Source of the DNA: Kutzneria viridogrisea
Lineage (GTDB): Bacteria > Actinomycetota > Actinomycetes > Mycobacteriales > Pseudonocardiaceae
NCBI GenBank assembly: GCA_014138725.1
Contig: JACJID010000001.1
Span: 1,922,001 to 1,986,000 of the forward strand
Direction: 5' to 3'
DNA: 64,000 bases
Part shown: positions 1 through 64,000 of the stretch, piece after piece
Numbering within the stretch: the first letter of the stretch is position 1
Layout: each line of letters starts with the position of its first letter
The notes under the pieces: model-generated
What the model saw: the letters and a program-made list of their open reading frames with translations, nothing else
Databases searched by the model: none
What the model was told of the DNA's origin: nothing
Position numbers and translations under genes: made by a program

Positions 1-84
1 CCCGCAATCATCCCCGTATCCTCCCCTTGACAGCCCGGTTATAGATCATGTTCCGCGCTGCGCCGCTACAGCAGTCTCGTCGGC

Positions 85-909
85 ATGACCAGGGAACGGC
101 GACTATTCACCACATGGTTCACATCCATGTGGGACGACTGCGAACATGCCGTCACCGACGAGGAGTTCGCGGTCCATCGACCGGAGCCCAGCGCGGTGTG
201 TGGTGATGTCCTGTGGCTCGCGCCGTTGACGTACCCATCGCGGTCGCGTTGTGAGTACTGTGTTGCATTCTTGCTCGCTCACGTCCGCACTCAGCTGCCT
301 GCGCCACGGGAAACGGGACATCACCGTCGCTTGGGATGGCTCGGACGATCGAAGGTCAGCACGGCGCGGCCTAAAGCCAGCGCGGTATCCCACCGCTGGA
401 CCGAAAAAGACCTGATCAGGTGGTTTAGACCAGGCGTGGCACTGGTTTGGGTAGCTCGCAGAATGCACGTTCTGCTATGCACGCTGCTCTCAATAGGTGG
501 CGCATTCCCCTCAGGTGCCCCGGTGGCGGCGTGGCCGCACCATGGCCGCCACCGGGCCGCAATGCCCGCGCCCGGCCCGGACGGCAGCCGCGGCGCGCTG
601 ATCTCCAGCCACCCCATCCCCGCACCCGCAGGTCTTCCCACGCTGTCGGACGCCGTGTCCGCCCCGACGCCCGACTCGACCGCCCTGACCGGTGTCCCCT
701 CAGTGCGCACTGGACCGGTCAGGGCGGTCTCCCACTCCTGGCCGCAGTCGACCCGGCTGCCCCTCCCGACGGCCAGGACACCCTGGATGGACACCTCGCC
801 ATCCAGGTCGCAACCGCTGGCTGGTCCTACCCCCGTGCGGAACCGGCCAGTGCGAGTCGTGGTTGGAACGGAACTCCCCGTTACCGCTCCGACCACGCCC
901 ACTCGGTAG
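85..909 (+). CDS. Hypothetical protein with Cys/His-rich N-terminal segment
   Basis: Encodes 274 residues from ATG and stops 5 bases before the downstream methyltransferase start, so the two could be cotranscribed. Residues about 19-60 hold a Cys/His pattern (CEH, a later CG pair, then CEYC) resembling the short zinc-binding proteins that actinomycetes often carry. The middle has a hydrophobic stretch (about residues 127-150), and the last 100 residues are Pro/Thr/Ser-rich low-complexity sequence. I do not recognise the family. The real gene may end earlier or be smaller, because the C-terminal half could be a chance frame in high-GC DNA. Confidence 0.4.
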   Translation: MTRERRLFTTWFTSMWDDCEHAVTDEEFAVHRPEPSAVCGDVLWLAPLTYPSRSRCEYCVAFLLAHVRTQLPAPRETGHHRRLGWLGRSKVSTARPKASAVSHRWTEKDLIRWFRPGVALVWVARRMHVLLCTLLSIGGAFPSGAPVAAWPHHGRHRAAMPAPGPDGSRGALISSHPIPAPAGLPTLSDAVSAPTPDSTALTGVPSVRTGPVRAVSHSWPQSTRLPLPTARTPWMDTSPSRSQPLAGPTPVRNRPVRVVVGTELPVTAPTTPTR

Positions 910-914
910 GCGCG

Positions 915-1781
915 ATGTACACCACCCCGCCTGCCAGCCCCGGGCACCTCGACTGGGCCCCCGAAGCCATCGACCCCACCACGCCCCGGCTCGCAGGGAT
1001 CCACGATTTCCTCCTCGACGGAGCACGGAACACCAGCCACGACCGCGCCGCTGCCGCCGACGTGCTCACGGTTCTGCCCGAGGCCCGGCGGCTCGCCCGC
1101 GACCTGGCGACATTCCAACGACGTGCGATCGCCTACCTCACGCGCCGCGGCGTCGACCAGTTCCTCGACCTCGGGGCCGGGGTGCTCACCGCCGCACCAC
1201 CCCATGTGGTCGCACGCCGCGTGACCCCCGGCGCGCGGGTGGTCTACGTCGACAATGACCCCGTCGTCCACGCGCACAACGAGCTCGTCCTGCGCGACAC
1301 CGACAACGTCGCGCCCGTGTACGCCGATCTCACCGAGCCAGGGACGGTCCTCGCGCACCCGAGGGTCCGTGACCTCATCGACCCCACCCGGCCAGTCGGC
1401 GTGTTGCTCGGCGCCGCCGACCTTGTGCCCGACAACATCGACCTCGGCACGGTGATTGGCGCATATCGCGCTGCGATGCCCGCGGGCAGCGCTATGGTGC
1501 TGTCCCACCTCACCGACGACCACCGGCGCGACCAGGTCGAGCAGGCTGGCGCGGTCTACGCGCGCACAGGCCGAGGCATCTACCCGCGCGGCCGGGCGGA
1601 GATCGCCCGTCTCCTTGCCGGGTGGGGCACCGACTTGGTCAGCCCCGGGCTGGTGCCACCCAGCCGCTGGCGGCCCGAATTCCAGGAGCCCGGGATGATC
1701 GCATGCCTTGCCTACGTCGGTGTCGCGTGGCATTGGCCCCTATTAGTCGTCGCTGAGGAGCGTAGTGTCCAGTCTCCCTGA
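915..1781 (+). CDS. SAM-dependent methyltransferase, DUF574-like
   Basis: A 288-residue protein of the actinobacterial DUF574/Methyltransf_19 type. The N-terminus has the family signature WAPEAIDPTTPR followed by a DFLLDGARN-like block. The SAM-binding motif is FLDLGAGVL, then VVYVDNDPVV with the acidic residue that would contact the ribose, and a VLLGAADLVPD strand. I chose ATG 915 because the family signature starts just after it; the frame stays open upstream but without family-like sequence. Substrates of this family are mostly unknown, so the methyl acceptor cannot be named. It overlaps the next small gene by 17 bases. Confidence 0.8.
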   Translation: MYTTPPASPGHLDWAPEAIDPTTPRLAGIHDFLLDGARNTSHDRAAAADVLTVLPEARRLARDLATFQRRAIAYLTRRGVDQFLDLGAGVLTAAPPHVVARRVTPGARVVYVDNDPVVHAHNELVLRDTDNVAPVYADLTEPGTVLAHPRVRDLIDPTRPVGVLLGAADLVPDNIDLGTVIGAYRAAMPAGSAMVLSHLTDDHRRDQVEQAGAVYARTGRGIYPRGRAEIARLLAGWGTDLVSPGLVPPSRWRPEFQEPGMIACLAYVGVAWHWPLLVVAEERSVQSP

Positions 1782-1965
1782 GGGCGAAGTAAACGACGTC
1801 CCGGAGAGTATCTCCGGTCGCGTACCTGATGCGGACGCCGCCGCTTTGGCTGACCGCATCCTCGCAGGTGTCATGCCCGGAAAAGATCTAGGGTGCAGTC
1901 CTTGTTGTAGAACAAAGCGACGCGATAACCCGCGCAGAATACGCATCACCGACTGGCTCATGTGA
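1765..1965 (+). CDS. Small hypothetical protein with CSPCC motif
   Basis: A 66-residue reading frame starting at GTG and preceded by a good ribosome-binding site (GAGGAG, about 6 bases upstream). It overlaps the methyltransferase 3' end by 17 bases, which suggests coupled translation. The first half is acidic and Ala-rich; the second half has GCSPCC followed by a basic tail ending DWLM. It has no recognised domain. The size, the Cys cluster and the methyltransferase neighbour leave open a modified-peptide precursor, but no other maturation enzyme is adjacent, so this is only a possibility. Confidence 0.45.
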   Translation: MSSLPEGEVNDVPESISGRVPDADAAALADRILAGVMPGKDLGCSPCCRTKRRDNPRRIRITDWLM

Positions 1966-1982
1966 CACGGACGGACAACACC

Positions 1983-2078
1983 ATGGCGGACAAGAACTGT
2001 AAGCAGTGTGACGGAACCGGGAACGTCTTCGCTCCCGACTCCTCAGGAACGATCAGCTGGCGCCCCTGCGGGTGCTGA
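1983..2078 (+). CDS. 31-residue CxxC zinc-finger micro-protein
   Basis: A very short gene encoding 31 residues. It begins MADKNCKQCDGTGN and ends WRPCGC, giving a CxxCxGxG motif paired with a terminal CxC, which resembles half of a DnaJ-type zinc centre. Micro-proteins of this layout are common between small accessory genes in actinomycetes, but I know of no assigned function. The ribosome-binding site is weak. It overlaps the longest possible upstream extension of the next gene, which supports placing that gene's start downstream. Confidence 0.5.
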   Translation: MADKNCKQCDGTGNVFAPDSSGTISWRPCGC

Positions 2079-2136
2079 CCCCAACACTCAACGCCCACAC
2101 AGCAACGGCAATCCCCGCACGAGGACCGAACACGCC

Positions 2137-2781
2137 ATGACCGGCATCGGCTACGACACCTCACTCGACCCGACACTCCTGCGCATCGCTGCCCTGCACA
2201 TCGACCTTGACTTCAGCGACCCCCTGCGGGACGCCACCAATCTCACCTGTGTCCTCCGCGCACTGGGCCCCGTGCTTCATCGGGTACCCGAACTGCTCGC
2301 CATCACCGGCCTCCGCCACATCGATCGCGACGGCGGCCACCCGATGTACCACCTCGCGCGCCTGCTGACCTACGAGTCCTGTGGCGACACGATCAGCCCG
2401 TTCCTCACCGAACCCGGCGACGAAACCCAGACCCAGACCGTGCTGTACACCATGAGCACGACGGTCGAATCCGTCGCCTGGTGGGACCCATCCAGTCACC
2501 GACCAGACCCGCGCGCGGGCTACCTGCACGCCGACGTCCACGGCGTGCACACCGTGATCACCGCACAGCGCTGGACCTCAGGGCAGCCCGACGCCCACCA
2601 GATGGAGACACTGCGCGCCCACAGCACGCACCCCGCCATCGTGCTGGCCACCAGGCCCAGCACGGCCCCGCGAGGGGCACGCCACGCGCGTCCAGCGTGG
2701 GACGACGACAGGCTGGCCGAGCTCAGGAACAAACACCAGTGGCGCGAGCTGCTGTCCCGGGATGACCGGGCCATCGCCTAG
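2137..2781 (+). CDS. Hypothetical protein
   Basis: A 214-residue soluble protein from ATG 2137. The frame extends upstream but would overlap the CxxC micro-protein, so the downstream ATG is preferred. It has an N-terminal helical part with a LLRIAALHIDLDF segment, a central region with WWDPSSHRPDP, and a C-terminal charged helix (WDDDRLAELRNKHQWRELL). I see no transmembrane helix, metal site or known enzymatic motif. The location downstream of the methyltransferase and Cys-rich micro-protein is the only functional hint. Confidence 0.6.
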   Translation: MTGIGYDTSLDPTLLRIAALHIDLDFSDPLRDATNLTCVLRALGPVLHRVPELLAITGLRHIDRDGGHPMYHLARLLTYESCGDTISPFLTEPGDETQTQTVLYTMSTTVESVAWWDPSSHRPDPRAGYLHADVHGVHTVITAQRWTSGQPDAHQMETLRAHSTHPAIVLATRPSTAPRGARHARPAWDDDRLAELRNKHQWRELLSRDDRAIA

Positions 2782-2939
2782 ACCGCGGCACTGTTGCTGT
2801 CCGGTCCGTGCCCCATGAACACAGCCGATGCGGGTATCCACATGCGCGGGACCAACGTCTCGTCGTTGGCGACGGTCTGCCTCGGCGTGCCCTGCACTCG
2901 CCCGACCGAGCACCCCCAACGCTGATGACCAAGTGGACG

Positions 2940-3470
2940 ATGAGCCGCAAACTGGTCGCACTGTGCGCGGGCATCACGGTGACCGCGGCCTCGGCGAGCG
3001 GGTGCAGCCAGGTCGCGCCCGGGGCCGCAGAGGCGGCCACACCGGGCAGGACCGCCCCTCCCGCGGGACAGGACAAGGCCCGTGAGCTGACCAGCATCGA
3101 CCCGTGCGGGCTGCTCACCGCGCAGGAGAGCGCGCAGTTCGGCAGTTCGACCCACGAACGCCAGGACTACGGTGGCGCCCACATCTGCCAGTGGTCCTTC
3201 CCCAGCAGTCACGCCCTGGACCTCGGCCTGGACGACCAGCGCGGGGTCAAGCAGCTCCTGGTCGGTAAGGGCCGTCCCAGCATGATCACTGTCGGCCGCC
3301 ACCAAGCCAAGAGGATCGAGGCCAACCTCGGTGAGCGCAACTGCGTGGTCTCCCTGGTGATCACCGACTCGTCGCGGGTGGACGTGGTGGTCAGCGGGGA
3401 TGCGGACACTGCCACGATATGCGACCTGGCCCTGCGGACAGCCAAGATCGTGGAACCGAAAGTGCCGTGA
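2940..3470 (+). CDS. DUF3558-like lipoprotein
   Basis: A 176-residue secreted lipoprotein. The signal peptide is basic (MSRK), then hydrophobic, with the lipobox-like sequence ASGC placing the lipidated Cys at residue 22. A Pro/Ala linker follows, then the pattern typical of DUF3558 proteins: DPCGLLTAQE, a central CQWSF, and a late Cys (ATICDLA) that may pair in disulfides. The function of this family is unknown; it is found at the actinobacterial cell surface. ATG 2925 is an alternative start five codons upstream. Confidence 0.75.
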   Translation: MSRKLVALCAGITVTAASASGCSQVAPGAAEAATPGRTAPPAGQDKARELTSIDPCGLLTAQESAQFGSSTHERQDYGGAHICQWSFPSSHALDLGLDDQRGVKQLLVGKGRPSMITVGRHQAKRIEANLGERNCVVSLVITDSSRVDVVVSGDADTATICDLALRTAKIVEPKVP

Positions 3471-3479
3471 CCCCACCCT

Positions 3480-3521
3480 GCTAAAAGAGGAGTGAACCGT
3501 GCTAAAAGAGGAGTGAACCGT
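3480..3521 (+). repeat. Tandem 21-bp repeat containing a ribosome-binding site
   Basis: Two perfect adjacent copies of a 21-base unit (GCTAAAAGAGGAGTGAACCG plus T), at 3480-3500 and 3501-3521. Each carries an AGAGGAG Shine-Dalgarno core. The second copy feeds the TTG start of the following gene; the first copy creates a GTG-initiated five-codon frame (MLKEE) that ends inside copy two. The duplication therefore seems to have added a mini upstream frame. Confidence 0.9.
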
Positions 3522-3793
3522 TGGGACCGGACTACGCAGGTGGCATGGCGTCCGAGTCAGTGCATCACATCACCGACACCTGCCGAGTCAGGACAGAGTG
3601 GGACAGCACCGACCTGAAGCTGGAGTTTGCCGAGGGCGAGGTGTACGTGGCGCTCGTGATCCAGGGCGCCGATGCCGCCGGGCGCATCGTCAATGCGCTT
3701 CAGCAAGCGATCCAGGACGCCGCCGAGGAACTTCTCCTCGACCCATCCCACGACCGGCCGCCACGGCTGCGCGCCATCGACGGCGGCACCTGA
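3521..3793 (+). CDS. Small conserved-type hypothetical protein
   Basis: A 90-residue protein. TTG 3521 is chosen because the AGAGGAG core lies 7 bases upstream; ATG 3545 is the alternative. The sequence is acidic with a central VYVALVIQGADAAGRIVNALQQ segment and a C-terminal basic RPPRLRAIDGG tail. I recognise no domain. It heads a run of three small genes (this one, 3922-4077 and 4074-4571) that may be cotranscribed. Confidence 0.6.
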   Translation: MGPDYAGGMASESVHHITDTCRVRTEWDSTDLKLEFAEGEVYVALVIQGADAAGRIVNALQQAIQDAAEELLLDPSHDRPPRLRAIDGGT

Positions 3794-3921
3794 CAAACCC
3801 ACACCACCCCACCAACGTCCCACCCTTGTCCCATATCCGACAGCCGCCGAGAGGATCCTCGCCGTGGCGAGCTTCACCCTCAGGATCATTGGTACGCGGC
3901 CACTTCCAGGTCCACGGCCCT

Positions 3922-4077
3922 ATGGCGGTCGCGATCACCCACGACCTGATCAACGCCCTCGGCGACACCCTCAGCAGCTGGATCGACCTCGCCGACGAAC
4001 TGGGCCGCACCCTGCTCACGCTGGTCCCCAAGCCCGCCTCGGGCACGCCCACTGACAGCCCCGAGGAGACCCGGTGA
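3922..4077 (+). CDS. Small hypothetical protein
   Basis: A 51-residue protein starting MAVAITHDLINALGDTL with an amphipathic helical segment and a Pro/Thr-rich tail. TTG 3889 would add 11 residues. Its stop overlaps the GTG of the next gene (GTGA), suggesting translational coupling to the HTH protein. Function unknown. Confidence 0.5.
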   Translation: MAVAITHDLINALGDTLSSWIDLADELGRTLLTLVPKPASGTPTDSPEETR

Positions 4078-4571
4078 CCGGCCTCCCACCACCCTGCCCC
4101 AGTGACAACCTCCACCGCGCCCGCTCCACTATGGACATCGCCACCGAGTTGGGCATCTCGGCCGGGACCGTCACCCGCAACCTTGAGCGGTACGGCATCC
4201 CCGTCCGCCCGGCCGGCGTCCACAGCCGTACCGAAATGGTCGCCACGGCCGACAAGAGCCTCTCGGCGGACATTCGTCGGGCTGTCGAAGGCACCCTGCA
4301 TGGCTGGCAGCGCCTGCAACGGTTCCAGACCGCAATGGCGTTCCCCACCATCGAAGCCGCCGCAGATCATCTCGGCGCACACCAGGCCGCCCTGGTACGC
4401 CAGTTCCAACGACTCGAACAAGACATCGGAACACAACTCTTCCGACGGACCACACCAACCCAGCCCATGCGCCCCACCCGGCGGGGCAACGCCCTACTGC
4501 GAGCGCTCGACCAACCCCATGTCCGCCACCGTCCCAACCAACCCCGCAAGCCAGCACACCACCCGGGATAA
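4074..4571 (+). CDS. Double helix-turn-helix DNA-binding protein
   Basis: A 165-residue protein starting at GTG coupled to the previous gene. Residues about 20-42 form a first HTH (MDIATELGISAGTVTRNLE). Residues about 85-140 resemble the LysR-type HTH (FPTIEAAADHLGAHQAALV followed by QLFRR), but no LysR effector-binding domain follows. It probably binds DNA as a small regulator. The C-terminal 25 residues are low complexity. Confidence 0.65.
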   Translation: MTGLPPPCPSDNLHRARSTMDIATELGISAGTVTRNLERYGIPVRPAGVHSRTEMVATADKSLSADIRRAVEGTLHGWQRLQRFQTAMAFPTIEAAADHLGAHQAALVRQFQRLEQDIGTQLFRRTTPTQPMRPTRRGNALLRALDQPHVRHRPNQPRKPAHHPG

Positions 4572-4811
4572 CGAAGCGTTGCGTGAGCCGCGCGGCGGAT
4601 CTCGATGGCGCGACACCCAGTGAGACGTTCGAAGACTGCCCGGTCGCCGACCTCAAAGTCTCCATCGAACAATGGGCGGTTCAGGCCGCTGGACGCCGTG
4701 GCGTCCGCGGCCAGAGCACCATCGTGCACATTGATCGCCGAGTCTGCAGGCCCCTATGCGGGTCGTCTGGCTGGCGAGCATCGGTCGTGTAGCGAGCGGG
4801 GGTTTCACCAA

Positions 4812-5540
4812 CTACCTGGTGGACTGGTCAAAGGTTAGGCCGACAGCCGCTCGAAATGGAAACTGAATCATGACACCAGTCGTGTCGACGCCAGTTACCA
4901 GCCCCTGCTGCCAGATGCATTTCCAGTCCATGACAAATTCGAGTGTCGTGTATGGCGGAATTGACAGTTCGACCTCTTCTTCGAATTTCTCTTCAATCTC
5001 CTCGCTGCCGCCAAAATGGCGGCGCAAAGTGGCCTCGGCACTGGATTTTAATTCCACCAGGGCGGTGAATTTGACGCCGTGGCTAGAAGTGGTCGTATGG
5101 TCATTGTCGAATTCGATGTGCCGAGTCCACCGTCTGGTGGCCTTGAATCTGCGGACAGCGCTGGCCGGGCCAGAGTTTCCGATGCGGCGTACCTCCTGGC
5201 CGATCGCCTCCTCTACGAGACTGGTCTCCGTCACCCGCATCGTGGCGACGACGGATGGTCGTGTGTCTGGCGACACTACCGTCTCAAACACCGGCCAGGT
5301 ACCACCGCACTTCGGGCAGCTGGCGGTAGTCCGCTTGTCCATCAATGGCAGCAAAGTCCAAGGACTGACCCGTGTGCCGTCAGGAAGGTAGTACCGTGCC
5401 AAGTTCAACCACTGCTCGCACCTCGGGCACGTGCCGGTCCTCTGGTGGCGGCGCTGCTCCGACGATCGGCCGAACACCTGCACCCCCTCGTCATCCGAGG
5501 CTTCAATGACACAGTGAGCCGTCTCCACAAGGCGGCCCAT
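4812..5540 (-). CDS. Hypothetical protein with two CxxC pairs
   Basis: A 242-residue protein. Near the N-terminus it has CPRC and CPKCGG about 36 residues apart, consistent with a four-Cys zinc ribbon. The rest contains a hydrophilic region and an acidic stretch rich in Glu (EEIEEKFEEEVE). I see no membrane segment and recognise no family. The local base composition is a little less GC-rich than its neighbours, so it may have arrived separately. Start at ATG 5540 is the longest; a GTG about 20 codons in is possible. Confidence 0.6.
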   Translation of the reverse strand: MGRLVETAHCVIEASDDEGVQVFGRSSEQRRHQRTGTCPRCEQWLNLARYYLPDGTRVSPWTLLPLMDKRTTASCPKCGGTWPVFETVVSPDTRPSVVATMRVTETSLVEEAIGQEVRRIGNSGPASAVRRFKATRRWTRHIEFDNDHTTTSSHGVKFTALVELKSSAEATLRRHFGGSEEIEEKFEEEVELSIPPYTTLEFVMDWKCIWQQGLVTGVDTTGVMIQFPFRAAVGLTFDQSTR

Positions 5541-5714
5541 CGCCTGAGAACGGCATCAGTCACCGTAGCAGGACAGACGCCCGTCATGGGCGTTTCGTCG
5601 TTGCCGGCCACCGTTCCTGGACGACCCAACACCTCCGCGCGCACCGATCGAACAGCCGCTCGCAGGAGCAATCGGCGAGTCAGCTCACTACGCACCGGCT
5701 GATAAGTTCCGACT

Positions 5715-5815
5715 GGGGAAATGCCACGAATTCGAGACTGAACTTGATGACACCGCAATGAGACAACCGAGAAGGCCCAGGCCAACGAAGATCGACATGT
5801 CATCGTTGGCGAGAT
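5715..5815. repeat. Dispersed ~90-110 bp repeat, copy A
   Basis: About 75% identical by eye to 7975-8080, in the same orientation. Shared anchors include GGAAATGCCACG, GAGACA with CCAAGAA/CCGAGAA and GCCCAGG, and AAGATCGACATGTCA. The two copies flank the reductase/IS3 segment. They may be solo ends of an old element; which one is unknown. Confidence 0.6.
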
Positions 5816-5875
5816 GCTACACGACTTGAAGGATCTCGCGGCTGATGTCGTAATCTCACGGGCCGTGTCGTACCA

Positions 5876-5891
5876 ATGTCGTATACGACAT
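5876..5891. promoter_or_regulatory. 16-bp perfect palindrome
   Basis: ATGTCGTATACGACAT is self-complementary and sits inside a wider imperfect inverted repeat (CTCACGG about 20 bases left, CCGTGAG just right; another GATGTCGTA further left). It could be a repressor operator or part of a mobile-element end. It lies just beyond the 3' end of the interrupted reductase gene. Confidence 0.5.
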
Positions 5892-6512
5892 CACCGTGAG
5901 ACTAGCGCGTGGGTGCTGCTGCTCAGCGCCTCGTCTCGTACCGGGTCAGGACCACGCCGCCGGGAAACGTCCGCGTCTCCACCAGGTTCAGGTTCACCCA
6001 GCTGTCCAGAGCGGTGAAGAACGGCGTGCCGCCGCCGACCAGGACTGGATATGTGGCCAGCACGTACTCGTCGATCAGCCCAGCCCGCATCGCCGCCCCA
6101 GCGAGCGTCGCACCCCCGATCTCCATCGGGCCGCCGTCCCCGGCCTTCAGCCGAGTGATCTCGGCGACCGCGTCCCCGGTGACCAGGCGGGTGTTCCAGC
6201 CGACCTTGTCGAGCGTCGAGGAGAACACCACCTTCGGCGTGTCCCGCCAGTTGCGTGCGAACTCGATCTCCGCCGGGGTTGCATTGGGCTGCTCGTCGCC
6301 GGTCGGCCAGTAGGAGCTCATCGTCTCCCACAGCTTGCGCCCGTACAGCGACATGCTGTTGCCCAGCTCCTGGTCGAGCCACCACTGGAACAGTTCGTCG
6401 CTCGGCGGTCCGCTCCAGCCGATGGCGTCGCCGGCCGCGGCGATGTAGCCGTCCAGGGTCTGTTCCGTATCGGGTTTGATGGAGACATCGAAACCTGGAA
6501 GGAACCATCACG

Positions 6513-6830
6513 ATGCCCGCGCCGAAGAAGTACCCCGACGAGTTGCGTGAACGCGCGACCCGGATGGCCGTGGACGCCCGCCGGGACCCCGCCACCGCGC
6601 CAGGCGCGATCAAACGGATCGCCGACCAACTGGGCATCCACCCCGAATCGCTACGGACCTGGGTCAAACAAGCCGAGATCGACAGTGGGGACCGGTCGGG
6701 CACCACCACCAGCGACGCCGAGCGCATCGCCCAGCTGGAACGCGAGAACCAGGAGCTGCGTCGAGCCAATGCGATCCTCAAGTCCGCGTCGGCTTTCTTC
6801 GCGGCGGAGCTAGACCGCCCCTCCCGCTGA
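6513..6830 (+). CDS. IS3-family transposase OrfA
   Basis: A 105-residue protein with an N-terminal HTH_Tnp_1 domain (MPAPKKYPDELRERATRMA) and a C-terminal leucine-zipper-like helix (ERIAQLERENQELRR). OrfA binds the inverted repeats. The orfB frame is open in the -1 register across the end of this gene, so ribosomes slipping at about 6770-6815 would make the OrfAB transposase. I could not identify a classic slippery heptamer. Confidence 0.9.
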   Translation: MPAPKKYPDELRERATRMAVDARRDPATAPGAIKRIADQLGIHPESLRTWVKQAEIDSGDRSGTTTSDAERIAQLERENQELRRANAILKSASAFFAAELDRPSR

Positions 6831-6886
6831 TCGTCGACTACATCGACACCCACAAGCACCAGTTCGGAGTCGAGCCGATCTGCACC

Positions 6887-7756
6887 GTGCTCACCCAGGC
6901 CGGCATGAAGATCGCTCCGAGCACCTACTATGCCGCCCGGTCCCGCCCGCCGTCAGCCCGCGCGGTCCGCGATATCGCCATCACCGCGAAGATCACCCAG
7001 ATCCACCAGGACAACTACGGCGTCTACGGGGTCCGCAAGGTCCACGCCGAACTGGTCCGCCAGGGCGGGGTCCACGGCCGAACAGTCGCCCGCTGCACCG
7101 TCGCTCGACTGATGAGAACGGGTGGCCTGCAAGGGGTTTCCCGACTGAGGACACCACGCACCACCCGACCGGGCAAAGGGAACGACTCGCGCCCGGACTT
7201 GGTCAAACGGACCTTCACCGCCCCGGCGCCCAACCGGCTGTGGGTCGCCGACATCACCTACATCCGCACGTTCACCGGCTGGGTGTATGCCGCGTTCGTG
7301 CTGGACGTGTTCTCCCGCCGTGTGGTCGGCTGGCAGGTCTCCACCAGCCTGCGCACCGGCCTGGCGCTCGACGCGCTGGAGATGGGCCTGTGGACCCGTC
7401 GACGGGACCGACAGGACACCCGCGCCCTGGTCCACCACTCCGACCGCGGCGCGCAATACGGGGCGGTGCGCTACACCCAACGGCTGGCCGCCGCCGGCGC
7501 GGTGGCCTCGGTCGGATCCGTGGGCGACAGCTACGACAACGCCCTGGCCGAGGCGTTCAACTCGATCTTCAAGGCCGAGTTGATCCGCAACATGGGCCCC
7601 TGGCGCGGCATCGACGATGTCGAGATCGCCGTCGCGGAGTACATCGACTGGTACAACCACCGCCGGCTCCACGGCGAACTCGGCCTGATTCCACCGGTGG
7701 AACACGAAGCCAACCATCACCGCGTAAGCACACCCGCGTCGACACCGAGCGGATGA
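6887..7756 (+). CDS. IS3-family transposase OrfB (DDE integrase domain)
   Basis: The catalytic half of the transposase. From this ATG it is 289 residues, but similarity continues upstream in the same frame (PLIVDYIDTHKHQFGVEPIC) to about 6805, so it is probably made mainly as an OrfAB fusion. The DDE triad is visible as WVADITYI, HHSDRGAQY and the Glu in ALAEAFNSIFKAEL. The C-terminal YNHRRLH block is typical of the family. No disruption is seen. Confidence 0.92.
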   Translation: MLTQAGMKIAPSTYYAARSRPPSARAVRDIAITAKITQIHQDNYGVYGVRKVHAELVRQGGVHGRTVARCTVARLMRTGGLQGVSRLRTPRTTRPGKGNDSRPDLVKRTFTAPAPNRLWVADITYIRTFTGWVYAAFVLDVFSRRVVGWQVSTSLRTGLALDALEMGLWTRRRDRQDTRALVHHSDRGAQYGAVRYTQRLAAAGAVASVGSVGDSYDNALAEAFNSIFKAELIRNMGPWRGIDDVEIAVAEYIDWYNHRRLHGELGLIPPVEHEANHHRVSTPASTPSG

Positions 7757-7974
7757 TCAGACCCTCCATCAAACCCGGTACTTGACAGTCAGGTTCATGC
7801 CGTAGATCAGTTTCCGCATGGCCCAGCCTTCTGTTCGTGGGTGTCCGGCGTATGGACCAGCGCGGCGCGGGAAACTCATCGGTGCGCGATCTGGGCTCGC
7901 CGGTAATCCTCGTACTCGGGGCTCAGCGTGGTGTACTCGGCCGACTCGGGCAAGCCGCCTAACCTCGCCCTCGC

Positions 7975-8080
7975 GAGGAAATGCCACGGATTTCAGACTG
8001 ATCATGGGTGACAAGGCCGTGAGACAGCCAAGAACGCCCAGGTCACGCAAGATCGACATGTCACGCGCGGTGAGACCCTA
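7975..8080. repeat. Dispersed ~90-110 bp repeat, copy B
   Basis: The counterpart of the repeat at 5715-5815, same orientation, spaced about 2.26 kb. It abuts the truncated 3' side of the dnaE-type remnant, so it marks a junction between unrelated segments. Confidence 0.6.
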
Positions 8081-8089
8081 CACCGTCGT

Positions 8090-8612
8090 GTCGCGCCGTG
8101 GTGGAACCGGTCACGCAGCGCGGCGAGCCGTTGCACGGATCGCTTGGCCCCGATCGCCGCGCGCAGCGCGTCGGCCTCTGCCGGGGTGAACCCCGCGCAG
8201 TCCATGGAGATCTGCATCAGCCGCTCCTGAAACAGCGGAACGCCCAGGGTGCGGTCCAGGGCTCCGGCCAGCAGCGGGTGCTCATGCCGCCAGGGCGCTC
8301 CGGCGCGGCGCGCGAGGTAGGGATGGACCGAGCCGCCCTGGATCGGGCCGGGCCGGATCAACGCGACCTCCACCGCCAGATCCCAGAACATCCGTGGACG
8401 CAGGCGGGGCAGGGTCTGCATCTGGGCCCGGGACTCCACCTGGAATACGCCGATGGTGTCAGCCGCGCACAGCAGGTCATAGACCGGTGGGTCGGCCAGG
8501 TCCAGGTGCGCCAGATCGATGGTCACGCCCTCGTGTTCGGCGACGAGGTCCAGGCTGTGGTGGACCGCCTCCAGCATCCCCAGCCCGAGCAGGTCGATCT
8601 TGACCAGTTCCC
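8090..8612 (-). pseudogene. Internal fragment of a DNA polymerase III alpha / DnaE2-type gene
   Basis: About 174 codons with a clear PolC/DnaE match: LVKIDLLGLGMLEAV, then YDLLCAADTIGVFQVESRAQM, then a LIRPGPIQGGSVHPYL block. This belongs to the catalytic palm/fingers region, more like the error-prone DnaE2 (ImuC) form. A full protein has over 1000 residues, so both ends are missing. The right end stops abruptly at about 8612 next to the recombinase unit, and the left end loses similarity at about 8090 beside the dispersed repeat. Confidence 0.85.
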
Positions 8613-8653
8613 TATTGAATCTGTGTGTTGACGCAGTTCGAGAGGGACGGTGG

Positions 8654-10219
8654 ATGACGGACTGGCGGGTGTTCTGGGTGCCGCAGGATGCGGTGAGGAC
8701 CGGGGTACGGCGGCAGGTGTTGGAGGGCTGGGAGGACCTACCGATCCGGGAGGAGGAGGTGGGAGTACGGGCCGGGGATCCGATCTTCCTGTCGCCGGAC
8801 TACCGCGTGGATTCGTTACTGAGCTTGTACGGGCAGTCGAGGAGGTTCCGTGCGTACTCAACGGAGACTCGGCGGAATTACGCGACCGACATCCGTCTGC
8901 TACTGACCTTCCTGTCCGGTCGTGGCCGAAGCTGGACCGAGGCGACGCAGCGGGATCTGGAGGACTACGAGCACTGGCGCAGGTCCGCAGAGCGGAATCC
9001 GGACCGCGTCGGAGGCTCGAAGTGGGACCGGGAACTGGCCGCGTTCGCCAGCCTCTACGGGTGGGCGGTCAAGCATGGTGATGTTCAGCGCAGCCCGCTG
9101 GCGATGACGCAGAGGGTTGGCCGCGACGGAGCGGTGCTGACGGTGCCGGCGGCCAGAGCGAAGGACGCGCGATCTGGCAATGTGTACTGGCTGACACCGC
9201 GGACCTGGCGGCGGTGGGTCGATGTCGGGCTGCGTGGCCACACCCATGACGGGATCCCGGAACCAGGTTGGGTGGGACGGCTGGAGGATCGCAACGTGGC
9301 GTTCGTGCGCCTGCTGACCTCCTCGGGGCTGCGGAGGGCGGAAGGCGGGTCGCTGCTGACGTTCGAGGTACCGGTGCGGCGGGTGGACGGCGGCCGCTAT
9401 TACAGGGGCAAGATCGCCGCCGAGGTGACGCGGTCAAAGAAGTCGCGCACGTTCTACGTCGCCGCCGAAGCGGTCGGGGAGATCGAGGCGTATGTGGACT
9501 CCTCACGGGCGTTCGCGGTGCGCCAAGCGCAGAAGAAGAGCCGCTACGACAGGCTTCCCGGCAGGCGCGTGGTCACTGAGGTCACCCGGGGGTTGAAGGC
9601 GGTGGTGCGCTGGCGTGACCAGGACGGTGGTGTCGGCGGCTGTGCGCTGGACAAGCTGACGGTGTGGGAGCGGATGGGGCTGTTCACCGAGGGACCGCAC
9701 GGGCTGGAGCCGCTGTGGTTGTGGCTCAACGAACAGGGTCTGCCGTTTCATGTGCACTCCTGGGAGGGAGTGTTTACCGCGGCCAACCAGCGTTGCGAGC
9801 GGGTGCTGACCCCGCCGAAGCGGCTGGGCTGGGATCCGCACCAGGTGTTCGCGCCCTACGCGACTCCGCACTCTGCGCGGCATAGCTTCGCGCTCTACAT
9901 GCTGGTGGTGCTGAACACGCTCATGGACCAGAAGTACGGGCTGACCGCAGAGGAGCGGCGAGATTACCGGCAGCTGTATGGGGATCCGTGGTTCATGGTG
10001 CAAAACCTGCTGGGTCACGCCTCTCGAGAGACCACGGTCGAGCGGTACTTGGCCCCGGTGGCCGACTTACAATTGCGGCCGATGCTGGCCGGGGCCGCCG
10101 AGCCGATCGCGGCCCCGATGCCCGACCTGGACGCGGTGTTCGCCCGCATCGCGCGAGAGACGGTGGGCATCCAGGACCTCGACGACCGCCTGCAGCCGGG
10201 GTCTGGCGGCGCCGAGTGA
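8654..10219 (+). CDS. Tyrosine recombinase 1 of the outer unit
   Basis: A 521-residue site-specific integrase. ATG 8654 is chosen for its GAGAGGGACGG leader. There is a core-binding region around residues 60-150 (STETRRNYATDI) and a C-terminal catalytic domain: the first Arg in LLTSSGLRRAE, HSARHSFALY as box II, LLGHASRETTVERYL with the nucleophilic Tyr. All key residues are visible, so it may be active. It overlaps the next gene by 4 bases. In Tn554-type systems such an enzyme (TnpA) cuts and rejoins the transposon ends. Confidence 0.88.
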   Translation: MTDWRVFWVPQDAVRTGVRRQVLEGWEDLPIREEEVGVRAGDPIFLSPDYRVDSLLSLYGQSRRFRAYSTETRRNYATDIRLLLTFLSGRGRSWTEATQRDLEDYEHWRRSAERNPDRVGGSKWDRELAAFASLYGWAVKHGDVQRSPLAMTQRVGRDGAVLTVPAARAKDARSGNVYWLTPRTWRRWVDVGLRGHTHDGIPEPGWVGRLEDRNVAFVRLLTSSGLRRAEGGSLLTFEVPVRRVDGGRYYRGKIAAEVTRSKKSRTFYVAAEAVGEIEAYVDSSRAFAVRQAQKKSRYDRLPGRRVVTEVTRGLKAVVRWRDQDGGVGGCALDKLTVWERMGLFTEGPHGLEPLWLWLNEQGLPFHVHSWEGVFTAANQRCERVLTPPKRLGWDPHQVFAPYATPHSARHSFALYMLVVLNTLMDQKYGLTAEERRDYRQLYGDPWFMVQNLLGHASRETTVERYLAPVADLQLRPMLAGAAEPIAAPMPDLDAVFARIARETVGIQDLDDRLQPGSGGAE

Positions 10220-11961
10220 GCCCCCGCGGGCGCCGCGCGACCCTGCCACAGGCCGATCATCACCGCCCCGAGTACATGGCCCCACACGGGCTGATCGTGC
10301 ATCACCACAACCAGGTCGGCCGGGTCAAGGACTACGACTTCTCCACTCTGCCGGTGGCTGCGCCCATGCAACGGTCACTAGCCACGTTGTTCGCGGCCCG
10401 CTGCACACCCCACGGTTGGGCTGCCCACGTCACATCCAGGAACTATTGGATCCACGTGACACAGTTCGCCAAGTTCCTGGCCGAGCAGGAGTGTCCTCCT
10501 CACGACTTGGACGGACTCACCGTCAGCATGGTTAGGCGGTGGCGCCTGAGCGTTCTCACGACTGGCGGGCAGCCCTCATGGAGAATGATCACTCGCCTGC
10601 TGCTGCGTGACGCGCGGTTGCAGACCGGCCCGGTGGTCGATGAACTGGCGCGACGCGTCGCGAGACCGAAGAGCACGGTCCAGTCCTACAGCAATGCGGA
10701 GTTCGACCAGATCAAGCTGGCTGCCCAACGGAGGTTCCGGACCGCGTTGCGACGGATCGAGGACAACGCCCGGCACCTGCAACGGTGGCGGGAAGGGGCC
10801 TTCGCCAAGGACGGCCGGGACTGGGTGATCGGCGAGGCCCTGGACATCCTCGCCCGTGGCGAAGACCTTCCCCAATACGTCGACAAGAACGGCCGGGAGA
10901 CCCTCGTCGTCAAGTACCGCAAGGCGCTCGGTGGCGCGGGCGCTGAGGCGACCTGGCAACGGCTGTTTCTGTCGCGGATGGAGGCGGTGGCGCTGGGGGT
11001 GCTGCTGCTGGCGGAGTACGGGTGGAACCTGTCGGTGATCGACCGAGCCGAAACGCCCCAGGCATCCCCGGACCCGGGTGAAGACGGCCACCCGACCTAC
11101 CGCATCCCGCTGAACAAGCCCCGGCGCGGTGTCGGCCACCACCATGAGACTCGCAACGTCACCGACGACGGAGCCGCCTCGCAAGGACGCTTGATCACCC
11201 AGGCCCTTCAGGCCACGCGCTTCGCCCGCGCCATCGTTGAGGACCTCGCCCCCGGCACCAACCGTTTGGTTGTCTGGCACGCCATTCGGGTCAGTCGGGA
11301 GAGCATGGACTGGGACCGTCACCCACCTGTCGGCGGGTTTCACTTCGGCATCGACACGGCTGCCGCGAGGACGTGGGCCCGGGCAGAAGGGCTCGGCGGA
11401 TCACCGTTTCGGCGGGGGCGACGCACGGTGATCGCGGTCGATCGGCGTGAGCCCGGCCAGCACTCCCAGGACACCCACGACCGCCAGTACGTTCTGATCG
11501 ACAAGCGCGTCCAGGCCGACGCCGTCGAGGTCATTGCGGCCGGCGCTCAGGACGCGGCCAACCGTGCACGCGAGGCGATCCTGGTCGCCGAACTGCGCGA
11601 CACGCCCAATCCACGGGACACGGAAACTGCGACCGCGGACTGCGCCGACTACGACAACAGTCCCTTCCCGGCCCCCGACGGCGGCTGCGGCGCCTCGTTC
11701 CTGATGTGTCTGGCCTGCGCGAACGCCCGCGTTCATCCCGGTCACCACCCGCGTCTGGCCCATCTGCACCTCGCGTTGGCCAACCTGCGCTCCGCGCTGC
11801 CGTCCGCGGTGTGGGAGGCGGACTGGGGTGAGGCCCACACCCGGCTCGCCGACCTCAAGAACAAGCTCGGCGACGGTGTCTGGGCTCAGGCCCTGTCCCG
11901 GGTCACCGATGCCGACCGCGACCTCATCAACCACTTGCTGACCGGAGTTCTCGACACGTGA
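10216..11961 (+). CDS. Recombinase-like protein 2 of the outer unit
   Basis: A 581-residue protein from a GTG that overlaps the previous stop (GTGA). It resembles the second, divergent partner in recombinase-trio/Tn554-like units: helical, with a C-terminal segment CGASFLMCLACANARV followed by HHPRLAHLHL. The Cys pairs may bind zinc. I do not see the full Arg-His-Arg-Tyr set, and the position where the first catalytic Arg is expected (LLAEYGWNLSVID) lacks it, so it is probably an accessory rather than a cutting subunit. It overlaps the third gene by 4 bases. Confidence 0.75.
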   Translation: MSPRGRRATLPQADHHRPEYMAPHGLIVHHHNQVGRVKDYDFSTLPVAAPMQRSLATLFAARCTPHGWAAHVTSRNYWIHVTQFAKFLAEQECPPHDLDGLTVSMVRRWRLSVLTTGGQPSWRMITRLLLRDARLQTGPVVDELARRVARPKSTVQSYSNAEFDQIKLAAQRRFRTALRRIEDNARHLQRWREGAFAKDGRDWVIGEALDILARGEDLPQYVDKNGRETLVVKYRKALGGAGAEATWQRLFLSRMEAVALGVLLLAEYGWNLSVIDRAETPQASPDPGEDGHPTYRIPLNKPRRGVGHHHETRNVTDDGAASQGRLITQALQATRFARAIVEDLAPGTNRLVVWHAIRVSRESMDWDRHPPVGGFHFGIDTAAARTWARAEGLGGSPFRRGRRTVIAVDRREPGQHSQDTHDRQYVLIDKRVQADAVEVIAAGAQDAANRAREAILVAELRDTPNPRDTETATADCADYDNSPFPAPDGGCGASFLMCLACANARVHPGHHPRLAHLHLALANLRSALPSAVWEADWGEAHTRLADLKNKLGDGVWAQALSRVTDADRDLINHLLTGVLDT

Positions 11962-13145
11962 GCACTGCCCCCGAACTCGATCCCTACCTCCTTCCCCTGC
12001 CTACGCCGCACAGTCCCGTCGTCCTGCCGCACCTGACCACCGCCCTGCACGCACACTTCAACGCCCGCTACGCAGACCCCATCTGGCCTCTCAGCCCGCT
12101 GACCGAGAACCCCAGCGCCGCCAAGAAGGCGATTCACTGGCGGAACTGCCCCGCTGTTTTCCAGGACGAGATCCGGCTGGTCGCCTGGACCCTGATCAAC
12201 GGCCAACTGCGACCCACCTTTTTGGAGGAACGCGGCACCACGCTGCGAGCACGCATCAGCCTCACCGAAGTCCACAACACCGTGGCGCAGTGGATGCGCC
12301 TGGCGGCATGGCTGGATGGCCGGGGCGTCCATAGTCTCGCCGGATGTGACACGGGCGTGCTGCACGACTACGGGCAGCACCTTCTCCGTGACGGCCACAG
12401 TCGGCATTACGTCCTGAGGATCTTGATTGCGCTGACGCGGTTATGGGCGTTTGACCAGCTCAGCGGCCACCCGTCCGGAATTGGACGACCACCATGGGAC
12501 GATGTCGGCGCCGACGATTACCTGCCGGCCGCGGCCTCCGTCGGCGGGGAGAACGAGACCGCCCCACTGGCCGAGCAGACACTGGGCCCCTTGCTCGTGT
12601 GGGCGATGCGGATGGTCGACGATCTGTCCGAGGACATCCTCGCCGCCTGGGCCGAGCGGCAGCGACTGGTCGAGGCGGCCCGCACCAACACCGCTACCGC
12701 AGCGGGGCGCGCCGCCCTGCACGCCCTCCTCGACCCGCTGATCACCGCCGAAGCGCCCCTGCCCGCGACCATGCACCGCGGCACGATGGGGCTCGCCCGC
12801 GTCTACATCGGTGGCGTCACGGGCGCTTCCCGTGAGCAGATCGACAAGTTCGCCCGGCGCGAGGGATTGGTGGCCGCGGCGGCTCAGCGTCCCGGGCCGT
12901 GTCCGTTGGACGTCGCGGTGACCGGCCGGATCGGTGGACGGCTGTGGCGGGAGGCGCTCGACTTCACCGAGGCCATCACCCTCATGCGGCATCTGGGGAC
13001 AGCCGCATTCGTCGTCTGTGCTTACCTGACAGGTATGAGGCCCGGTGAGAAACGGGCGAAGTTGCATCTGATGAAGCATTCGGCACGCTCGAATACTGGC
13101 GAAGCCGCAGCTCAGGGCGCTGTGTGGAGACAGCTTGCCGCTTGA
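11958..13145 (+). pseudogene. Recombinase 3 of the outer unit, 5' half
   Basis: The N-terminal part of a third tyrosine recombinase. Native sequence runs to AYLTGMRPGE (about position 13049), which contains the first catalytic Arg; the remaining 32 codons come from the left end of the inserted element. The missing C-terminal half, with the other catalytic residues, begins at about 17062. The insertion thus splits the active site between two fragments and should inactivate the protein. The start overlaps the preceding gene by 4 bases. Confidence 0.82.
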
Positions 13146-13223
13146 TCGACGGATCTGCCAGGGCCTCTTGCGCTCGAGCCTCCTCGACTCAACAATGTTG
13201 CATCTGATGTAACGGAGGTTGGA

Positions 13224-14345
13224 GTGGGTCGAGCGGCTGATCTGCCGGGTGCTGCGCATCTGGTGCTGGCGGGCAACGTCGTGCACCTTGACCCGGCGCC
13301 GGTGGTGTTCAAGGGGATGCTGGAGGGCTGGAGCCGGCAGCAGCGGACGCGGTTTCTGAAGTGGGAAGGGACGATCAAGCCTCGGTTGTCACTGGTCCGC
13401 CGGTTCGCCGAGTTCACCAACCAGTACCCGTGGGAGTGGGAGCCCGCCGAGGTCGAGGCGTTCTTCGACCATCTTCGGTCGAAGAATCCGAACCTCACGG
13501 TCTCGACGGGGCGGCAGTACCAAAACGGTCTGCGGATGTTCATGGACTTCATCACCGACGCTCGTTACGGATGGCTCGCCACCTGCCTTGAGCAGTTCGG
13601 CAGGGTTCCGGCGCAAATCCTGCACGAGTGGAACTCAGTCAGCCACGTGGCCGAATTCGAGGGACAGCCCGGTCGTCGTCCGCTGACCTACGAGGAGGTC
13701 CAATCGCTGTTTGACGCGGCGGACGCCCGGGTGGACGACAAACGTGCCCGTGGCCGCAAGGGCGCGTTGACCGCGATGCGGGATTCCGCGCTGCTTAAGG
13801 CTTTCTACGCCTTCGGCCTACGTCGCCAGGAGATGGTCGGCCTGGACCTGGCGGATCTGCGACACAACCCCAAGACCCCGGACTTCGGTCAGTACGGCGC
13901 GCTGTTCGTCAGGTTCGGCAAGTCGTCCAACGGCAGCCCGCCCAAGCGCCGCACCGTGTTCACCGTCCCGGAGATGGACTGGATCGTCGACGTTCTCGAC
14001 CACTACGTCACAGAGGTCCGTCCACGGTTCGACGTCGGTCAGCACCCGGCGTTCTGGGTGACCGAACGGCGCGGCCGGTTGTCCAAGCGCGGCGCCAACG
14101 AGGCGTTCGAGACCGCCCGCCAGGCCGCCGGGCTGCCCGAGGAGCTCGACCTGCACAGCCTCCGCCACTCCATGATCACGCACCTCGTGGAGTTCGATTA
14201 CCCCGAGAGATTCGTTCAAGATCAGGCAGGCCACAAGGTAGCCGCCACGACAGCGATCTACACGGGTGTGTCGGATGAGTACCGCAACCGGCTGCTGAAG
14301 AGCAAGCTCACCGCCCGCCATGCCGAACTCTGGGAGAAGCCGTGA
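13224..14345 (+). CDS. Tyrosine recombinase/integrase of the nested element
   Basis: A 373-residue XerC/D-like integrase starting at GTG with AACGGAGG upstream. The core-binding domain spans about residues 45-150. The catalytic domain shows AFYAFGLRRQEMVGLD (Arg I), HSLRHSMITHL (His-x-x-Arg), and a GHKVAATTAIY segment with the nucleophile Tyr. The protein looks complete. It overlaps the HTH gene by 4 bases. Confidence 0.9.
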   Translation: MGRAADLPGAAHLVLAGNVVHLDPAPVVFKGMLEGWSRQQRTRFLKWEGTIKPRLSLVRRFAEFTNQYPWEWEPAEVEAFFDHLRSKNPNLTVSTGRQYQNGLRMFMDFITDARYGWLATCLEQFGRVPAQILHEWNSVSHVAEFEGQPGRRPLTYEEVQSLFDAADARVDDKRARGRKGALTAMRDSALLKAFYAFGLRRQEMVGLDLADLRHNPKTPDFGQYGALFVRFGKSSNGSPPKRRTVFTVPEMDWIVDVLDHYVTEVRPRFDVGQHPAFWVTERRGRLSKRGANEAFETARQAAGLPEELDLHSLRHSMITHLVEFDYPERFVQDQAGHKVAATTAIYTGVSDEYRNRLLKSKLTARHAELWEKP

Positions 14346-14665
14346 TCAAGAAGATGGGGATCCGCTGGAACCTGCGCAAGCTCATGGCTGCCCGCGACAT
14401 GTTCCAGACCACCGATCTGGGGCCTCCGCTTGCCGAGCGAGGCATCCACTTGTCCCGTGAGCAGGTGTTCCGGCTGGTCACTCAACCGCCGCAACGCTTG
14501 TCGATGGACACCCTCGCCGCGCTCTGCGACATCCTTGCCTGCACCCCGAACGACCTCATCGAGGTCGAGACCGTCAACGCCGAGGTCCGCAAGACCGCCG
14601 GCGAGACGACAGCCCCGGCGCCGGCGGTGCGCCGCACCTCGATCCGGAAACCCAAAGGGCTATGA
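14342..14665 (+). CDS. Small XRE-type HTH protein of the nested element
   Basis: A 107-residue protein, GTG start overlapping the integrase stop. It has a Cro/CI-type HTH in residues about 10-75 (HLSREQVFRLVTQPPQRLS, then TLAALCDILACTPNDLIEV) and a basic Pro/Ala-rich tail. It is probably the regulator or directionality factor of the element, or part of its synaptic complex. It overlaps the zinc-ribbon gene by 4 bases, so the three genes form one operon. Confidence 0.85.
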   Translation: MIKKMGIRWNLRKLMAARDMFQTTDLGPPLAERGIHLSREQVFRLVTQPPQRLSMDTLAALCDILACTPNDLIEVETVNAEVRKTAGETTAPAPAVRRTSIRKPKGL

Positions 14666-17043
14666 CCGCACCCTCCACCGCAGCTCGGCTCGCCCGCCAA
14701 GCGGAACGGCTGGACACCGCGATAACGGCTGCGACCGCCCAGGTGACCAGCGCCCTTCCAGAGGTGAGCGCCGACGAAGCCAGGGCGGCGCTAGAGGTCG
14801 TGGTGCCACTCACGATGAAGGGCCAGGGTCCAGCCCGGTTCCTGGAGGAACTGGCCGCGCATATGGCCGAGAAACCCGAGGCCCTCACCTCGGGTGACCC
14901 CCGCTGCTCCCTGGTGCTCATCCGCCTGACCCATGTCCTGCACGACGCCGGGCGGCCCGTCGTCCGGCCTGGCTGCGCACGCTGCGGAAAGATCCACCTC
15001 GACCTTCGACACGGTCGACCCGAGGGCCGGATCTGCGGGACCTGCTATGCGCGTGAGCGCAAGGCCACGTGCGGACGCTGCGGCGCCACTGAGACAAAGA
15101 TCGTGGCCAGGAGGCCTGAGGGCGGTATCTGCAATCGGTGCTACCGCGCCGACCCCGAGGTCGTCGAAGAATGCGCCGAGTGCGGCTCACACCGTTGCCC
15201 GGCTGTCCGTCTCCCCGACGGCCGCGCGCTTTGCCAGTCCTGTTGGAAGAGCCGACGGCCCATGCACACATGTGTGTCCTGCGGGAAGACTGCTGCCGCA
15301 GCACTCATCGACGAGCAGGGCGCCTACTGCCACTTGTGCTACACCCGGCATCGGCGTCCGCGACGGACCTGCGGCCGTTGCGGCCGCCCCGGCAAGATCG
15401 CCCGCAACGCTCACGGCGATCAGCCCGACCTCTGCGACAGCTGCTACCGAGGACCGGTACGGACCTGCTCACGTTGCGGACGGGTACGGCCTTGTCAACG
15501 GATCACCTCCGGCGAGCCGATCTGCCACACCTGCTACGCCCGCGATGAGCGTCCCCGCGTGACCTGCACTCGCTGCGAGCGCGACAAGCCCGTCATGACC
15601 TACTGGCCGATCGGGCCGGTCTGTCAGAGCTGCTACACCGCCATCGTCCGGTCCCCAGCCGAGTGCGCCCGCTGCCATGAGCCCCACCCGCTCATCGCCC
15701 GGGACGCCAGCGGAGCCGGGCTCTGCGGTCCCTGCGCAGGGCATGACGTCGACTACACCTGCCGGCAGTGCGGACGGTCAGGGAATCCTTACGGGCACGG
15801 GCGTTGCGCCCACTGCGTCCTCGCCGACAAGGTCAACGACCTGCTCGCCGGTCCGGACGGGACCATCCCAGCTCAACTCCAGCCGCTCGCGGACGGCCTC
15901 ACCAGTACTCATGCGCCGTTCAAGGCTATCCAGTGGGTTCACGAGCATCCGAACGCCCAACTGCTGGCCGCGTTCGTCACCGAAGGCCGCCCGATCAGTC
16001 ACGACCTCCTGGACGAGTTGCCGCCCGGTGCTGCTCTTCAGCATCTCCGGCAGATGATGGTGCAGACCGGGGTGCTCCCCGAACGACACGAGGATCTCGA
16101 ACGTGTTCCGGCCTGGTTGGAGCACCACCTGGTCAATAAACCGGTCGAACACGCCAACCTCGTCCGTCCGTTCCTGCACTGGCACCTGCTGCGCCGAGCC
16201 CGAAGCCGGGCGGGCAAACGCACTTTCCCCACCACCGTCGGCCGTGACCTGCGCCGTCGGATCCTGGTCGCCCTCGACCTCCTGGCCTGGATCAGCGCCC
16301 AGAAAACCACCTTGGAAGAGCTCCGCCAGGACGACCTCGACCGATGGCTTGACGAGGAGAACACCCAGCGCCGCAACCGGGTCCGCTACTTCCTCGGCTG
16401 GACAGCTGACCGCGGCCTCAGCCGCCGGCTCACCGTTCCCTCCATCCCGCGGCAGGAACCTGCCGACCTACTCGACGACGACGAACGCTGGCGACTCGTG
16501 CAACGCTGCCTGACCGACGAGACCCTTCCCATCGAGGTCCGGGCAGCCGGAGCGCTCATCATCCTGTTCGCCCTCCAAGCCCAGCGGATCCGGCACCTCA
16601 CCGCAGACCAGCTCACCGAGAAGGGAGACGACACCTACCTGACGGCGGGCCGTCACCCGATCCTGCTGCCGCCGCGCCTCGGCGCTTTGCTCCGTGGCCT
16701 GGTCTCCCGGCCGCCAACCCCGCTCATGATCCCCCACGGCCCGAACACACCCAGGTGGCTGTTCCCCGGCCGCGTTCCCGGCCAACCCATCGACGGGCAC
16801 AGCCTCACCAACCTGCTCAACCGACATGGCATCAGCGCGCGGCCAGCCCGCAACGGCGCGCTCGCCGCGCTCGCCGCCGACCTCCCGGCCGCTATCCTCG
16901 CCGACCTCCTCGGCCTCCACGTCAACACCGCAGTCCGCTGGGTCACCTACGCCCGCCGAGACTGGGCCGACTACCTCGTCCTCCGGGCCGCCGACCAGAA
17001 GGAGAACGCCAAGAAGCAGGGGAATAGTGCACGGCCGGAATAA
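14662..17043 (+). CDS. Multi-zinc-ribbon protein with degenerate tyrosine-recombinase-like C-terminus
   Basis: A 793-residue protein. Residues about 104-385 contain roughly nine CxxC...CxxC units (for example CARCGK, CGTCYARE, CGRCGA, CHTCYARD), a striking tandem zinc-ribbon array likely to bind DNA or RNA. The C-terminal 300 residues resemble a tyrosine recombinase: core-like VGRDLRRRILVALDLLAW, an Arg-bearing FALQAQRIRHL segment and LLGLHVNTAVRWVTYA near the end. The box II His seems to be absent (SARPARNGAL), so catalysis is doubtful. It probably acts as target-recognition or accessory partner of the integrase. Confidence 0.8.
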   Translation: MTAPSTAARLARQAERLDTAITAATAQVTSALPEVSADEARAALEVVVPLTMKGQGPARFLEELAAHMAEKPEALTSGDPRCSLVLIRLTHVLHDAGRPVVRPGCARCGKIHLDLRHGRPEGRICGTCYARERKATCGRCGATETKIVARRPEGGICNRCYRADPEVVEECAECGSHRCPAVRLPDGRALCQSCWKSRRPMHTCVSCGKTAAAALIDEQGAYCHLCYTRHRRPRRTCGRCGRPGKIARNAHGDQPDLCDSCYRGPVRTCSRCGRVRPCQRITSGEPICHTCYARDERPRVTCTRCERDKPVMTYWPIGPVCQSCYTAIVRSPAECARCHEPHPLIARDASGAGLCGPCAGHDVDYTCRQCGRSGNPYGHGRCAHCVLADKVNDLLAGPDGTIPAQLQPLADGLTSTHAPFKAIQWVHEHPNAQLLAAFVTEGRPISHDLLDELPPGAALQHLRQMMVQTGVLPERHEDLERVPAWLEHHLVNKPVEHANLVRPFLHWHLLRRARSRAGKRTFPTTVGRDLRRRILVALDLLAWISAQKTTLEELRQDDLDRWLDEENTQRRNRVRYFLGWTADRGLSRRLTVPSIPRQEPADLLDDDERWRLVQRCLTDETLPIEVRAAGALIILFALQAQRIRHLTADQLTEKGDDTYLTAGRHPILLPPRLGALLRGLVSRPPTPLMIPHGPNTPRWLFPGRVPGQPIDGHSLTNLLNRHGISARPARNGALAALAADLPAAILADLLGLHVNTAVRWVTYARRDWADYLVLRAADQKENAKKQGNSARPE

Positions 17044-17046
17044 CAC

Positions 17047-18091
17047 CCCTCCACCAGTAATTCTGGGTCTGCGTGCCGGATGCTGCCCCGACCCCGAACC
17101 GGACGCCAGCGGCAAACTCAGCCGACACGTGATCCGCAGCAACGAGTACAAGACCGCCACCGACGAGCACGGCAACCACCAGTCCGCCGGCGTGGAACGC
17201 GACGTACCGTGGGTCGCGATCACGCCGGTTGTCAACGCGATCCGTGTTGTGGAGCGCATGGTCCCGGACGGGCAGCTGCTGTTCGACCACGACTCTCACG
17301 ACCTGCACACAACGGGATCCGACACGGGCTCTCTCAAGCTGGACGCTCTGCGGGCCCGGATCGAGGACTTCGTCGCCTGGGCAAACACAGAGGCCGCAAC
17401 TCACGGACTGCCCAACGAGACGATCCCGCCCGACCCCAACGGCAAGATCGGTACGGCTCGCTTCCGTCGGTCGCTGGCCTGGCACATCGCTCGCCGACCC
17501 AACGGCCTGGTCGCCCTCGCCATCCAATACGGCCACTTGCGCACGACCTTCGTCGCGGGAGGCTATGCCTCGCGCAGCCGGGACGGCATCCACGACCTGA
17601 TTGACATCGAGACCGTCCGTGCTGTCGCGGATACCGTCGCCGATCTCCACGACGACCTGGGAGCGGGCGGAGGGGTGTCTGGTCCGGCCGCACGGCGCGC
17701 GATCAAGGCCGCAGCGACCGCACCTCGCTTTGCCGGGACGGTCATCACCGCCACCACGGCACGGCGGCTGATCGCAAACGAGGACGCCATGATCTACGAC
17801 AACCCGCACGCCCTGCTGCTCTGCCACTACAAGCGGGCCACCGCCCTCTGCCATCGCGACGGCGTCAAGGACACGCCCCGTGTGGACCACTGCGTCCCCG
17901 GCTGCGGCAACGTCATCCGGACCGATCAGCACGCCCTCCAACTCCGCGAGCGCGCTACCGCCTTGGACACCCGGGCCGCCCGGGTTCCCGGTCCGCTGGG
18001 TGAACGGTTGCGCGCCAATGCCGACAAGCTTCGGGGCTACGCCGACGCCCATGACCGCACCCGCATCACCCTGACTGAGGACGCCGGATGA
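17047..18091 (+). pseudogene. Recombinase 3 of the outer unit, 3' half
   Basis: The C-terminal portion of the split recombinase, resuming at about 17062 with VILGLRAGCC. It contains KIGTARFRRSLAWHIARR and IQYGHLRTTFVAGGY, which supply the downstream catalytic Arg, His and Tyr, and then an accessory region with CHYKRATALCH and CVPGCGNV Cys motifs. It has no start of its own. The stop overlaps the next gene's ATG. A related tail occurs at 26485-26995. Confidence 0.82.
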
Positions 18092-18510
18092 ACCCGACAC
18101 TCGACGAGCGCGACCGGATCCGTGCCGCCATGGACCGTATCCTGTCCGGGATCGCGGAGCGCTCCACCGGCGCGCTCACGATCGTCGCCCTGGCCTTGGA
18201 GGCCGAGGTCCCCCGCAACGCGCTCACGCAGCGCCACACGGACCTGAAAGCCGAGTTCTACGCGCGGGTAGCCGACCGCGGGGCACCCTCGGAGGTCGAG
18301 ACCCGACTGCGGGCCACCATCGCGGCACTGAAGAAGACAATCGCGAACAAGAACACCGAACTCGCCCAACTCCGGACCGACGTCCCCGCCCTCGTCCGAA
18401 CGGTGAATCAACTCACGCTGGAGAACCACGAACTACGGGAGACGCTGGCGAACCTCAGCGCTGAGGTCATTCCGATTCGGGGAAGGCAGTCACACCATGC
18501 CGAGGATTGA
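18088..18510 (+). CDS. TnpC-like coiled-coil protein of the outer unit
   Basis: A 140-residue protein with an ATGA overlap to the upstream gene. Residues 1-60 include a predicted helical DNA-binding part (ALTIVALALEAEVPRNALT, then QRHTDLKAEFYAR), and residues 65-130 form a coiled coil with Leu/Ala heptads (LKKTIANKNTELAQLRTDV). This resembles the small third protein of Tn554-type transposons (TnpC, DUF6262-like), which aids transposition. A diverged relative is encoded at 26992-27387. Confidence 0.78.
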   Translation: MNPTLDERDRIRAAMDRILSGIAERSTGALTIVALALEAEVPRNALTQRHTDLKAEFYARVADRGAPSEVETRLRATIAALKKTIANKNTELAQLRTDVPALVRTVNQLTLENHELRETLANLSAEVIPIRGRQSHHAED

Positions 18511-18722
18511 CCGCGCCGGCAGGCGGCCTGTCAGCGTACGCGCGAATGCGCCCAGCGGCGTACGGACGAACGTGCCCATGCCGGTGGGCATTCTTTACCA
18601 GGCCGAACGCACCGTATGCGGCGTGTGGGGACGACTCGCTGGCCCGCTGAACACCGGCTGTAGTACAAGTTGATCTAGGCAGCCGGGCTCGTCGGCGGGC
18701 CAAGAACGACAGGACCGGGCGC

Positions 18723-19439
18723 TCAGGGCAGCTGCGGGTAGATCGCTGAGACGCCCCCGGCCAGCGCGGCCTGCGCCTGGCGGGAGGCGTTGTCCGCGAG
18801 GATTTCGTAGGTGCCGGCGGCGAGGCCGTCGACGGCGATCCGGGCGATGTCGGCGGGGTCGGACTTCTCCGAATTGACGTCACGGACCATGTCGGTGTCC
18901 ATATAGCCGACGTGCAGCGCGGCCACCCGGATGTGCTGTCCGGCGAGCTGCTGGCGCAGAGCGTTGGTGAGCGACCATTCCGCGGACTTGGCGGCGCAGT
19001 ACGCGCCGGCCTCAGGGAAGCTGACCCACGACAGGCCGGACAGGACGTTCAGGATCGCGCCGCCGCCGTTTGCCGCGATCTGGGGCGCGAAGGCTCGGGC
19101 CACCGACAGGGTGCCGAAGAAGTGCGTGTCCATCTCCACGCGGATGTCGTCCAGGTCGCTGGTGAGCAGATCGGCGTTGGGTGGCGAGCCGGCGTTGTTG
19201 ATCAGGATCGTCACGTCACCGGTGGCCTGCGCGGCGGCCTTGACGGAGGCGGGGTCAGTGATGTCGAGCGCGATCGGCTTGGCGCCCGGCAGGTCGACCT
19301 GGTCGGGGTTGCGGGCGCCGGCGTAGACCGTGGCACCGCGGGCGAGTAACTCGGTGGCAAGCGCCCGGCCGAATCCCCGGTTGGCTCCGGTGACGAGAAC
19401 AATGCTGGCGGAGAGGTCCATCGAAAGCTCCTGGTGCAT
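18723..19439 (-). CDS. Short-chain dehydrogenase/reductase
   Basis: A 238-residue SDR. It has the Rossmann glycine motif TGANRGFG, the NNAG motif (LINNAG), a catalytic Ser in NVLSGLSW, and YCAAK as the YxxxK pair. It probably oxidises or reduces an alcohol/ketone with NAD(P)H in the cytosol; the substrate is unknown. It is the last gene of a minus-strand group (22455 to 18723) of oxidoreductases. Start ATG 19439 is used; ATG 19421 (MDLSAS) is equally possible. Confidence 0.88.
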   Translation of the reverse strand: MHQELSMDLSASIVLVTGANRGFGRALATELLARGATVYAGARNPDQVDLPGAKPIALDITDPASVKAAAQATGDVTILINNAGSPPNADLLTSDLDDIRVEMDTHFFGTLSVARAFAPQIAANGGGAILNVLSGLSWVSFPEAGAYCAAKSAEWSLTNALRQQLAGQHIRVAALHVGYMDTDMVRDVNSEKSDPADIARIAVDGLAAGTYEILADNASRQAQAALAGGVSAIYPQLP

Positions 19440-19591
19440 TGAGAAGACGGGGAAGTGGGCAGCGAGGACCAGCCATGGTCGAGGCCAGGCCCGCGGCGGA
19501 GGTCTGCGGCTTCCAGGCCTGCCAGGTGACGTGCCGGGTGTGCGCCCCGCGGCGCCGTTGTGGCTGACGAGGCCGCCACCGATTCCCGGCT

Positions 19592-20458
19592 CTACCGTGT
19601 CAGGAATTCGAGTGCCTTCGTCACGAACTGGTGGTGGTATTGGAAGATGCCGCCGTGGCCGGCGTCGGGGTAGATCACCAGTTCGCTGTCGGGCAGGCGG
19701 CGGGCCAGGTCGTGGGTGTTCTTCGTCGGGACCATCCGGTCATTGTCGCCGTTCGCGACGAGCACCGGCTGGCGGATGACGGAGAGGTCGGACGGCTGCG
19801 CCAACCCCCAGCGATGGATGGCGGTGAGCTGGGCACCGTAGGACCTGAGGGAGATCGCCTTGTCCCGGTTGGTTTTGCGTTCCTTCAAGCGGGCCAGGAA
19901 CTCCTTGCCCGCCCGCTTCCCGTTCGGCGTCCGGGTGAAGAAGAGGAACTGCTTGGGGTCCTGGCGCGTGAGCAGTGCCCGGATCGTGTCGAGGTGGGAA
20001 ATCCACGTCACGTTCTTGATGCCCTCGCCACCCGCGGGCCCGGTACCGGCGATGATCAGCTTGCGGACCAGCTCCGGTTCGTCCTGGGCGATCACCTGGG
20101 CGATCATGCCGCCCATGGAGAAGGCGAGGATGTCCACTTCGGTCAGGCCGAGGGCGCGGATGAACGTGACGGCGTCGGCCGCCATCGCCTCGATGGTCTT
20201 CGGGGTGGCGCCGGTGGATGCGCCGACGCCGCGGTTGTCGAAGGCGATGACGCGGTGCTTCGCGGCGATGCCGTCGACGACCCGGGGGTCCCAGTTGTCG
20301 AGGACAGCGGCCAGGTGGGTCAGGAAGACCACCGGGACACCGGTCTTCGGGCCGAGTTCGCGGTAGGCGAAGTCGACGCCGCCGGCGGACACGGTGCGGG
20401 TCGGCGCGTCCTGGTAGGAGGCCACGACACCGTCTCGGGATTCTTGCTTGCTGTTCAT
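19592..20458 (-). CDS. Alpha/beta-fold hydrolase
   Basis: A 288-residue alpha/beta hydrolase. The nucleophile elbow is AFSMGG (Ser), the acid is in NGDNDRMVP, and the His in DAGHGGIFQ. An oxyanion-region motif FLTHLAAVLDNWDP and FDNRGVGAS are typical. It could hydrolyse esters or lactones; the substrate is unknown. The neighbouring fragment at 20490-20606 is a scar of a second gene of the same family. Confidence 0.88.
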   Translation of the reverse strand: MNSKQESRDGVVASYQDAPTRTVSAGGVDFAYRELGPKTGVPVVFLTHLAAVLDNWDPRVVDGIAAKHRVIAFDNRGVGASTGATPKTIEAMAADAVTFIRALGLTEVDILAFSMGGMIAQVIAQDEPELVRKLIIAGTGPAGGEGIKNVTWISHLDTIRALLTRQDPKQFLFFTRTPNGKRAGKEFLARLKERKTNRDKAISLRSYGAQLTAIHRWGLAQPSDLSVIRQPVLVANGDNDRMVPTKNTHDLARRLPDSELVIYPDAGHGGIFQYHHQFVTKALEFLTR

Positions 20459-20489
20459 GGCTTTACCCTTCTGTGAATCGTGCGGATGA

Positions 20490-20606
20490 TCAGTGACCGA
20501 GGAAGAGGTGGATCTGAGAGACGAACTCGTCGATGTGCTGGAACAGGAAGGCGTCCGGCCCCAGTTCCCGGTAGGCGAACGTCGTTCCGTCGATGTCGAC
20601 GGTCTA
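20490..20606 (-). pseudogene. Deletion scar of a second alpha/beta hydrolase
   Basis: An in-frame stretch of about 37 codons fuses the N-terminal hallmark TVDIDGTTFAYRELGP directly to a C-terminal-like FLFQHIDEFVSQ end. Compared with the intact neighbour (GGVDFAYRELGPKTG ... GIFQYHHQFVTKALEF), about 230 codons are missing. The piece is preceded by an in-frame TAG, so it has no start. Confidence 0.75.
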
Positions 20607-20621
20607 TTTCCTTCTGGTGGT

Positions 20622-21626
20622 CTATTTCACCTTGATGACGACTTTGCCTTTGGTGCGTCCCTTTTCGACGTACGCCATGGCTTCGTTGGTTGCTTCGAAC
20701 GGGAAGACGCGGTCCATGACCGGCCGGATGATCCCGGCGTCGATGAGCGAGGTGATCTCGCGGAGCTGGGCTCCGCTTGCCCGCATGAAGAGGAACGAAT
20801 AGCTGATTCCACGGCGCTTGGCTGCTGTCCTGACCCGATGGCTCAGGACACGCATCACCGGCCGCAGGATCCACGGCTTCCCAAGCTCCCGGGCGAAGTG
20901 GGGGTCCGGCGGGCCGGAGATCGAGATGAGCTTTCCACCCGGTTTGAGGACTTGCAGGGACTTCATGAGCGTCGCGTTATCGAGGCTGTTCAGCACCACG
21001 TCGTAGTCGCGGAGGACGGTTTCGAAGTCGTCCTTCCGGTAGTCGATCACGACATCCGCGCCGAAACTGGTGACCAGGTCGATGTTGGCCGCGCTGGTCG
21101 TCGTGGCCACGGTGGCGCCGAGATGCTTCGCCAGCTGGATCGCAAAGGTTCCGACGCCGCCGGAGCCGGCGTGGATGAAGACCTTCTGCCCCTTCCGTAG
21201 AGCGGCGATTTCGATCAACGCCTGCCAGGCGGTCAACCCGACCAGCGGGACGGAGGCCGCTTCCGCCATGGTGAGGTGCTTCGGCTTCGCGGCGAGGTCG
21301 TCTTCGTGGATGGCGATGAATTCGGCGAAGGTGCCGATGCGGTCCTTGTCCGGGCGCGCGTAGACCTCGTCGCCCGGCTTGAACTTCCGCACCCTGGGGC
21401 CAACCCGGACCACGACGCCGGCTACGTCGTTACCCAGGATCACCGGCAGGCGGTAGGGCAGGATCAGCTTGAACTCCCCATCCCGGATCTTGGCGTCCAA
21501 CGCGTTGACGCCCGCGGCGTGAATCTGGACCAGCACGTCGTTTTCTCGCACCTCGGGCTCAGGCACGTCGGCTGCCCGCAGGTCGTTGCCGGTCTTTCCG
21601 TAGCGATCGACGGTGAATGCCCGCAT
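20622..21626 (-). CDS. NADPH:quinone-oxidoreductase-like MDR enzyme
   Basis: A 334-residue zinc-independent medium-chain dehydrogenase. It has an N-terminal GroES-like domain (AAGVNALDAKIRDG, GNDVAGVV), the Rossmann motif HAGSGGVGTFAIQLAKHLGA, and a typical ending TKGKVVIKVK. It probably reduces quinones or enones with NADPH. It starts one base after the stop of the upstream SDR, indicating one operon. Confidence 0.9.
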   Translation of the reverse strand: MRAFTVDRYGKTGNDLRAADVPEPEVRENDVLVQIHAAGVNALDAKIRDGEFKLILPYRLPVILGNDVAGVVVRVGPRVRKFKPGDEVYARPDKDRIGTFAEFIAIHEDDLAAKPKHLTMAEAASVPLVGLTAWQALIEIAALRKGQKVFIHAGSGGVGTFAIQLAKHLGATVATTTSAANIDLVTSFGADVVIDYRKDDFETVLRDYDVVLNSLDNATLMKSLQVLKPGGKLISISGPPDPHFARELGKPWILRPVMRVLSHRVRTAAKRRGISYSFLFMRASGAQLREITSLIDAGIIRPVMDRVFPFEATNEAMAYVEKGRTKGKVVIKVK

Positions 21627-21627
21627 G

Positions 21628-22455
21628 TCAGCCCGCCATCCGGTTGAGTTTGCGGACGCTCTTGTCGAAGGCCTGCGCGGGGGCGATGCGGCGCAGCACG
21701 CTGACGCGTCCGGCGGTCAAACCCGCGGTGTAGCGCAGTTTCGGTTTCGGGTCGGTGGCTGCCGCGGCGATCACCTTGGCGACGACGGCGGGATCGTCGC
21801 CGCCGCGCATCGACTCCCTCATGACGTCTTCGAAGACGCGCCGTCGGTGCGCGTAGACCGCCAGCGGAGTGTCGGCCTGCACCTGGTTGGTGTCGAACGG
21901 CGTGTTGACCGGGCCAGGCTGGACGCGCAGCACCCGCACGCCGTGTTCGCGGACCTCATGGTCCAGCGATTCGGAGTACCCCTCGACCGTGTGCTTGGTC
22001 GCGACGTAGTTGGCCATGAAGGGGTTGGGCACGAAGCCGGCGACGGACGAGACGTTGATGATGCGGCCGCTGCCGCGGGTGCGCATGTGCGGCAGGACGG
22101 CCTTCGTCATGCGGATGAGGCCGAAGACGTTGACGTCGAACACGTTCTGGGTCTGGGCGACCGAGAACTCCTCGGCGGCGCCGTTGGCGCCGATCCCGGC
22201 GTTGTTGACCAGCACGTCGAGCCGTCCGAAGCGGTCGAGCACCTGCTCCACGACGTTGGCGACCGACTCGTCGCTGGTCACGTCGAGGTCCAGGAACGTC
22301 ATGGCGTTGCCGGGGGTGATGCGCGAGGTGTCGCGGCTCGTTCCGATCACCGTGAAGCCCGCGTCCGCGAGGGTCAGCGTGGTGGCCTTGCCGATGCCGG
22401 ATGACGCGCCCGTCACCAGCGCTACCTGCGAAGATGTTGTCTTCATGGCTCCCAT
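21628..22455 (-). CDS. Short-chain dehydrogenase/reductase
   Basis: A 275-residue classical SDR: TGASSGIG coenzyme motif, VLVNNAGIG, Ser in NVSSVAG, and YVATKHTVEGY with the YxxxK pair. This is the first gene of the minus-strand operon, divergent from the TetR gene at 22571. ATG 22446 (MKTTSS) is an alternative start three codons downstream. The operon order SDR, MDR, hydrolase, SDR suggests handling of a carbonyl compound, with TetR as its sensor. Confidence 0.9.
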   Translation of the reverse strand: MGAMKTTSSQVALVTGASSGIGKATTLTLADAGFTVIGTSRDTSRITPGNAMTFLDLDVTSDESVANVVEQVLDRFGRLDVLVNNAGIGANGAAEEFSVAQTQNVFDVNVFGLIRMTKAVLPHMRTRGSGRIINVSSVAGFVPNPFMANYVATKHTVEGYSESLDHEVREHGVRVLRVQPGPVNTPFDTNQVQADTPLAVYAHRRRVFEDVMRESMRGGDDPAVVAKVIAAAATDPKPKLRYTAGLTAGRVSVLRRIAPAQAFDKSVRKLNRMAG

Positions 22456-22462
22456 CCCTTTA

Positions 22463-22545
22463 GATTACGACCGTACTACCATAAGCATGATCGGACCTTG
22501 CGCGCAAGGGTTTGGAGCGATTTGGATTATGACCGTACTAACATG
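22463..22545. promoter_or_regulatory. Paired TetR-type operator copies
   Basis: Two near-identical 20-bp blocks in the same orientation, GATTACGACCGTACTACCAT (22463-22482) and GATTATGACCGTACTAACAT (22525-22544), lie between the divergent SDR and TetR genes. Each contains a TACG-AC-CGTA-like inverted core. They probably bind the adjacent TetR protein and control both directions. Confidence 0.7.
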
Positions 22546-22570
22546 GATGACAGGCCGAGCGGAGGAGCGC

Positions 22571-23158
22571 ATGGTGCGGTACGGGAAAGAACACAAACAG
22601 GCAACGCGGCAACGGATCATCGAGACGGCGGGCCGCCGGTTCAAGCGCGACGGCATCGACGGCTCCGGTGTCGCCACGCTCATGAAGGACGCGGGCCTGA
22701 CCAACGGTGCCTTCTACGCCCACTTCGAGTCCAAAGAGGACCTGGTCGCGACCGCGGTCTCCGAGCAGCTGCGCGGCCAGCGCGAGTGGCTCACCTCGTT
22801 CGAACCCGGCCGCGCCGGGATCGAGGCGATGGTGCACACCTACCTCTCGCCGGAACACCGTGACAACCCAGAGGACGGCTGTCCGTCCGCCGCCCTGCTC
22901 GACGAGCTGAGCCGGTGCGCGGACCCGACCAAGCAGGCGTACACCGACAGCGTCCTCGGGATCATCGACGACATCGCCGCCCGACTGTCACCACACGACC
23001 CGCAGTCGGCACGCGTCACGGTGCTCAGCATCTACGCACTGATGGTCGGGACCCTGCAGCTCTCCCGCACCCTCGTCGACCGGCAGCTCGCCGACGATGT
23101 GCTGGAGCAGGGCATCCGCAACGCCCTGGCGGTGCTGGACGCGGCATCCGCGAGCTGA
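22571..23158 (+). CDS. TetR-family transcriptional regulator
   Basis: A 195-residue protein. The N-terminal HTH is clear (ATRQRIIETAGRRFKRDGID, then GLTNGAFYAHFESKEDLV), followed by a helical ligand-binding domain with DGCPSAALLDELSR. ATG 22571 has GGAGGAG upstream; the longer frame would run through the operator. It probably represses itself and the divergent oxidoreductase operon, responding to a small electrophile or quinone; the ligand is inferred only from the neighbours. Confidence 0.9.
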   Translation: MVRYGKEHKQATRQRIIETAGRRFKRDGIDGSGVATLMKDAGLTNGAFYAHFESKEDLVATAVSEQLRGQREWLTSFEPGRAGIEAMVHTYLSPEHRDNPEDGCPSAALLDELSRCADPTKQAYTDSVLGIIDDIAARLSPHDPQSARVTVLSIYALMVGTLQLSRTLVDRQLADDVLEQGIRNALAVLDAASAS

Positions 23159-23359
23159 GCCGCCGCATCGGCGAGCCGGTCGGGAACGAGCCCGGTGTCT
23201 CGATCAGCCCTACTCGATCGCGGCGGCCCCCAGGCCGGTCCTGGCCAGGGGGAGGCTCATCTGCCCGAGGGACCCACCATGACGACTGCCGCAGGTCGGA
23301 TAGGGAGCATGACTTCAAATCTCAACACGCTGACTTGACAGGGAAGACCAGGCCGGCCG

Positions 23360-23913
23360 CGGCGCAGTCGTCCTTGTCCCACTGCAGCACCGTGCGGCTC
23401 TACCGGCAGGGCCTGTTCCCGCTGGTGGTGTTCAGCGGCGCCACCAGCGCGACCACTGCCGCCCGGTTCCCCGCCGGCGAGGCCGTGGCCTACCGCGACC
23501 ACGCCCTGTCCCTCGGGGTTCCCGACAGCGCGATCCTGGTCGAGACCCGCGCGAGCAACACGGGCCAGAACATCGAACTGTCCCGCACGCTGCTGGCGAG
23601 CAGGGGTGTGGCGGCGGGCTCGGTGATGCTGATCAGCAAGCCCTACATGCAGTGCCGCGCCTACGCCACCTGCCGCAAGCTCTGGCCCGAGGTGGACGTC
23701 GTCTGTGCCTCAGAGCCGATGGAGCTGGCCGACTACATCACCGAGATCGGGGACGAACGGCTGGTGGTGGACATGCTCGTCGGCGATCTGCAGCGCATTC
23801 TGATCTACCCCTCGCGGGGCTTCGCCGTGCCCCAACGGGTCCCCGCTGAAGTCGAGGCCGCCTACCGGGACCTGGTCGCGGCCGGGTACACCTCGCGCCT
23901 GGTGCGGGAGTAG
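23360..23913 (+). pseudogene. YdcF/SanA-like (DUF218) gene, degraded 5' end
   Basis: The open frame encodes a YdcF-family core: PLVVFSGATSATTAA, GEAVAYRDHALSLGV, ASNTGQNIELSR and SKPYMQCRAYATCRKL. The expected N-terminal strand (VVLGxHDLG-like) appears only if the frame is shifted near 23375, where GTCGTCCTTG is followed by a shifted SHCSTV, and no start codon is present. YdcF proteins are thought to act on nucleotide-like or cell-envelope substrates. Its stop TAG is in frame with the decayed WbqC gene that follows. Confidence 0.7.
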
Positions 23914-23937
23914 CCAGCGTCCGCCGGGGCGGAGATC

Positions 23938-24656
23938 GTCGCCATCCATCAGCCCAACTTCCTGCCACGGCTGTCCACCCTGGCCAAGCTCTACGCTGCG
24001 GACTGTTGGGTCGTGCTCGACGACGTGCAGTTCGCCGCCCGCGACTACCAGCATCGCGCCCGCCTCGGCGCGCTGCGGGACCCGGGCCGTCAGCAGTGGC
24101 TTTCCTTGCCGGTGCACCGGCCCCGCGGGCGGGCCAGCGCCATCACTGAGGTCTGCCTGGTCGATCCCGCCGAGTGTGCGCATCGGGTCGAGGCGACGAT
24201 AGGCCGCCTCTACGGTCGCAGCCCGCACTTTCCCGTCCTGCGGGGCGTGCTCGACCAGGTCCGCGATGCGTTCGCCCTGGACGACCGGCTGACCACGATC
24301 GCCGCGGTCTCCACCGTCGCGCTGTTGCGGGTGCTGGGTTGGCGCGGGCAGGTCGTACGTGCCAGCACGATCCCGGCCCGGTCCGGGCGCTCCGAGCGGC
24401 TGGCCGACCTGGCGGGGCACCTGGGTGCCCGGGTGTACCTGTGCGGCACCGGCGGCGCACGCTACCTCTGCCAGGATCCCTTCGCGCGCTCGGGATCCGA
24501 GTCTCCTGCTGGGCCCCTCACCAGCCCCACAGCGAGGTGTGGCGACACGCCCGCACGCTCAGCGCGGTGTGGCCGTTGATGGCCGACGGGCCGCACGCGG
24601 TTGAGGTCGCGGTACTCCAGGCCGCCAGCCGTTGCACGCTGGCCGCGCCGCGATGA
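23938..24656 (+). pseudogene. WbqC-like gene, no start codon and one frameshift
   Basis: The start region encodes VAIHQPNFLPRLSTLAKLY, the typical WbqC N-terminus, but no ATG, GTG or TTG lies between the upstream TAG (23911) and this point. After about 24490 the similarity moves to another frame, giving VSCWAPHQPHSEVWRHARTL and ending at 24656. WbqC proteins are linked to glycan or peptide modification loci; here the gene looks dead. Confidence 0.72.
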
Positions 24657-25141
24657 CCCAGGGTCCCGTGCGCGGTCGCGTGCGGTGGAGCGGCGAGGCG
24701 GGACGCGTCAACCTGCTCGCGTCAGGCGCGGCGCGCGCTGCAGCGGTTGTAACGCACGGAAGGGCAGCAAGCTGTTGTCCGAGACGGGACTGTGGTTGCG
24801 TATCACCCTCCGTGTACCTACGTGGGACGATCTGAACTCCGCGGTGGCTGTGTGACGACGTGCGACGGTGGTTCGGCCCTGGCGAGTGACGCCGCACAGC
24901 GGGAACCAGTCCACTTCTCCAAGCCCGGTTGACGCTGCACCGTCACCGGCCACCCGGCCCGGACTCCGGTGACCGCAGCGCGGTCGCGCATGACAGTAAG
25001 TTCCGAGCTTTCCTCACCACGACGCCCTAGACGTCGCAGGGCTTCGTCTGATGGTGGAGCGGGGCATGGAGGTCATCGGCGCCGTGCGCGGCCTGATCGG
25101 TGACCACGTCACCCATGACTCGACGCTGTGCCTACCTACAG
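24657..25141. other. Gene-poor stretch
   Basis: 485 bases between the WbqC remnant and the immunity gene. I see no convincing coding frame, RNA or repeat; several frames stay open only because of high GC. Confidence 0.5.
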
Positions 25142-25561
25142 TCACAGACTCGGTTGCCACTGCACGCACGTGGGCCGCACACCGATGCGCACGTACTCCA
25201 GAACCGCGGCCCGCACCTCGTCCAGCGGCAGCTCGGCGTCAGGCGGGAACTCCTCGCCCACGCCCATGTAGTGATACGCCACCGGCGGCTTCCCACCCTG
25301 GTCGCCAGCGGGGTTCCTGCTGACCCACAGGCCGTCGGCATCAGCGACGCGCAGCACACCCACCGGTACCCCTCCGCCGACACCGACCAGGAACTCGACC
25401 GAGGGGAAGTCGCCGTCGAGCTGGTCGCCGAGGTACAGCGCGACCAGGCGCGCCTGCGGTTGTTCGGCGAAGCGCGCCAGGAATTCCTCGACGGCCTGCT
25501 TGTCGTCGAGGACGACCCCATGCTGCTGGTCCGCGTCGAACCAGGCCTCCACCGTCGTCAT
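25142..25561 (-). CDS. Imm1-family immunity protein
   Basis: A 139-residue acidic protein with the Imm1 pattern: an FPSVEFLVGVGG strand, VGVLRVADADGLWVSRN, then YHYMGVGEEFPPDAELPLDE and a final GVRPTCVQWQ. Imm1 proteins neutralise deaminase and nuclease toxins. Its ATG overlaps the stop of the deaminase gene by 4 bases, so the pair is translationally coupled as a toxin-immunity unit. Confidence 0.85.
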   Translation of the reverse strand: MTTVEAWFDADQQHGVVLDDKQAVEEFLARFAEQPQARLVALYLGDQLDGDFPSVEFLVGVGGGVPVGVLRVADADGLWVSRNPAGDQGGKPPVAYHYMGVGEEFPPDAELPLDEVRAAVLEYVRIGVRPTCVQWQPSL

Positions 25562-26289
25562 CGCGTCCTCCGCCCGCTGTAGGTTCGAGACTGACCTCCC
25601 GGCCAGTGCACCGTCAAGGTCTGGCCAGGCTCCAGGAGGACAGGCAGCAGTCGATCGCAGCCCAGCGGCCCGGGGCACGGCCGGTTGTTCACCACCAGCG
25701 TCGCATGGGTGCGACCTGCCTGCCGCATGCGCATCACCGCCTTCACCTCGACGTGCGTCTGAATCGCGGCCGGCGGCAGTCCGAGCGCGGCGAGGGCCGC
25801 GCGTGAGGCTGCGGAATCCTCGTCGCTGCCACTGACCAGCGCGGACTCGACGGCGCCCTCGTCGTCGAGCAGGCGGCCGTGGGTTCGGGCGTAGGGCTCG
25901 CCGCGCGGTGGAGGATTGCGCACCGGCGGCGGCAGCTGCGCCGCGGCGGCCGCGATCCGGTCCGGGGGAACCCACGGCGGCGAGGCTGACGTCGGCGGGG
26001 CTGGCGTCCTCGCCGACGCCGGCACGCCTCCAGAGGGATCGCCACGCAGGCCAGCGGCGAACTGCTCGGCTCCGCTCCTGATCTGGCCACACAGCGCGAG
26101 CGCATCATCCACCTGCTGGCGCGCCACCGCGAGCATGCCGAGCACGTCGGAGATGTCCGCGCCAGCGGCCGTGTCGCGAAGGCACGCCGTGGCCTGCGTG
26201 AGCAGGGCGCCAGCTTCCCGTAACCGCTTGATCGGCAGCCGGGCCACCGCGGCCTCGACCGCGGCCACGGTTTGTTCGATCGAGGCCAC
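25558..26289 (-). CDS. SCP1.201/DddA-like deaminase toxin
   Basis: A 243-residue protein. Residues 1-85 are helical (an Ala-rich WXG-like or secretion-associated region), residues 85-135 a Pro-rich linker, and residues about 136-243 the deaminase domain: GEPYARTHGRLLDD, then HVEVKAVMRMR with His179 and Glu181, then PCPGPLGC with Cys205 and Cys211 as zinc ligands. This matches SCP1.201-like deaminases, the group containing the double-stranded-DNA cytosine deaminase DddA. It would be delivered to rival cells and deaminate cytosine; the exact substrate is inferred. Confidence 0.85.
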   Translation of the reverse strand: MASIEQTVAAVEAAVARLPIKRLREAGALLTQATACLRDTAAGADISDVLGMLAVARQQVDDALALCGQIRSGAEQFAAGLRGDPSGGVPASARTPAPPTSASPPWVPPDRIAAAAAQLPPPVRNPPPRGEPYARTHGRLLDDEGAVESALVSGSDEDSAASRAALAALGLPPAAIQTHVEVKAVMRMRQAGRTHATLVVNNRPCPGPLGCDRLLPVLLEPGQTLTVHWPGGQSRTYSGRRTR

Positions 26290-26484
26290 CAGGTGACCCT
26301 GCCGCTCCGGTGCTGGTCAACGGCACCAGGCCGCAGCGTTTACACCCGGTCGGGTTAGCGGGTCGGTGATGCGCTGCCCATCATCGGGTGGCAGCGGCGG
26401 CACCGGGACAGATGGCCCTCAGCATGCTCCACCAGTCGCGTGTGCTCGTCGCAGGTGCCGCACCATGGCGGCCGCGCAGGCCCC

Positions 26485-26995
26485 GGACGCCCGGTTCGAG
26501 ACCGCCCGTTCAGTCGCCGAACATCTCAGCGACGTGCACGAAGCACTCCAGACCGGCGAGGGGGTCTCCGGCCCGGCGGCCCGGCGCCTGATCAACTCCG
26601 CTCCCCAGGAACATCACCGGTTCGGCGGCATGATCACCACCGTCCGGCAGGCCCGCACTCTGCTGGCAGACCCCAGCCTCAACGTCTTCGACAACCCCGA
26701 GGCGTACCTGACCTGCAACTACGATCCGGCGAAGGCGTTGTGCCATCCCGACCGGGGCGGCAAGTCCAGCGCGCCGAGCCTGGACTGGTGCCAAAGCAGT
26801 TGCGCCAACATCGCGCGGACCGACACCCACGCGCAACAGGTGGAACAGGCCGCCGACCAACTGCTCGAGCACGCCCAGACCCCGCTGGTGCCCGAGCCCC
26901 TGGCTGACCGCCTTCGCGCGAAGGCCGAGGAACTGCGCCGGCTCGCCGGGCGCCACCACCGTGACCGCATCACCGTCGAGGAGACGGACCAGTGA
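26485..26995 (+). pseudogene. Truncated tail of a recombinase related to recombinase 3
   Basis: Similarity to the outer-unit recombinase tail begins near DARFETARSVAEHLSDVHEAL, matches VSGPAARRLINSA, then CNYDPAKALCH and CQSSCANIARTDTHAQQ (compare CHYKRATALCH and CVPGCGNVIRTDQHALQ in the 17-18 kb copy). The catalytic part is absent. The stop overlaps the GTG of the following gene. An ATG at 26465 could allow a protein of about 176 residues. Confidence 0.78.
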
Positions 26996-27387
26996 CCGGA
27001 CCGAACGAACGCGACGCCATCCGCGTCGCGATGCAGCGCCTACTCGACGGCAGCCCGCTGACCTCCGACGGTGCGCTGACCGTGGTGTCGCTGGCCGCCG
27101 GGGCGGGAGCCAAGCGGCACGTGTTGACCCACCGCCACACCGACCTGAAGGACGAGTTCTACGCCCGCGTCCACCTTCAGGGACACGTACCACGCAGCGA
27201 GGCCAAACTGCGCGAGGACCTTGCCGAGCCCCAGCGCCGCCTAGCCGAGGCCGTGGAGGACCGAAAGAACCTGCGGGACACCGTCGAGCGGCTCACGCGG
27301 GTGATCAACGTGCTCACCGTCGAGAACGAGGCTCTCCATACGCAGCAGCGCGAGCAGAAGCAGAGCACCGTCGTGCCGCTGCGTTAG
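26992..27387 (+). CDS. TnpC-like coiled-coil protein, second copy
   Basis: A 131-residue protein with a GTGA overlap to the upstream remnant. It parallels 18088-18510: NERDAIRVAMQRLLDG, VLTHRHTDLKDEFYARV, then a C-terminal coiled coil (VERLTRVINVLTVENEAL). This shows that a second Tn554-like unit once stood here and was cut down to its tail. The stop shares bases with the convergent methyltransferase's stop. Confidence 0.75.
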   Translation: MTGPNERDAIRVAMQRLLDGSPLTSDGALTVVSLAAGAGAKRHVLTHRHTDLKDEFYARVHLQGHVPRSEAKLREDLAEPQRRLAEAVEDRKNLRDTVERLTRVINVLTVENEALHTQQREQKQSTVVPLR

Positions 27388-28013
27388 CCGGCCAGCGCCC
27401 GCACCACAAGCGTGCCCGGCTTGTCGGTGTCGGGAGCGGGGATGATCGTCGTGGTGACGTCCTGGAAGCCCGCGGCGGCCAGCATGTTCGACCATTGATC
27501 GGCGGGGTAGTGCCACTTGCTGACAACCCCGCCGGAGGTGACGCTGGGCGTGGCGGCGGGCAGGTGGGAGAACGCAAAGACACCACCGGACCGCATGTGC
27601 TGACACACCAACGGAAGCAGGATCACCGGGTCTGTGAACCACACCGCGCCGAAGATCGAGTACACGATGTCGAAGGCGGCCTGGCAGTCGGTGAGGTAGT
27701 CGACGGCGTCGGCGGTGACGAACTCCAGGTTCGGCAGGTGACCCCACGTCGTCGTGGCCGCCGCCGTGCGGCTGGGCGCCAGATCCACGCCGGTGCACAC
27801 CGCGCCCAGTGTGGCCAGGTGCGCCAGGTTCGAGCCGGAGCCCGAGCCCAACTCCACGGCCCGCCGCCCCCTCACCTCGCCGAACAGTGCTTCGTCCGGG
27901 CCGTGGTCGGGGTACTGCGTCCAGTTCAGCCACGTGCTCGCCCCGGCGGCGTTGACCTGCCGTCGTGGACGAGCGCCTGCGGCGTAGCGTTCCCAGGCTT
28001 GGGTGGCGCTCAC
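27384..28013 (-). CDS. Class I SAM-dependent methyltransferase
   Basis: A 209-residue methyltransferase. Motif I is AVELGSGSGSNL, followed by VCTGVDLAPS, a FVTADAVDYL acidic strand, and YSIFGAVWFTDP. The C-terminal half has FAFSHLP and a typical PGTLVVRAL end. The acceptor is unknown. It lies 75 bases downstream of the GRDP-like gene and is likely the last gene of the minus-strand operon that starts at 30317. Confidence 0.87.
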   Translation of the reverse strand: MSATQAWERYAAGARPRRQVNAAGASTWLNWTQYPDHGPDEALFGEVRGRRAVELGSGSGSNLAHLATLGAVCTGVDLAPSRTAAATTTWGHLPNLEFVTADAVDYLTDCQAAFDIVYSIFGAVWFTDPVILLPLVCQHMRSGGVFAFSHLPAATPSVTSGGVVSKWHYPADQWSNMLAAAGFQDVTTTIIPAPDTDKPGTLVVRALAG

Positions 28014-28088
28014 CTACGCTGTCCTCTCGTTCGGGTGTCGCTGGCCTCGCGTCCACGCTGGACGCGAGGCCAGCGATGGTATCGCCGG

Positions 28089-28541
28089 TTACTTCTTGCC
28101 GCCGGGGCTGTCGTGGCAGCAGGCATGGCACTGGTTGCAGTCGGTCTCCAACGCGCCCCACAGTTCGATGTCCAGCGCGAACCCCGCGGTGCGGATGGCC
28201 GCGATGGTCTGCTGGAGGACCTTGGGTTGGCTGGCGCGTTCCTCGGGCAGGTGCGGAACGTGGTGCAGGTAGGTGCCCGCGTGCCGGTTGCAGAAGTCGA
28301 TGTACCGGGGCGTGTCCAGGACGAAGGAGTGCACGCCCTTGTCGACCTCGGGGGTGGGGCCCATCGGGATGGTGGGGTTTTCCGCCGAGGTCACCAGGTA
28401 GGCCACGGTCTGGGCGAAGGTGCGTTCGGCCAGGGCCCGGTCCATGCCGTGGTCGCGCATGATGAGCCGGACCTCTCGGTCCCATACCTGTGGGGGCACG
28501 CACGTTCGCGGATCGCGCAGTGCGACGATGGCAGTGGTCAT
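28089..28541 (-). CDS. GRDP-like conserved protein with Cys-rich tail
   Basis: A 150-residue protein. The centre reads VDKGVHSFVLDTPRYIDFC and YLHHVPHLP, matching the pattern of glycine-rich-domain-containing (GRDP-like) proteins, though the usual Trp of the DxxWH motif is Val. The tail DCNQCHACCHDSPGG has four Cys and His suited to metal binding. Its ATG overlaps the stop of the upstream frameshifted gene by 4 bases. Function unknown. Confidence 0.75.
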   Translation of the reverse strand: MTTAIVALRDPRTCVPPQVWDREVRLIMRDHGMDRALAERTFAQTVAYLVTSAENPTIPMGPTPEVDKGVHSFVLDTPRYIDFCNRHAGTYLHHVPHLPEERASQPKVLQQTIAAIRTAGFALDIELWGALETDCNQCHACCHDSPGGKK

Positions 28542-28871
28542 GGCACGGTTCCCTTCTTCTGTTGGTGTTGGGGCACAACGGCTTCGGTGGAGTGGTGGCC
28601 GTGTTCGAGGTTGCGGCGCGACAGCAGCCCGATCCCGCTCAGGCTCAACCGCACCGGCCCGCGGGCCAGGCCGCTCGCTGCAGCAGTCGGGCCGTGGTCG
28701 AGGTGGCCGGCGGCCCGCAGGGTCATCAGCGCGGCGAACACCTCGACGTCCAGTGACGTCCAGTTCGGTGCCGTCGGTGCGCTCCAGCGAGCCGTCGGTC
28801 GTGCGGCTGATCTGGCCGCGCTGCGCCAGGTACAGCGCCGTGTGGCGCTCGGGAGTGCGGTCCAGGGTCAC
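28538..28871 (-). pseudogene. Small wHTH-like gene frameshifted by a 10-bp duplication
   Basis: The GTG-started frame encodes TPERHTALYLAQRGQIS then DGTELDV, after which a tandem copy of GACGTCCAGT (28745-28754 and 28755-28764) shifts the frame. Removing one copy joins it to VFAALMTLRAAGHLDHG and RGPVRLSLSGIGLLSRRNL and gives a continuous protein of about 107 residues ending in the ATGA overlap with the next gene. The protein looks like a small helical/wHTH type. The duplication may be a recent inactivation or a phase-variation event. Confidence 0.75.
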
Positions 28872-29032
28872 CGTTGACCGCCGCTGGTGTGGTGGCCTGC
28901 GCGCAGGACGTGGCCGTGGATGCACTCGTAGAACCGGGCGATCGGCCGGTAGAGGTGGCAACGGTGTCCGGAGGGGAAGGTCAGCTCGACACGGACGGTG
29001 CTTGCGGATTGGGGTGAGGTGGCCGCGGGCAC
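28868..29032 (-). CDS. 54-residue conserved-type small protein
   Basis: A short gene from GTG 29032, overlapping the next gene's GTG by 4 bases (GTGA). It encodes RVELTFPSGHRCHLYRP followed by FYECIHGHVL, with paired Cys/His residues that could bind a metal. Position and coupling support a real gene, though no function is known. Confidence 0.6.
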   Translation of the reverse strand: MPAATSPQSASTVRVELTFPSGHRCHLYRPIARFYECIHGHVLRAGHHTSGGQR

Positions 29033-29038
29033 GGCCGA

Positions 29039-29410
29039 TCAACTCCTTCGAGCACGAGACGGCCAGGACGGTGCGGGCGGTGGGGAAGTCGGCCCGCCGG
29101 CGGCCGGGGAACGCCGAGCGCACTGGGAGGAGGGCGGGTGCTCGGTGAGGATCAGGTGCTGGTGCGCGGTGGTCCACACCGAACACGGGTACCGCCGGGC
29201 ACGCAGCCAGCCCGAGCACTGCGGGCAGCGACCGTGGGCGTCGGGCTGGTGCTGGGCCAGCAGGGCGCGCCAACCGCTGGTGAGTCGGAGGATCTCGGTG
29301 TCGGCCAGCGCGGCCTTGGCCAGCGTGTCACCAGTGGTGGCCAGGGTGTCCAGGTAGTTCAGGCGCTGTTGCACGCAGTCACGCATAGTGGTGGTGGCAT
29401 CGCTCGTCAT
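29039..29410 (-). CDS. Small zinc-motif protein
   Basis: A 123-residue protein; the first 85 residues look conserved-like: helical MTSDATTTMRDCVQQRLN, then HGRCPQCSGWLRARRYPC, a CxxC...C centre. The last 40 residues are Pro/Ser-rich low complexity. Its ATG overlaps the upstream stop by 4 bases. Probably a small regulatory or structural protein of the operon. Confidence 0.6.
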   Translation of the reverse strand: MTSDATTTMRDCVQQRLNYLDTLATTGDTLAKAALADTEILRLTSGWRALLAQHQPDAHGRCPQCSGWLRARRYPCSVWTTAHQHLILTEHPPSSQCARRSPAAGGPTSPPPAPSWPSRARRS

Positions 29411-29718
29411 GAGGACTCCTCACCGATCTGGGCCCGACCGGGCGGTGGTGTGGTGGGGCGGAGTTGGGGTGGCGGCCACAGCCGGGCGTGCAGGTCCAGG
29501 GGCACCAGGTAGCCGATCGGTATCCCCGCGGCCTGGATGTGTCCGGCCGCGGCGTCAAACCCGCTGCAGGGCCATGGTCGTGCCGGGCACAGCGGACAGA
29601 CCTCGGGGTCGTTGGCGGTCGGCAGGTGCGAGGTCACCTGCTCGATCGCCTCGACCACCCCGCCCACGGGGCACTCGGCCGCGACGACGACGGCGGTGAT
29701 CTCCCGCAGCCCGCCCAT
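29407..29718 (-). CDS. Small Cys-rich protein
   Basis: A 103-residue protein from ATG 29718. It has a helical first part (AVVVAAECPVGGVVEAIEQV), then DPEVCPLCPARPWPCSGFD with three Cys in a zinc-like pattern and a C-terminal Pro-rich tail. It lies 2 bases downstream of the DUF4254-like gene and overlaps the next by 4 bases. Confidence 0.6.
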   Translation of the reverse strand: MGGLREITAVVVAAECPVGGVVEAIEQVTSHLPTANDPEVCPLCPARPWPCSGFDAAAGHIQAAGIPIGYLVPLDLHARLWPPPQLRPTTPPPGRAQIGEESS

Positions 29719-29720
29719 GA

Positions 29721-30317
29721 TCAGGCCGCGAACGGGCCAGCCGGGTTCTGGTGGCGGGGCAGTCGCCGTCGACCGGTGAGCAGGTCGGCGACCAGGTCGT
29801 CGTAGCTGATCGACAGTTCGCTGACCTGGTCCAGTGCCTGCCGGGCCCGCTCGCGACCGGTGAGGTCGTCCATGGCGTCGAGCAGGGGCCAGCGCGCCCA
29901 CGCCCGGATCAGCCGGTCGATGAGGTGGCCGAAAGTCTCGGTGTGCAGCACGCAGGTGCGATTGTCGGGCAACGCGGTCAGCGTCCACTGGTCGATCTGC
30001 TCGACCAGCACCGCGCTCGCGGTCTCGGCGGCGTTGACCGAGCGCGTCGCGGCGGCCACCACGTGATCCTCGGCGAACGGGTCGCAGGCCAGTTGGTGGG
30101 CTTCGGCGCGCTGTCGGTGCTGGGTGGCCAGGCCCGCTGCCGCGGCCAGGACTGGGTGCCGGTGCCCGTCGATCGGGGTGACGGTGCAGGCCCTGATGAC
30201 CACAGCGGCGCGGGGAACCTGGAGCACTGAGTCCAGGGGCGTCTGCGCGTCACGACCGGAGGTGCCGCCCGATCGTGCGCGGCCTGGGGTGGCAGCTGGG
30301 GCTGGTGTGCTGGTCAT
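29721..30317 (-). CDS. DUF4254-like protein
   Basis: A 198-residue protein, first gene of the minus-strand operon. The centre has QRAEAHQLACDP, RSVNAAETASAVLVEQIDQW, then LHTETFGHLIDRLIRAWARW and ISYDDLVADLLTGRRRLP. This matches the DUF4254 pattern as I remember it. The function of the family is unknown. The operon heads toward a methyltransferase and is divergent from an XRE/TPR regulator. Confidence 0.7.
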   Translation of the reverse strand: MTSTPAPAATPGRARSGGTSGRDAQTPLDSVLQVPRAAVVIRACTVTPIDGHRHPVLAAAAGLATQHRQRAEAHQLACDPFAEDHVVAAATRSVNAAETASAVLVEQIDQWTLTALPDNRTCVLHTETFGHLIDRLIRAWARWPLLDAMDDLTGRERARQALDQVSELSISYDDLVADLLTGRRRLPRHQNPAGPFAA

Positions 30318-30501
30318 CGTGGCTTCCTCCGTTACTGTGAGAAGCGCGTCACGCCGCTGACCACAGGAAACCGGCCCCGGTGGGCCGCGACCACAGCCAG
30401 CGTGCGGCACGAATGCGGCAGAAATGCGGCATCGGCTGCGGTGACCAACGGAAATCCGACCGGGTGAACGTGCCCGGGGCGGGACGGCGGGAGGAGTGGG
30501 G

Positions 30502-31854
30502 ATGGCGGTCCCACGACATCGGCTGATCGCGCTGCGCAAGTCCCGGGGGTTCACCCAGGAGTCGCTGGCCCTCGCGCTGGGCGTGGAACGATCGACGGTG
30601 GGGCGGTGGGAGAACGGCGAACGCGAGCCCGGCCCCCGGGCCCGGCCCAAGCTGCGCACGGCACTGGCGATCGACGACGCCACGCTCATCGACCTGCTGG
30701 CAGACTCCGATCATGGCCCTGTCCCGACGGCGGCGAGCGCGGCACACTGGGTACCGCGTCCCGGCGCCGGCCCGGCCAGCCGGACGCACGACTCCGGCCC
30801 GCATCGCGGCGGGTATCCCGACGACCTCGACCCGGTACCTGCCCGGCCCGACCTCGCGGAGATTGACGACATGCACCGTCGCCACGCGCTACGCCTGTTC
30901 AGCATGGTCGGCGCCATGCTGGCGCTGCCCCCGCTCGGCGAGGACCTGGCCGAGCTGCCCGAGCTGGCGGGCTACGCGCGCCTCAACACCAGCCTGTGGC
31001 AGGTGTTCACGTTGGCCTCGTCCAAGGCCACGGTGCTGCCCCTGGTCCGCGAGCAGCAGGACGTCCTGACCGCGAGCCTGGCCCAACCCCACGGGCCGGC
31101 CACCCGCCGGCAGTTGTGCACCCTGACCGCGGACCTGTACCAGTTGGCCGGCGAGATCCACTTCGATGCCAACGCCTACACCGACGCCGCGCACAGCTAC
31201 GCCCTGGCCGCGCAAGCCAGCAAGGACGCCGCAGCATTCGACCTGTGGGCGTGCGCACTGACCCGGCACGCCTTCATCTCCGTCTACGAGCGTAAGTTCG
31301 CCGACGCCAGGCCGATGCTGGAGTTGGCTGCGGCGTTGGCTCGGCGCGGCGACTCGGGCTTGTCCACCCGGCATTGGGTCGCCGCGGTGCAGGCGGAGAC
31401 CTTCGCCGGTCTTGGTGACCTGGACGCCTGCCAGCGGGCCTTGGACACAGCCGATCAGGTTCGGGAGTTGACCGGGCCGGTGCACAACGGCGGCTGGCTG
31501 CGCTTCGACGGCTCGCGGCTGGCTGAGGAACGCGGCACCTGCTACACCACCCTGGGCCGCCCGGACCTGGCTGAGGCCGCCCTCACCGACGCCCTGCACC
31601 AGGACCTGTCCCCGCGCCGTCGGGCCAGCGTGCTCACCGACCTGGCCGTCATTGGCGCGCAGCGCCGCGACCCCGACCAGGTGCTGGCCTACGCGCAGGC
31701 TGTGCTGGACCAGGCCCGCAGGACCGGATCGGGTGTGATCGGCAGCAAGCTGCGCGGCCTGCGGCCCCACTTGGCTCCGTTGCTGGCCGACGCGCGGATC
31801 GACCATCTCAGCAGCGAGATCACTGCCCTGGCCGGGTCCGCGGCCGGTCGATGA
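30502..31854 (+). CDS. XRE-family HTH regulator with TPR-like C-terminus
   Basis: A 450-residue protein. Residues 1-60 hold the HTH (LIALRKSRGFTQESLALALG, RSTVGRWENGERE), residues 65-115 a linker, and the rest helical repeats resembling the TPR-type sensor modules common in actinobacterial regulators (YALAAQASKDAAAFDLWAC). ATG 30502 is chosen for the GGGAGGAG leader. It is divergent from the DUF4254 operon, so it is the likely regulator of it and of the coupled 31851 gene. Confidence 0.87.
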   Translation: MAVPRHRLIALRKSRGFTQESLALALGVERSTVGRWENGEREPGPRARPKLRTALAIDDATLIDLLADSDHGPVPTAASAAHWVPRPGAGPASRTHDSGPHRGGYPDDLDPVPARPDLAEIDDMHRRHALRLFSMVGAMLALPPLGEDLAELPELAGYARLNTSLWQVFTLASSKATVLPLVREQQDVLTASLAQPHGPATRRQLCTLTADLYQLAGEIHFDANAYTDAAHSYALAAQASKDAAAFDLWACALTRHAFISVYERKFADARPMLELAAALARRGDSGLSTRHWVAAVQAETFAGLGDLDACQRALDTADQVRELTGPVHNGGWLRFDGSRLAEERGTCYTTLGRPDLAEAALTDALHQDLSPRRRASVLTDLAVIGAQRRDPDQVLAYAQAVLDQARRTGSGVIGSKLRGLRPHLAPLLADARIDHLSSEITALAGSAAGR

Positions 31855-32243
31855 CGAGGAGGATCACGGTGCAGACCGACGGCGGCAAGGTGTTCCGCGA
31901 AGCGTGGATCGCCGGAGTCACCAAGCACTACCCCGGCGACCCCAAGCCCGGCTACATCGCGCCGTGGGCGGACACCCCCGACTGGGAACGCGCCGCCGCG
32001 ACCGCTGTTTACGACCAGGTCCGCGCGTTCATCGACGCCACCGCCGGCAACGCCGCCAAGCTCACCCGCCCGCAGAAGGGTCGGTTCGTCGCCCTGTGCT
32101 GGATCGGCCAGATCCACAAGCACTTCTCCGACCCCAAACCCGCCTACGTTGCCGACTGGGCCGACCTGCCCGCCTGGCAGCAGGAGACCGACGCCGACAT
32201 CTTCGAACACATCGAGTTCGAACGCATGGAACAACACGGCTGA
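31851..32243 (+). CDS. Hypothetical protein with internal duplication
   Basis: A 130-residue protein coupled to the XRE gene by an ATGA overlap. Two halves are similar: WIAGVTKHYPGDPKPGYIAP with WADTPDWERA, and WIGQIHKHFSDPKPAYVADW with ADLPAWQQE. The repeat W-I-G-x-x-x-K-H-[YF]-x-D-P-K-P-x-Y suggests a pseudo-symmetric fold or a duplicated binding site. No known domain. The overlap suggests it works with the regulator. Confidence 0.7.
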   Translation: MTRRITVQTDGGKVFREAWIAGVTKHYPGDPKPGYIAPWADTPDWERAAATAVYDQVRAFIDATAGNAAKLTRPQKGRFVALCWIGQIHKHFSDPKPAYVADWADLPAWQQETDADIFEHIEFERMEQHG

Positions 32244-32351
32244 CCTCGCGCGCACACCGGAACCGCCACCCAGTCAGGTCGGCGCCGCATCCGCGTTGGC
32301 AGGAGACAATCCGGCGATGGAGGCCCGGAGGAACCCTGACTTCCTCATGGT

Positions 32352-32708
32352 CTAGGTGCCGGACTCTGCCGGGGCGGGGTCCGTCTCCTGTGGAGGACGT
32401 TGTTCGAGCAGGCGTCCCCACCGGCCCTCGGTGTACCCCTCGGGCCTGTCCTCCACCTCGCGCACCACATACCCCGGCGGCCAGCACCGATGACCAAGCA
32501 CGGTGTCGGCGACATCCAGCCGGACCCAAGCCTCCCTCGTGGCGAGACCGTAGATCCCCGGCTTGTCGAACCATGCGTTGCCGAGAGTCGCCTCGTCCTC
32601 GAAGCGCGTCATGTCGCACCCGCTGAACCTGGTGATGCCCTCGAACTGCGCATTCTCATGGGGCACAAGGGCGAGACCCCGGTGCACCTCAAGGTGGTGC
32701 ACGGGCAC
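32352..32708 (-). CDS. Hypothetical protein, N-terminus probably replaced
   Basis: A 118-residue frame. Residues from about 33 look genuine (DMTRFEDEATLGNAWFDKPG, then YGLATREAWVRLDVADTV, YVVREVEDRPEGY), but the first 30 residues are antisense to the dnaE C-terminal scrap at 32637-32810. The native start has probably been lost at that junction. Function not recognised. Confidence 0.45.
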   Translation of the reverse strand: MPVHHLEVHRGLALVPHENAQFEGITRFSGCDMTRFEDEATLGNAWFDKPGIYGLATREAWVRLDVADTVLGHRCWPPGYVVREVEDRPEGYTEGRWGRLLEQRPPQETDPAPAESGT

Positions 32709-32810
32709 CGCCTGGTCCTACTTGACGTCCCAGGCTTCCAGATCTCGCCCTCGCCTGCCTTCTTCGGTGAGATCAAAGCACTCTCCGGAGTCGCCGTAGA
32801 CCATGCCTAA
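32637..32810 (+). pseudogene. DNA polymerase III alpha (DnaE) C-terminal scrap
   Basis: About 57 codons resembling the extreme C-terminus of DnaE: GHKGETPVHLKVVHG, VLLDVPGFQISPSPAFFGEI, then KALSG. DnaE proteins end with a strand of the type GxxPVHL and PSPALxGDLKALLG. Nothing else of the gene is seen upstream. It is a different part of the gene from the 8 kb remnant and on the other strand. Confidence 0.6.
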
Positions 32811-33068
32811 ATCCATGAGCTAGTTCGAGGTGCTAACGGAGTTAAACCTGCCGTGCCATCGGTGCAGCGGGCAACTTCCAGCAGTTGGCCGGGGCTGAGC
32901 GAGCTTGTCGGACACCGCTTGTAGTTTCGGTTTGCTGTTGGGCAGCACGGCGGGGCGTGCAGCCGCTTGGCGTCCGGGGCCAGACCGACGGCGCAGTGTT
33001 TCCCTTCGCCCACTTTCAGGCGCGACACGCCTTCTCTGCACTTGTCAGGTTCGATCGTGGATCGAGAG

Positions 33069-33287
33069 TCAGACTTTGCGGACGCGGGTCACGCGGAAAC
33101 GGAAGCTGTCCTGCTGGGCTGCCTCGTGGTCGAACTCGACCGGGTCGCCGGCTTCCAGGGCGCGGAAGCCGTCCATCTCGATCGCGCTGAAGTGGACCCA
33201 CGCGTCGCAGCCCTCCGGCAGGTCTGGCGAGGCGATCGCTCCCCAGCCCTTCTCGGGTTTGAAGAACTTGACGGTGCCATGCGCCAT
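33069..33287 (-). CDS. Cold-shock-domain protein
   Basis: A 72-residue CspA-like single-stranded nucleic-acid-binding protein: GTVKFFKPEKGWGAI with RNP1-like KGWGAI, and DAWVHFSAIEMDGFR with the RNP2-like WVHF. It has the normal family length. RNA chaperone function is presumed. It is monocistronic. Confidence 0.9.
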   Translation of the reverse strand: MAHGTVKFFKPEKGWGAIASPDLPEGCDAWVHFSAIEMDGFRALEAGDPVEFDHEAAQQDSFRFRVTRVRKV

Positions 33288-34011
33288 GTCGGCAGCATGG
33301 CGGACGACTACCGATCGGGCAATCGAGTTCGGGCGCGCGGCGGGCTTGGCGTTGCTGGCCGTCGGGAAGGCAGCGCGTGCGGAGTGTGGCTGGTCGAGTG
33401 CCTGTGGGAAGTCGGTGATTCCCGTGTGAACGAGTCGTTCGGCCAGCTGCGTCTTCTCTCAGCGCCTGTTTCCCTATCGATCCCCGACCACAGCGGCGAG
33501 CCCGCGTTCGGATCTCCGGGGGCCAGCCAACGATCGAGTGGACCTCCCGGAGCAGGCACCCGGGCCTGCGATGTCTCACGAACGGCTCACCCGAGGGCCA
33601 GCCGCGTTACTCGCCGCACCGCCCTGACCAGCGGTCTTGGCCGTGCCCGCCGTGTCTCATGAGACATCCGGAATCTGGAGAACAGATCTCGTTCATCGAG
33701 GTCTACGTCCTGCGGGTGCTGGACGTGCTCGGTCTCGCCGTGCCCGTCGGGAACGGTGCCTCCTGGTGGGCACACCTCGCCACCCAAGCGCAGACGCGCT
33801 GCCCGTAGCGATTCACCGCCGTCCCCGGTGGCCCTGCCCGTGGTCCCGTGACGACGCGGTTCAGGGCAGCCAGCGAGTAGTCGGTCAGCCCGTGCGGGAA
33901 TCGCCCGACATGTCGACGATCGTGTCGAGTCAGTGATCAGGCGAACGCCAGTGTGGTTGTGTTTCAACGGCGTCACCGTTGGGACACAACCGCATTCGGG
34001 CGCGGGTTCGG
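33288..34011. other. Gene-poor stretch
   Basis: 724 bases without a supported gene. A 49-codon frame at 33659-33808 (+) with FIEVYVLRVLDVLGLAVP has no ribosome-binding site I trust. No clear IS end, RNA or repeat was noticed; the region may be rearrangement debris. Confidence 0.4.
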
Positions 34012-34140
34012 TTAGTTCGTCGGTGCGGGGGCAGCCGTCGCCTCCGCCGGGGCGAGCGCGAACCGCCTCGGCTTGTCCTGGGTTTTCACCGCCACGCCGT
34101 CGGCGACCAGCTTGTCCAGCGCGTGTAGATATGCGGGTCT
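34012..34140 (-). pseudogene. C-terminal piece of a winged-helix-like protein
   Basis: The end of a frame encodes LDKLVADGVAVKTQDKPRRF followed by an Ala/Pro tail and stop, a wHTH-like recognition helix plus wing. The upstream part is antisense to the next gene and shows no further similarity, so only the tail appears to remain. Low certainty. Confidence 0.35.
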
Positions 34141-34197
34141 TCGGGTGCTCCAAGGCCCCACGAAACGCACGCTCAGCGGCAAGACCGGGCGTCGTAC

Positions 34198-34767
34198 ATG
34201 ATTCCCTGTCTCGCCATTCGAGCGGCCAGCGAGCATGCTGACCTGGTATCCAAGCAGTGTTACCTCGTTCTGCACGACTACGGCATGGGCGGCCTGTGGT
34301 GGTGGATTCACGCTCGGTCTGTCCGTGAGGTGCTGGAAACCTTCGCCGAGGTCGAGGTCGTTGATGCCCCTGCCGCCATCTCACAGGCTGAGGAGCGGCA
34401 TCTCGAGGAGATAGACATCGACGCATCGGTGATGCCTCCGGGCCTCGACGAGTTGCGCGCCACGCGTGACAGCCAACGCGGTGTCCCCGGCTTCGGTGCG
34501 CTCGCCAACCGGCAGGTGGTGTACCTGCGGCAGAACGGGGACGGTGACGACCCCGCGACGTACCTGATGGAGATCGGGCGTGATGGCCGCCGCATCCGCC
34601 AGGTGGAGACGAACGAGGACGGGGTCGCGACCAAGACAGACGCGGAGGACTGGCCGTTCAATCCGCCACTCGTGGATCTCTTCGATCCGCACCTACGGGA
34701 CCAGGAGGTCGATCGCGATGAGTTCGAGCGGGCGTGGGTGGGCGCACAGAGGGCGAACGGCCGGTAG
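34198..34767 (+). CDS. Hypothetical protein
   Basis: A 189-residue acidic protein. YLVLHDYGMGGLWWWIHARS followed by ETFAEVEVVDAP and a C-terminal VDLFDPHLRDQEVDRDEFE block look like a conserved, folded protein. No catalytic motif seen. The first 20 residues may not be native because similarity to a wHTH tail overlaps this region on the other strand. Confidence 0.6.
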   Translation: MIPCLAIRAASEHADLVSKQCYLVLHDYGMGGLWWWIHARSVREVLETFAEVEVVDAPAAISQAEERHLEEIDIDASVMPPGLDELRATRDSQRGVPGFGALANRQVVYLRQNGDGDDPATYLMEIGRDGRRIRQVETNEDGVATKTDAEDWPFNPPLVDLFDPHLRDQEVDRDEFERAWVGAQRANGR

Positions 34768-35013
34768 GCATCAGCTGTCACCGGTCTCGGCGCCTGTTCA
34801 GCCAGGCAACGGCGTCCATTCGGCAGTGTGGCTGGCGACGCGACGCCCGACCATCGGCATGTGCGGATGTGTCGCACACGCATGACCAGCGGCATGAGCG
34901 GAAGTTCCGGCCTCGTGGTCACCATGAGGCCGGTGGTCATTCGGCAACGGTGAAGGCTTCGGGGAGGCTGCTTTTCGCCGCACTGCCAGTCGCATCTCAT
35001 CGATGTGCCACAC

Positions 35014-35904
35014 TCAGCTTCTGGTACCGCGGGAGGCGTCCGCGAGCTGCGAGGTCATTGCCCGCGCGCAGTCTCTGAACTGGGCGACGAGTGGCGATCG
35101 GTCGCCTGCCCGGACTGCCACGACCACGCGGGCGGGCGGCACGCCGCGTAAGGGGATCAGTACCGTGTCCGGTCCGGCCAAGCGCGCGTGGCTCGGGCTG
35201 ACGATTGCCACGATGTCGCCCAGCGACACCCGCTGCCAGGTGTCGTCCAACCCGGCCATGGCCGTCGCTGATGCGGACGTGGCCGACCCGAGGCCCCAGA
35301 AAGTGCGGCTCGCCTCCTCCAGGCCCGGTGGATTCGGCCGGGGCAGGTCCGCGATGTCCTCGGCGGTGAAGTATAGGCGATCGGCGAGCGGGTGGCCGCG
35401 GTGCATGGCCACCACCCGCGGCTCGTGGTAGAGCTCGTCGACGTCCAAGCCATCGGCCTCGAATGGCAGCCGGGCGACCACGGCGTCCACCTCGGCGGCC
35501 AGCAGCGGCTCGGCCGGGCGCCGCCAGCCCAGGTATGTCGTGCGTATCTCGGCTTCCGGGCAGCGAACGCGGAGCTCGCGAACGACGGGGGCGATGTCCA
35601 GCCCCGGTGAGTACCCGACCGTGAGGCCCTCCGGTTGGCCGGCAGCGGCCGCGATCGCGGTCCGGGCCGAACGCAGCAGCCCGCGCGCGTGCGGCAGAAA
35701 CGCGGCACCCGCCGGGGTCAGTCGCGCCCCGGCGGGCACCCGGTCGAACAGCCGTCGTCCGAGTTCCCGTTCGAGACCGCGGATCTGGCGGCTCAGCGAA
35801 GGCTGGCTCACGTGTAGCTCGGCTGCCGCCCGGCCGAACCCCTCCAGCTCGGCGACACACACGAAATACCTGATCACTCGCAGATCGAGGTCAGGTTCAT
35901 TCAT
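35014..35904 (-). CDS. LysR-family transcriptional regulator
   Basis: A 296-residue LTTR from ATG 35904. The HTH spans residues 1-60 (GFGRAAAELHVSQPSLSRQI, GRRLFDRV), followed by an effector-binding domain with the usual LTVGYSPGLD entry. It is divergent from the deacetylase/NmrA-like operon at 36001, with 96 bases between them, so it probably controls that operon. ATG 35964 would add 20 residues with no LysR similarity. Confidence 0.9.
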   Translation of the reverse strand: MNEPDLDLRVIRYFVCVAELEGFGRAAAELHVSQPSLSRQIRGLERELGRRLFDRVPAGARLTPAGAAFLPHARGLLRSARTAIAAAAGQPEGLTVGYSPGLDIAPVVRELRVRCPEAEIRTTYLGWRRPAEPLLAAEVDAVVARLPFEADGLDVDELYHEPRVVAMHRGHPLADRLYFTAEDIADLPRPNPPGLEEASRTFWGLGSATSASATAMAGLDDTWQRVSLGDIVAIVSPSHARLAGPDTVLIPLRGVPPARVVVAVRAGDRSPLVAQFRDCARAMTSQLADASRGTRS

Positions 35905-36000
35905 GCCCTCGAGTATCCAGCCACCACCCATGCCTGTCTGGCACGCCCCCCTCGATAGCGGCATTGGACGGCCACGACGATCCGAGGGGAATCTGGACCG

Positions 36001-36816
36001 GTGACATCATCGTGGAAGCAGCGAAGAGCCCTCACCATCATCGTTGCCGTGGAACTCTGGGCACCTGAGCGGGTTCCGGCATACGCGCCGATGGCCACCG
36101 CATGGCCCTTACCCGGGTACCCCGACACACACAGCACCTCCTGGTCCGAATACGGCGCCCGGGCCGGGATATGGCGTCTGCTAGAATTACTCGACTCACA
36201 CGGGCTCCCAGCCACCGTCGGCATCAGCGGCGCCGTCACGCAGCGCTTCCCGGACGTAGTCCATGCGGTCCAGGCGGCCGGGCATGAGATCGCCGCGCAC
36301 TCCTGGACCCAGGACCTCGTCCCCGCGTGCCTCGCGCAGGACGAAGAGCGTCGCAACATCGAACGCTGCACAGCGGCTTTCCGCGAGCTGACCGGCGACC
36401 GGCCTGTGGGCTGGATCAGCCCACGGGCGTCCGCCTCCACCCACACCGCGAGGATGCTGACCGAACACGGCTACCTCTGGTCAGGCGACCACGCCGACTG
36501 CGACCGGCCGCAGGTACAGGCGACCGCCGCCGGACCGCTCGTGCGCATGATGCACAGCGAGTACTCCGATGTCCGCGATGGTGGTAACCCCCGCGCCTAC
36601 CTGCACACGCACCACGACCTCGTGGACTCGCTACTCGCCGGGGAACCGGGGGCCAGCACCACGATCACGCTCCATGCCCATGTCAGCGGCCGGCCGGTGC
36701 TGGCGCGCTACGCCGACCGTGTCCTGGCCTACGTGGAGCGGCATCGAGACGACCTGTGGATCACCACGTACGCGGACCTGGCACGCGCTGTGCGGGGCAC
36801 GGAGGTGGCGGCATGA
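36001..36816 (+). CDS. Polysaccharide-deacetylase-like (NodB-homology) protein
   Basis: A 271-residue protein from GTG. NodB-like features: VAVELWAPERVPA, GLPATVGISGAVTQRFPDVV, and a zinc-type motif in GHEIAAHSWTQDLVP (HxxxH-like), then GDRPVGWISPRASAS. It is probably a metal-dependent deacetylase or amidase-like enzyme (PuuE/allantoinase type is also possible). Its stop overlaps the next gene's ATG by 4 bases. Confidence 0.8.
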   Translation: MTSSWKQRRALTIIVAVELWAPERVPAYAPMATAWPLPGYPDTHSTSWSEYGARAGIWRLLELLDSHGLPATVGISGAVTQRFPDVVHAVQAAGHEIAAHSWTQDLVPACLAQDEERRNIERCTAAFRELTGDRPVGWISPRASASTHTARMLTEHGYLWSGDHADCDRPQVQATAAGPLVRMMHSEYSDVRDGGNPRAYLHTHHDLVDSLLAGEPGASTTITLHAHVSGRPVLARYADRVLAYVERHRDDLWITTYADLARAVRGTEVAA

Positions 36817-37778
36817 GCGGCCGCATCCTGGTGATCGGTGGAACGGGCACGATGGGCGCACGGGTGGTCGCGCGGTTGCTCACCACCACGCTCAGCACGG
36901 TAACCGTGCTGAGCCGCTCACCGGACTCGCCCCGAGTCCGCGCATTGGCCGAGTCAGGCGGCGACCGGGTGATCGTGCGGCCTGGGAACCTCGATGACCC
37001 GAACAGCATCCGTGATGCGATGCGCGGGGTCGGCTGGGTTTTCTGCAACACCGACTTCTTCGCCACAGCCAGCGTGCCCGGCGAGATCGGTCAGGGTATC
37101 ACAGCCCTCGAAGCAGCCCGCGACGCCGGAGTAGAGCGCTTCGTCTACTCCTCACTCGACAGCGCCGCGGCCCTGACCGGCGGCACGATCCCGGTGCCGC
37201 ACTTCGATGCCAAGGCGGCGGTCGCCGCGTGGATCACCGCGCAGCGTTCCGACGAGATGATGCGACAGACCGTCGACGGCTGGTTCACCAAGCACGTCTC
37301 GGTGCTGACCACCGCGCCCTACTACGAAAACCTGACCACCCGCCTCGCGCCGGCGCGAGGACGGCTCTCCGACGGCCGGGACGGATTGATCTTCACCCTG
37401 CCACTCGGAGACAGCGGGCGCTACCCACTCATCGGTCTGGACGACATCGCCTGGTTCGCAGACTTCATGCTCCATTCGTGGCAGAGCTGGGGCGCCCGCG
37501 ATCTGGCCGTCGCCGCCGACAGCCTCACCGGTCACCAGATCGCCCGCACGGTCGAGGACGTCACAGGCACACCCGCCGAGTACGTCGAGCTCCCGCTCGA
37601 CGTACTACAGGCCTCGATCCCCGGCGTGGGCCACGACTACGCGGCCATGGCCCGGTTCATCCAGCACCACGACCTGGTCACGGAAACCCGCGACCTCCCG
37701 ATGCTTCGCCGCATCCATCCAGAGATACGCACGTTCGCTGACTGGTTGCGTGCGTCCGGAGCCTTCACCACCGGATGA
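36813..37778 (+). CDS. NmrA-like NAD(P)-binding protein
   Basis: A 321-residue Rossmann-fold protein with the GGTGTMGARVV motif, a VIVRPGNLDDPNSI strand, then GVERFVYSSLDSAA. NmrA-like proteins bind NAD(P) and act as redox sensors or atypical SDR reductases. It is coupled to the deacetylase gene (ATGA). The LysR gene is divergent, suggesting a small catabolic operon. Confidence 0.85.
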   Translation: MSGRILVIGGTGTMGARVVARLLTTTLSTVTVLSRSPDSPRVRALAESGGDRVIVRPGNLDDPNSIRDAMRGVGWVFCNTDFFATASVPGEIGQGITALEAARDAGVERFVYSSLDSAAALTGGTIPVPHFDAKAAVAAWITAQRSDEMMRQTVDGWFTKHVSVLTTAPYYENLTTRLAPARGRLSDGRDGLIFTLPLGDSGRYPLIGLDDIAWFADFMLHSWQSWGARDLAVAADSLTGHQIARTVEDVTGTPAEYVELPLDVLQASIPGVGHDYAAMARFIQHHDLVTETRDLPMLRRIHPEIRTFADWLRASGAFTTG

Positions 37779-38005
37779 GCAAACCGGCCCTACCGACCTA
37801 CACAGAGCGCCCATACAACTGCCGCAGTGCCCGCTCATCGGCATGAGCGAGCATGGCTCATAACTACCTCTCGGCGGCAGAAGAGTGCGTTTCACGAGAG
37901 TGGCCCGTCCGTGGATCATCTATGGGCTCAGGGATGTGCTGGCCGTGCACGCCGAAGGATTCCGGACGCCCCGCAAGGCCACTTACTTTCCCCTAAGAGT
38001 GCGTC

Positions 38006-38512
38006 TCATGTGGTGAGTTTCTTGTAGCAGGTCAGCGCGGCCGCGAGGGTGAGGAAGGCGCAGAAGTGGTTGGCCTTGCGCTCGTAGCGGATGGTCAGCC
38101 GGCGGTAGCCGAACAGCCAGGCGATGGACCGCTCGATCACCCAACGGTGTCTGCCCAGCCTGTTACTGGACTCGACGCCCTTGCGGGCGATGCGCGGGAC
38201 GATGCGCCGCTGGCGGAGCCAGTCGCGCAGGTCGGCGACGTCGTATGCCTTGTCACCGTGCAGTTTGGCGGGCCGAGCCCGGCGTGGACCGCGACGGGAT
38301 CGGATCGGCGGGATGGCTTTGACCAAGGGCTTGAGGGCTTCGTGATCGTTGGTGTTGGCCGCGGACACCCCGACAGCCAGCGGCAGGCCACCGCGCTCGG
38401 ACAGGGCATGGATCTTGGAGCCCGGTTTGCCTCGATCCACGGGGTTGGGCCCGGTCAGTTCGCCCCCCTTTTCGCCCTGACCGACGCCGCGTCCAGGACC
38501 GCCCGTGACCAA
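38006..38512 (-). CDS. IS5-family transposase, C-terminal frame
   Basis: A frame of up to 168 residues giving the second half of the transposase: SKIHALSERGGLPLAVGVSA, then HGDKAYDVADLRDWLRQ with the second Asp, and RHRWVIERSIAWLFGYRRL with the Glu. It is read after a frameshift from the upstream frame; independent start residues are not reliable. Likely expressed only as a fusion. Confidence 0.85.
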   Translation of the reverse strand: MVTGGPGRGVGQGEKGGELTGPNPVDRGKPGSKIHALSERGGLPLAVGVSAANTNDHEALKPLVKAIPPIRSRRGPRRARPAKLHGDKAYDVADLRDWLRQRRIVPRIARKGVESSNRLGRHRWVIERSIAWLFGYRRLTIRYERKANHFCAFLTLAAALTCYKKLTT

Positions 38513-38814
38513 TCGATCAGGCCCTGGCTGCCCAGCTCATCGAGGACCGCACGATGCAGCCGCCGCCACAGCCCGGCCGTGGTCCAGTCGGTGAAGCGGC
38601 GATGCGCGGTCGGGACGGTGACCCCGAACGAGGGCGGTAGATCCCGCCAGGCGCAGCCACTGGTCAGTACGAACACGATCGCGGTGAACACCGCACGGTC
38701 ATCCACCGGTGCTGTGCCACCGCCCTGGGGCCGGGCGGTGAACTTCGGGATCAGAGGCTCGGCCAGCGCCCACAACTCGTCAGGCACCAGACGCTGCGAG
38801 AGTTTGTCCACCAC
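38455..38814 (-). CDS. IS5-family transposase, N-terminal frame
   Basis: A 119-residue first frame: MVDKLSQRLVPDELWALAEP, then RDLPPSFGVTVPTAHRRF as the DNA-binding part and SRAVLDAASVRAKRGAN with the first catalytic Asp. The frame ends just where the second one takes over, the usual programmed-frameshift layout of IS427-like elements. Confidence 0.85.
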   Translation of the reverse strand: MVDKLSQRLVPDELWALAEPLIPKFTARPQGGGTAPVDDRAVFTAIVFVLTSGCAWRDLPPSFGVTVPTAHRRFTDWTTAGLWRRLHRAVLDELGSQGLIDWSRAVLDAASVRAKRGAN

Positions 38815-38880
38815 GGCCGGTCATCATCGCAGCAGTCCAGCAACACCCACGTGAGACATGCTCTAAGCAGCGACACGCCA

Positions 38881-40383
38881 CTAGCGGTGGTTTGTTAGGG
38901 CGGTAGGTAGAGATTCAAGGTCTGTCCATTCGCGGCGGCGTCGAGCATGGCCTGTAACTCTGTGGGCGGGGGCCTGGTTGACCATGCTCGCCACCAGCGT
39001 TGTAGCAGTCTCCACGGGGCCAGCCATCCAGGGACTCGTCGAAGAGCGCGTGGCCAGGACGGTCGCGGTGTGTCTCCGTCTGCTGTGGACTGTGTGGCAG
39101 AGCCCCCTCTCTCGCCGGTCGTTTCGCTTGGCCGGGACTGGTTGTTCGGACACCGGATCCGGTGCCGGATCAGCGAACCAGGTGGTCCAGCAGAAGGAGA
39201 ACGCGCAGTTGACCAAGCATTGGTGGCGGCGGATCGCGGTATCGGAACGGACCTGGAAGTCCGCCCACCCGAGTTCGTCCTTGACCTGCTTGTAGCTCTG
39301 CTCGATCCAGTGGCGGATGCCGTAGAGCCGGACGATCTCGGCCAGATCCGCGGGTGGGTGGGGACTGTCGTGCTCACGGGGTCCGCCGGGGCGGGGCCGG
39401 TTCGTGGCCAGGTACCAGGTGGCCTTGTCCGGCAACGTGCCTGGGTCGGTGGTGGCTACCACCAGCCGCGTCGTGCCGTCCGGTCCCCAGCAGCCCAGTT
39501 GGGCGTCGGCGGCCCACCAGGTCTGGGTATGCCCGTCGCGGAACACGCGGGTGACCTTGGACCAGTCACCGGGCTCATCGGGGCTGGTCCCGGTCAGCGC
39601 GCGGGCGGCATCCACCGGCGTGTGGGCCTGGTCACCGTAGGCTCAGGTTCCCCGCCGTGGCGTGAGCGCCATCACGAACGGCAATCCCGCGATCGACAGG
39701 TCACCGCGGAAGGCGTCCTGATTTCCGTAGGCGGCATCGGCCACCACCGCGCGGAAGGCCACCCCGGCGGTGTGTGCGTCATGAGCCAGGGCGGCGCCGA
39801 TCCGCAGCGTGGTGCGAAACCCCGGGTCGTTCTTGCCTTTCGGGAAGTAGGAGGCCGGGGTGTAGGGCACCGCGTGCAGCGGGTAGTACAGGTTCTCATC
39901 GGCCCACAGTGTGGTCACGGTGACGATCCCGCGGTCGGTCTTGCCGTAGCGGCCCAGCCATTGGCTGCCCACATGGGCGGTCGCGTGCCCGTCCTTGCGG
40001 TCCCCGGAGTCGTCGATGGCCAGCACACCACCCGGATGCGGCGCGGTGGCAGGGTCAGCCAGCAACAGCTCCAGGCGCCGGGCGTTGATTCGGTCATAGT
40101 CCCAAGTGGACTCCGACAGGAAGTACTGCAGCCGTTGCACCGCCGGGTGCTGCGCCCCGGCTATCGGCTCGGCCCCGGCCAGGCAGGTCAGTGTCTTGTT
40201 CCGGTCCTGCGGGGCCAGCAGCCCGGTCAGGTATTCCCGAAACCCTCGGCGCTGGGCCAGCGCGCCGAACAGATCATCGAAACTGGCCGCGTAGCCCTCC
40301 AACGGCCCCGGTGCCGGTAAACACGGACGACGTGCGGTCATGGCGCACACCCTCGGTACACCCCCGAAACCCTGCCGCTTCAT
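38881..40383 (-). pseudogene. IS701-family transposase with an in-frame stop
   Basis: Two in-frame segments, 39643-40383 and 38881-39642, together encode a full IS701-type DDE transposase (about 500 codons): GVLAIDDSGDRKDG, VADAAYGNQ and HWIEQSYKQVKDELG supply D, D and E. At 39643-39645 a TGA stands in ...RRGT-stop-AYG..., where a TGG Trp codon is likely in active relatives. One base change would restore the gene. It may be inactive or rarely read through. Confidence 0.88.
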
Positions 40384-40422
40384 GGCCTACCGCCAACGGT
40401 GCCCGCAGTCAACAAACTACCG
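38885..40422 (-). mobile_element. IS701-family insertion sequence, 1538 bp
   Basis: Inverted repeats CGGTGGTTTGTT (left) and CGGTAGTTTGTT (complement of right), flanked by the tetranucleotide CTAG on both sides (38881-38884 and 40423-40426), consistent with the 4-bp duplication of IS701 elements. The right CTAG is part of the LuxR gene's terminator stem, so the element inserted at the terminator's edge. Confidence 0.85.
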
Positions 40423-40464
40423 CTAGTGCGGTGTACCCGACGACGGTCTTGGACACCGCACTAG
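40423..40464 (-). terminator. Hairpin terminator of the large LuxR gene
   Basis: A perfect 12-bp stem, CTAGTGCGGTGT with ACACCGCACTAG, and an 18-base loop, directly at the stop codon of the gene on the minus strand. The outer CTAG is the IS701 target duplication, yet the stem remains intact. Confidence 0.75.
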
Positions 40465-43172
40465 AGCTGCAACTCGAACTGACCCGCGAGCATCGCCGTG
40501 GCCAGCTCCACCCGGGACCGGTAGCCGGTGTGCTTGAACAACCGGCTCAGCCTGCTCTCCACGGACCGCTCGCTGGTGTGCAGCACGGCGGCCACCATGC
40601 GGTTGCTCAGCCCGTCGGTGACCAGGGTCGCCAGCAGGTACTCGTTCTCCGCGGTGGCCGCACGCCGGTCGGGGACCGGGATGTTCAGCTCCCGCATGAG
40701 GTGGCGCGTCCGCGCGCGGGACAGCAGCGCCCGCAACTGGCCGTACAGCGCGTAGCCCTCGTGCACCAGCTTGGCGGTGACGAACCCGGTCCCGGCCAGC
40801 CGGAAGATCGTGTTGGCCAGCTCGAAGGGCTGCCCCAAGGCCCTGGCCAGTGCCAGCGCGCTGGCCGCCGAGTCCGGGTCGGCCAGCACCAGCGCCCTGG
40901 TCAGCAGGTGGTTGAGCCACGCGGCCCGGGTGTCCACCGCGGTGGCGACCCGTCCCGTGCACGCCACGAGGTCGCGGTCCTCGGGCAGTGCTCCGGGCAG
41001 CGAGCGCAGCTGGGCCAGCCCCAGCAACAGGTCGTCGGTACCGGCGAGCACGCCCCTGCGCGAGGCCACCGCCAGGCCCTCGCGCAGCAGCCGGTCCGCC
41101 TGCGGCACGTTGGTCAGCAGCAGTTCGACGTCAGCGTCCACCGAGGACAGAAGGTGGTCCGCGATCTGTTGCTCCGCGCGGGCCTTCGCGATGATCGACC
41201 GCGCCTCGGACAGGCTGCCCCTTGCCAGGTGGATGCGGGCCATCGCGCGGTACATGCCGTTGTGGCCCAACGGGTTCCCGGTGGGCGTGCCGCGCACGAT
41301 CGCCAGCTGGGAGATCGCCAGCGCCTCGTCCCAGTGGCCCGCCAGGAAGCGCAGCACCGCCAGGTCCACCTCGTTCAGCGCCTGCTCGGGCAGAGCGAGC
41401 CTGGACATGGCGGCGCGTGCCGAGCTCAAGTCGTTGATTGTCAACGAGGTTCGCGCGTAGGCGGCGGCCACGGCCTGCCGGTTCAGCTCCTCGACGGGCG
41501 CCAGCAGCCGCGCGGTGCGATCGAGCACTGTGGACAGTGGGCCACCGAGGCCGAGTAGCCGCGCCGCCTGGTCGGCGAACATCTCGCCGAGCACACTGGT
41601 GAAGCCCTCCGCACCCTGCCACGTGGAGCGGGTGGACTCCAGCAGTTCGTGCGCCTGCCGGAACCGGTCGAGCATGCTCAGAGCACAGGCCGAGCTGACG
41701 ATCCGCTGAGCAGGCCCTCCCGACAGTTGGCCCCAGTCCCCGGCGATCAGGTTGTCCAGGGTGCCGAAGTCCCGCAGCGCCAGCAGGGCGGTGACGTACA
41801 TCAGTTGCAGGCACTGCACGTGGTCCGCGGTCAGCAGGTCGGCGTGCTCGGCGAGCAACCGCTCGGCGCTCTCCGCGGCGCGCTGCCACTGTCCGTCGTA
41901 GAGCGAGGTGACCGTGAGCAGGCGCAGGCTGCGCACCTGTTCCTGCCTGCCCAGCGGCAGTTCCGCGGCCGCGCGCAGCCAGGACACCACCCGTGCGTGG
42001 TCGACCAGCACGACCTGCTCGGCGTGCGTGAGCAGTTCCGCACCAGTGCGCTCGGGATCCACCATGCCTGCGGAGATCGCGAGCTGTTCGGGCAGGTAGA
42101 ACGGGTCCGCGCTGCGCGCCGCGCCCTGCCAGACCGCCCGCACCGCCGCACTCGCCAGCCTGCGCCGCGCGTAGGGACCCAGCTTGGCGGGCAGGACCTC
42201 GGCCAGCAGCGGGTTGCGGAACCGCCAGTCGGGGCCCGCCGTCAGCAGGCCGAGCGCGGTGAGCTCGTCCAGGGCCTGGCGCACTTCCTGCTCCGGGCGG
42301 TCCAGGCTGCCCGCGAGCAGCCCGGTCGCCGCCTCGCCCAGTGGGGCCAGCACCGCCATGCCCAGTGCCACCGCGCGGGTGTGCGGCGGCAGCCTGCGCA
42401 CATCGGCGAGCACGGGGTCCTGCAAGTCGACCTGTGGGGGCAGATGCTCGTGCACCAGGTACGCGTGGTGGTCGCTCACCCGCACGGCACCGGCTCGCTG
42501 GTAGCCCCTGGCCGCCGCGATCAGCGCACCGGGCAGGCCGCCGCCGAGTTCGTGCAGCCGGTCGGCCAGGCGCGGGGTCAGCCGTGCGCCCAGCACCTGG
42601 CCGAGCAGTACTCGTGACTCGGCCCGATCCAGCGGGGGCAACCGAACCGCGTGCACCAGTGCGTCCTCCTGCGTGCAGGCGGGCAACTCGGCCGGGCGCG
42701 GGGTGCGCAGGCTCAGCACCAGCTTCGCCGGGCTGCCCACCAGCCGCCGGGCCACCGTGGTCAGCGCGGCCCGTGAGTGCCCGTCCACCCACTGCGCGTC
42801 GTCGATCAGCACGAACGCCGGGCCCAGTCCCAGCAGCGAGTCGGCCAGCCGCGTCGCGGTCCGCGTGACCGTGCGCTGCTCGGCATCCTGCTGGGCCGGG
42901 TCGGCGGCCACCTCGCTCAGCGCGTCGTCCACCCGCATGACTCCCCGGTGGGGACGGCTCCGGTCGGACTCGCGCATGCGCACGACCAGGGTTGTCACGC
43001 CATTCGCGCGGGCCGCCGCACCCAGTGCGGCCATCGCGGTGCTGCGGCCGACACCGGCCGGGCCGCCGATCACGAGCACCGGGGCGGTCTGTTTCGAGTC
43101 CAGGAAGCCGAGCAACTGCTCGATCAGGTGCTGTTTGCCGAACAACGCGGTGGCCGGCGAATTCATCGGCAC
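40461..43172 (-). CDS. Large ATP-binding LuxR-family regulator (LAL type)
   Basis: A 903-residue LuxR/LAL protein. N-terminal AAA-type ATPase: Walker A GGPAGVGRSTAM near residue 40, Walker B AFVLIDDAQWVD near residue 125. A long helical, TPR-like middle follows, and residues about 835-890 form the LuxR HTH (LVTDGLSNRMVAAVLHTSER, SVESRLSRLFKHTGYRSR). Regulators of this type activate secondary-metabolite or transport genes on binding a small ligand. It runs towards the IS elements; no target can be named. The ATG at 43172 (or 43166) is used. Confidence 0.9.
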   Translation of the reverse strand: MPMNSPATALFGKQHLIEQLLGFLDSKQTAPVLVIGGPAGVGRSTAMAALGAAARANGVTTLVVRMRESDRSRPHRGVMRVDDALSEVAADPAQQDAEQRTVTRTATRLADSLLGLGPAFVLIDDAQWVDGHSRAALTTVARRLVGSPAKLVLSLRTPRPAELPACTQEDALVHAVRLPPLDRAESRVLLGQVLGARLTPRLADRLHELGGGLPGALIAAARGYQRAGAVRVSDHHAYLVHEHLPPQVDLQDPVLADVRRLPPHTRAVALGMAVLAPLGEAATGLLAGSLDRPEQEVRQALDELTALGLLTAGPDWRFRNPLLAEVLPAKLGPYARRRLASAAVRAVWQGAARSADPFYLPEQLAISAGMVDPERTGAELLTHAEQVVLVDHARVVSWLRAAAELPLGRQEQVRSLRLLTVTSLYDGQWQRAAESAERLLAEHADLLTADHVQCLQLMYVTALLALRDFGTLDNLIAGDWGQLSGGPAQRIVSSACALSMLDRFRQAHELLESTRSTWQGAEGFTSVLGEMFADQAARLLGLGGPLSTVLDRTARLLAPVEELNRQAVAAAYARTSLTINDLSSARAAMSRLALPEQALNEVDLAVLRFLAGHWDEALAISQLAIVRGTPTGNPLGHNGMYRAMARIHLARGSLSEARSIIAKARAEQQIADHLLSSVDADVELLLTNVPQADRLLREGLAVASRRGVLAGTDDLLLGLAQLRSLPGALPEDRDLVACTGRVATAVDTRAAWLNHLLTRALVLADPDSAASALALARALGQPFELANTIFRLAGTGFVTAKLVHEGYALYGQLRALLSRARTRHLMRELNIPVPDRRAATAENEYLLATLVTDGLSNRMVAAVLHTSERSVESRLSRLFKHTGYRSRVELATAMLAGQFELQL

Positions 43173-43266
43173 AGGGCACCGAGTTGTGCGGGAGTGCGAC
43201 GGAAACGGACAAAGCGGATCATCTACGAGGGCCGTCCTGCGGTACGCGGTGCTGGAGAAGTACTTT

Positions 43267-44085
43267 TCAGGTGGTGATCGGCACGCCTGGCCTCGGCCGT
43301 GTCGACCACCTGTGCAGCACCACCCTGGCCCGTTCCTGGGGCAGGGTCCGCAGCCAGGGCTGGAGCCGGAGGTAATCCTCGTCGGTGACCGCGCGCGGGA
43401 AACAACCCTGGTAGACCTTTCCCGTCCCGTGCAGGTAGTCCGAGGACCGGATCAGGCCCGCCTTGCGCATGCCGCGCAGGTAGCGGCCGACCGTCTGCGA
43501 GGAACTGATGGGCATCGAGTTCCTGGCCAGCCCCAGGATCTGGAACAGGCTGTAGTCCTCGTCGATGGACAGCATCTCCGCCCAGATCGCCCGCACCCTC
43601 GGTTCGTAGAGACCGTCCAGCCCGCTGAGCAGTTCCCGCGCCGAAACGGGCAGTGGGGGCAGCGCGCGGTGGTCGGCGGCGTCGGCGGGACAACCGCCGG
43701 TCAGCCGGAGCTGGACCTCGCCGCGGCAGGGGCGGCACGGCAGGGTGGCGGTCCAGCTGCGCAGCATCGTGCGGTCCAGTTCGGACAGCGTGCGCGGGAA
43801 GGCGCCCGAGTACAGCTTGCGCGGCGCACCCGAGGTGGACTCCAGGATCACCACCATCTCGAGTTCGGCCAGTGCGCGCACGTACAGGTGGAAGCTCTGC
43901 CTGGTGGCCAGGCCCAGCGTGGCCCCGGTCGCCGTGCGGATCTCCTCGACGTCCTCGGGCTCGGGCCTGGTCAGCAGGTAGCCCCAGAGTTCGAGCAGCT
44001 TGTGCGCGCGGACCGTCCGGTTCCGTTCCACCTTCCCCACGAGGCTGGTAGGGAGGAACGGCGGCGCACAGTGGTGCGGAGACAA
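43267..44085 (-). CDS. Winged-helix-like hypothetical regulator
   Basis: A 272-residue protein. I prefer TTG 44085, which has AGAGG 7 bases upstream; GTG 44139 would add 18 residues. Residues about 20-90 resemble a wHTH (RAHKLLELWGYLLTRPEPED, ATRQSFHLYVRALAELEMVV), and a second one may lie at about 195-240 (SSSQTVGRYLRGMRKAGLIR). It also has a CRPC pair. It sits between two LuxR-type regulators and is divergent from the second, so it is probably part of the same regulatory locus. Confidence 0.65.
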   Translation of the reverse strand: MSPHHCAPPFLPTSLVGKVERNRTVRAHKLLELWGYLLTRPEPEDVEEIRTATGATLGLATRQSFHLYVRALAELEMVVILESTSGAPRKLYSGAFPRTLSELDRTMLRSWTATLPCRPCRGEVQLRLTGGCPADAADHRALPPLPVSARELLSGLDGLYEPRVRAIWAEMLSIDEDYSLFQILGLARNSMPISSSQTVGRYLRGMRKAGLIRSSDYLHGTGKVYQGCFPRAVTDEDYLRLQPWLRTLPQERARVVLHRWSTRPRPGVPITT

Positions 44086-44603
44086 GGTGTCACCTCTGCA
44101 TGTCCAGGCTGAAGACGGTGTTGTTGGCGTAAGTCTCACGTCGATGCGTCACGTGTTGTGAACCGTTGTGCACCCGTGTGGCTTGATTGCGGGTTTTCCG
44201 CCGTGAACGGCAGGCGGAGTCACTTGGACCGGGGATGACCGAACGGGCACTGACAACCACGAGGTCAATGCCCGTCTGTGCGGAACTCCGATACCGGGCC
44301 GGGCGGGATTCGGGCACTCTTTGATGCTGAAACGGGTCGTGCCTGGGCGGTAGGGGCCGTGATGTCCTGACGATTGTGGATTGACGTGCGCGGATGTCCC
44401 GCTGAGTGACACCGAAGCGGCCGGGAGACTCGTCGAATTGGCAGGCATGATCCGCTCTCGTGCGTGGAAACCCTGAGAATGGTGTTCTCGGAGTCTAGGT
44501 CCGCCACCGGCGTCCGCTCGGGCAGAAATGCTGGGCCGTGCGTACCGTCGGCGGGAAAACCCGCGATGGGTTTCGCCAACTCCTCGCGCGAACGGAGACG
44601 CCT
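44086..44603. promoter_or_regulatory. Divergent intergenic region between two regulators
   Basis: 518 bases between the wHTH-like gene (minus) and the LuxR-type gene (plus), without a supported gene. Promoters for both must lie here, but I do not see a convincing -35/-10 pair or operator. Confidence 0.45.
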
Positions 44604-45293
44604 GTGGTGAAGGTGGCGGTGATCGCCGACGACCCGCTGACCGCTGACGGCACGGTGAGCTACCTGAACGGCTTCGACCAGGTCCGTGCGTACTGCGGCG
44701 CCGAGGCGGCGGAGCGGTGCCAGGTGGTGGTGGCCCTCGGTGGTGACCTCAGTCCGGAACTGCTGACCAGCCTGCGCGCGGCGGCCACCCTGGCGAGACC
44801 GAGACGGCTGCCCGCCCTGCTCGTGGTCAACCAGATCGAGCTCGCCCAGGCCGAGCAGGCGGTGCACGCGGGGGTGGTGACCGTGCTGTGGCGGCAGGAA
44901 ACCAGCCTCGAGCAGGTGTACGAGGCGGTGCTGCGAATCCAGCGGCCCAACTCGGTGCAGGGCAACCTGATCGCTCAGATCCGCGGCATCGAATCGCGCA
45001 ACCGGGAGCTGGCCCTGCTACGCAGCGGGGCGTTGTCCGAGCGGGAGATCCAGTTGCTGCAACTGCTCAGCGAGGGCACGCCGACCACGGTGGTGGCCCG
45101 CGTCCTGGGCTACTCCGAGCGCTCCGTGAAGGGGTTCATCAGCGACCTCAAGGCGCGCCTCGGCCTGCGCGGCCGGGTGCACGCCGTGGCCTACGCCGCG
45201 CGGCACGACCTGCTCGCCCGCTACCGGGACCTCAACTGCCCGCCCGAGGAGGCCGCGCAGTTCGCCGCCTCGCGCGCGGTGACGTCACGCTGA
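44604..45293 (+). CDS. LuxR/NarL-type response-regulator-like protein
   Basis: A 229-residue protein from GTG 44604 (44538 is the longest alternative). The first 115 residues look like a degenerate receiver domain (VVKVAVIADDPLTADGTVSY, then VVVALGGDLSPELL); the usual phospho-accepting Asp is not evident. Residues about 150-215 carry a clear LuxR HTH (LSEREIQLLQLLSEGTPTTV, RSVKGFISDLKARLGLRGRV). It probably works without phosphorylation. Confidence 0.85.
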   Translation: MVKVAVIADDPLTADGTVSYLNGFDQVRAYCGAEAAERCQVVVALGGDLSPELLTSLRAAATLARPRRLPALLVVNQIELAQAEQAVHAGVVTVLWRQETSLEQVYEAVLRIQRPNSVQGNLIAQIRGIESRNRELALLRSGALSEREIQLLQLLSEGTPTTVVARVLGYSERSVKGFISDLKARLGLRGRVHAVAYAARHDLLARYRDLNCPPEEAAQFAASRAVTSR

Positions 45294-45299
45294 GCTGGC

Positions 45300-46865
45300 T
45301 CAGCCCGGCAACAGCACGCCGGGATTGAGGATGCGAGCAGGGTCCACAGTGGACTTGACCGCGGCCAGCGCGGCGGCGAACGGCTCGGGGCGCTGCCGGT
45401 CGTACCAGGGCCGGTGGTCGCGGCCGACCGCGTGGTGGTGGGTGATCGTGCTGCCGTTGGCGATCAACGCCTCGGACACCGCCGCCTTGACCTCGTCCCA
45501 CTGCGCGACCAGGCTGCCCCACCGGCCCGGGGCGTACACGCCGAAGTACGGGGCGGGGCCGTCCGGGTAGACGTGGGTGAACCGGCAGGTCACCAGGCCG
45601 CCGCCGGTCACCCGGCGCAGCGCCCCGTGGGCGGCGGCCAGCACCGCGGCGTGCAGTTGCTCGAACCGGTCCCAGGTGCAGGCGGTCTCGAAGGTCTCGA
45701 CGAGCACCGACTGCCGGGCGAGGGCGTCGCGCTGGTAGGGCATGCGCAGGAAGGAGGCCCGCCAGGCGGTGCCCGGGTCCTCGGCGTCGTCGTGCACCGT
45801 GCCGCCGTGGTCGCGGCACAGTTGCAGCGCACGGTCCAGCCAGGCCCGAACCGGGTGGTCGGCCGACTCGAAGGCGAGCACCAGCACCGCGCCGCCGACC
45901 GAGGCGCCCGCGTTGAGGAAGGCCTCGCCCGCGTCCAGCAGGCGGCAGTTCGCCGGGTACAGCCCGGACTGCGCGATGGCGCGGGTCGCGGCGACCGCGC
46001 GGCCGTACTCCCCGAAGTGCACCGAGGCGCGGGACCTCCACTGTGGACGGTCCTGCAACCGCAGCCACGCCTCGGTGATCACGCCGAGCGCGCCCTCGGA
46101 GCCGAGCCACAGCCGGTCGGGGGAGGGGCCCGCGCCCGAGCCGGGCAGCCGCCGGGACTCGCTGACGCCGGTCGGGGTGATCACCCGCATCGACTCGGTC
46201 AGGTCGTCGATGTGGGTGTGCAGCGTGGCGAAGTGGCCGCCCGCACGAGTGGCGAGCCAGCCGCCGAGCGTGGAGAACTCGAAGGACTGCGGGTAGTGCC
46301 GCAGGGTGAGCCCGTGCGGGCGCAACTGCTGTTCCAGGTGCGGGCCCAGCACCCCGGCCTGGATCCGCGCGGCCCTGCTCACCCGGTCGACCTCCAGCAC
46401 CTGGTCGAGTCGGCCCAGGTCGAGGGTCACGGCCCCGGCGTACTCCCCGTCGAAGCGTGGCTCGACCCCGCCGACCATCGAGCTGCCGCCGCCGTAGGGG
46501 ATGGCGGCCACTGATTCGCGCGTGCACCAGTCCAGCAGGTCGACCACGTCCTGCTCGGTGCGTGGCCGTGCCACCAGGTCCGGCACGTGCCGCAGGTCCC
46601 CGGCCAGGTTGCGCACCACATCCCGGTACGCCTTGCCGTGGCTGTGCGCGGCGCGGTCCTCGGGCTCGACCGAGCACAGGTGGGCCAGCGCGGCGGGCGG
46701 GGTCACCCGCGGGGTGGGCAGGTCGAGCGCGGCCACCTCGGGCGGCTCGTGCACGGTCGGGTCCCGGTCGGGCAGCAGCGCCGAGACCCGGGCTGTCAGC
46801 TTGGCCAGCTCCTGACCGGCCACGGCGTCCTGCGTGTTGCCCCAGCCCCACCACGAGCGCGTCAC
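45300..46865 (-). CDS. FAD-binding oxidoreductase, AGPS-like
   Basis: A 521-residue FAD_binding_4 enzyme. YGGGSSMVGGVEPRF (FAD site), HYPQSFEFSTLGGWLATRAG, then GGHFATLHTHIDDL match alkyldihydroxyacetonephosphate synthase-like proteins, and C-terminal HHHAVGRDHRPWY carries a His cluster. It could make an ether lipid or act as a D-lactate/hydroxyacid dehydrogenase. GTG 46865 has GAGGAGG upstream. It is divergent from a TetR gene with a palindrome between them. Confidence 0.85.
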   Translation of the reverse strand: MTRSWWGWGNTQDAVAGQELAKLTARVSALLPDRDPTVHEPPEVAALDLPTPRVTPPAALAHLCSVEPEDRAAHSHGKAYRDVVRNLAGDLRHVPDLVARPRTEQDVVDLLDWCTRESVAAIPYGGGSSMVGGVEPRFDGEYAGAVTLDLGRLDQVLEVDRVSRAARIQAGVLGPHLEQQLRPHGLTLRHYPQSFEFSTLGGWLATRAGGHFATLHTHIDDLTESMRVITPTGVSESRRLPGSGAGPSPDRLWLGSEGALGVITEAWLRLQDRPQWRSRASVHFGEYGRAVAATRAIAQSGLYPANCRLLDAGEAFLNAGASVGGAVLVLAFESADHPVRAWLDRALQLCRDHGGTVHDDAEDPGTAWRASFLRMPYQRDALARQSVLVETFETACTWDRFEQLHAAVLAAAHGALRRVTGGGLVTCRFTHVYPDGPAPYFGVYAPGRWGSLVAQWDEVKAAVSEALIANGSTITHHHAVGRDHRPWYDRQRPEPFAAALAAVKSTVDPARILNPGVLLPG

Positions 46866-46877
46866 GTCGCCTCCTCG

Positions 46878-46912
46878 AATTGACTCTCGGGTAAGTTACC
46901 TCAGAGTCAATT
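46878..46912. promoter_or_regulatory. 35-bp palindromic operator between AGPS-like and TetR genes
   Basis: Perfect 10-bp arms AATTGACTCT and AGAGTCAATT flank a near-symmetric centre GGGTAAGTTACCT. It lies in the 66 bases between the two divergent starts and probably binds the TetR protein. The TTGACTC part could also act as a -35 element. Confidence 0.8.
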
Positions 46913-46931
46913 CACGCGGTAGGCTCGGTGC

Positions 46932-47522
46932 ATGACGGGCAGGGCGGGCACCAAGGGCGTGCCGAGGGAGGAACGCGAGCGGCAGATCCTCGACGAGGCC
47001 GCGGCGGAGTTCGGCACGCACGGCTACGCGCACGCCTCGGTGGCCGAGATCGCCAACCGCGCGGGCATCTCCAAGCCGCTGGTCTACAGCTACTTCGAGT
47101 CCAAGGACGGCCTGTTCCTGGCCTGCCTGCACCGCGCGGGCCCACCGCTGGTGCAGGCCGTGGCCGCCGCCCAGCACCCGGTGCCCGGCCGCCAGCGCGC
47201 GGCCGACACCCTGGCCGCGATCTTCACCACCCTGGAGCCCAGGCCGCACGACTGGTCCATCGTCTACGACCCGACCGTGCCCGCGGGAAGCCCGATCGAG
47301 CAGCAGGCCCGCAAGTACCGGCGCGCGCTCAACCGGCTCGGCGCGGTCGGCGTCAGCGAGGTACTCGCCGACGTGGGCGGGTACGACGCCAAGGACGAGT
47401 CCCTGCTCACCCAGGTGTGGTTCGGCGTGGTCACCGCCATGGTCCGCTGGTGGCAGCAGCACCCGGCCCAGACGGCCTCGGACATGATCGCGCGCAGCCA
47501 GCGGGTGATCGCGGCGCTCTAG
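46932..47522 (+). CDS. TetR-family transcriptional regulator
   Basis: A 196-residue TetR protein. HTH: RERQILDEAAAEFGTHGYAH, then NRAGISKPLVYSYFESKDGL. The C-terminal domain contains a WSIVYDPTVPAGSP segment and is helical. It probably represses itself and the AGPS-like gene through the palindrome upstream. The ligand may be a lipid or fatty-acid derivative, inferred only from the partner. Confidence 0.9.
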   Translation: MTGRAGTKGVPREERERQILDEAAAEFGTHGYAHASVAEIANRAGISKPLVYSYFESKDGLFLACLHRAGPPLVQAVAAAQHPVPGRQRAADTLAAIFTTLEPRPHDWSIVYDPTVPAGSPIEQQARKYRRALNRLGAVGVSEVLADVGGYDAKDESLLTQVWFGVVTAMVRWWQQHPAQTASDMIARSQRVIAAL

Positions 47523-47618
47523 CGCGGACACCGCACTGGGCCATCGGGGGGACATGCCCGGCGGGAACCCGGACGGCGCCTGACACTGGTGGCCGCTGTC
47601 CGCCGACGGGGAGGCTCC

Positions 47619-48419
47619 ATGGCTGCCAGACTCGTGGTCGTGACCGGTGCGGGCAGCGGCATAGGCCGGGCCACCGCACTGGCCTTCGCCCGGCGCGGGG
47701 CCGAGGTGATCGCCAGCGACCAGGACGGGGACACGGCCCGCGCGACGGCCGATTCGGGCGGGTCCGGGGTGCACGCCTACCGGCTGGACGTCTCCGACGA
47801 ACAGTCCGTGTGGAGCTTCGCCGCGGAGGTGAGCACCGCGCACGGCGTGCCGGACGTGCTGGTCAACAACGCGGGCATCAGCCACGTGGGCGGGGTCCTG
47901 GACACCAGCACCGAGCAGTGGGCGCGGGTGCTGGAGGTCAACCTGTGGGGTGTGATCCACATGTGCCGGGCCTTCGGCGTGCGCATGGTGGCCAGTGGCG
48001 GCCCGGCGCACATCGTCAACGTGGCCTCGGGCGCGGCCTACGTGCCCGCCAGGTCGCTCGGCGCCTACGCCACCAGCAAGGCGGCGGTGTACATGCTCTC
48101 GGACTGCCTGCGCGCGGAGCTGTCGGCCGCGGGCATCGGGGTGTCGACCATCTGCCCGGGGCTGGTCAGCACCAACATCGCGCAGGTCATGACCTTCTCG
48201 GGGCAGGACGCGCAACAGCAGGAACGGCAGCGGGCCCGTGCCGTCCGGCTGCACCGGCGGCGCGACTTCCCGCCGGAGCGCGTGGCCGAGCAGATCCTGC
48301 GCGCGGTGCGCCGCAACCGGCCGATCGTGCCGGTCACGGCGGAGGCCAGGCTCGCGCTGGTGCTCAGCCGCCTGTGCCCCGGCGTGCTGCGCGCCATGGC
48401 CAGGCTCGTCACGCCATGA
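47619..48419 (+). CDS. Short-chain dehydrogenase/reductase
   Basis: A 266-residue SDR: TGAGSGIGRA, DVLVNNAGIS, Ser in VNVASGAAYVP and YATSKAAVYM as the YxxxK pair. ATG 47619 is preceded by GGGGAGG. It follows the TetR gene and runs convergently into the MFS gene, sharing 11 bases at the ends. Substrate unknown; lipid metabolism is possible from its neighbour. Confidence 0.9.
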   Translation: MAARLVVVTGAGSGIGRATALAFARRGAEVIASDQDGDTARATADSGGSGVHAYRLDVSDEQSVWSFAAEVSTAHGVPDVLVNNAGISHVGGVLDTSTEQWARVLEVNLWGVIHMCRAFGVRMVASGGPAHIVNVASGAAYVPARSLGAYATSKAAVYMLSDCLRAELSAAGIGVSTICPGLVSTNIAQVMTFSGQDAQQQERQRARAVRLHRRRDFPPERVAEQILRAVRRNRPIVPVTAEARLALVLSRLCPGVLRAMARLVTP

Positions 48420-49578
48420 CACGCTCGCGAGTGCCCAACTGGGCCGCCAGCAGGGTCACCAGCACGCAGCCCACCCCCATCACCAGCAGCATGGTCGCGG
48501 TGCCGAACAGTTCGGCGATCGGGGACAGCAGGGCGGTTCCGGCGGGGATCAGCGCCCGGTCGGTGTTGGCGATGCCCAGCACCCGGCCGCGCAGTTCGTC
48601 GGGCAGCGCGAGTTGCAGCGCCGAGCGGTTGCTCGTGCGGTAACACTGGCCGACCACCCCGACGAGCAGCATCATCGCCACCGCCGCCTCGACCCCGAAG
48701 GAGCGGAACACCAGCAGCCCCAACAACATGACGCCCAGCGCCACCCCGGTGACCGCCGCCAGCACCCCCGGCCTGGCCGGTGCCCGGCGGCTCAGGCTCA
48801 GCGAGGCCGCCAACGCGCCCACCGCGCCGGAGGTCAGCAACAGCCCGGTGGTGCCCGCGTCCCCACCGACCAGGTCCTTGGCCAGCAAGGGCATCAGCGA
48901 GGTGTACGGGAAGGCGAACAACATCGGCCCCACGGCCAGCGCCAGTTGGGCCCGCACCACGGGGTTCTCCCGGACGAACGGCCACAGCGGGGTGCTCGGC
49001 CCGCGCTCCGCGCGCCGCGAGTTCTCCGGCAGGATCGTCAGGCAGCACAGGGAAAGCACGCTGCACGCCACGTTGAACCAGAAGACCGTGACCAGCGGGG
49101 TGGTCGCCAGCAGCACCGAGCCGATCGCCGGGCCGAGCACCATCGCCAGGTTCAGGCAGGCCGAGTGCATCGCCACGACCTTGGCCAGCGGTCTGCCCCC
49201 GCACAGCAGCGGCAACATCGACTGCCGCAGCACCGGCTCGGCGCACCCCGCGACCGCCCGCACCAGCACCGCACCGCAGAGCACCCACATCGGTCCCTCG
49301 CCGACCACGGCCGCCGCCACCGCGAGCGTGGACACGAACAGGGCCAACCGGGTGCCCGCGAGTAATCGCCTGCGGTCGAAGCGGTCCGCCAACCAGCCCG
49401 TGGGCGCCGTGCAGAACAGGATCGGCGCCAGACGCAGCACGTTGACCAGCCCGAGCATGGTCGCCGAGTGCGTGCGCTCCAACACGTACCAGTTGAGCGC
49501 CAACAGGTCCGCGTTGTCGCCGATGCGGGAGGCCAGCGTGCCCGTCAGGAACAGCGTCAGGGGTTTGCGGCCGCTCAC
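48409..49578 (-). CDS. MFS transporter, probable siderophore exporter
   Basis: A 389-residue membrane protein with about 10-12 hydrophobic segments (for example LFLTGTLASRIGDNADLLAL, WLADRFDRRRLLAGTRLALF with the loop 2-3 MFS motif). It starts at GTG 49578, overlapping the synthetase stop by 4 bases (GTGA), so the two are coupled. EntS-like exporters next to NIS synthetases usually secrete the siderophore. Confidence 0.88.
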   Translation of the reverse strand: MSGRKPLTLFLTGTLASRIGDNADLLALNWYVLERTHSATMLGLVNVLRLAPILFCTAPTGWLADRFDRRRLLAGTRLALFVSTLAVAAAVVGEGPMWVLCGAVLVRAVAGCAEPVLRQSMLPLLCGGRPLAKVVAMHSACLNLAMVLGPAIGSVLLATTPLVTVFWFNVACSVLSLCCLTILPENSRRAERGPSTPLWPFVRENPVVRAQLALAVGPMLFAFPYTSLMPLLAKDLVGGDAGTTGLLLTSGAVGALAASLSLSRRAPARPGVLAAVTGVALGVMLLGLLVFRSFGVEAAVAMMLLVGVVGQCYRTSNRSALQLALPDELRGRVLGIANTDRALIPAGTALLSPIAELFGTATMLLVMGVGCVLVTLLAAQLGTRERVMA

Positions 49579-52500
49579 GACAGCAGGGGGTTGGGACGCG
49601 GGCAGTGCACGACACCGTCCACAGGGGCCATCCTCATCCTCGCCAGTGCTTTCTGTGACAGGGTCGGCGCGAGCAGCGCCGCGTACTCCTCCTCGGCCCA
49701 CGGCGAGTCGATGCCCTCGTGCACCCGCCGCAGGACCTCGCGGACCAGCCCCCACAGCGACTCGGCCCGCACTTCGGCCACGGTGGTCAGCAGGTCCACC
49801 ACGTCGGCGAGGTTGGCCAGCACCACGGCGTGCGCCAGCTTGGCCCGCACCTCGGCCAGGTCCTCGGTGATCGTCACGGAGCCCTCGTGCGGGGTGAACT
49901 CCGCACCGCTGAGCCGCATCCGCTCGCGGTGGCCCCGCATACCGGAGAAGTCGCGCAGCAGCAGCCGGACCGGCCGCCCCTCCCGGACCACCAGCACCGT
50001 GTTCTGCAGGTGGGCCTCCAGCGCGATGCCGTGCCGCCACATCAGCGGCAGGGTTGCCGAGAACAGCAGGTCCGCGTACTCGGTGAGGAACTCCTGCGGC
50101 GACTGGGTTTCCAGCAGGTCGGCGAGCAGCGGGCGCCCCGTCGCGGGCGAGGTGGCCCGCAGCGCGCAGGCGGAGAACGCCCACTCGCCCCGGCCCACCT
50201 GGTCGGCCGGGTCCTCGCGCAGCAGCGCCGACAGCCCGCGCTTGCGGCCCGGCGTGTCAGCGGCCCCGGCGAACGCCACACCCGCCAGCTCGGCCACGAC
50301 CCGCACCCGGTCGTTGTTCCCGACCAGCCGGGTCAGCAGCGCGCTCTGCGCGGGCCCGTTGCGGGTGCTCGCGGGCGAGATCGTCCGCCGCGTGGAGGTG
50401 ATCAGCACGTCCAGGGCCGTCTTCACCGTCAGGCGGCGGCCGTGCCGTCCCGGTGCCGCCGTGACCAGGCTGCGCAGCGACACCGTGGGACGGCACGCCA
50501 GTTGCGCCTCGGGGATCGGTACGACCTCGCCGGAGGCCAGCTCGGCGGCGTACTCGCGGGGCAGCGCCCTGGCCGCCTGCCAGGGGTGCACCGGCACCAG
50601 TTCGTACCGGCCCGGGTCGTGCCCGCGGCGCTCCAGCCCGGCCCTGGCGCGGGCGGCCACCTCGGGGTAGTGCTCGGCGATCAGGTCGCCGACGGACCTG
50701 CCCGACTCGTCGGGGGTCAGCATGGTCAGCTCGCGGCGTACGGCAACCAGTTGCACGCCAACGGTGTCCGCGGTCTCAGCGGCGTAGGCCAGCGAGTCGG
50801 CGGGGGTGAACTCGCCGCGGCTGCGCCCGAACGGGTGTAGCAGGTGGCCCTCGGCGCACATCGCGTCCAGGTCCAGGATGAGGTCGCTGACCGACTGGTC
50901 CGCGCTGAGCCGCCGACGGCGCCGCGCCACCCCGGCGCGGGACAGCGCCAGGTTGCGCGCCGAGTCGGCCAGGTCCGCGCGGACCTGTGCCGGGTGCACC
51001 AGGTCGACCAGTTCGTCGATGGTGTGCACCGGACGGTTCGTGCCGACCACGTCCTCACGTTCCATCGCACCGAGTGCGCGGTACACAGTGGACAGACGGG
51101 CGCCGGGCAACTCCGTCAGCCAGTCCCGCAACAACTCCGGATCGCTCTCGCGGAGCTGGTGGTACATCTGCTCTTCCGGCAAGGACAGGTCCTCCGGCAT
51201 GGCGGGCGGTTCGCTGTCTCGCAACGGGTTCGGCGCGTCCACGTAGCGCTGGTCGGTGACCAGCGAGGCCAGGCGCATCGCCAGCATCGTCTTGTACCGC
51301 CAGGGCTTGTGCAGCAGCGCCTCGGCGTCGGCGCGCGCGTCGTCCACCTCGTCCTGGCTCACCGCGGCGGCCGTCAACCGGGTGAAGGTGCGCAGCACAC
51401 ACCGCCGCACGACGGCCCACAACTGGTCCTCGGGGCAGCCCGTGCCCTCGGCGACGGCGGCGATGAGCTCACCGAGGTGGTTGCCGAAAAGCGGGAAGAA
51501 CAGCTTGGCCCGCAACAACTCCGGGTCCTCGGCGAGCAGGGCCGAACCGGGCAGCAGCTCGATCTCGAAGCCCCGGCGGGCCAGTCGCTGGGGCAGCAAC
51601 CGGGCGCCACCGAGATCGCGGACCAGCACCCGCTGTGGCCGCTTGTCCGCCAGCACCAGGACCGCGTTCTGCGGGTGGGGTTCCAGTGCTATCCCGTACC
51701 GGACCAGCAGGGTCAGCGCGGCGGGCACGCACAGTTCCACGTGCTGCCCCAGCCACTCCTGCGCGACCTCGTCCAGCGTGCCGCCGACCTCGCCGTGCAA
51801 CTCGGTGAGCAGGTCGGCCACCACGGAGTTGCCCGTCACCGGTGAGGTGGCCAGCAGTGCGGCCACCGGCATGGCGAGCTCGCCGGGCGCGACACCGGCC
51901 GCCACGTCCTCGCGCAGCACCGAACACAGCGAGCGCTGCCTGGCCAGTGCCTTCTCGGAGTCACCGGTGTCCCAGCCCTCGCCGCGCGCCTCCGGTGGCA
52001 CGTAGCCGACTCCGGCCAGCTCGCGGCAGATCGCGAACCGCCGTCGCCCGTCCTGCGTGGTGCGGCTCAGGTCCAGGTCACCGGCGGCGATCCGCTCCAC
52101 CAGTTCGGACACCTTGGGCCCGTTGTGGATCGCGGCCTGCGACACACCCCGGACCGCCCCGGTGACGCGGACCTCCAGCGCGGTCTTGACGTGCAGTCCC
52201 ACCGGGCTGCCAGGTTCGCGCACGGCCAGTGTCCGCACCGACATCAGCGGTTCGGCGGGAATCCTCGCGCGCAGTGGCAGAACCGTGCCGTCCGCGAGGG
52301 CGTCGCTGTGCAGCTGCGGCAGGGCGTGCTCGCGCTGGTGCGGGTGGATCGGCACGAACACGTAGCCGTCCGGGTCGTGTCCGGCCGCCCTGAGTTCGGC
52401 CTCGGCCTCGGTCACGGCCCGCGGGAACGCCTCGCGCAGCACGGCGCGGGCGACGGGGGAGCCGACCGCGCAGTCCTGGCGCACCGCGATCAGCCCGAGG

Positions 52501-53105
52501 TCGAAGGAGACGCCGAACTCGGGCCCGTACCGCACGGCGTCCACGGCGGACATGCCGATCTTGATCTTGGCGCCGGGGTGCATCGGGTGCCCGTCGACCA
52601 CCAGTTGCTCGAAGGCCACGGCCAGGCAGCCGTGCCCGCCCGCCGCGCGCAGGGCCGCGTCCAGGGCGCTGAACGGGGCGTCCACCTCGGACGGGCGGCG
52701 GCGGTGCTCGGCGGCGACCATCGCCAGGGCCTGGCCGGTGACGCTGTGCCCGATCTCCTCGGCGACCCGCAGCCACTCGCCGGGCGCGCCGGTGCCCAGC
52801 CCGTGCTCGGCGATCAGCCGCAGCAGGTCGACCGGGTCCTCGACGGTCCTGTCCTCGAAGACCACCGGCCCGTCGGCGACCAGCCGCCCGGTGGCCGTGA
52901 CCTGACGAACTGTCGGTTTGAGCCGGTCGGAGCTGAGCAGCCGCTCGCGGACCAGTGCGGACACCAGTCTGTTCAGCACGGAACGGCGCGCTCCGGGCAG
53001 CTGTGCGCGGAACTGTGCGGCCAGTTCCGCGTCCTGTTGTGACAGCTCCTCTGCTACTCGCGCCTCGTGGTTGGCCAGGACGTCGGGCGGCGTGCTGGTC
53101 GACAT
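49575..53105 (-). CDS. Fused double-domain IucA/IucC NIS siderophore synthetase
   Basis: A 1176-residue protein with two complete IucA/IucC-type halves. Half one: GHPMHPGAKIKIGM, VPIHPHQREHALP, VKTALEVRVTGAVRG, EPHPQNAVLV. Half two: GHLLHPFGRSRGEF, VPVHPWQAARALP, VKTALDVLITSTRRT, EAHLQNTVLVV. Each NIS synthetase unit is normally a separate protein of about 580-600 residues, so this is a natural fusion. They condense citrate or succinate-like acids with amines/amino acids using ATP. The amine-providing enzyme is not in the window. Confidence 0.92.
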   Translation of the reverse strand: MSTSTPPDVLANHEARVAEELSQQDAELAAQFRAQLPGARRSVLNRLVSALVRERLLSSDRLKPTVRQVTATGRLVADGPVVFEDRTVEDPVDLLRLIAEHGLGTGAPGEWLRVAEEIGHSVTGQALAMVAAEHRRRPSEVDAPFSALDAALRAAGGHGCLAVAFEQLVVDGHPMHPGAKIKIGMSAVDAVRYGPEFGVSFDLGLIAVRQDCAVGSPVARAVLREAFPRAVTEAEAELRAAGHDPDGYVFVPIHPHQREHALPQLHSDALADGTVLPLRARIPAEPLMSVRTLAVREPGSPVGLHVKTALEVRVTGAVRGVSQAAIHNGPKVSELVERIAAGDLDLSRTTQDGRRRFAICRELAGVGYVPPEARGEGWDTGDSEKALARQRSLCSVLREDVAAGVAPGELAMPVAALLATSPVTGNSVVADLLTELHGEVGGTLDEVAQEWLGQHVELCVPAALTLLVRYGIALEPHPQNAVLVLADKRPQRVLVRDLGGARLLPQRLARRGFEIELLPGSALLAEDPELLRAKLFFPLFGNHLGELIAAVAEGTGCPEDQLWAVVRRCVLRTFTRLTAAAVSQDEVDDARADAEALLHKPWRYKTMLAMRLASLVTDQRYVDAPNPLRDSEPPAMPEDLSLPEEQMYHQLRESDPELLRDWLTELPGARLSTVYRALGAMEREDVVGTNRPVHTIDELVDLVHPAQVRADLADSARNLALSRAGVARRRRRLSADQSVSDLILDLDAMCAEGHLLHPFGRSRGEFTPADSLAYAAETADTVGVQLVAVRRELTMLTPDESGRSVGDLIAEHYPEVAARARAGLERRGHDPGRYELVPVHPWQAARALPREYAAELASGEVVPIPEAQLACRPTVSLRSLVTAAPGRHGRRLTVKTALDVLITSTRRTISPASTRNGPAQSALLTRLVGNNDRVRVVAELAGVAFAGAADTPGRKRGLSALLREDPADQVGRGEWAFSACALRATSPATGRPLLADLLETQSPQEFLTEYADLLFSATLPLMWRHGIALEAHLQNTVLVVREGRPVRLLLRDFSGMRGHRERMRLSGAEFTPHEGSVTITEDLAEVRAKLAHAVVLANLADVVDLLTTVAEVRAESLWGLVREVLRRVHEGIDSPWAEEEYAALLAPTLSQKALARMRMAPVDGVVHCPRPNPLLS

Positions 53106-53175
53106 GCGGTCAACGCTAGATACGGGACGGGTGCGCGGGCAACAAATGTGAGATTGGCCCGAATCTGAACCACCC

Positions 53176-53209
53176 TTGACTCATACCCATATGGGTATAC
53201 GATGGGACC
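53176..53209 (+). promoter_or_regulatory. Promoter with ArsR palindromic operator; leaderless start likely
   Basis: TTGACT (53176-53181) and TACGAT (53198-53203), 16 bases apart, flank ATACCCATATGGGTAT (53183-53198), a perfect 16-bp palindrome in the spacer. Transcription would start about 7 bases past the -10, essentially at the GTG (53210). The palindrome probably binds the ArsR protein. Confidence 0.7.
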
Positions 53210-53572
53210 GTGGCAAGGGCGGCGACTACGACGGACGCGTTCAACGCGGTGGCCGAACCTCGGCGCAGGCAGATCCTGGACCTGCTTGTGACGGGTGAAC
53301 GCGCCGTGAGCGAACTCGTCGAGCAGTTGGGCCTGGCGCAGCCGCTGGTGTCCAAGCACCTGCGCGTGCTGCGCGAGGTCGGGCTGGTTCAGGTGCGTGA
53401 TGAGGGGCGGAACCGGCTGTACCGCCTCAATCCACAGCCACTCAAGCCCTTGCACGAATGGCTGAGCACCTATGAGCGTTTGTGGGACGAACGGTTCACC
53501 CGGCTGGACGTCGTGCTGGCCGAACTCCAGGAGGACGAAGATGGGCAACGCAGTGGTGACGCTCCCCGGTGA
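53210..53572 (+). CDS. ArsR-family transcriptional regulator
   Basis: A 120-residue wHTH protein: FNAVAEPRRRQILDLLVTGE, then AVSELVEQLGLAQPLVSKHL and LVQVRDEGRNRLYRLNP. No Cys metal-binding pair is apparent, so it is of the non-metal type found with AHSA1 proteins. It overlaps the SRPBCC gene by 32 bases and is divergent from the siderophore synthetase gene. Confidence 0.9.
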   Translation: MARAATTTDAFNAVAEPRRRQILDLLVTGERAVSELVEQLGLAQPLVSKHLRVLREVGLVQVRDEGRNRLYRLNPQPLKPLHEWLSTYERLWDERFTRLDVVLAELQEDEDGQRSGDAPR

Positions 53573-54011
53573 CACCGAGGTCCTGATCACCCGTGAGTTC
53601 GAGGTGCCCGCGCACCTGGTCTACCGCGCGTGGACCACGCCCGAGCTGATCAAGCGGTGGTGGGGCGGGGACCGCGGCGAGGTCACCAGCGTCGAGGTCG
53701 ACCTGCGGGTCGGCGGCCGGTGGCGCTACGTGATGACCGCCAACGGCGGGTTCGAGGTCGGCTTCCACGGGGTCTACCGGGAGATCGTGCCCAACGAGCT
53801 GATCGTGTCCACCGAGGTGTTCGAGGGGGCGCCCGACGGTGAGTCGCTCAACACGCTGACCCTCACCGAGAAGGAGGGCCGCACCACGCTGGAGATCCTC
53901 GTGCGGCACGCCAAGCGGGAACACCGTGACGCGCACATCAACTCCGGCATGGAGGTCGGCATGCAGGAGTCCATGGACCACCTGGAAGCAGTGGCGAAGT
54001 CCCTGCGCTGA
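53541..54011 (+). CDS. SRPBCC/AHSA1-domain protein
   Basis: A 156-residue START-like lipid/hydrophobic-ligand-binding fold protein: REFEVPAHLVYRAWTTPELI, KRWWGG, RVGGRWRYVM, then LTEKEGRTTLEI. The pair ArsR plus AHSA1 is common in bacteria and may sense and bind a hydrophobic compound. Start ATG 53541 has AGGAGG upstream. Confidence 0.88.
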   Translation: MGNAVVTLPGDTEVLITREFEVPAHLVYRAWTTPELIKRWWGGDRGEVTSVEVDLRVGGRWRYVMTANGGFEVGFHGVYREIVPNELIVSTEVFEGAPDGESLNTLTLTEKEGRTTLEILVRHAKREHRDAHINSGMEVGMQESMDHLEAVAKSLR

Positions 54012-54049
54012 GCCCCACCCCGCGCGTGACTTCGGACCCCAGGGCTCAG
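54008..54049. terminator. Bidirectional hairpin between convergent genes
   Basis: CTGAGCCC (54008-54015) pairs with GGGCTCAG (54042-54049) around the convergent stop codons of the AHSA1 and ATPase genes. No T-tract follows on either side, which is usual in actinomycetes. Confidence 0.55.
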
Positions 54050-54537
54050 GGCGCCGGTGGACCGGCGAGCGCCGCCAGCTGGTCCACCACCTCGGTGAGC
54101 GGCGTGCGGGTGTCGATTTCCACGGTGGCCGAGGACCGGAGCAGCGGCTCGATCTCGGCTGTGTCCGCCACGATCCGGTCGCGTTCCCCGGCGGTCTTGC
54201 CGAAGGGGTTGTTGTCCCGGTTGGCGATGCGGTCCAGTACCACCGCCAAGGGCGCACTGAGCAGGACGATCTCGTCGAAACGGGAGTGGAACCTGTGCTG
54301 GTTGCATACGGTGCCCGCGATGAACAGCGGCTCACCGGAACGCTCGTGGTCCGCGATCAGCGCCTCGATCCGGTCCTCGCGCCACTGCGGCTCCCCGCCG
54401 CTGCCGTCCGGGCTGGGGACCTCCTCGATCCACCCGCCGAAGTCGGTGTCCACCACGCGATAGCCCCGCTGTTCCAGCTGGTTCAGCGCGGTCGACTTGC
54501 CCGTGCCGGACATGCCCGTCACCAGGATCACTGCCAC
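54046..54537 (-). CDS. Small P-loop ATP-binding protein (AAA/shikimate-kinase-like)
   Basis: A 163-residue protein starting at GTG. Walker A GMSGTGKSTALNQLEQRGY, then VVDTDFGGWIEEV, and VVDQLAALAG near the C-terminus. It resembles the small nucleoside/shikimate-kinase-like ATPases of actinomycetes and probably phosphorylates a small molecule; the substrate is unknown. Confidence 0.82.
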   Translation of the reverse strand: MAVILVTGMSGTGKSTALNQLEQRGYRVVDTDFGGWIEEVPSPDGSGGEPQWREDRIEALIADHERSGEPLFIAGTVCNQHRFHSRFDEIVLLSAPLAVVLDRIANRDNNPFGKTAGERDRIVADTAEIEPLLRSSATVEIDTRTPLTEVVDQLAALAGPPAP

Positions 54538-54904
54538 CCGCCCACGGTAGAGCGGCAGCCGAAGCTTTGTCAGGGCTACCGGTCGATGGCAGACGGCCCC
54601 CTTGTAGATGACGCGAAGGTCCGTCCCTGTGGGGGAAATGCGTTGCTGGCTTGCGGGGACCCCAGGTACCCATGGCACGGCTCGCGCCACGCTCTGAGTA
54701 GCAGTGCCGGGGCCATTGGCGCGATCCGCACCACGGGATCGGGGACGGTTGCGGCCATCGTGGGCGCAAGAGCCCCAGGGCGATGGGATGGCAGGATGTC
54801 TCTGCCATGGAGGAGACTTCACTGCATCGCACTACCGGTGAAGCGGCACGAGGAAAGTGATGCCAGATTGGGGACTGCCGCTGTATCCTCGCAGGTCAAG
54901 AAGT
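54538..54904. other. Non-coding stretch with probable CRISPR leader
   Basis: 367 bases without a supported gene. The last 60 bases before the first repeat (TGTATCCTCGCAGGTCAAGA at about 54882-54901) are the likely leader side of the array, since the repeat copies decay to the right. Confidence 0.5.
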
Positions 54905-55113
54905 GTCTTCCCCGCGCATGCGGGGGTGGTCCGACCGGCATCGGCGGGCACCGGATCCTGGCCTAGTCGTCCCCGCATGCGCGGGGATGGTCCATGAGCG
55001 CAGGGCGTGCGCTACCCTGGGAGCACGTCGTCCCCGCGCACGCGGGGGTGGTCCGTTCGACGCGCCCGTCGTGAAATCCAACTGCGAGTCTTCCCCGCGC
55101 GCGGGGGTGGTCC
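54905..55113 (+). CRISPR. Type I-E-like CRISPR array, 4 repeats, 3 spacers
   Basis: Repeats at 54905-54932, 54966-54993, 55027-55054 (28 bases each) and a degenerate 26-base copy at 55088-55113. The repeat begins GTCTTCCCCGC or GTCGTCCCCGC and ends GGTGGTCC/GATGGTCC, with a short stem centred on GCATGC or GCACGC. All three spacers are exactly 33 bases. The consensus is typical of actinobacterial type I-E systems. No cas gene is in the window. Confidence 0.93.
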
Positions 55114-55133
55114 CACCAGAATTACTATATTCA

Positions 55134-55171
55134 CACCAGGCCCGGTAGGACATGTCCTACCGGGCCTGGTG
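55134..55171. terminator. 38-bp perfect palindrome
   Basis: 19-bp arms meet at GGACATGTCC without a spacer. The palindrome is located just past the CRISPR array and overlaps the end of the serine-recombinase remnant. It would form a very stable hairpin or cruciform; it could act as a terminator or a recombination/plasmid-type site. Confidence 0.7.
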
Positions 55172-55654
55172 CTGTCTGGGCTGGTCATGACGGTGCTCCC
55201 AAGCGTCGCCAGAAGCGCGCTGGGCGGCCGGTTCTGGTCGGCGGCGTCTTCTGGTTTGGAGCACATCCGCCGTCCCAGAGGCGGTCTGGGCCACCTCGAA
55301 CAGGCGGCCACCAGCCAACAACGCCGCAAAGGGCTCGGTCAGCTGCGCCCGCTCAACTGAACCGTCCTCACCGATGAACAGCTTCTCGAAGAAGCCTTGG
55401 TTGATCTGTCTCTTGGTCTGGTTCGTGGCCTGGGTGTACGCCTCGTGGCAGTGCCGCACGGCAGCCAACGCCTGGCTCAGCGTGGCTTCGATGTCTCGCG
55501 TGGTCGTCTTGGCCGCCGCGATCTCGGTCTCGGCCTCGGCCAGCGCTCGGGTCAGGCGGTTCATCTCGCTGGCCAGCAGGTCTTGCGGAACAGCCCCAGC
55601 GTAGTGAGCTTGGAGCAGCTTCTGCCGCTCGTCTTGCACTTGGTGATACAGCAC
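55157..55654 (-). pseudogene. C-terminal fragment of a large serine recombinase
   Basis: 165 codons resembling the coiled-coil C-terminus of serine integrases: LYHQVQDERQKLLQAHYAGA, VPQDLLASEMNRLTRALAEA, and QINQGFFEKLFIGEDG. The catalytic resolvase domain and zinc-ribbon region are absent. It is probably a remnant of an integrated element. Confidence 0.75.
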
Positions 55655-56143
55655 CTATGCAACGAACCCGGCTACTCCCAGCGAATGCAGCAGATTGGGC
55701 AAAGCAGTAGCCATCCCGCTCAGTCGAAGAAGTTCGCCGCAGCTTCCCCCTGCTTCACCGACTACGAGACCAGCAAGCCGCTGGATCTGGATAGCTTGAA
55801 GCCGAAGGCGGGCGCGTCGGCCCACTTGCCAGCGCGACCGTAGCGAACGCGGGGGTCTTGTCGAGGCCCAAGGCTTCTCGTGGCTGTAGCTCATTGCCCT
55901 TGGAGCTCAATAGCATCGGGTCGGCTGTGGTGAGTTCACCTGCCTGTTAGGTGCTGTCCGACCAATCCTGCCCCAGGATGACCTCACCGCCCCGTCCTGC
56001 TCGACCACAACACCCACAGCGCGCACAACCCCAGACCAATCCACGCACCCCACAGCACCGCCCACCAGCTGTCCACTACGACCCGCAACCATCGGCGAGG
56101 CGCCGACTTGTCCGACCGAGCCGGATCGCACCCACGACGATCC
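55655..56143. other. Gene-poor stretch
   Basis: 489 bases without a firmly supported gene. On the minus strand, 55984-56076 could encode a 30-residue hydrophobic peptide from GTG (DSWWAVLWGAWIGLGLCALW segment), a possible micro-membrane protein, but I see no strong ribosome-binding site. Confidence 0.35.
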
Positions 56144-57217
56144 TCATGACTCGACCATCCAGCGGTTCGGTGTGCTCCAGGCCTGCTCCCAGGCCGACCA
56201 CAGCTTGCCCCATGCAGTCCCGCTCGGCATCACGGCCAACTCAGTCTCTGGAGTACTCTGCAGCACCAGAGTCGCGGCTTGGTCGCACGCGGCGATGCTC
56301 ACCAGTCCTCCGGGGTGCGGTGTGACCACAAACCGTTCCCCCAGCAGACCTACGACCGGATGCACCAGCCGGGACGCCACCCATCCCGCGCTCGGCCCGG
56401 CCTGCCAACTCAGGTGCAGGACATCCGGTTGTTCAGGTTGCACACAGAGCCCGTGGGTCTGTCCCAGCAACCACGCCCGCCGCAGCACAGCACTGGCCAG
56501 ATGCACGTATTCGGTCGCGCGCGGCCGGCTACTGAGCGCACTGACTTCCTCTGGGGTCAGCGGGATCGGGTGGTTACTCGTCCAGCGCAGCGGATCGGAC
56601 TCAGGGCGGGCCGCCTCCAGGAATGCCATGGCGGCCAACCACTGCCGGTACGACACGTTGGCCAGTAGCACCGTGGCCACCGGCTCGCTGCCGAACAGAT
56701 ACAGCTCGATGTGTCTGCGGTGCAACCTGGCCCGCAGGCCCGGTACCCCGGCCACCGTGTCGCACGAAGTGATGCGCGGCAACAACTCCAGCATCAGGGG
56801 CGCGAGAATCGGCGGCTCCAGGTGCAGCACCAACTCATCCGGCTGCGGCCGCACCATGCGCAGGGCCCGACCGGGTTGGGCCGCTAGTCCAGCCGTCAGC
56901 GGCGAACCGAGACGCATATACCCCAGCGCCCGACTGAGGGCGGCCAGAATGCCCGCCTCCAGTTGAACCTGGCCAGGGTGGGTGGCATCCGGCAGCACGG
57001 CGGCCCGGATGCGGCCGGGTAGCGGCGGCGCGTGGTCGTCGCCGAGCAGGCGGGCCGAGTAGTCCCGGCAGATGGCCCCAAGCAGCAGCGCCCGCTCCAC
57101 GGGATCCAGCTGCTGACCGCCACGAGAGATCGCGGGCAGCACCGTCGAATCGGTTTCCCCAGTGAACTGGCGGCGCAGATCGGCCAGACGACGGATCAGG
57201 CTTGTCCGGTTCGGCAC
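56144..57217 (-). CDS. Hypothetical protein, partner of an XRE regulator
   Basis: A 357-residue protein. GTG 57217 is chosen over the longer frame because GGGAG lies upstream and the extra N-terminus is low complexity. Helical N-terminus (SLIRRLADLRRQFTGE), then VERALLLGAICRDYSARLLG; a later VATVLLANVSYRQWLAAMAF segment. No known domain. It is divergent from the XRE/TPR regulator at 57478 across 260 bases, which suggests it is the target of that regulator. Confidence 0.65.
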   Translation of the reverse strand: MPNRTSLIRRLADLRRQFTGETDSTVLPAISRGGQQLDPVERALLLGAICRDYSARLLGDDHAPPLPGRIRAAVLPDATHPGQVQLEAGILAALSRALGYMRLGSPLTAGLAAQPGRALRMVRPQPDELVLHLEPPILAPLMLELLPRITSCDTVAGVPGLRARLHRRHIELYLFGSEPVATVLLANVSYRQWLAAMAFLEAARPESDPLRWTSNHPIPLTPEEVSALSSRPRATEYVHLASAVLRRAWLLGQTHGLCVQPEQPDVLHLSWQAGPSAGWVASRLVHPVVGLLGERFVVTPHPGGLVSIAACDQAATLVLQSTPETELAVMPSGTAWGKLWSAWEQAWSTPNRWMVES

Positions 57218-57477
57218 GGGCGGGCTCCCACAGCTCTTAGGCCCTCGGCACTGGCCACCGCGGGCGGGCCACGTCCGGTACCCCGAACGCCTGGGACAAC
57301 CCTGGTCTGACCAGCCAGAACTCGGAACAGAGCTGGATACGTAGATCCACAAGGCGCGGCGGGCGCCGGTTCGTCCGGAGCGGCCCCGGAGCCTTACCCG
57401 GAGGATTGCGCTGGCTCCTGTGTTTGCCCAGGTCCAGCGCTACGCTGGAATGACTGCCGACTGCGGAAGAGGCCGCC

Positions 57478-58809
57478 ATGCCGGACGTTCCCAACCTCCT
57501 GCTGCGGGCGGCCCGCGAGGTTGCCGGTCTCACCCAGGGGCAGTTGGCGGAGCAAGCCAACGCCGAGGTGGAGCGGGCGATCGGCCGACCTGGAGCCATG
57601 GACGCCGACTACATCGGCAAGCTCGAACGCGGCGTCCACTCCTGGCCGAACCAGCACTACCGCGCGGCGTTGCGGAGCGTGCTGCGGGCGGACACCGACG
57701 CGGATCTTGGTTTTCGCGGGGCGCGCAGCAGGCATGGTGCGGCTACCGGCTCGTGGCCCGCAAACGGGAGGGATGACGTGGAGCGCAAGGCATTCCTGCG
57801 AGTGCTGGCAGGCAGCGTGGCGGGGCTCGCCTTCAGCGATCCGCTGGGCGACTTCGCGGCCAACGCCGCCGTCAGCGGGCCGCGCAGGGTCGGACTGGCC
57901 GATGTCGAGCAGGTGCGGCACATGGCTCGACTGTTCGCCAGCCAGGATCACCTGGTGGGTAGCGGCTTGTCAGCCCAGACCGTACTGACCCAGCTGTCGG
58001 TCTCGGCCGGTCTGTGTGACGGGCAGTTCGCCAAGGACGCCGTGCGACAGCAGTTCTTCGCGGCGGTGGCCGAGATGGCTGACACCGCCGCAGGCATGTG
58101 CCTGGATGCGGGCACCCTCGCCCAGGCCGAACGCTGTTTCCGCTTCGCCGTGGGATGTGCCACCGAGGCCGGCGACTGGGCGATGCGGGCCAAGGCGTTG
58201 TCGGGGCTGGCCAACCTGGCCGTGCGCCAGGAGCGGGCCGACGACGCGCTGAGCTTCGCCGAGATGGCCTTGGTGCGCTCCGACCGACTGACGCCGCTGG
58301 TGCGTTCGGTGATGCACACCCGCCGCGCCCGGGCGCTGGGGCTGGCCGGTGGGCACCGGCAAGCCGACTGCCTTACCGCAGTTGCTCAGGCCGAGGATGA
58401 CTTCGCCCGCACGGGCGGCAACGAACCGGAGTGGATCGTCTACTTCGGCGGCGCGCACCTGGAGCGTGACCTGGGCCGCGCCTTGTCGCACCTGGCGCTC
58501 GGCGGTGGAGACTTCACGCCCGCCCGTCAGCGCCTGCAGGCGGCCGTCGCCCGGTTCGGTGAGCCGCCCTCCAGGGGCAAGGCGCTGGCGCTGGCGAGCC
58601 TGGCGCACCTGACCATGGCCCGCAGCGACCCGGCCGAGGCGGCAGCGCTCGGTCACCAGGCGGTGGCAGCGGCCAGCGGGGTGCGCTCCGACCGCGTGCT
58701 GGAGGCACTGCGGCAGTTGCGTACGGCGAGCACGAGCCACCGGAACTTGCCTGTGGTGCGCGAGCTGGGGCAGCGGGTGGATCTGGTGCTGAAGGCGGGG
58801 CGGGTGTAG
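57478..58809 (+). CDS. XRE-type HTH regulator with TPR-like C-terminus
   Basis: A 443-residue protein from ATG 57478 (GAAGAGG upstream). HTH: LLLRAAREVAGLTQGQLAEQ, then MDADYIGKLERGVHSWPNQ. A Pro/Ala linker follows, then helical repeats (FRFAVGCATEAGDWAMRAKA) resembling TPR sensors. Actinomycetes often pair such regulators with a divergently transcribed small gene or operon. Confidence 0.85.
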   Translation: MPDVPNLLLRAAREVAGLTQGQLAEQANAEVERAIGRPGAMDADYIGKLERGVHSWPNQHYRAALRSVLRADTDADLGFRGARSRHGAATGSWPANGRDDVERKAFLRVLAGSVAGLAFSDPLGDFAANAAVSGPRRVGLADVEQVRHMARLFASQDHLVGSGLSAQTVLTQLSVSAGLCDGQFAKDAVRQQFFAAVAEMADTAAGMCLDAGTLAQAERCFRFAVGCATEAGDWAMRAKALSGLANLAVRQERADDALSFAEMALVRSDRLTPLVRSVMHTRRARALGLAGGHRQADCLTAVAQAEDDFARTGGNEPEWIVYFGGAHLERDLGRALSHLALGGGDFTPARQRLQAAVARFGEPPSRGKALALASLAHLTMARSDPAEAAALGHQAVAAASGVRSDRVLEALRQLRTASTSHRNLPVVRELGQRVDLVLKAGRV

Positions 58810-58846
58810 CACTCCCTGGGCGTCTCGCGGCGTCTGCACTGTCAGT

Positions 58847-59780
58847 GAGCCTTTGTCAGTTGGGTGTTGTGAGCTGGACGTAGCGCCGTGTGGCGGGCCT
58901 GAACGTGGTGAAGCTCCTGGTAGGACGTGTGATTGTCGAGATCAACCCGTCCAGGCCAGGAGCTTCACGTGCTTTCCTACCCGTCGTCGATGCAGGTGTC
59001 CAGCCGGTGCCTGAGGATGCTCGCCGAGGCGTTGCGTGGTCGCCGCACAACGGTGCGGACCCGCTGGCGTCGCCTCGAACCGGGCCGCCAAGCGCTCCTG
59101 GTGCTCGCTCATCTGCGTAAAGGCGAAACCTATCGTGACCTGGCCGACGGTTTCGGGATCGCGACGAGCACCGTGTACCGGTACCTGCGGGAAGGGCTCG
59201 CGCTGCTGGCCGCGATGGCCCCGGCGCTGGACGAGGTGATCGAGGTCGCGCGCCGCAAAGCCTATGTGGTGCTCGACGGGACTCTGCTCCGCATCGACCG
59301 GGTCGGCATGGCCGGCGGACAGGATCGGCCGTTCTATTCCGGCAAGCACAAGGCTCACGGGGTGAACGAGCAGGTCATCGCCGACCCCGCCGGACGACTG
59401 ATCTGGGTGTCGCCGGCACTGCCCGGAGCACGCCACGACCTGGGCGCCGCTCGGGAGCACGGCATCGTCGACGCGATCACCACCGCGGGCATCACGGCCT
59501 GGGCCGACAGCGCCTACCAGGGCGGCGGGCCCGCGATCCGTGTCCCGCAACGCCGCCGGCGCCTCGACCCGGCCACCGGCCGCTACCGGCCGCTGTCCGC
59601 CAACCAGCGCGCGGTCAACACCGCCCACGCCCGCCTGCGCGGACCCGGCGAACGCGCGAACGCCCAGCTCAAGGCCTGGAAAATCCTCCGCAGAATCCGA
59701 TCATGCCCCAGCCGGGCCACCGAACTGGTCAACGCGATCCAGACCCTCATCCTCGCCGGATAACCAACTGACAAAGGCTC
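58847..59780 (+). mobile_element. IS5-family insertion sequence, 934 bp
   Basis: Inverted repeats GAGCCTTTGTCAGTTGG at both ends, flanked by a 3-bp duplication AGT (58844-58846 and 59781-59783). One transposase gene. Inserted immediately 5' of the lower-GC defence-like operon. Confidence 0.9.
58969..59763 (+). CDS. IS5-family transposase
   Basis: A 264-residue single-frame DDE transposase from GTG 58969 (AGGAG upstream). HTH region: GETYRDLADGFGIATSTVYR. Catalytic D, D, E: VVLDGTLLRIDRV, AWADSAYQGG, and GERANAQLKAWKIL. It appears intact. Confidence 0.9.
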   Translation: MLSYPSSMQVSSRCLRMLAEALRGRRTTVRTRWRRLEPGRQALLVLAHLRKGETYRDLADGFGIATSTVYRYLREGLALLAAMAPALDEVIEVARRKAYVVLDGTLLRIDRVGMAGGQDRPFYSGKHKAHGVNEQVIADPAGRLIWVSPALPGARHDLGAAREHGIVDAITTAGITAWADSAYQGGGPAIRVPQRRRRLDPATGRYRPLSANQRAVNTAHARLRGPGERANAQLKAWKILRRIRSCPSRATELVNAIQTLILAG

Positions 59781-59961
59781 AGTGGGTGGTATGCCTTCAT
59801 CTACTTGCTAGCACATGGCGCGACCGATCATCCGATCCGCAGTAGTCCATAGAGTCTAGTTAACTATAGGCTATATGGGTGAATCTGTTGAGTTTTGAGT
59901 AACGTCTCCTGGATGCGCAGCGAACAAGGCGAATGCAGGGCTTGATAGGCAAGCCGCCGAC

Positions 59962-59990
59962 TTTATTGCTTTCGTGTTGGGATATATAAT
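59962..59990 (+). promoter_or_regulatory. Probable promoter of the nuclease-HerA operon
   Basis: TATAAT (59985-59990) is a consensus -10 box, rare in this high-GC DNA, with TTTATT at 59962-59967 in the -35 position (17-base spacing). The AT-rich stretch 59784-60007 has no gene and lies 18 bases upstream of the first start codon. Confidence 0.5.
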
Positions 59991-60007
59991 CGGTCTGAAC
60001 GGGGACC

Positions 60008-61264
60008 ATGCACGTGAGTACAGTCATGTCGAAAACGGGAAAGAGTCGGTTCGCTGGACCGTCGATAACCGGCTACGCATATCAGTTCGACCTGACTACT
60101 CTTGAAATTCTTCGGTCAGCTCCTGGTGATGTGATCACCGTCGAGGGCTGTGAAGACATCGACATCGATGGTAGCGCGGGCTCTGAGTCGGTCCAGTGTA
60201 AGTACCTTTCGAGTGTTGCTTATTCTCCGGCCAGTATTCGCGATGCGGTGCGACCAATGTTTGATGCCTATGTCGGTGGCAGGAAGCATAATTACCGACT
60301 CTATGCCCACTTTGCAGATGGCCGTCTTGCGCCGAGTCGGCTCACAGTTGCCGACTTGCGGGAAGTGCTAACTGAACACAAACGCAAGCCTCCTGAAACG
60401 ATTCGCTACTACGAGGGCGTATCGGAGCGGGATATGCGTGATTTTGTTGAACAGTTCACGATCACTTCGGGCCCCTCCTATGACCTTCAGCGGGCGGCGG
60501 TTCGGGATGAGCTACGCGCAGCCTTTGGCGGCACCCTGGACGATGCTGAACAGTTGCACTATGGAAATGCGATGGCTGCGATCGTCGAGCTCGCGATCCA
60601 GCGTAATGAGCCTGACCGAAGGATCACGAAAGCCCAGTTTGTTGAGCGTGTAAATAGGCGCCCCGTTCTGTTCAGCCGCTGGTATGCCGAGTTTGTTGGC
60701 GAAGAGAAGGTTCTTCAAAAAACTCAGCAACGCCTAAAGGGGTTGGGGGTGTTTTGCGCTCCAAAGAAGCGCGTCATTGTGGTAGATGTTGAGCTTTTGG
60801 ATCAAGGTAATAGTGTGGCGCAAATGATTCACTTGGTCGAAGTGCTTTCAACTGAACTGTACGGCCGTGGAAGATTGAAAAACGCGAAGCCATGGACGAT
60901 GATTCTCGAAGGTTCAAGCGAAGGCGTACTCACGCTTAAGAAGCAGTTGGCGGCTTCTGGGGCCCGGTTCAACGACGGATATGAACATCTGACATTCAAT
61001 CCTTCGGTGTTTGAAGCGCTACCGCTGGTCAACACTAAGAACGGTGGCGACATGATAGAAGCGACGTCATACGGAATTCGTCTGGTTAGTGGCGACACGT
61101 ACGCTAGGCATCGGCAAGAAATTGAGATGCCTGATGCGGTAGTGAGCTTTGGATCGTCAGACTTCTCTCGCTACTTTTCTGGTGCGCCTAAGTGTGCGGT
61201 TCATGTACCAGTGGGCGATGTCGAGGCGATTATTACTTTTATGAAGGGGGTTGCCGCCCGATGA
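60008..61264 (+). CDS. PD-(D/E)xK-like nuclease, first gene of defence-type pair
   Basis: A 418-residue protein. Residues about 18-66 show the pattern GYAYQFDLTTLEIL, EGCEDIDIDGS, ESVQCKYL, in which the Asp, the following Glu/Gln and Lys fit a PD-(D/E)xK nuclease active site, resembling DUF4297-like or restriction-type nucleases. The rest has no recognised domain. Codon use and base composition are clearly lower in GC than the surroundings. The stop overlaps the ATPase ATG by 4 bases. ATG 60026 is an alternative start. Confidence 0.75.
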   Translation: MHVSTVMSKTGKSRFAGPSITGYAYQFDLTTLEILRSAPGDVITVEGCEDIDIDGSAGSESVQCKYLSSVAYSPASIRDAVRPMFDAYVGGRKHNYRLYAHFADGRLAPSRLTVADLREVLTEHKRKPPETIRYYEGVSERDMRDFVEQFTITSGPSYDLQRAAVRDELRAAFGGTLDDAEQLHYGNAMAAIVELAIQRNEPDRRITKAQFVERVNRRPVLFSRWYAEFVGEEKVLQKTQQRLKGLGVFCAPKKRVIVVDVELLDQGNSVAQMIHLVEVLSTELYGRGRLKNAKPWTMILEGSSEGVLTLKKQLAASGARFNDGYEHLTFNPSVFEALPLVNTKNGGDMIEATSYGIRLVSGDTYARHRQEIEMPDAVVSFGSSDFSRYFSGAPKCAVHVPVGDVEAIITFMKGVAAR

Positions 61265-63027
61265 CTGACATCTCCAGTATGGCAAAAGTGGTCTGCGTGG
61301 CCCCCGACCTAATTCAAATAGAAGTGCTTTCATCGGATGCCTACCAGGCGCTCGATGTGAAGGTCGAAATCGGTAGCTACCTGACGATCTCTGACGACAA
61401 AGGCCTTGCTGTAGTGGCAATCGTCCAAAGCTACCGGATTAAGGATCGCGCTGGCAGTCCCAGTGGTGAGAGTGTTACATCGCCTACGTTTGTAATTGAT
61501 GCCCAGCCAGTTGGGCGGCTTCAAGACGGGGAATTTCGGCGTGGCGGCAAGCAGATCGCGATTCCGCCCAGTCGTGTAGAGATCTCCTCGCAATCTGTGC
61601 TGACTAAGATCTATGACAGTGTTTCCGAGTCGAAGCGGTTCAGTTTCGGCCAGCTTGCGCAGGATCGCTCCGTTCGTGTCACCCTCGATGGAGACAAATT
61701 TTTTGGCAAGCACATCGGTGTTGTCGGATCAACCGGCTCTGGGAAATCGTGTACCGTAGCGAAGCTGCTGCAGGAGGGCATGGAGCCGTCTTGTGACCAG
61801 AAAGAACGAGGCGTTTTAAACAACTCGCATATCATTATCTTTGACCTTCACGGGGAGTATAAGGCTGCTTTTCCAAGTGCGCATGTGATCGATACGGGAA
61901 ACCTGAATCTTCCGTACTGGCTGATGAACTCAGAAGAGTTGGGGGAGATGTTTATTGAAAGCAATGAGCAAAACTCTCACAACCAGGTATCGCAGTTTCG
62001 CCAGGCAGTCATCGAGAATAAGGTATCTCATCACACCTCTGGCGGTGAAATCAATACATCTTATGACTCTCCTGCGTACTTCAGCCTGAGTGAGGTAATT
62101 AACTACCTGTATAATCTAAATGCTGAGATGGTAGGAAAGGGCTCTGGTGAGGATGGGAGTCCTAAGCTAAAGGATGGCACCTATGTTAAGGATCGCTCCT
62201 CTAGGTATTTTCGGGAGCGTTGCAGATTCGCAGACCCAAACTCCTCGCCAACTGCCAGGGTAAGTGGCGGCCCGTTCAATGGTGAATTCAATAGGTTCTT
62301 AATGAGGCTCGATGCGCGACTGAACGATAAACGTCTAAACTTCCTTCTTGGGCCTCGTAAGGTCGACGGAGCTGAGTACAAGACGGCCGACCTGGCTGAA
62401 CTTCTGTACCAATTCACCGGCTATGGCATCCCAAAGAGGAATGTCACCATTATCGATCTCAGTGGTATTCCGTTTGAGGTGTTAAGTGTAGTTGTGTCGC
62501 TAATTAGTAGGCTCATCTTTAGTTTCAGTTTTTACTTCCGGAAGAGCAAGAGTGTTGGCGAGTCGGACCTTCCATATTTGCTTGTCTACGAGGAAGCGCA
62601 CAATTACATTCCTCGCTCCGAAGGGGCTAAGTATGGCTCCGTCAAGAAAGCGATCGAGCGAATTGCAAAGGAGGGGCGCAAGTATGGGATCTCTCTAATG
62701 ATTGTTAGCCAACGTCCCTCTGAAATCTCCGAGACTGTATTTTCTCAGTGCAACAACTTTGTGGCAATGAGGCTAACTAACCCTAGTGATCAGCAGTACG
62801 TAAAGCGGCTTCTTCCTGACACTGTTAGTGCTATAACTGACGGTTTGCCGTCGCTAGAAAAGCAAGAGGTTATCGTAATTGGGGACTCTATTGCGATCCC
62901 TTCAGTTGTGAGGGTTGACGACGTTCTTCATCGTCCCGACTCGCGGGATATCAATTTTCATACCGAATGGAAAAAGGATTGGCTAGATTTGGCAATTCCG
63001 CTGATCTTGGAGAAGTGGACGAAGTAG
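61261..63027 (+). CDS. HerA/FtsK-type ATPase (DUF87-like)
   Basis: A 588-residue P-loop ATPase. Walker A VGSTGSGKSCTVAKLL near residue 160, an IIIFDLHGEYKAAF strand, Walker B LLVYEEAHNYIP near residue 443, sensor IVSQRPSEISETV, and FVAMRLTNPSDQQYV with an arginine-finger-like Arg. The N-terminal 150 residues form a HAS-barrel-like region. HerA ATPases partner nucleases in archaeal DNA repair and in several bacterial anti-phage systems. It is coupled to the nuclease gene (ATGA overlap). Confidence 0.85.
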   Translation: MTDISSMAKVVCVAPDLIQIEVLSSDAYQALDVKVEIGSYLTISDDKGLAVVAIVQSYRIKDRAGSPSGESVTSPTFVIDAQPVGRLQDGEFRRGGKQIAIPPSRVEISSQSVLTKIYDSVSESKRFSFGQLAQDRSVRVTLDGDKFFGKHIGVVGSTGSGKSCTVAKLLQEGMEPSCDQKERGVLNNSHIIIFDLHGEYKAAFPSAHVIDTGNLNLPYWLMNSEELGEMFIESNEQNSHNQVSQFRQAVIENKVSHHTSGGEINTSYDSPAYFSLSEVINYLYNLNAEMVGKGSGEDGSPKLKDGTYVKDRSSRYFRERCRFADPNSSPTARVSGGPFNGEFNRFLMRLDARLNDKRLNFLLGPRKVDGAEYKTADLAELLYQFTGYGIPKRNVTIIDLSGIPFEVLSVVVSLISRLIFSFSFYFRKSKSVGESDLPYLLVYEEAHNYIPRSEGAKYGSVKKAIERIAKEGRKYGISLMIVSQRPSEISETVFSQCNNFVAMRLTNPSDQQYVKRLLPDTVSAITDGLPSLEKQEVIVIGDSIAIPSVVRVDDVLHRPDSRDINFHTEWKKDWLDLAIPLILEKWTK

Positions 63028-63112
63028 GACGTAGGACGGCACTTCTTATTGTGCCCGGTCGAGTATGAGTCATTGGTGTGTCCACTGTGATACTTGCGAC
63101 ATCCCCAGTGCT

Positions 63113-63544
63113 CTACCGTTCCCGCCCCTGCGCATCCCGCATACTGACGCCGATCTCTGACAGTCGCGCTCGCACCGTGTTGGCGGTCGTGTTGAGCTTC
63201 ACCGCGATGCGCGCGAGTGGCCAGCCACCCTCGTAGAGTTGGGCAGCAGTCGGTACGTCGTCGGGGTGCAGACCTGGGGGCTTGGTGTCGATACCTCGGG
63301 CTCGCAGGTGCTTGCCGATGGTGGCGCGGCTGACGCCGAACTTGGCGGCCAGGGTGTACACGGTGGCACCGGTTCCGTAGCCCTCCACCAACTCGTCGAT
63401 CTCGGCCGGACGAAGCTGGCGAGCGGATCGGTGCGCCCTCGCGGGCGGCGCTGCGCAGGGCCAGCACTCCGGCCAGGTCTTGGCGATGTCCAGGAGCCGC
63501 CGAACCGGGCGGGGGACGTGTGAAAGCGCCGTGGTGACGCCCAC
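63113..63544 (-). CDS. Double-HTH DNA-binding protein
   Basis: A 143-residue protein from GTG. There are two HTH blocks in tandem: VYTLAAKFGVSRATIGKHLR and LARIAVKLNTTANTVRARLS. Small proteins of this kind accompany mobile elements in actinomycetes. It lies next to the second CRISPR array and could also be a recombinase fragment, since no catalytic part is present. Confidence 0.65.
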   Translation of the reverse strand: MGVTTALSHVPRPVRRLLDIAKTWPECWPCAAPPARAHRSARQLRPAEIDELVEGYGTGATVYTLAAKFGVSRATIGKHLRARGIDTKPPGLHPDDVPTAAQLYEGGWPLARIAVKLNTTANTVRARLSEIGVSMRDAQGRER

Positions 63545-63575
63545 CTACCTGACCACCAAGGACGCCGCCTGGTTC

Positions 63576-63723
63576 GTCTTCCCCGCGTACGCGGGGGTGG
63601 TCCCGGCTCGGGCAGCACAACCGACTCGTGGTCCTCGTCTTCCCCGCACGCGAGGGCGGTCCCAGTCGGGACTTGCTGGAGATCGCCCGCCAGTTGCCTT
63701 CCCGGCTCGCGGGGGCAAGTGCC
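63576..63723 (+). CRISPR. Degenerate type I-E-like CRISPR array, 3 repeats, 2 spacers
   Basis: Repeats at 63576-63603 (28 bases, GTCTTCCCCGC...GGTGGTCC), 63637-63662 (26 bases) and a strongly altered copy at 63696-63723 (GCCTTCCCGGC...AAGTGCC). Both spacers are 33 bases. It is of the same family and orientation as the array at 54.9 kb. No cas genes are nearby. Confidence 0.85.
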
Positions 63724-63862
63724 AGGCCGTCAGCCCGCGATTCGGAGTGGGACACAACGGGACCCAAGAGCTTCATTTGGGCAGGGCAGACCAGGTTCGT
63801 TCGCCCAACGGGGCAGGTCAGCGCGAAGCGTCGGAAGTTGGCGTAGTTCTTGCCGTCGTGCG

Positions 63863-64000
63863 TCACCCGTCGGCGAGGCGTTGGATGGTGGCGCTCAGCC
63901 AGGCCTGGAGATCAGCGGGGTCGCCGAGTTCGGAACGCAGGATCCGGCGGCGGGTGGAGACGCCGAGCACGAAAGCGTCGATCGCTGCGGCTCGGCTGCG
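63863..64000 (-). CDS. C-terminal part of a regulator-like protein (partial)
   Basis: 45 codons plus stop reach the window edge: AIDAFVLGVSTRRRILRSEL, then WLSATIQRLADG. The helical sequence and ending resemble TetR C-terminal regions, but the HTH lies outside the window, so this is tentative. Confidence 0.45.
   Translation of the reverse strand, partial: RSRAAAIDAFVLGVSTRRRILRSELGDPADLQAWLSATIQRLADG

Follow-up and report, generated by a model that had tools for sequence, protein, structure and literature searches.

What do two overlapping genes of low GC content, found in the neighbourhood of an insertion sequence and CRISPR-like repeats, encode in this actinomycete: a new anti-phage system or one already known? 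We analysed a stretch of 64,000 nucleotides (the window, with coordinates counted from its first letter) and conclude that the genes almost certainly form a DUF4297-HerA abortive-infection operon. The system is known and its complex has already been solved (PDB 8XAV, 8ZIQ and 9C1M series); the operon is a divergent member of it and, apart from the divergence of its nuclease, an ordinary defence operon. The original prediction of a PD-(D/E)xK-type nuclease and a HerA ATPase, likely directed against phage, is borne out by DUF4297 and HerA profiles, solved structures and the contexts of relatives. DUF4297-HerA, which it named as an example, proved apt, since both proteins match the profiles of that system, though below NCBIfam cut-offs.

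Both open reading frames are intact and, as foreseen, coupled through an ATGA overlap. On the forward strand the first (60008..61264) encodes a DUF4297 nuclease of 418 amino acids, assigned from PADLOC, NCBIfam, PDB and fold matches, and the second (61261..63027, beginning at ATG 61261 in a different frame) a HerA ATPase of 588 amino acids, assigned from PADLOC, NCBIfam and PDB. The true start of the nuclease may be ATG 60026 rather than 60008, since six plasmid-borne relatives start 2–3 residues ahead of the residue matching R14 of the window protein and residues 1–14 have pLDDT values <50 in the AlphaFold model. Upstream, a TATAAT hexamer read from the sequence (59985..59990, forward strand) is a possible −10 element. 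The −10 consensus claimed for it is true, but the promoter itself is unproven: the hexamer 17 bases upstream, TTTATT (59962–59967, forward strand), is a weak 3/6 match to TTGACA, and the site was not called by a promoter scan of 58800–63600, which returned 4 sites against 2.2 ± 1.3 in shuffled sequences.

Family membership of the nuclease is established by profile searches, with matches to PADLOC DUF4297 (E 8.6e-57) and NCBIfam NF042945 (DUF4297_antiphage; E 5.5e-67, 226 bits). The latter falls short of the equivalog cut-off of 300, these cut-offs being naming thresholds rather than defining features of DUF4297-HerA. Chain 8xav_G of the solved complex was matched over residues 14–337 (E 2.1e-28), as were 8ziq_A and 9c1m_A, and identity to the six aligned plasmid-borne relatives was 25–28%. 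The protein comprises an N-terminal Cap4-like PD-(D/E)xK domain (about residues 14–215) and a C-terminal domain (CTD; about 216–418). Pfam found no nuclease domain in it, and a sub-threshold HeH/LEM stretch was regarded as chance. An AlphaFold model of the whole nuclease, built from 66 sequences, had a mean pLDDT of 89.5 and a pTM of 0.76, with 383 of the 418 residues at pLDDT ≥70. When the PDB was searched with this model using Foldseek, all 12 best matches were DUF4297 chains; one (8zgi) comes from a structure of DUF4297 by itself and the other 11 from complexes with HerA. These alignments showed 18–23% identity, with TM-scores of 0.41–0.57 for long chains, low values that are expected of two flexibly joined domains; flexibility between the DUF4297 domains is reported by An et al. 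(PMC11291478). Profiles, solved chains and predicted fold thus all identify a DUF4297 nuclease.

The C-terminal 330 residues had been described as lacking any known domain, and the pair as a possible new variant on that account. The new-variant reading is not supported. We folded the CTD separately (residues 216–418, with 14 relatives), obtaining a model with a pLDDT of 86.6 and a pTM of 0.84, and at E ≤0.001 all 21 of its Foldseek matches in the PDB were DUF4297 chains. TM-scores were 0.57–0.73 by target length for chains of 167–180 residues and 0.50–0.67 by query length across all 21. Because the separately modelled fold matches DUF4297 chains exclusively at this threshold, the C-terminal part is, as modelled, the known DUF4297 CTD, predicted to have the fold that forms rings and docks onto HerA. 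In the published complex (PMC11291478), the upper DUF4297 layer is held together by CTDs, and those of the lower layer dock it onto HerA. A blastp search with the window CTD recovered the seven nearest loci, each with an E value no higher than 2e-16.

The ATPase matches PADLOC HerA at E 1.1e-192 and NCBIfam NF042944 (HerA_antiphage_2) at 730 bits, below the equivalog cut-off of 850. Its matches to HerA chains of solved DUF4297 complexes ranged from E 2.4e-163 (8ziq_M, over residues 8–586) to 3.9e-154, and in the C-terminal hook region, judged by sequence only, the alignment reaches residue 570 of 571 in 8xau_A. Both enzymes retain their catalytic residues. An et al. (PMC11291478) inactivated nuclease residues D40/Q53/K55 and HerA K157 by mutation. 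The nuclease positions align with D50/Q63/K65 of the window protein, a triad found in all 75 aligned nucleases (the window's and those of 74 of the 78 loci holding one, the other four being left out by length, from the best 80 of at least 528 HerA relatives). Likewise K157, E426/E427 and R455/K456 of the published HerA correspond to K162 (Walker A), E444/E445 (the Walker B glutamate pair) and R473/K474 (the Arg/Lys finger), and K162, S163, E444, E445, R473 and K474 are kept in all 78 aligned HerA proteins (the window's and those of 77 of the best 80 loci of at least 528).

Exact peptide patterns for the nuclease, which were probably too strict, found no relative in genome contigs, and a HerA alignment was therefore used instead. 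From 590 candidate stretches it retrieved at least 528 relatives, and the 80 best of these were retained. Within these 80 the pairing is established: a DUF4297 reading frame is present at 78 loci, the two others being L081, where the contig begins inside HerA, and L088, which has a SIR2 protein. The latter is a SIR2-HerA pair from a Nitrospira MAG (L088:4834–5859), recovered by the same search. The intergenic gap is −62 to +23 nt at 73 of the 76 loci with separate genes among the best 80 of at least 528, the exceptions being L023, L033 and L034; in the last, from Lachnospiraceae COE1 (2658–7620), a 609-aa frame separates DUF4297 from the matched HerA. On a Rhizobium rhizogenes plasmid (L010), IS66 genes come after DUF4297, with a partial HerA (query residues 138–588) on their far side, so that this copy looks interrupted. 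At two loci DUF4297 and HerA are fused in one open frame, of 1061 aa in a Tenacibaculum sp. (L027:4597–7782) and at least 970 aa in a Chitinophagaceae MAG (L047:124–3036, open to the contig start). The HerA halves of the two group together with support 99, near the window group (support 88, long branches), and the window and L027 CTDs are 24% identical in an alignment of 193 columns (E 9e-21). A single chain with 1:1 stoichiometry does not in any obvious way fit the published 12:6 complex.

The operon was probably acquired from elsewhere. Its composition is foreign, as the lower GC content noticed at the outset had implied, with 52.8% GC in the nuclease gene and 49.3% in the HerA gene against 67.9% in the window as a whole; GC3 is about 55% in both, against 86.2% in the upstream HTH gene and 84.1% in the transposase gene. 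The nuclease is also rare. It matched only itself in its own genome, which is the only carrier among 60 related genomes. A search of 396 genomes of the phylum gave a near full-length match there alone; two further matches, at E 1.3e-8 and 8.1e-4, were weak and short and did not exceed the cut-off. No match was found among 50,697 phage records. In a HerA tree drawn from the best 80 of at least 528 relatives, the window protein groups with those of Pseudonocardia (L021) and Curtobacterium (L014) with support 99, and at support 98 this group joins four Bacteroidota and one acidobacterium; two Streptomyces loci (L042 and L046) are placed elsewhere. The window, Pseudonocardia and Curtobacterium operons all have about 49–54% GC in surroundings of about 63–68%. 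Composition, tree placement and rarity are together consistent with transfer. We sought an empty site for window positions 54001–64000 and found no insertion junction, two genomes sharing small parts only: G007 shares 57499–58715 (71%) and G013 shares 63847–64000 (93%; on a 3.3-kb contig). DUF4297-HerA was rare in the actinomycete genomes searched (60 related, 396 of the phylum), and the operon extends its record there by a divergent member that was probably transferred.

The neighbouring insertion sequence was confirmed by 21-bp inverted repeats (58843–58863 and 59764–59784, 95% complementary) and a DDE transposase; it ends 223 bp upstream of the annotated nuclease start, and no target duplication was obvious by eye. 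Next to it, 57478–58809 encodes a regulator-like protein whose HTH_31/TPR matches fall below Pfam cut-offs; the same-family genome G007 has one that is 68% identical. The two CRISPR arrays said to adjoin the operon are present as CRISPR-like repeats of 28–29 nt, four copies 61 nt apart at 54905–55115 and two at 63576–63664, but only the latter, about 0.55 kb downstream, lies near, the former being about 5 kb upstream. The repeats of the two arrays are similar, and together they flank a stretch holding the HTH gene, the insertion sequence and the defence operon. The three neighbouring window proteins scanned matched no PADLOC family, so that they reveal no defence island beyond the CRISPR-like repeats. 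Elsewhere in the window we observed a reverse-strand frame with IucA/IucC and FhuF matches (49575–53105), likely a siderophore synthetase, and an Rfam ALIL pseudoknot (6791–6919; 57.7 bits). The defence and mobile contexts of relatives are established at the loci examined. The Pseudonocardia operon adjoins Shedu SduA and a type III restriction enzyme and the Curtobacterium operon an HSDR_N protein, while all six plasmid loci have mobile or toxin-antitoxin neighbours, lying within 6 kb of integrase, transposase, ICE, AbiEi or ‘mobile mystery’ genes, a mobility partly built in because these loci were drawn from a plasmid collection. A core, non-defence context for close homologues was looked for and not found in L021, L014 or the six plasmid loci.

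HerA is common to repair systems too, and the pair might on that footing serve DNA repair or DNA transfer, as HerA-NurA does, rather than defence. The window HerA does match two NCBIfam repair-HerA profiles at 119–126 bits. The defence-type profile however gives 730 bits, the partner is DUF4297 with no NurA match in profile searches, and the relatives examined adjoin defence or mobile genes, all of which makes a repair function highly improbable. That the pair is instead an NAD-depleting SIR2-HerA system is barely conceivable and already excluded by sequence: the HerA superfamily is shared and the same HerA search returned a SIR2 protein at L088, but the window nuclease has no SIR2 match in profile searches and the window HerA shares 33% identity with its L088 counterpart and 64% with the DUF4297-linked HerA of L021.

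A different reservation is that the operon could be an inactive copy of DUF4297-HerA, kept by chance after transfer. Its restriction to this one genome among 60 relatives (and, for near full-length matches, among 396 of the phylum) and the insertion sequence ending 223 bp before the annotated nuclease start would fit such a relic, whereas intact reading frames, conservation of all checked catalytic positions and a nuclease model with 383 of 418 residues at pLDDT ≥70 argue against it, and we consider decay quite unlikely. The favoured reading is a DUF4297-HerA operon, whose assembly, activity, abortive infection and protection of this actinomycete we infer by analogy. Six HerA and twelve DUF4297 subunits assemble in the published system, activating both enzymes, and host and phage double-stranded DNA is degraded and infected cells die (PMC12198126 and PMC11291478). 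If the window proteins follow the solved complexes, six HerA subunits would form a ring carrying twelve DUF4297 in two layers of six, of which the lower would dock via its CTDs onto the HerA N-terminal (HAS) domains. Assembly would let the upper nuclease domains pair and would activate both enzymes. Double-stranded DNA would then enter through HerA and both host and phage DNA be cut without sequence specificity, so that the infected cell would die before phage spread. What triggers DUF4297-HerA is called unclear in PMC12198126 and in PMC11291478.

The divergence of the two proteins is uneven. Against its nearest relative listed, that of Pseudonocardia xinjiangensis (L021), the window HerA is 64% identical and the whole nuclease 31%, with 37% in the nuclease domain and 24% in the CTD. 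The 215 pairs among 75 systems with HerA identities of 60–65% have mean identities of 40% (nuclease domain) and 34% (CTD), so that the window–L021 pair lies below both means; at HerA identities of 50–55% the means are 26 and 23%, all these pairs sharing ancestry and CTD alignments at 15–25% identity being unsure. Against L015 the window nuclease domain is 26% and the CTD 27% identical, the CTD being no faster there. Comparisons of sequences of this kind are a lead, rather than a test of selection. Since the nuclease and CTD appear to diverge much faster than the motor on which they would dock, the CTD layer could serve as the sensor or as a target for phage inhibitors. We offer as a speculation, rather unlikely as it stands, that the nuclease and above all its CTD meets phage variation in this way, and that the fused L027 and L047 proteins may not form a 12:6 complex. 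Across the 75 paired systems, the nuclease, and often its CTD, appears as the fast-changing part, which gives a handle on the unsolved trigger.

The closest known system is DUF4297-HerA itself (PDB 8XAU–8XAY, An et al. 2024, PMC11291478; also 8ZIQ/8ZIR/8ZIT, 8ZGI and 9C1M/9C5X). The window operon shares with it the pairing of nuclease and HerA genes, the Cap4-like domain with its CTD, the HerA Walker and finger residues and a HerA that aligns almost to the C-terminal end of the solved protein; it differs in a nuclease only 18–23% identical to the solved chains and in both proteins scoring under the NCBIfam equivalog cut-offs. The L021 operon resembles it in HerA (64% identical), in genes that overlap by 4 nt and in a GC content of 52.9%, lower than that of its flanks (63.2 and 64.5%), whereas the nucleases are 31% and the CTDs 24% identical and L021 has Shedu and type III restriction neighbours. 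Lamassu LmuA and other Cap4-like proteins share the nuclease part (PADLOC LmuA, E 1.3e-9; Foldseek 9hr5_C, E 1.0e-7), but the window CTD alone has no LmuA match at E ≤0.001 and the partner differs. SIR2-HerA, finally, has the HerA motor and, according to PMC12198126, an 18-subunit architecture in common with DUF4297-HerA, while its SIR2 effector is absent from the window pair.
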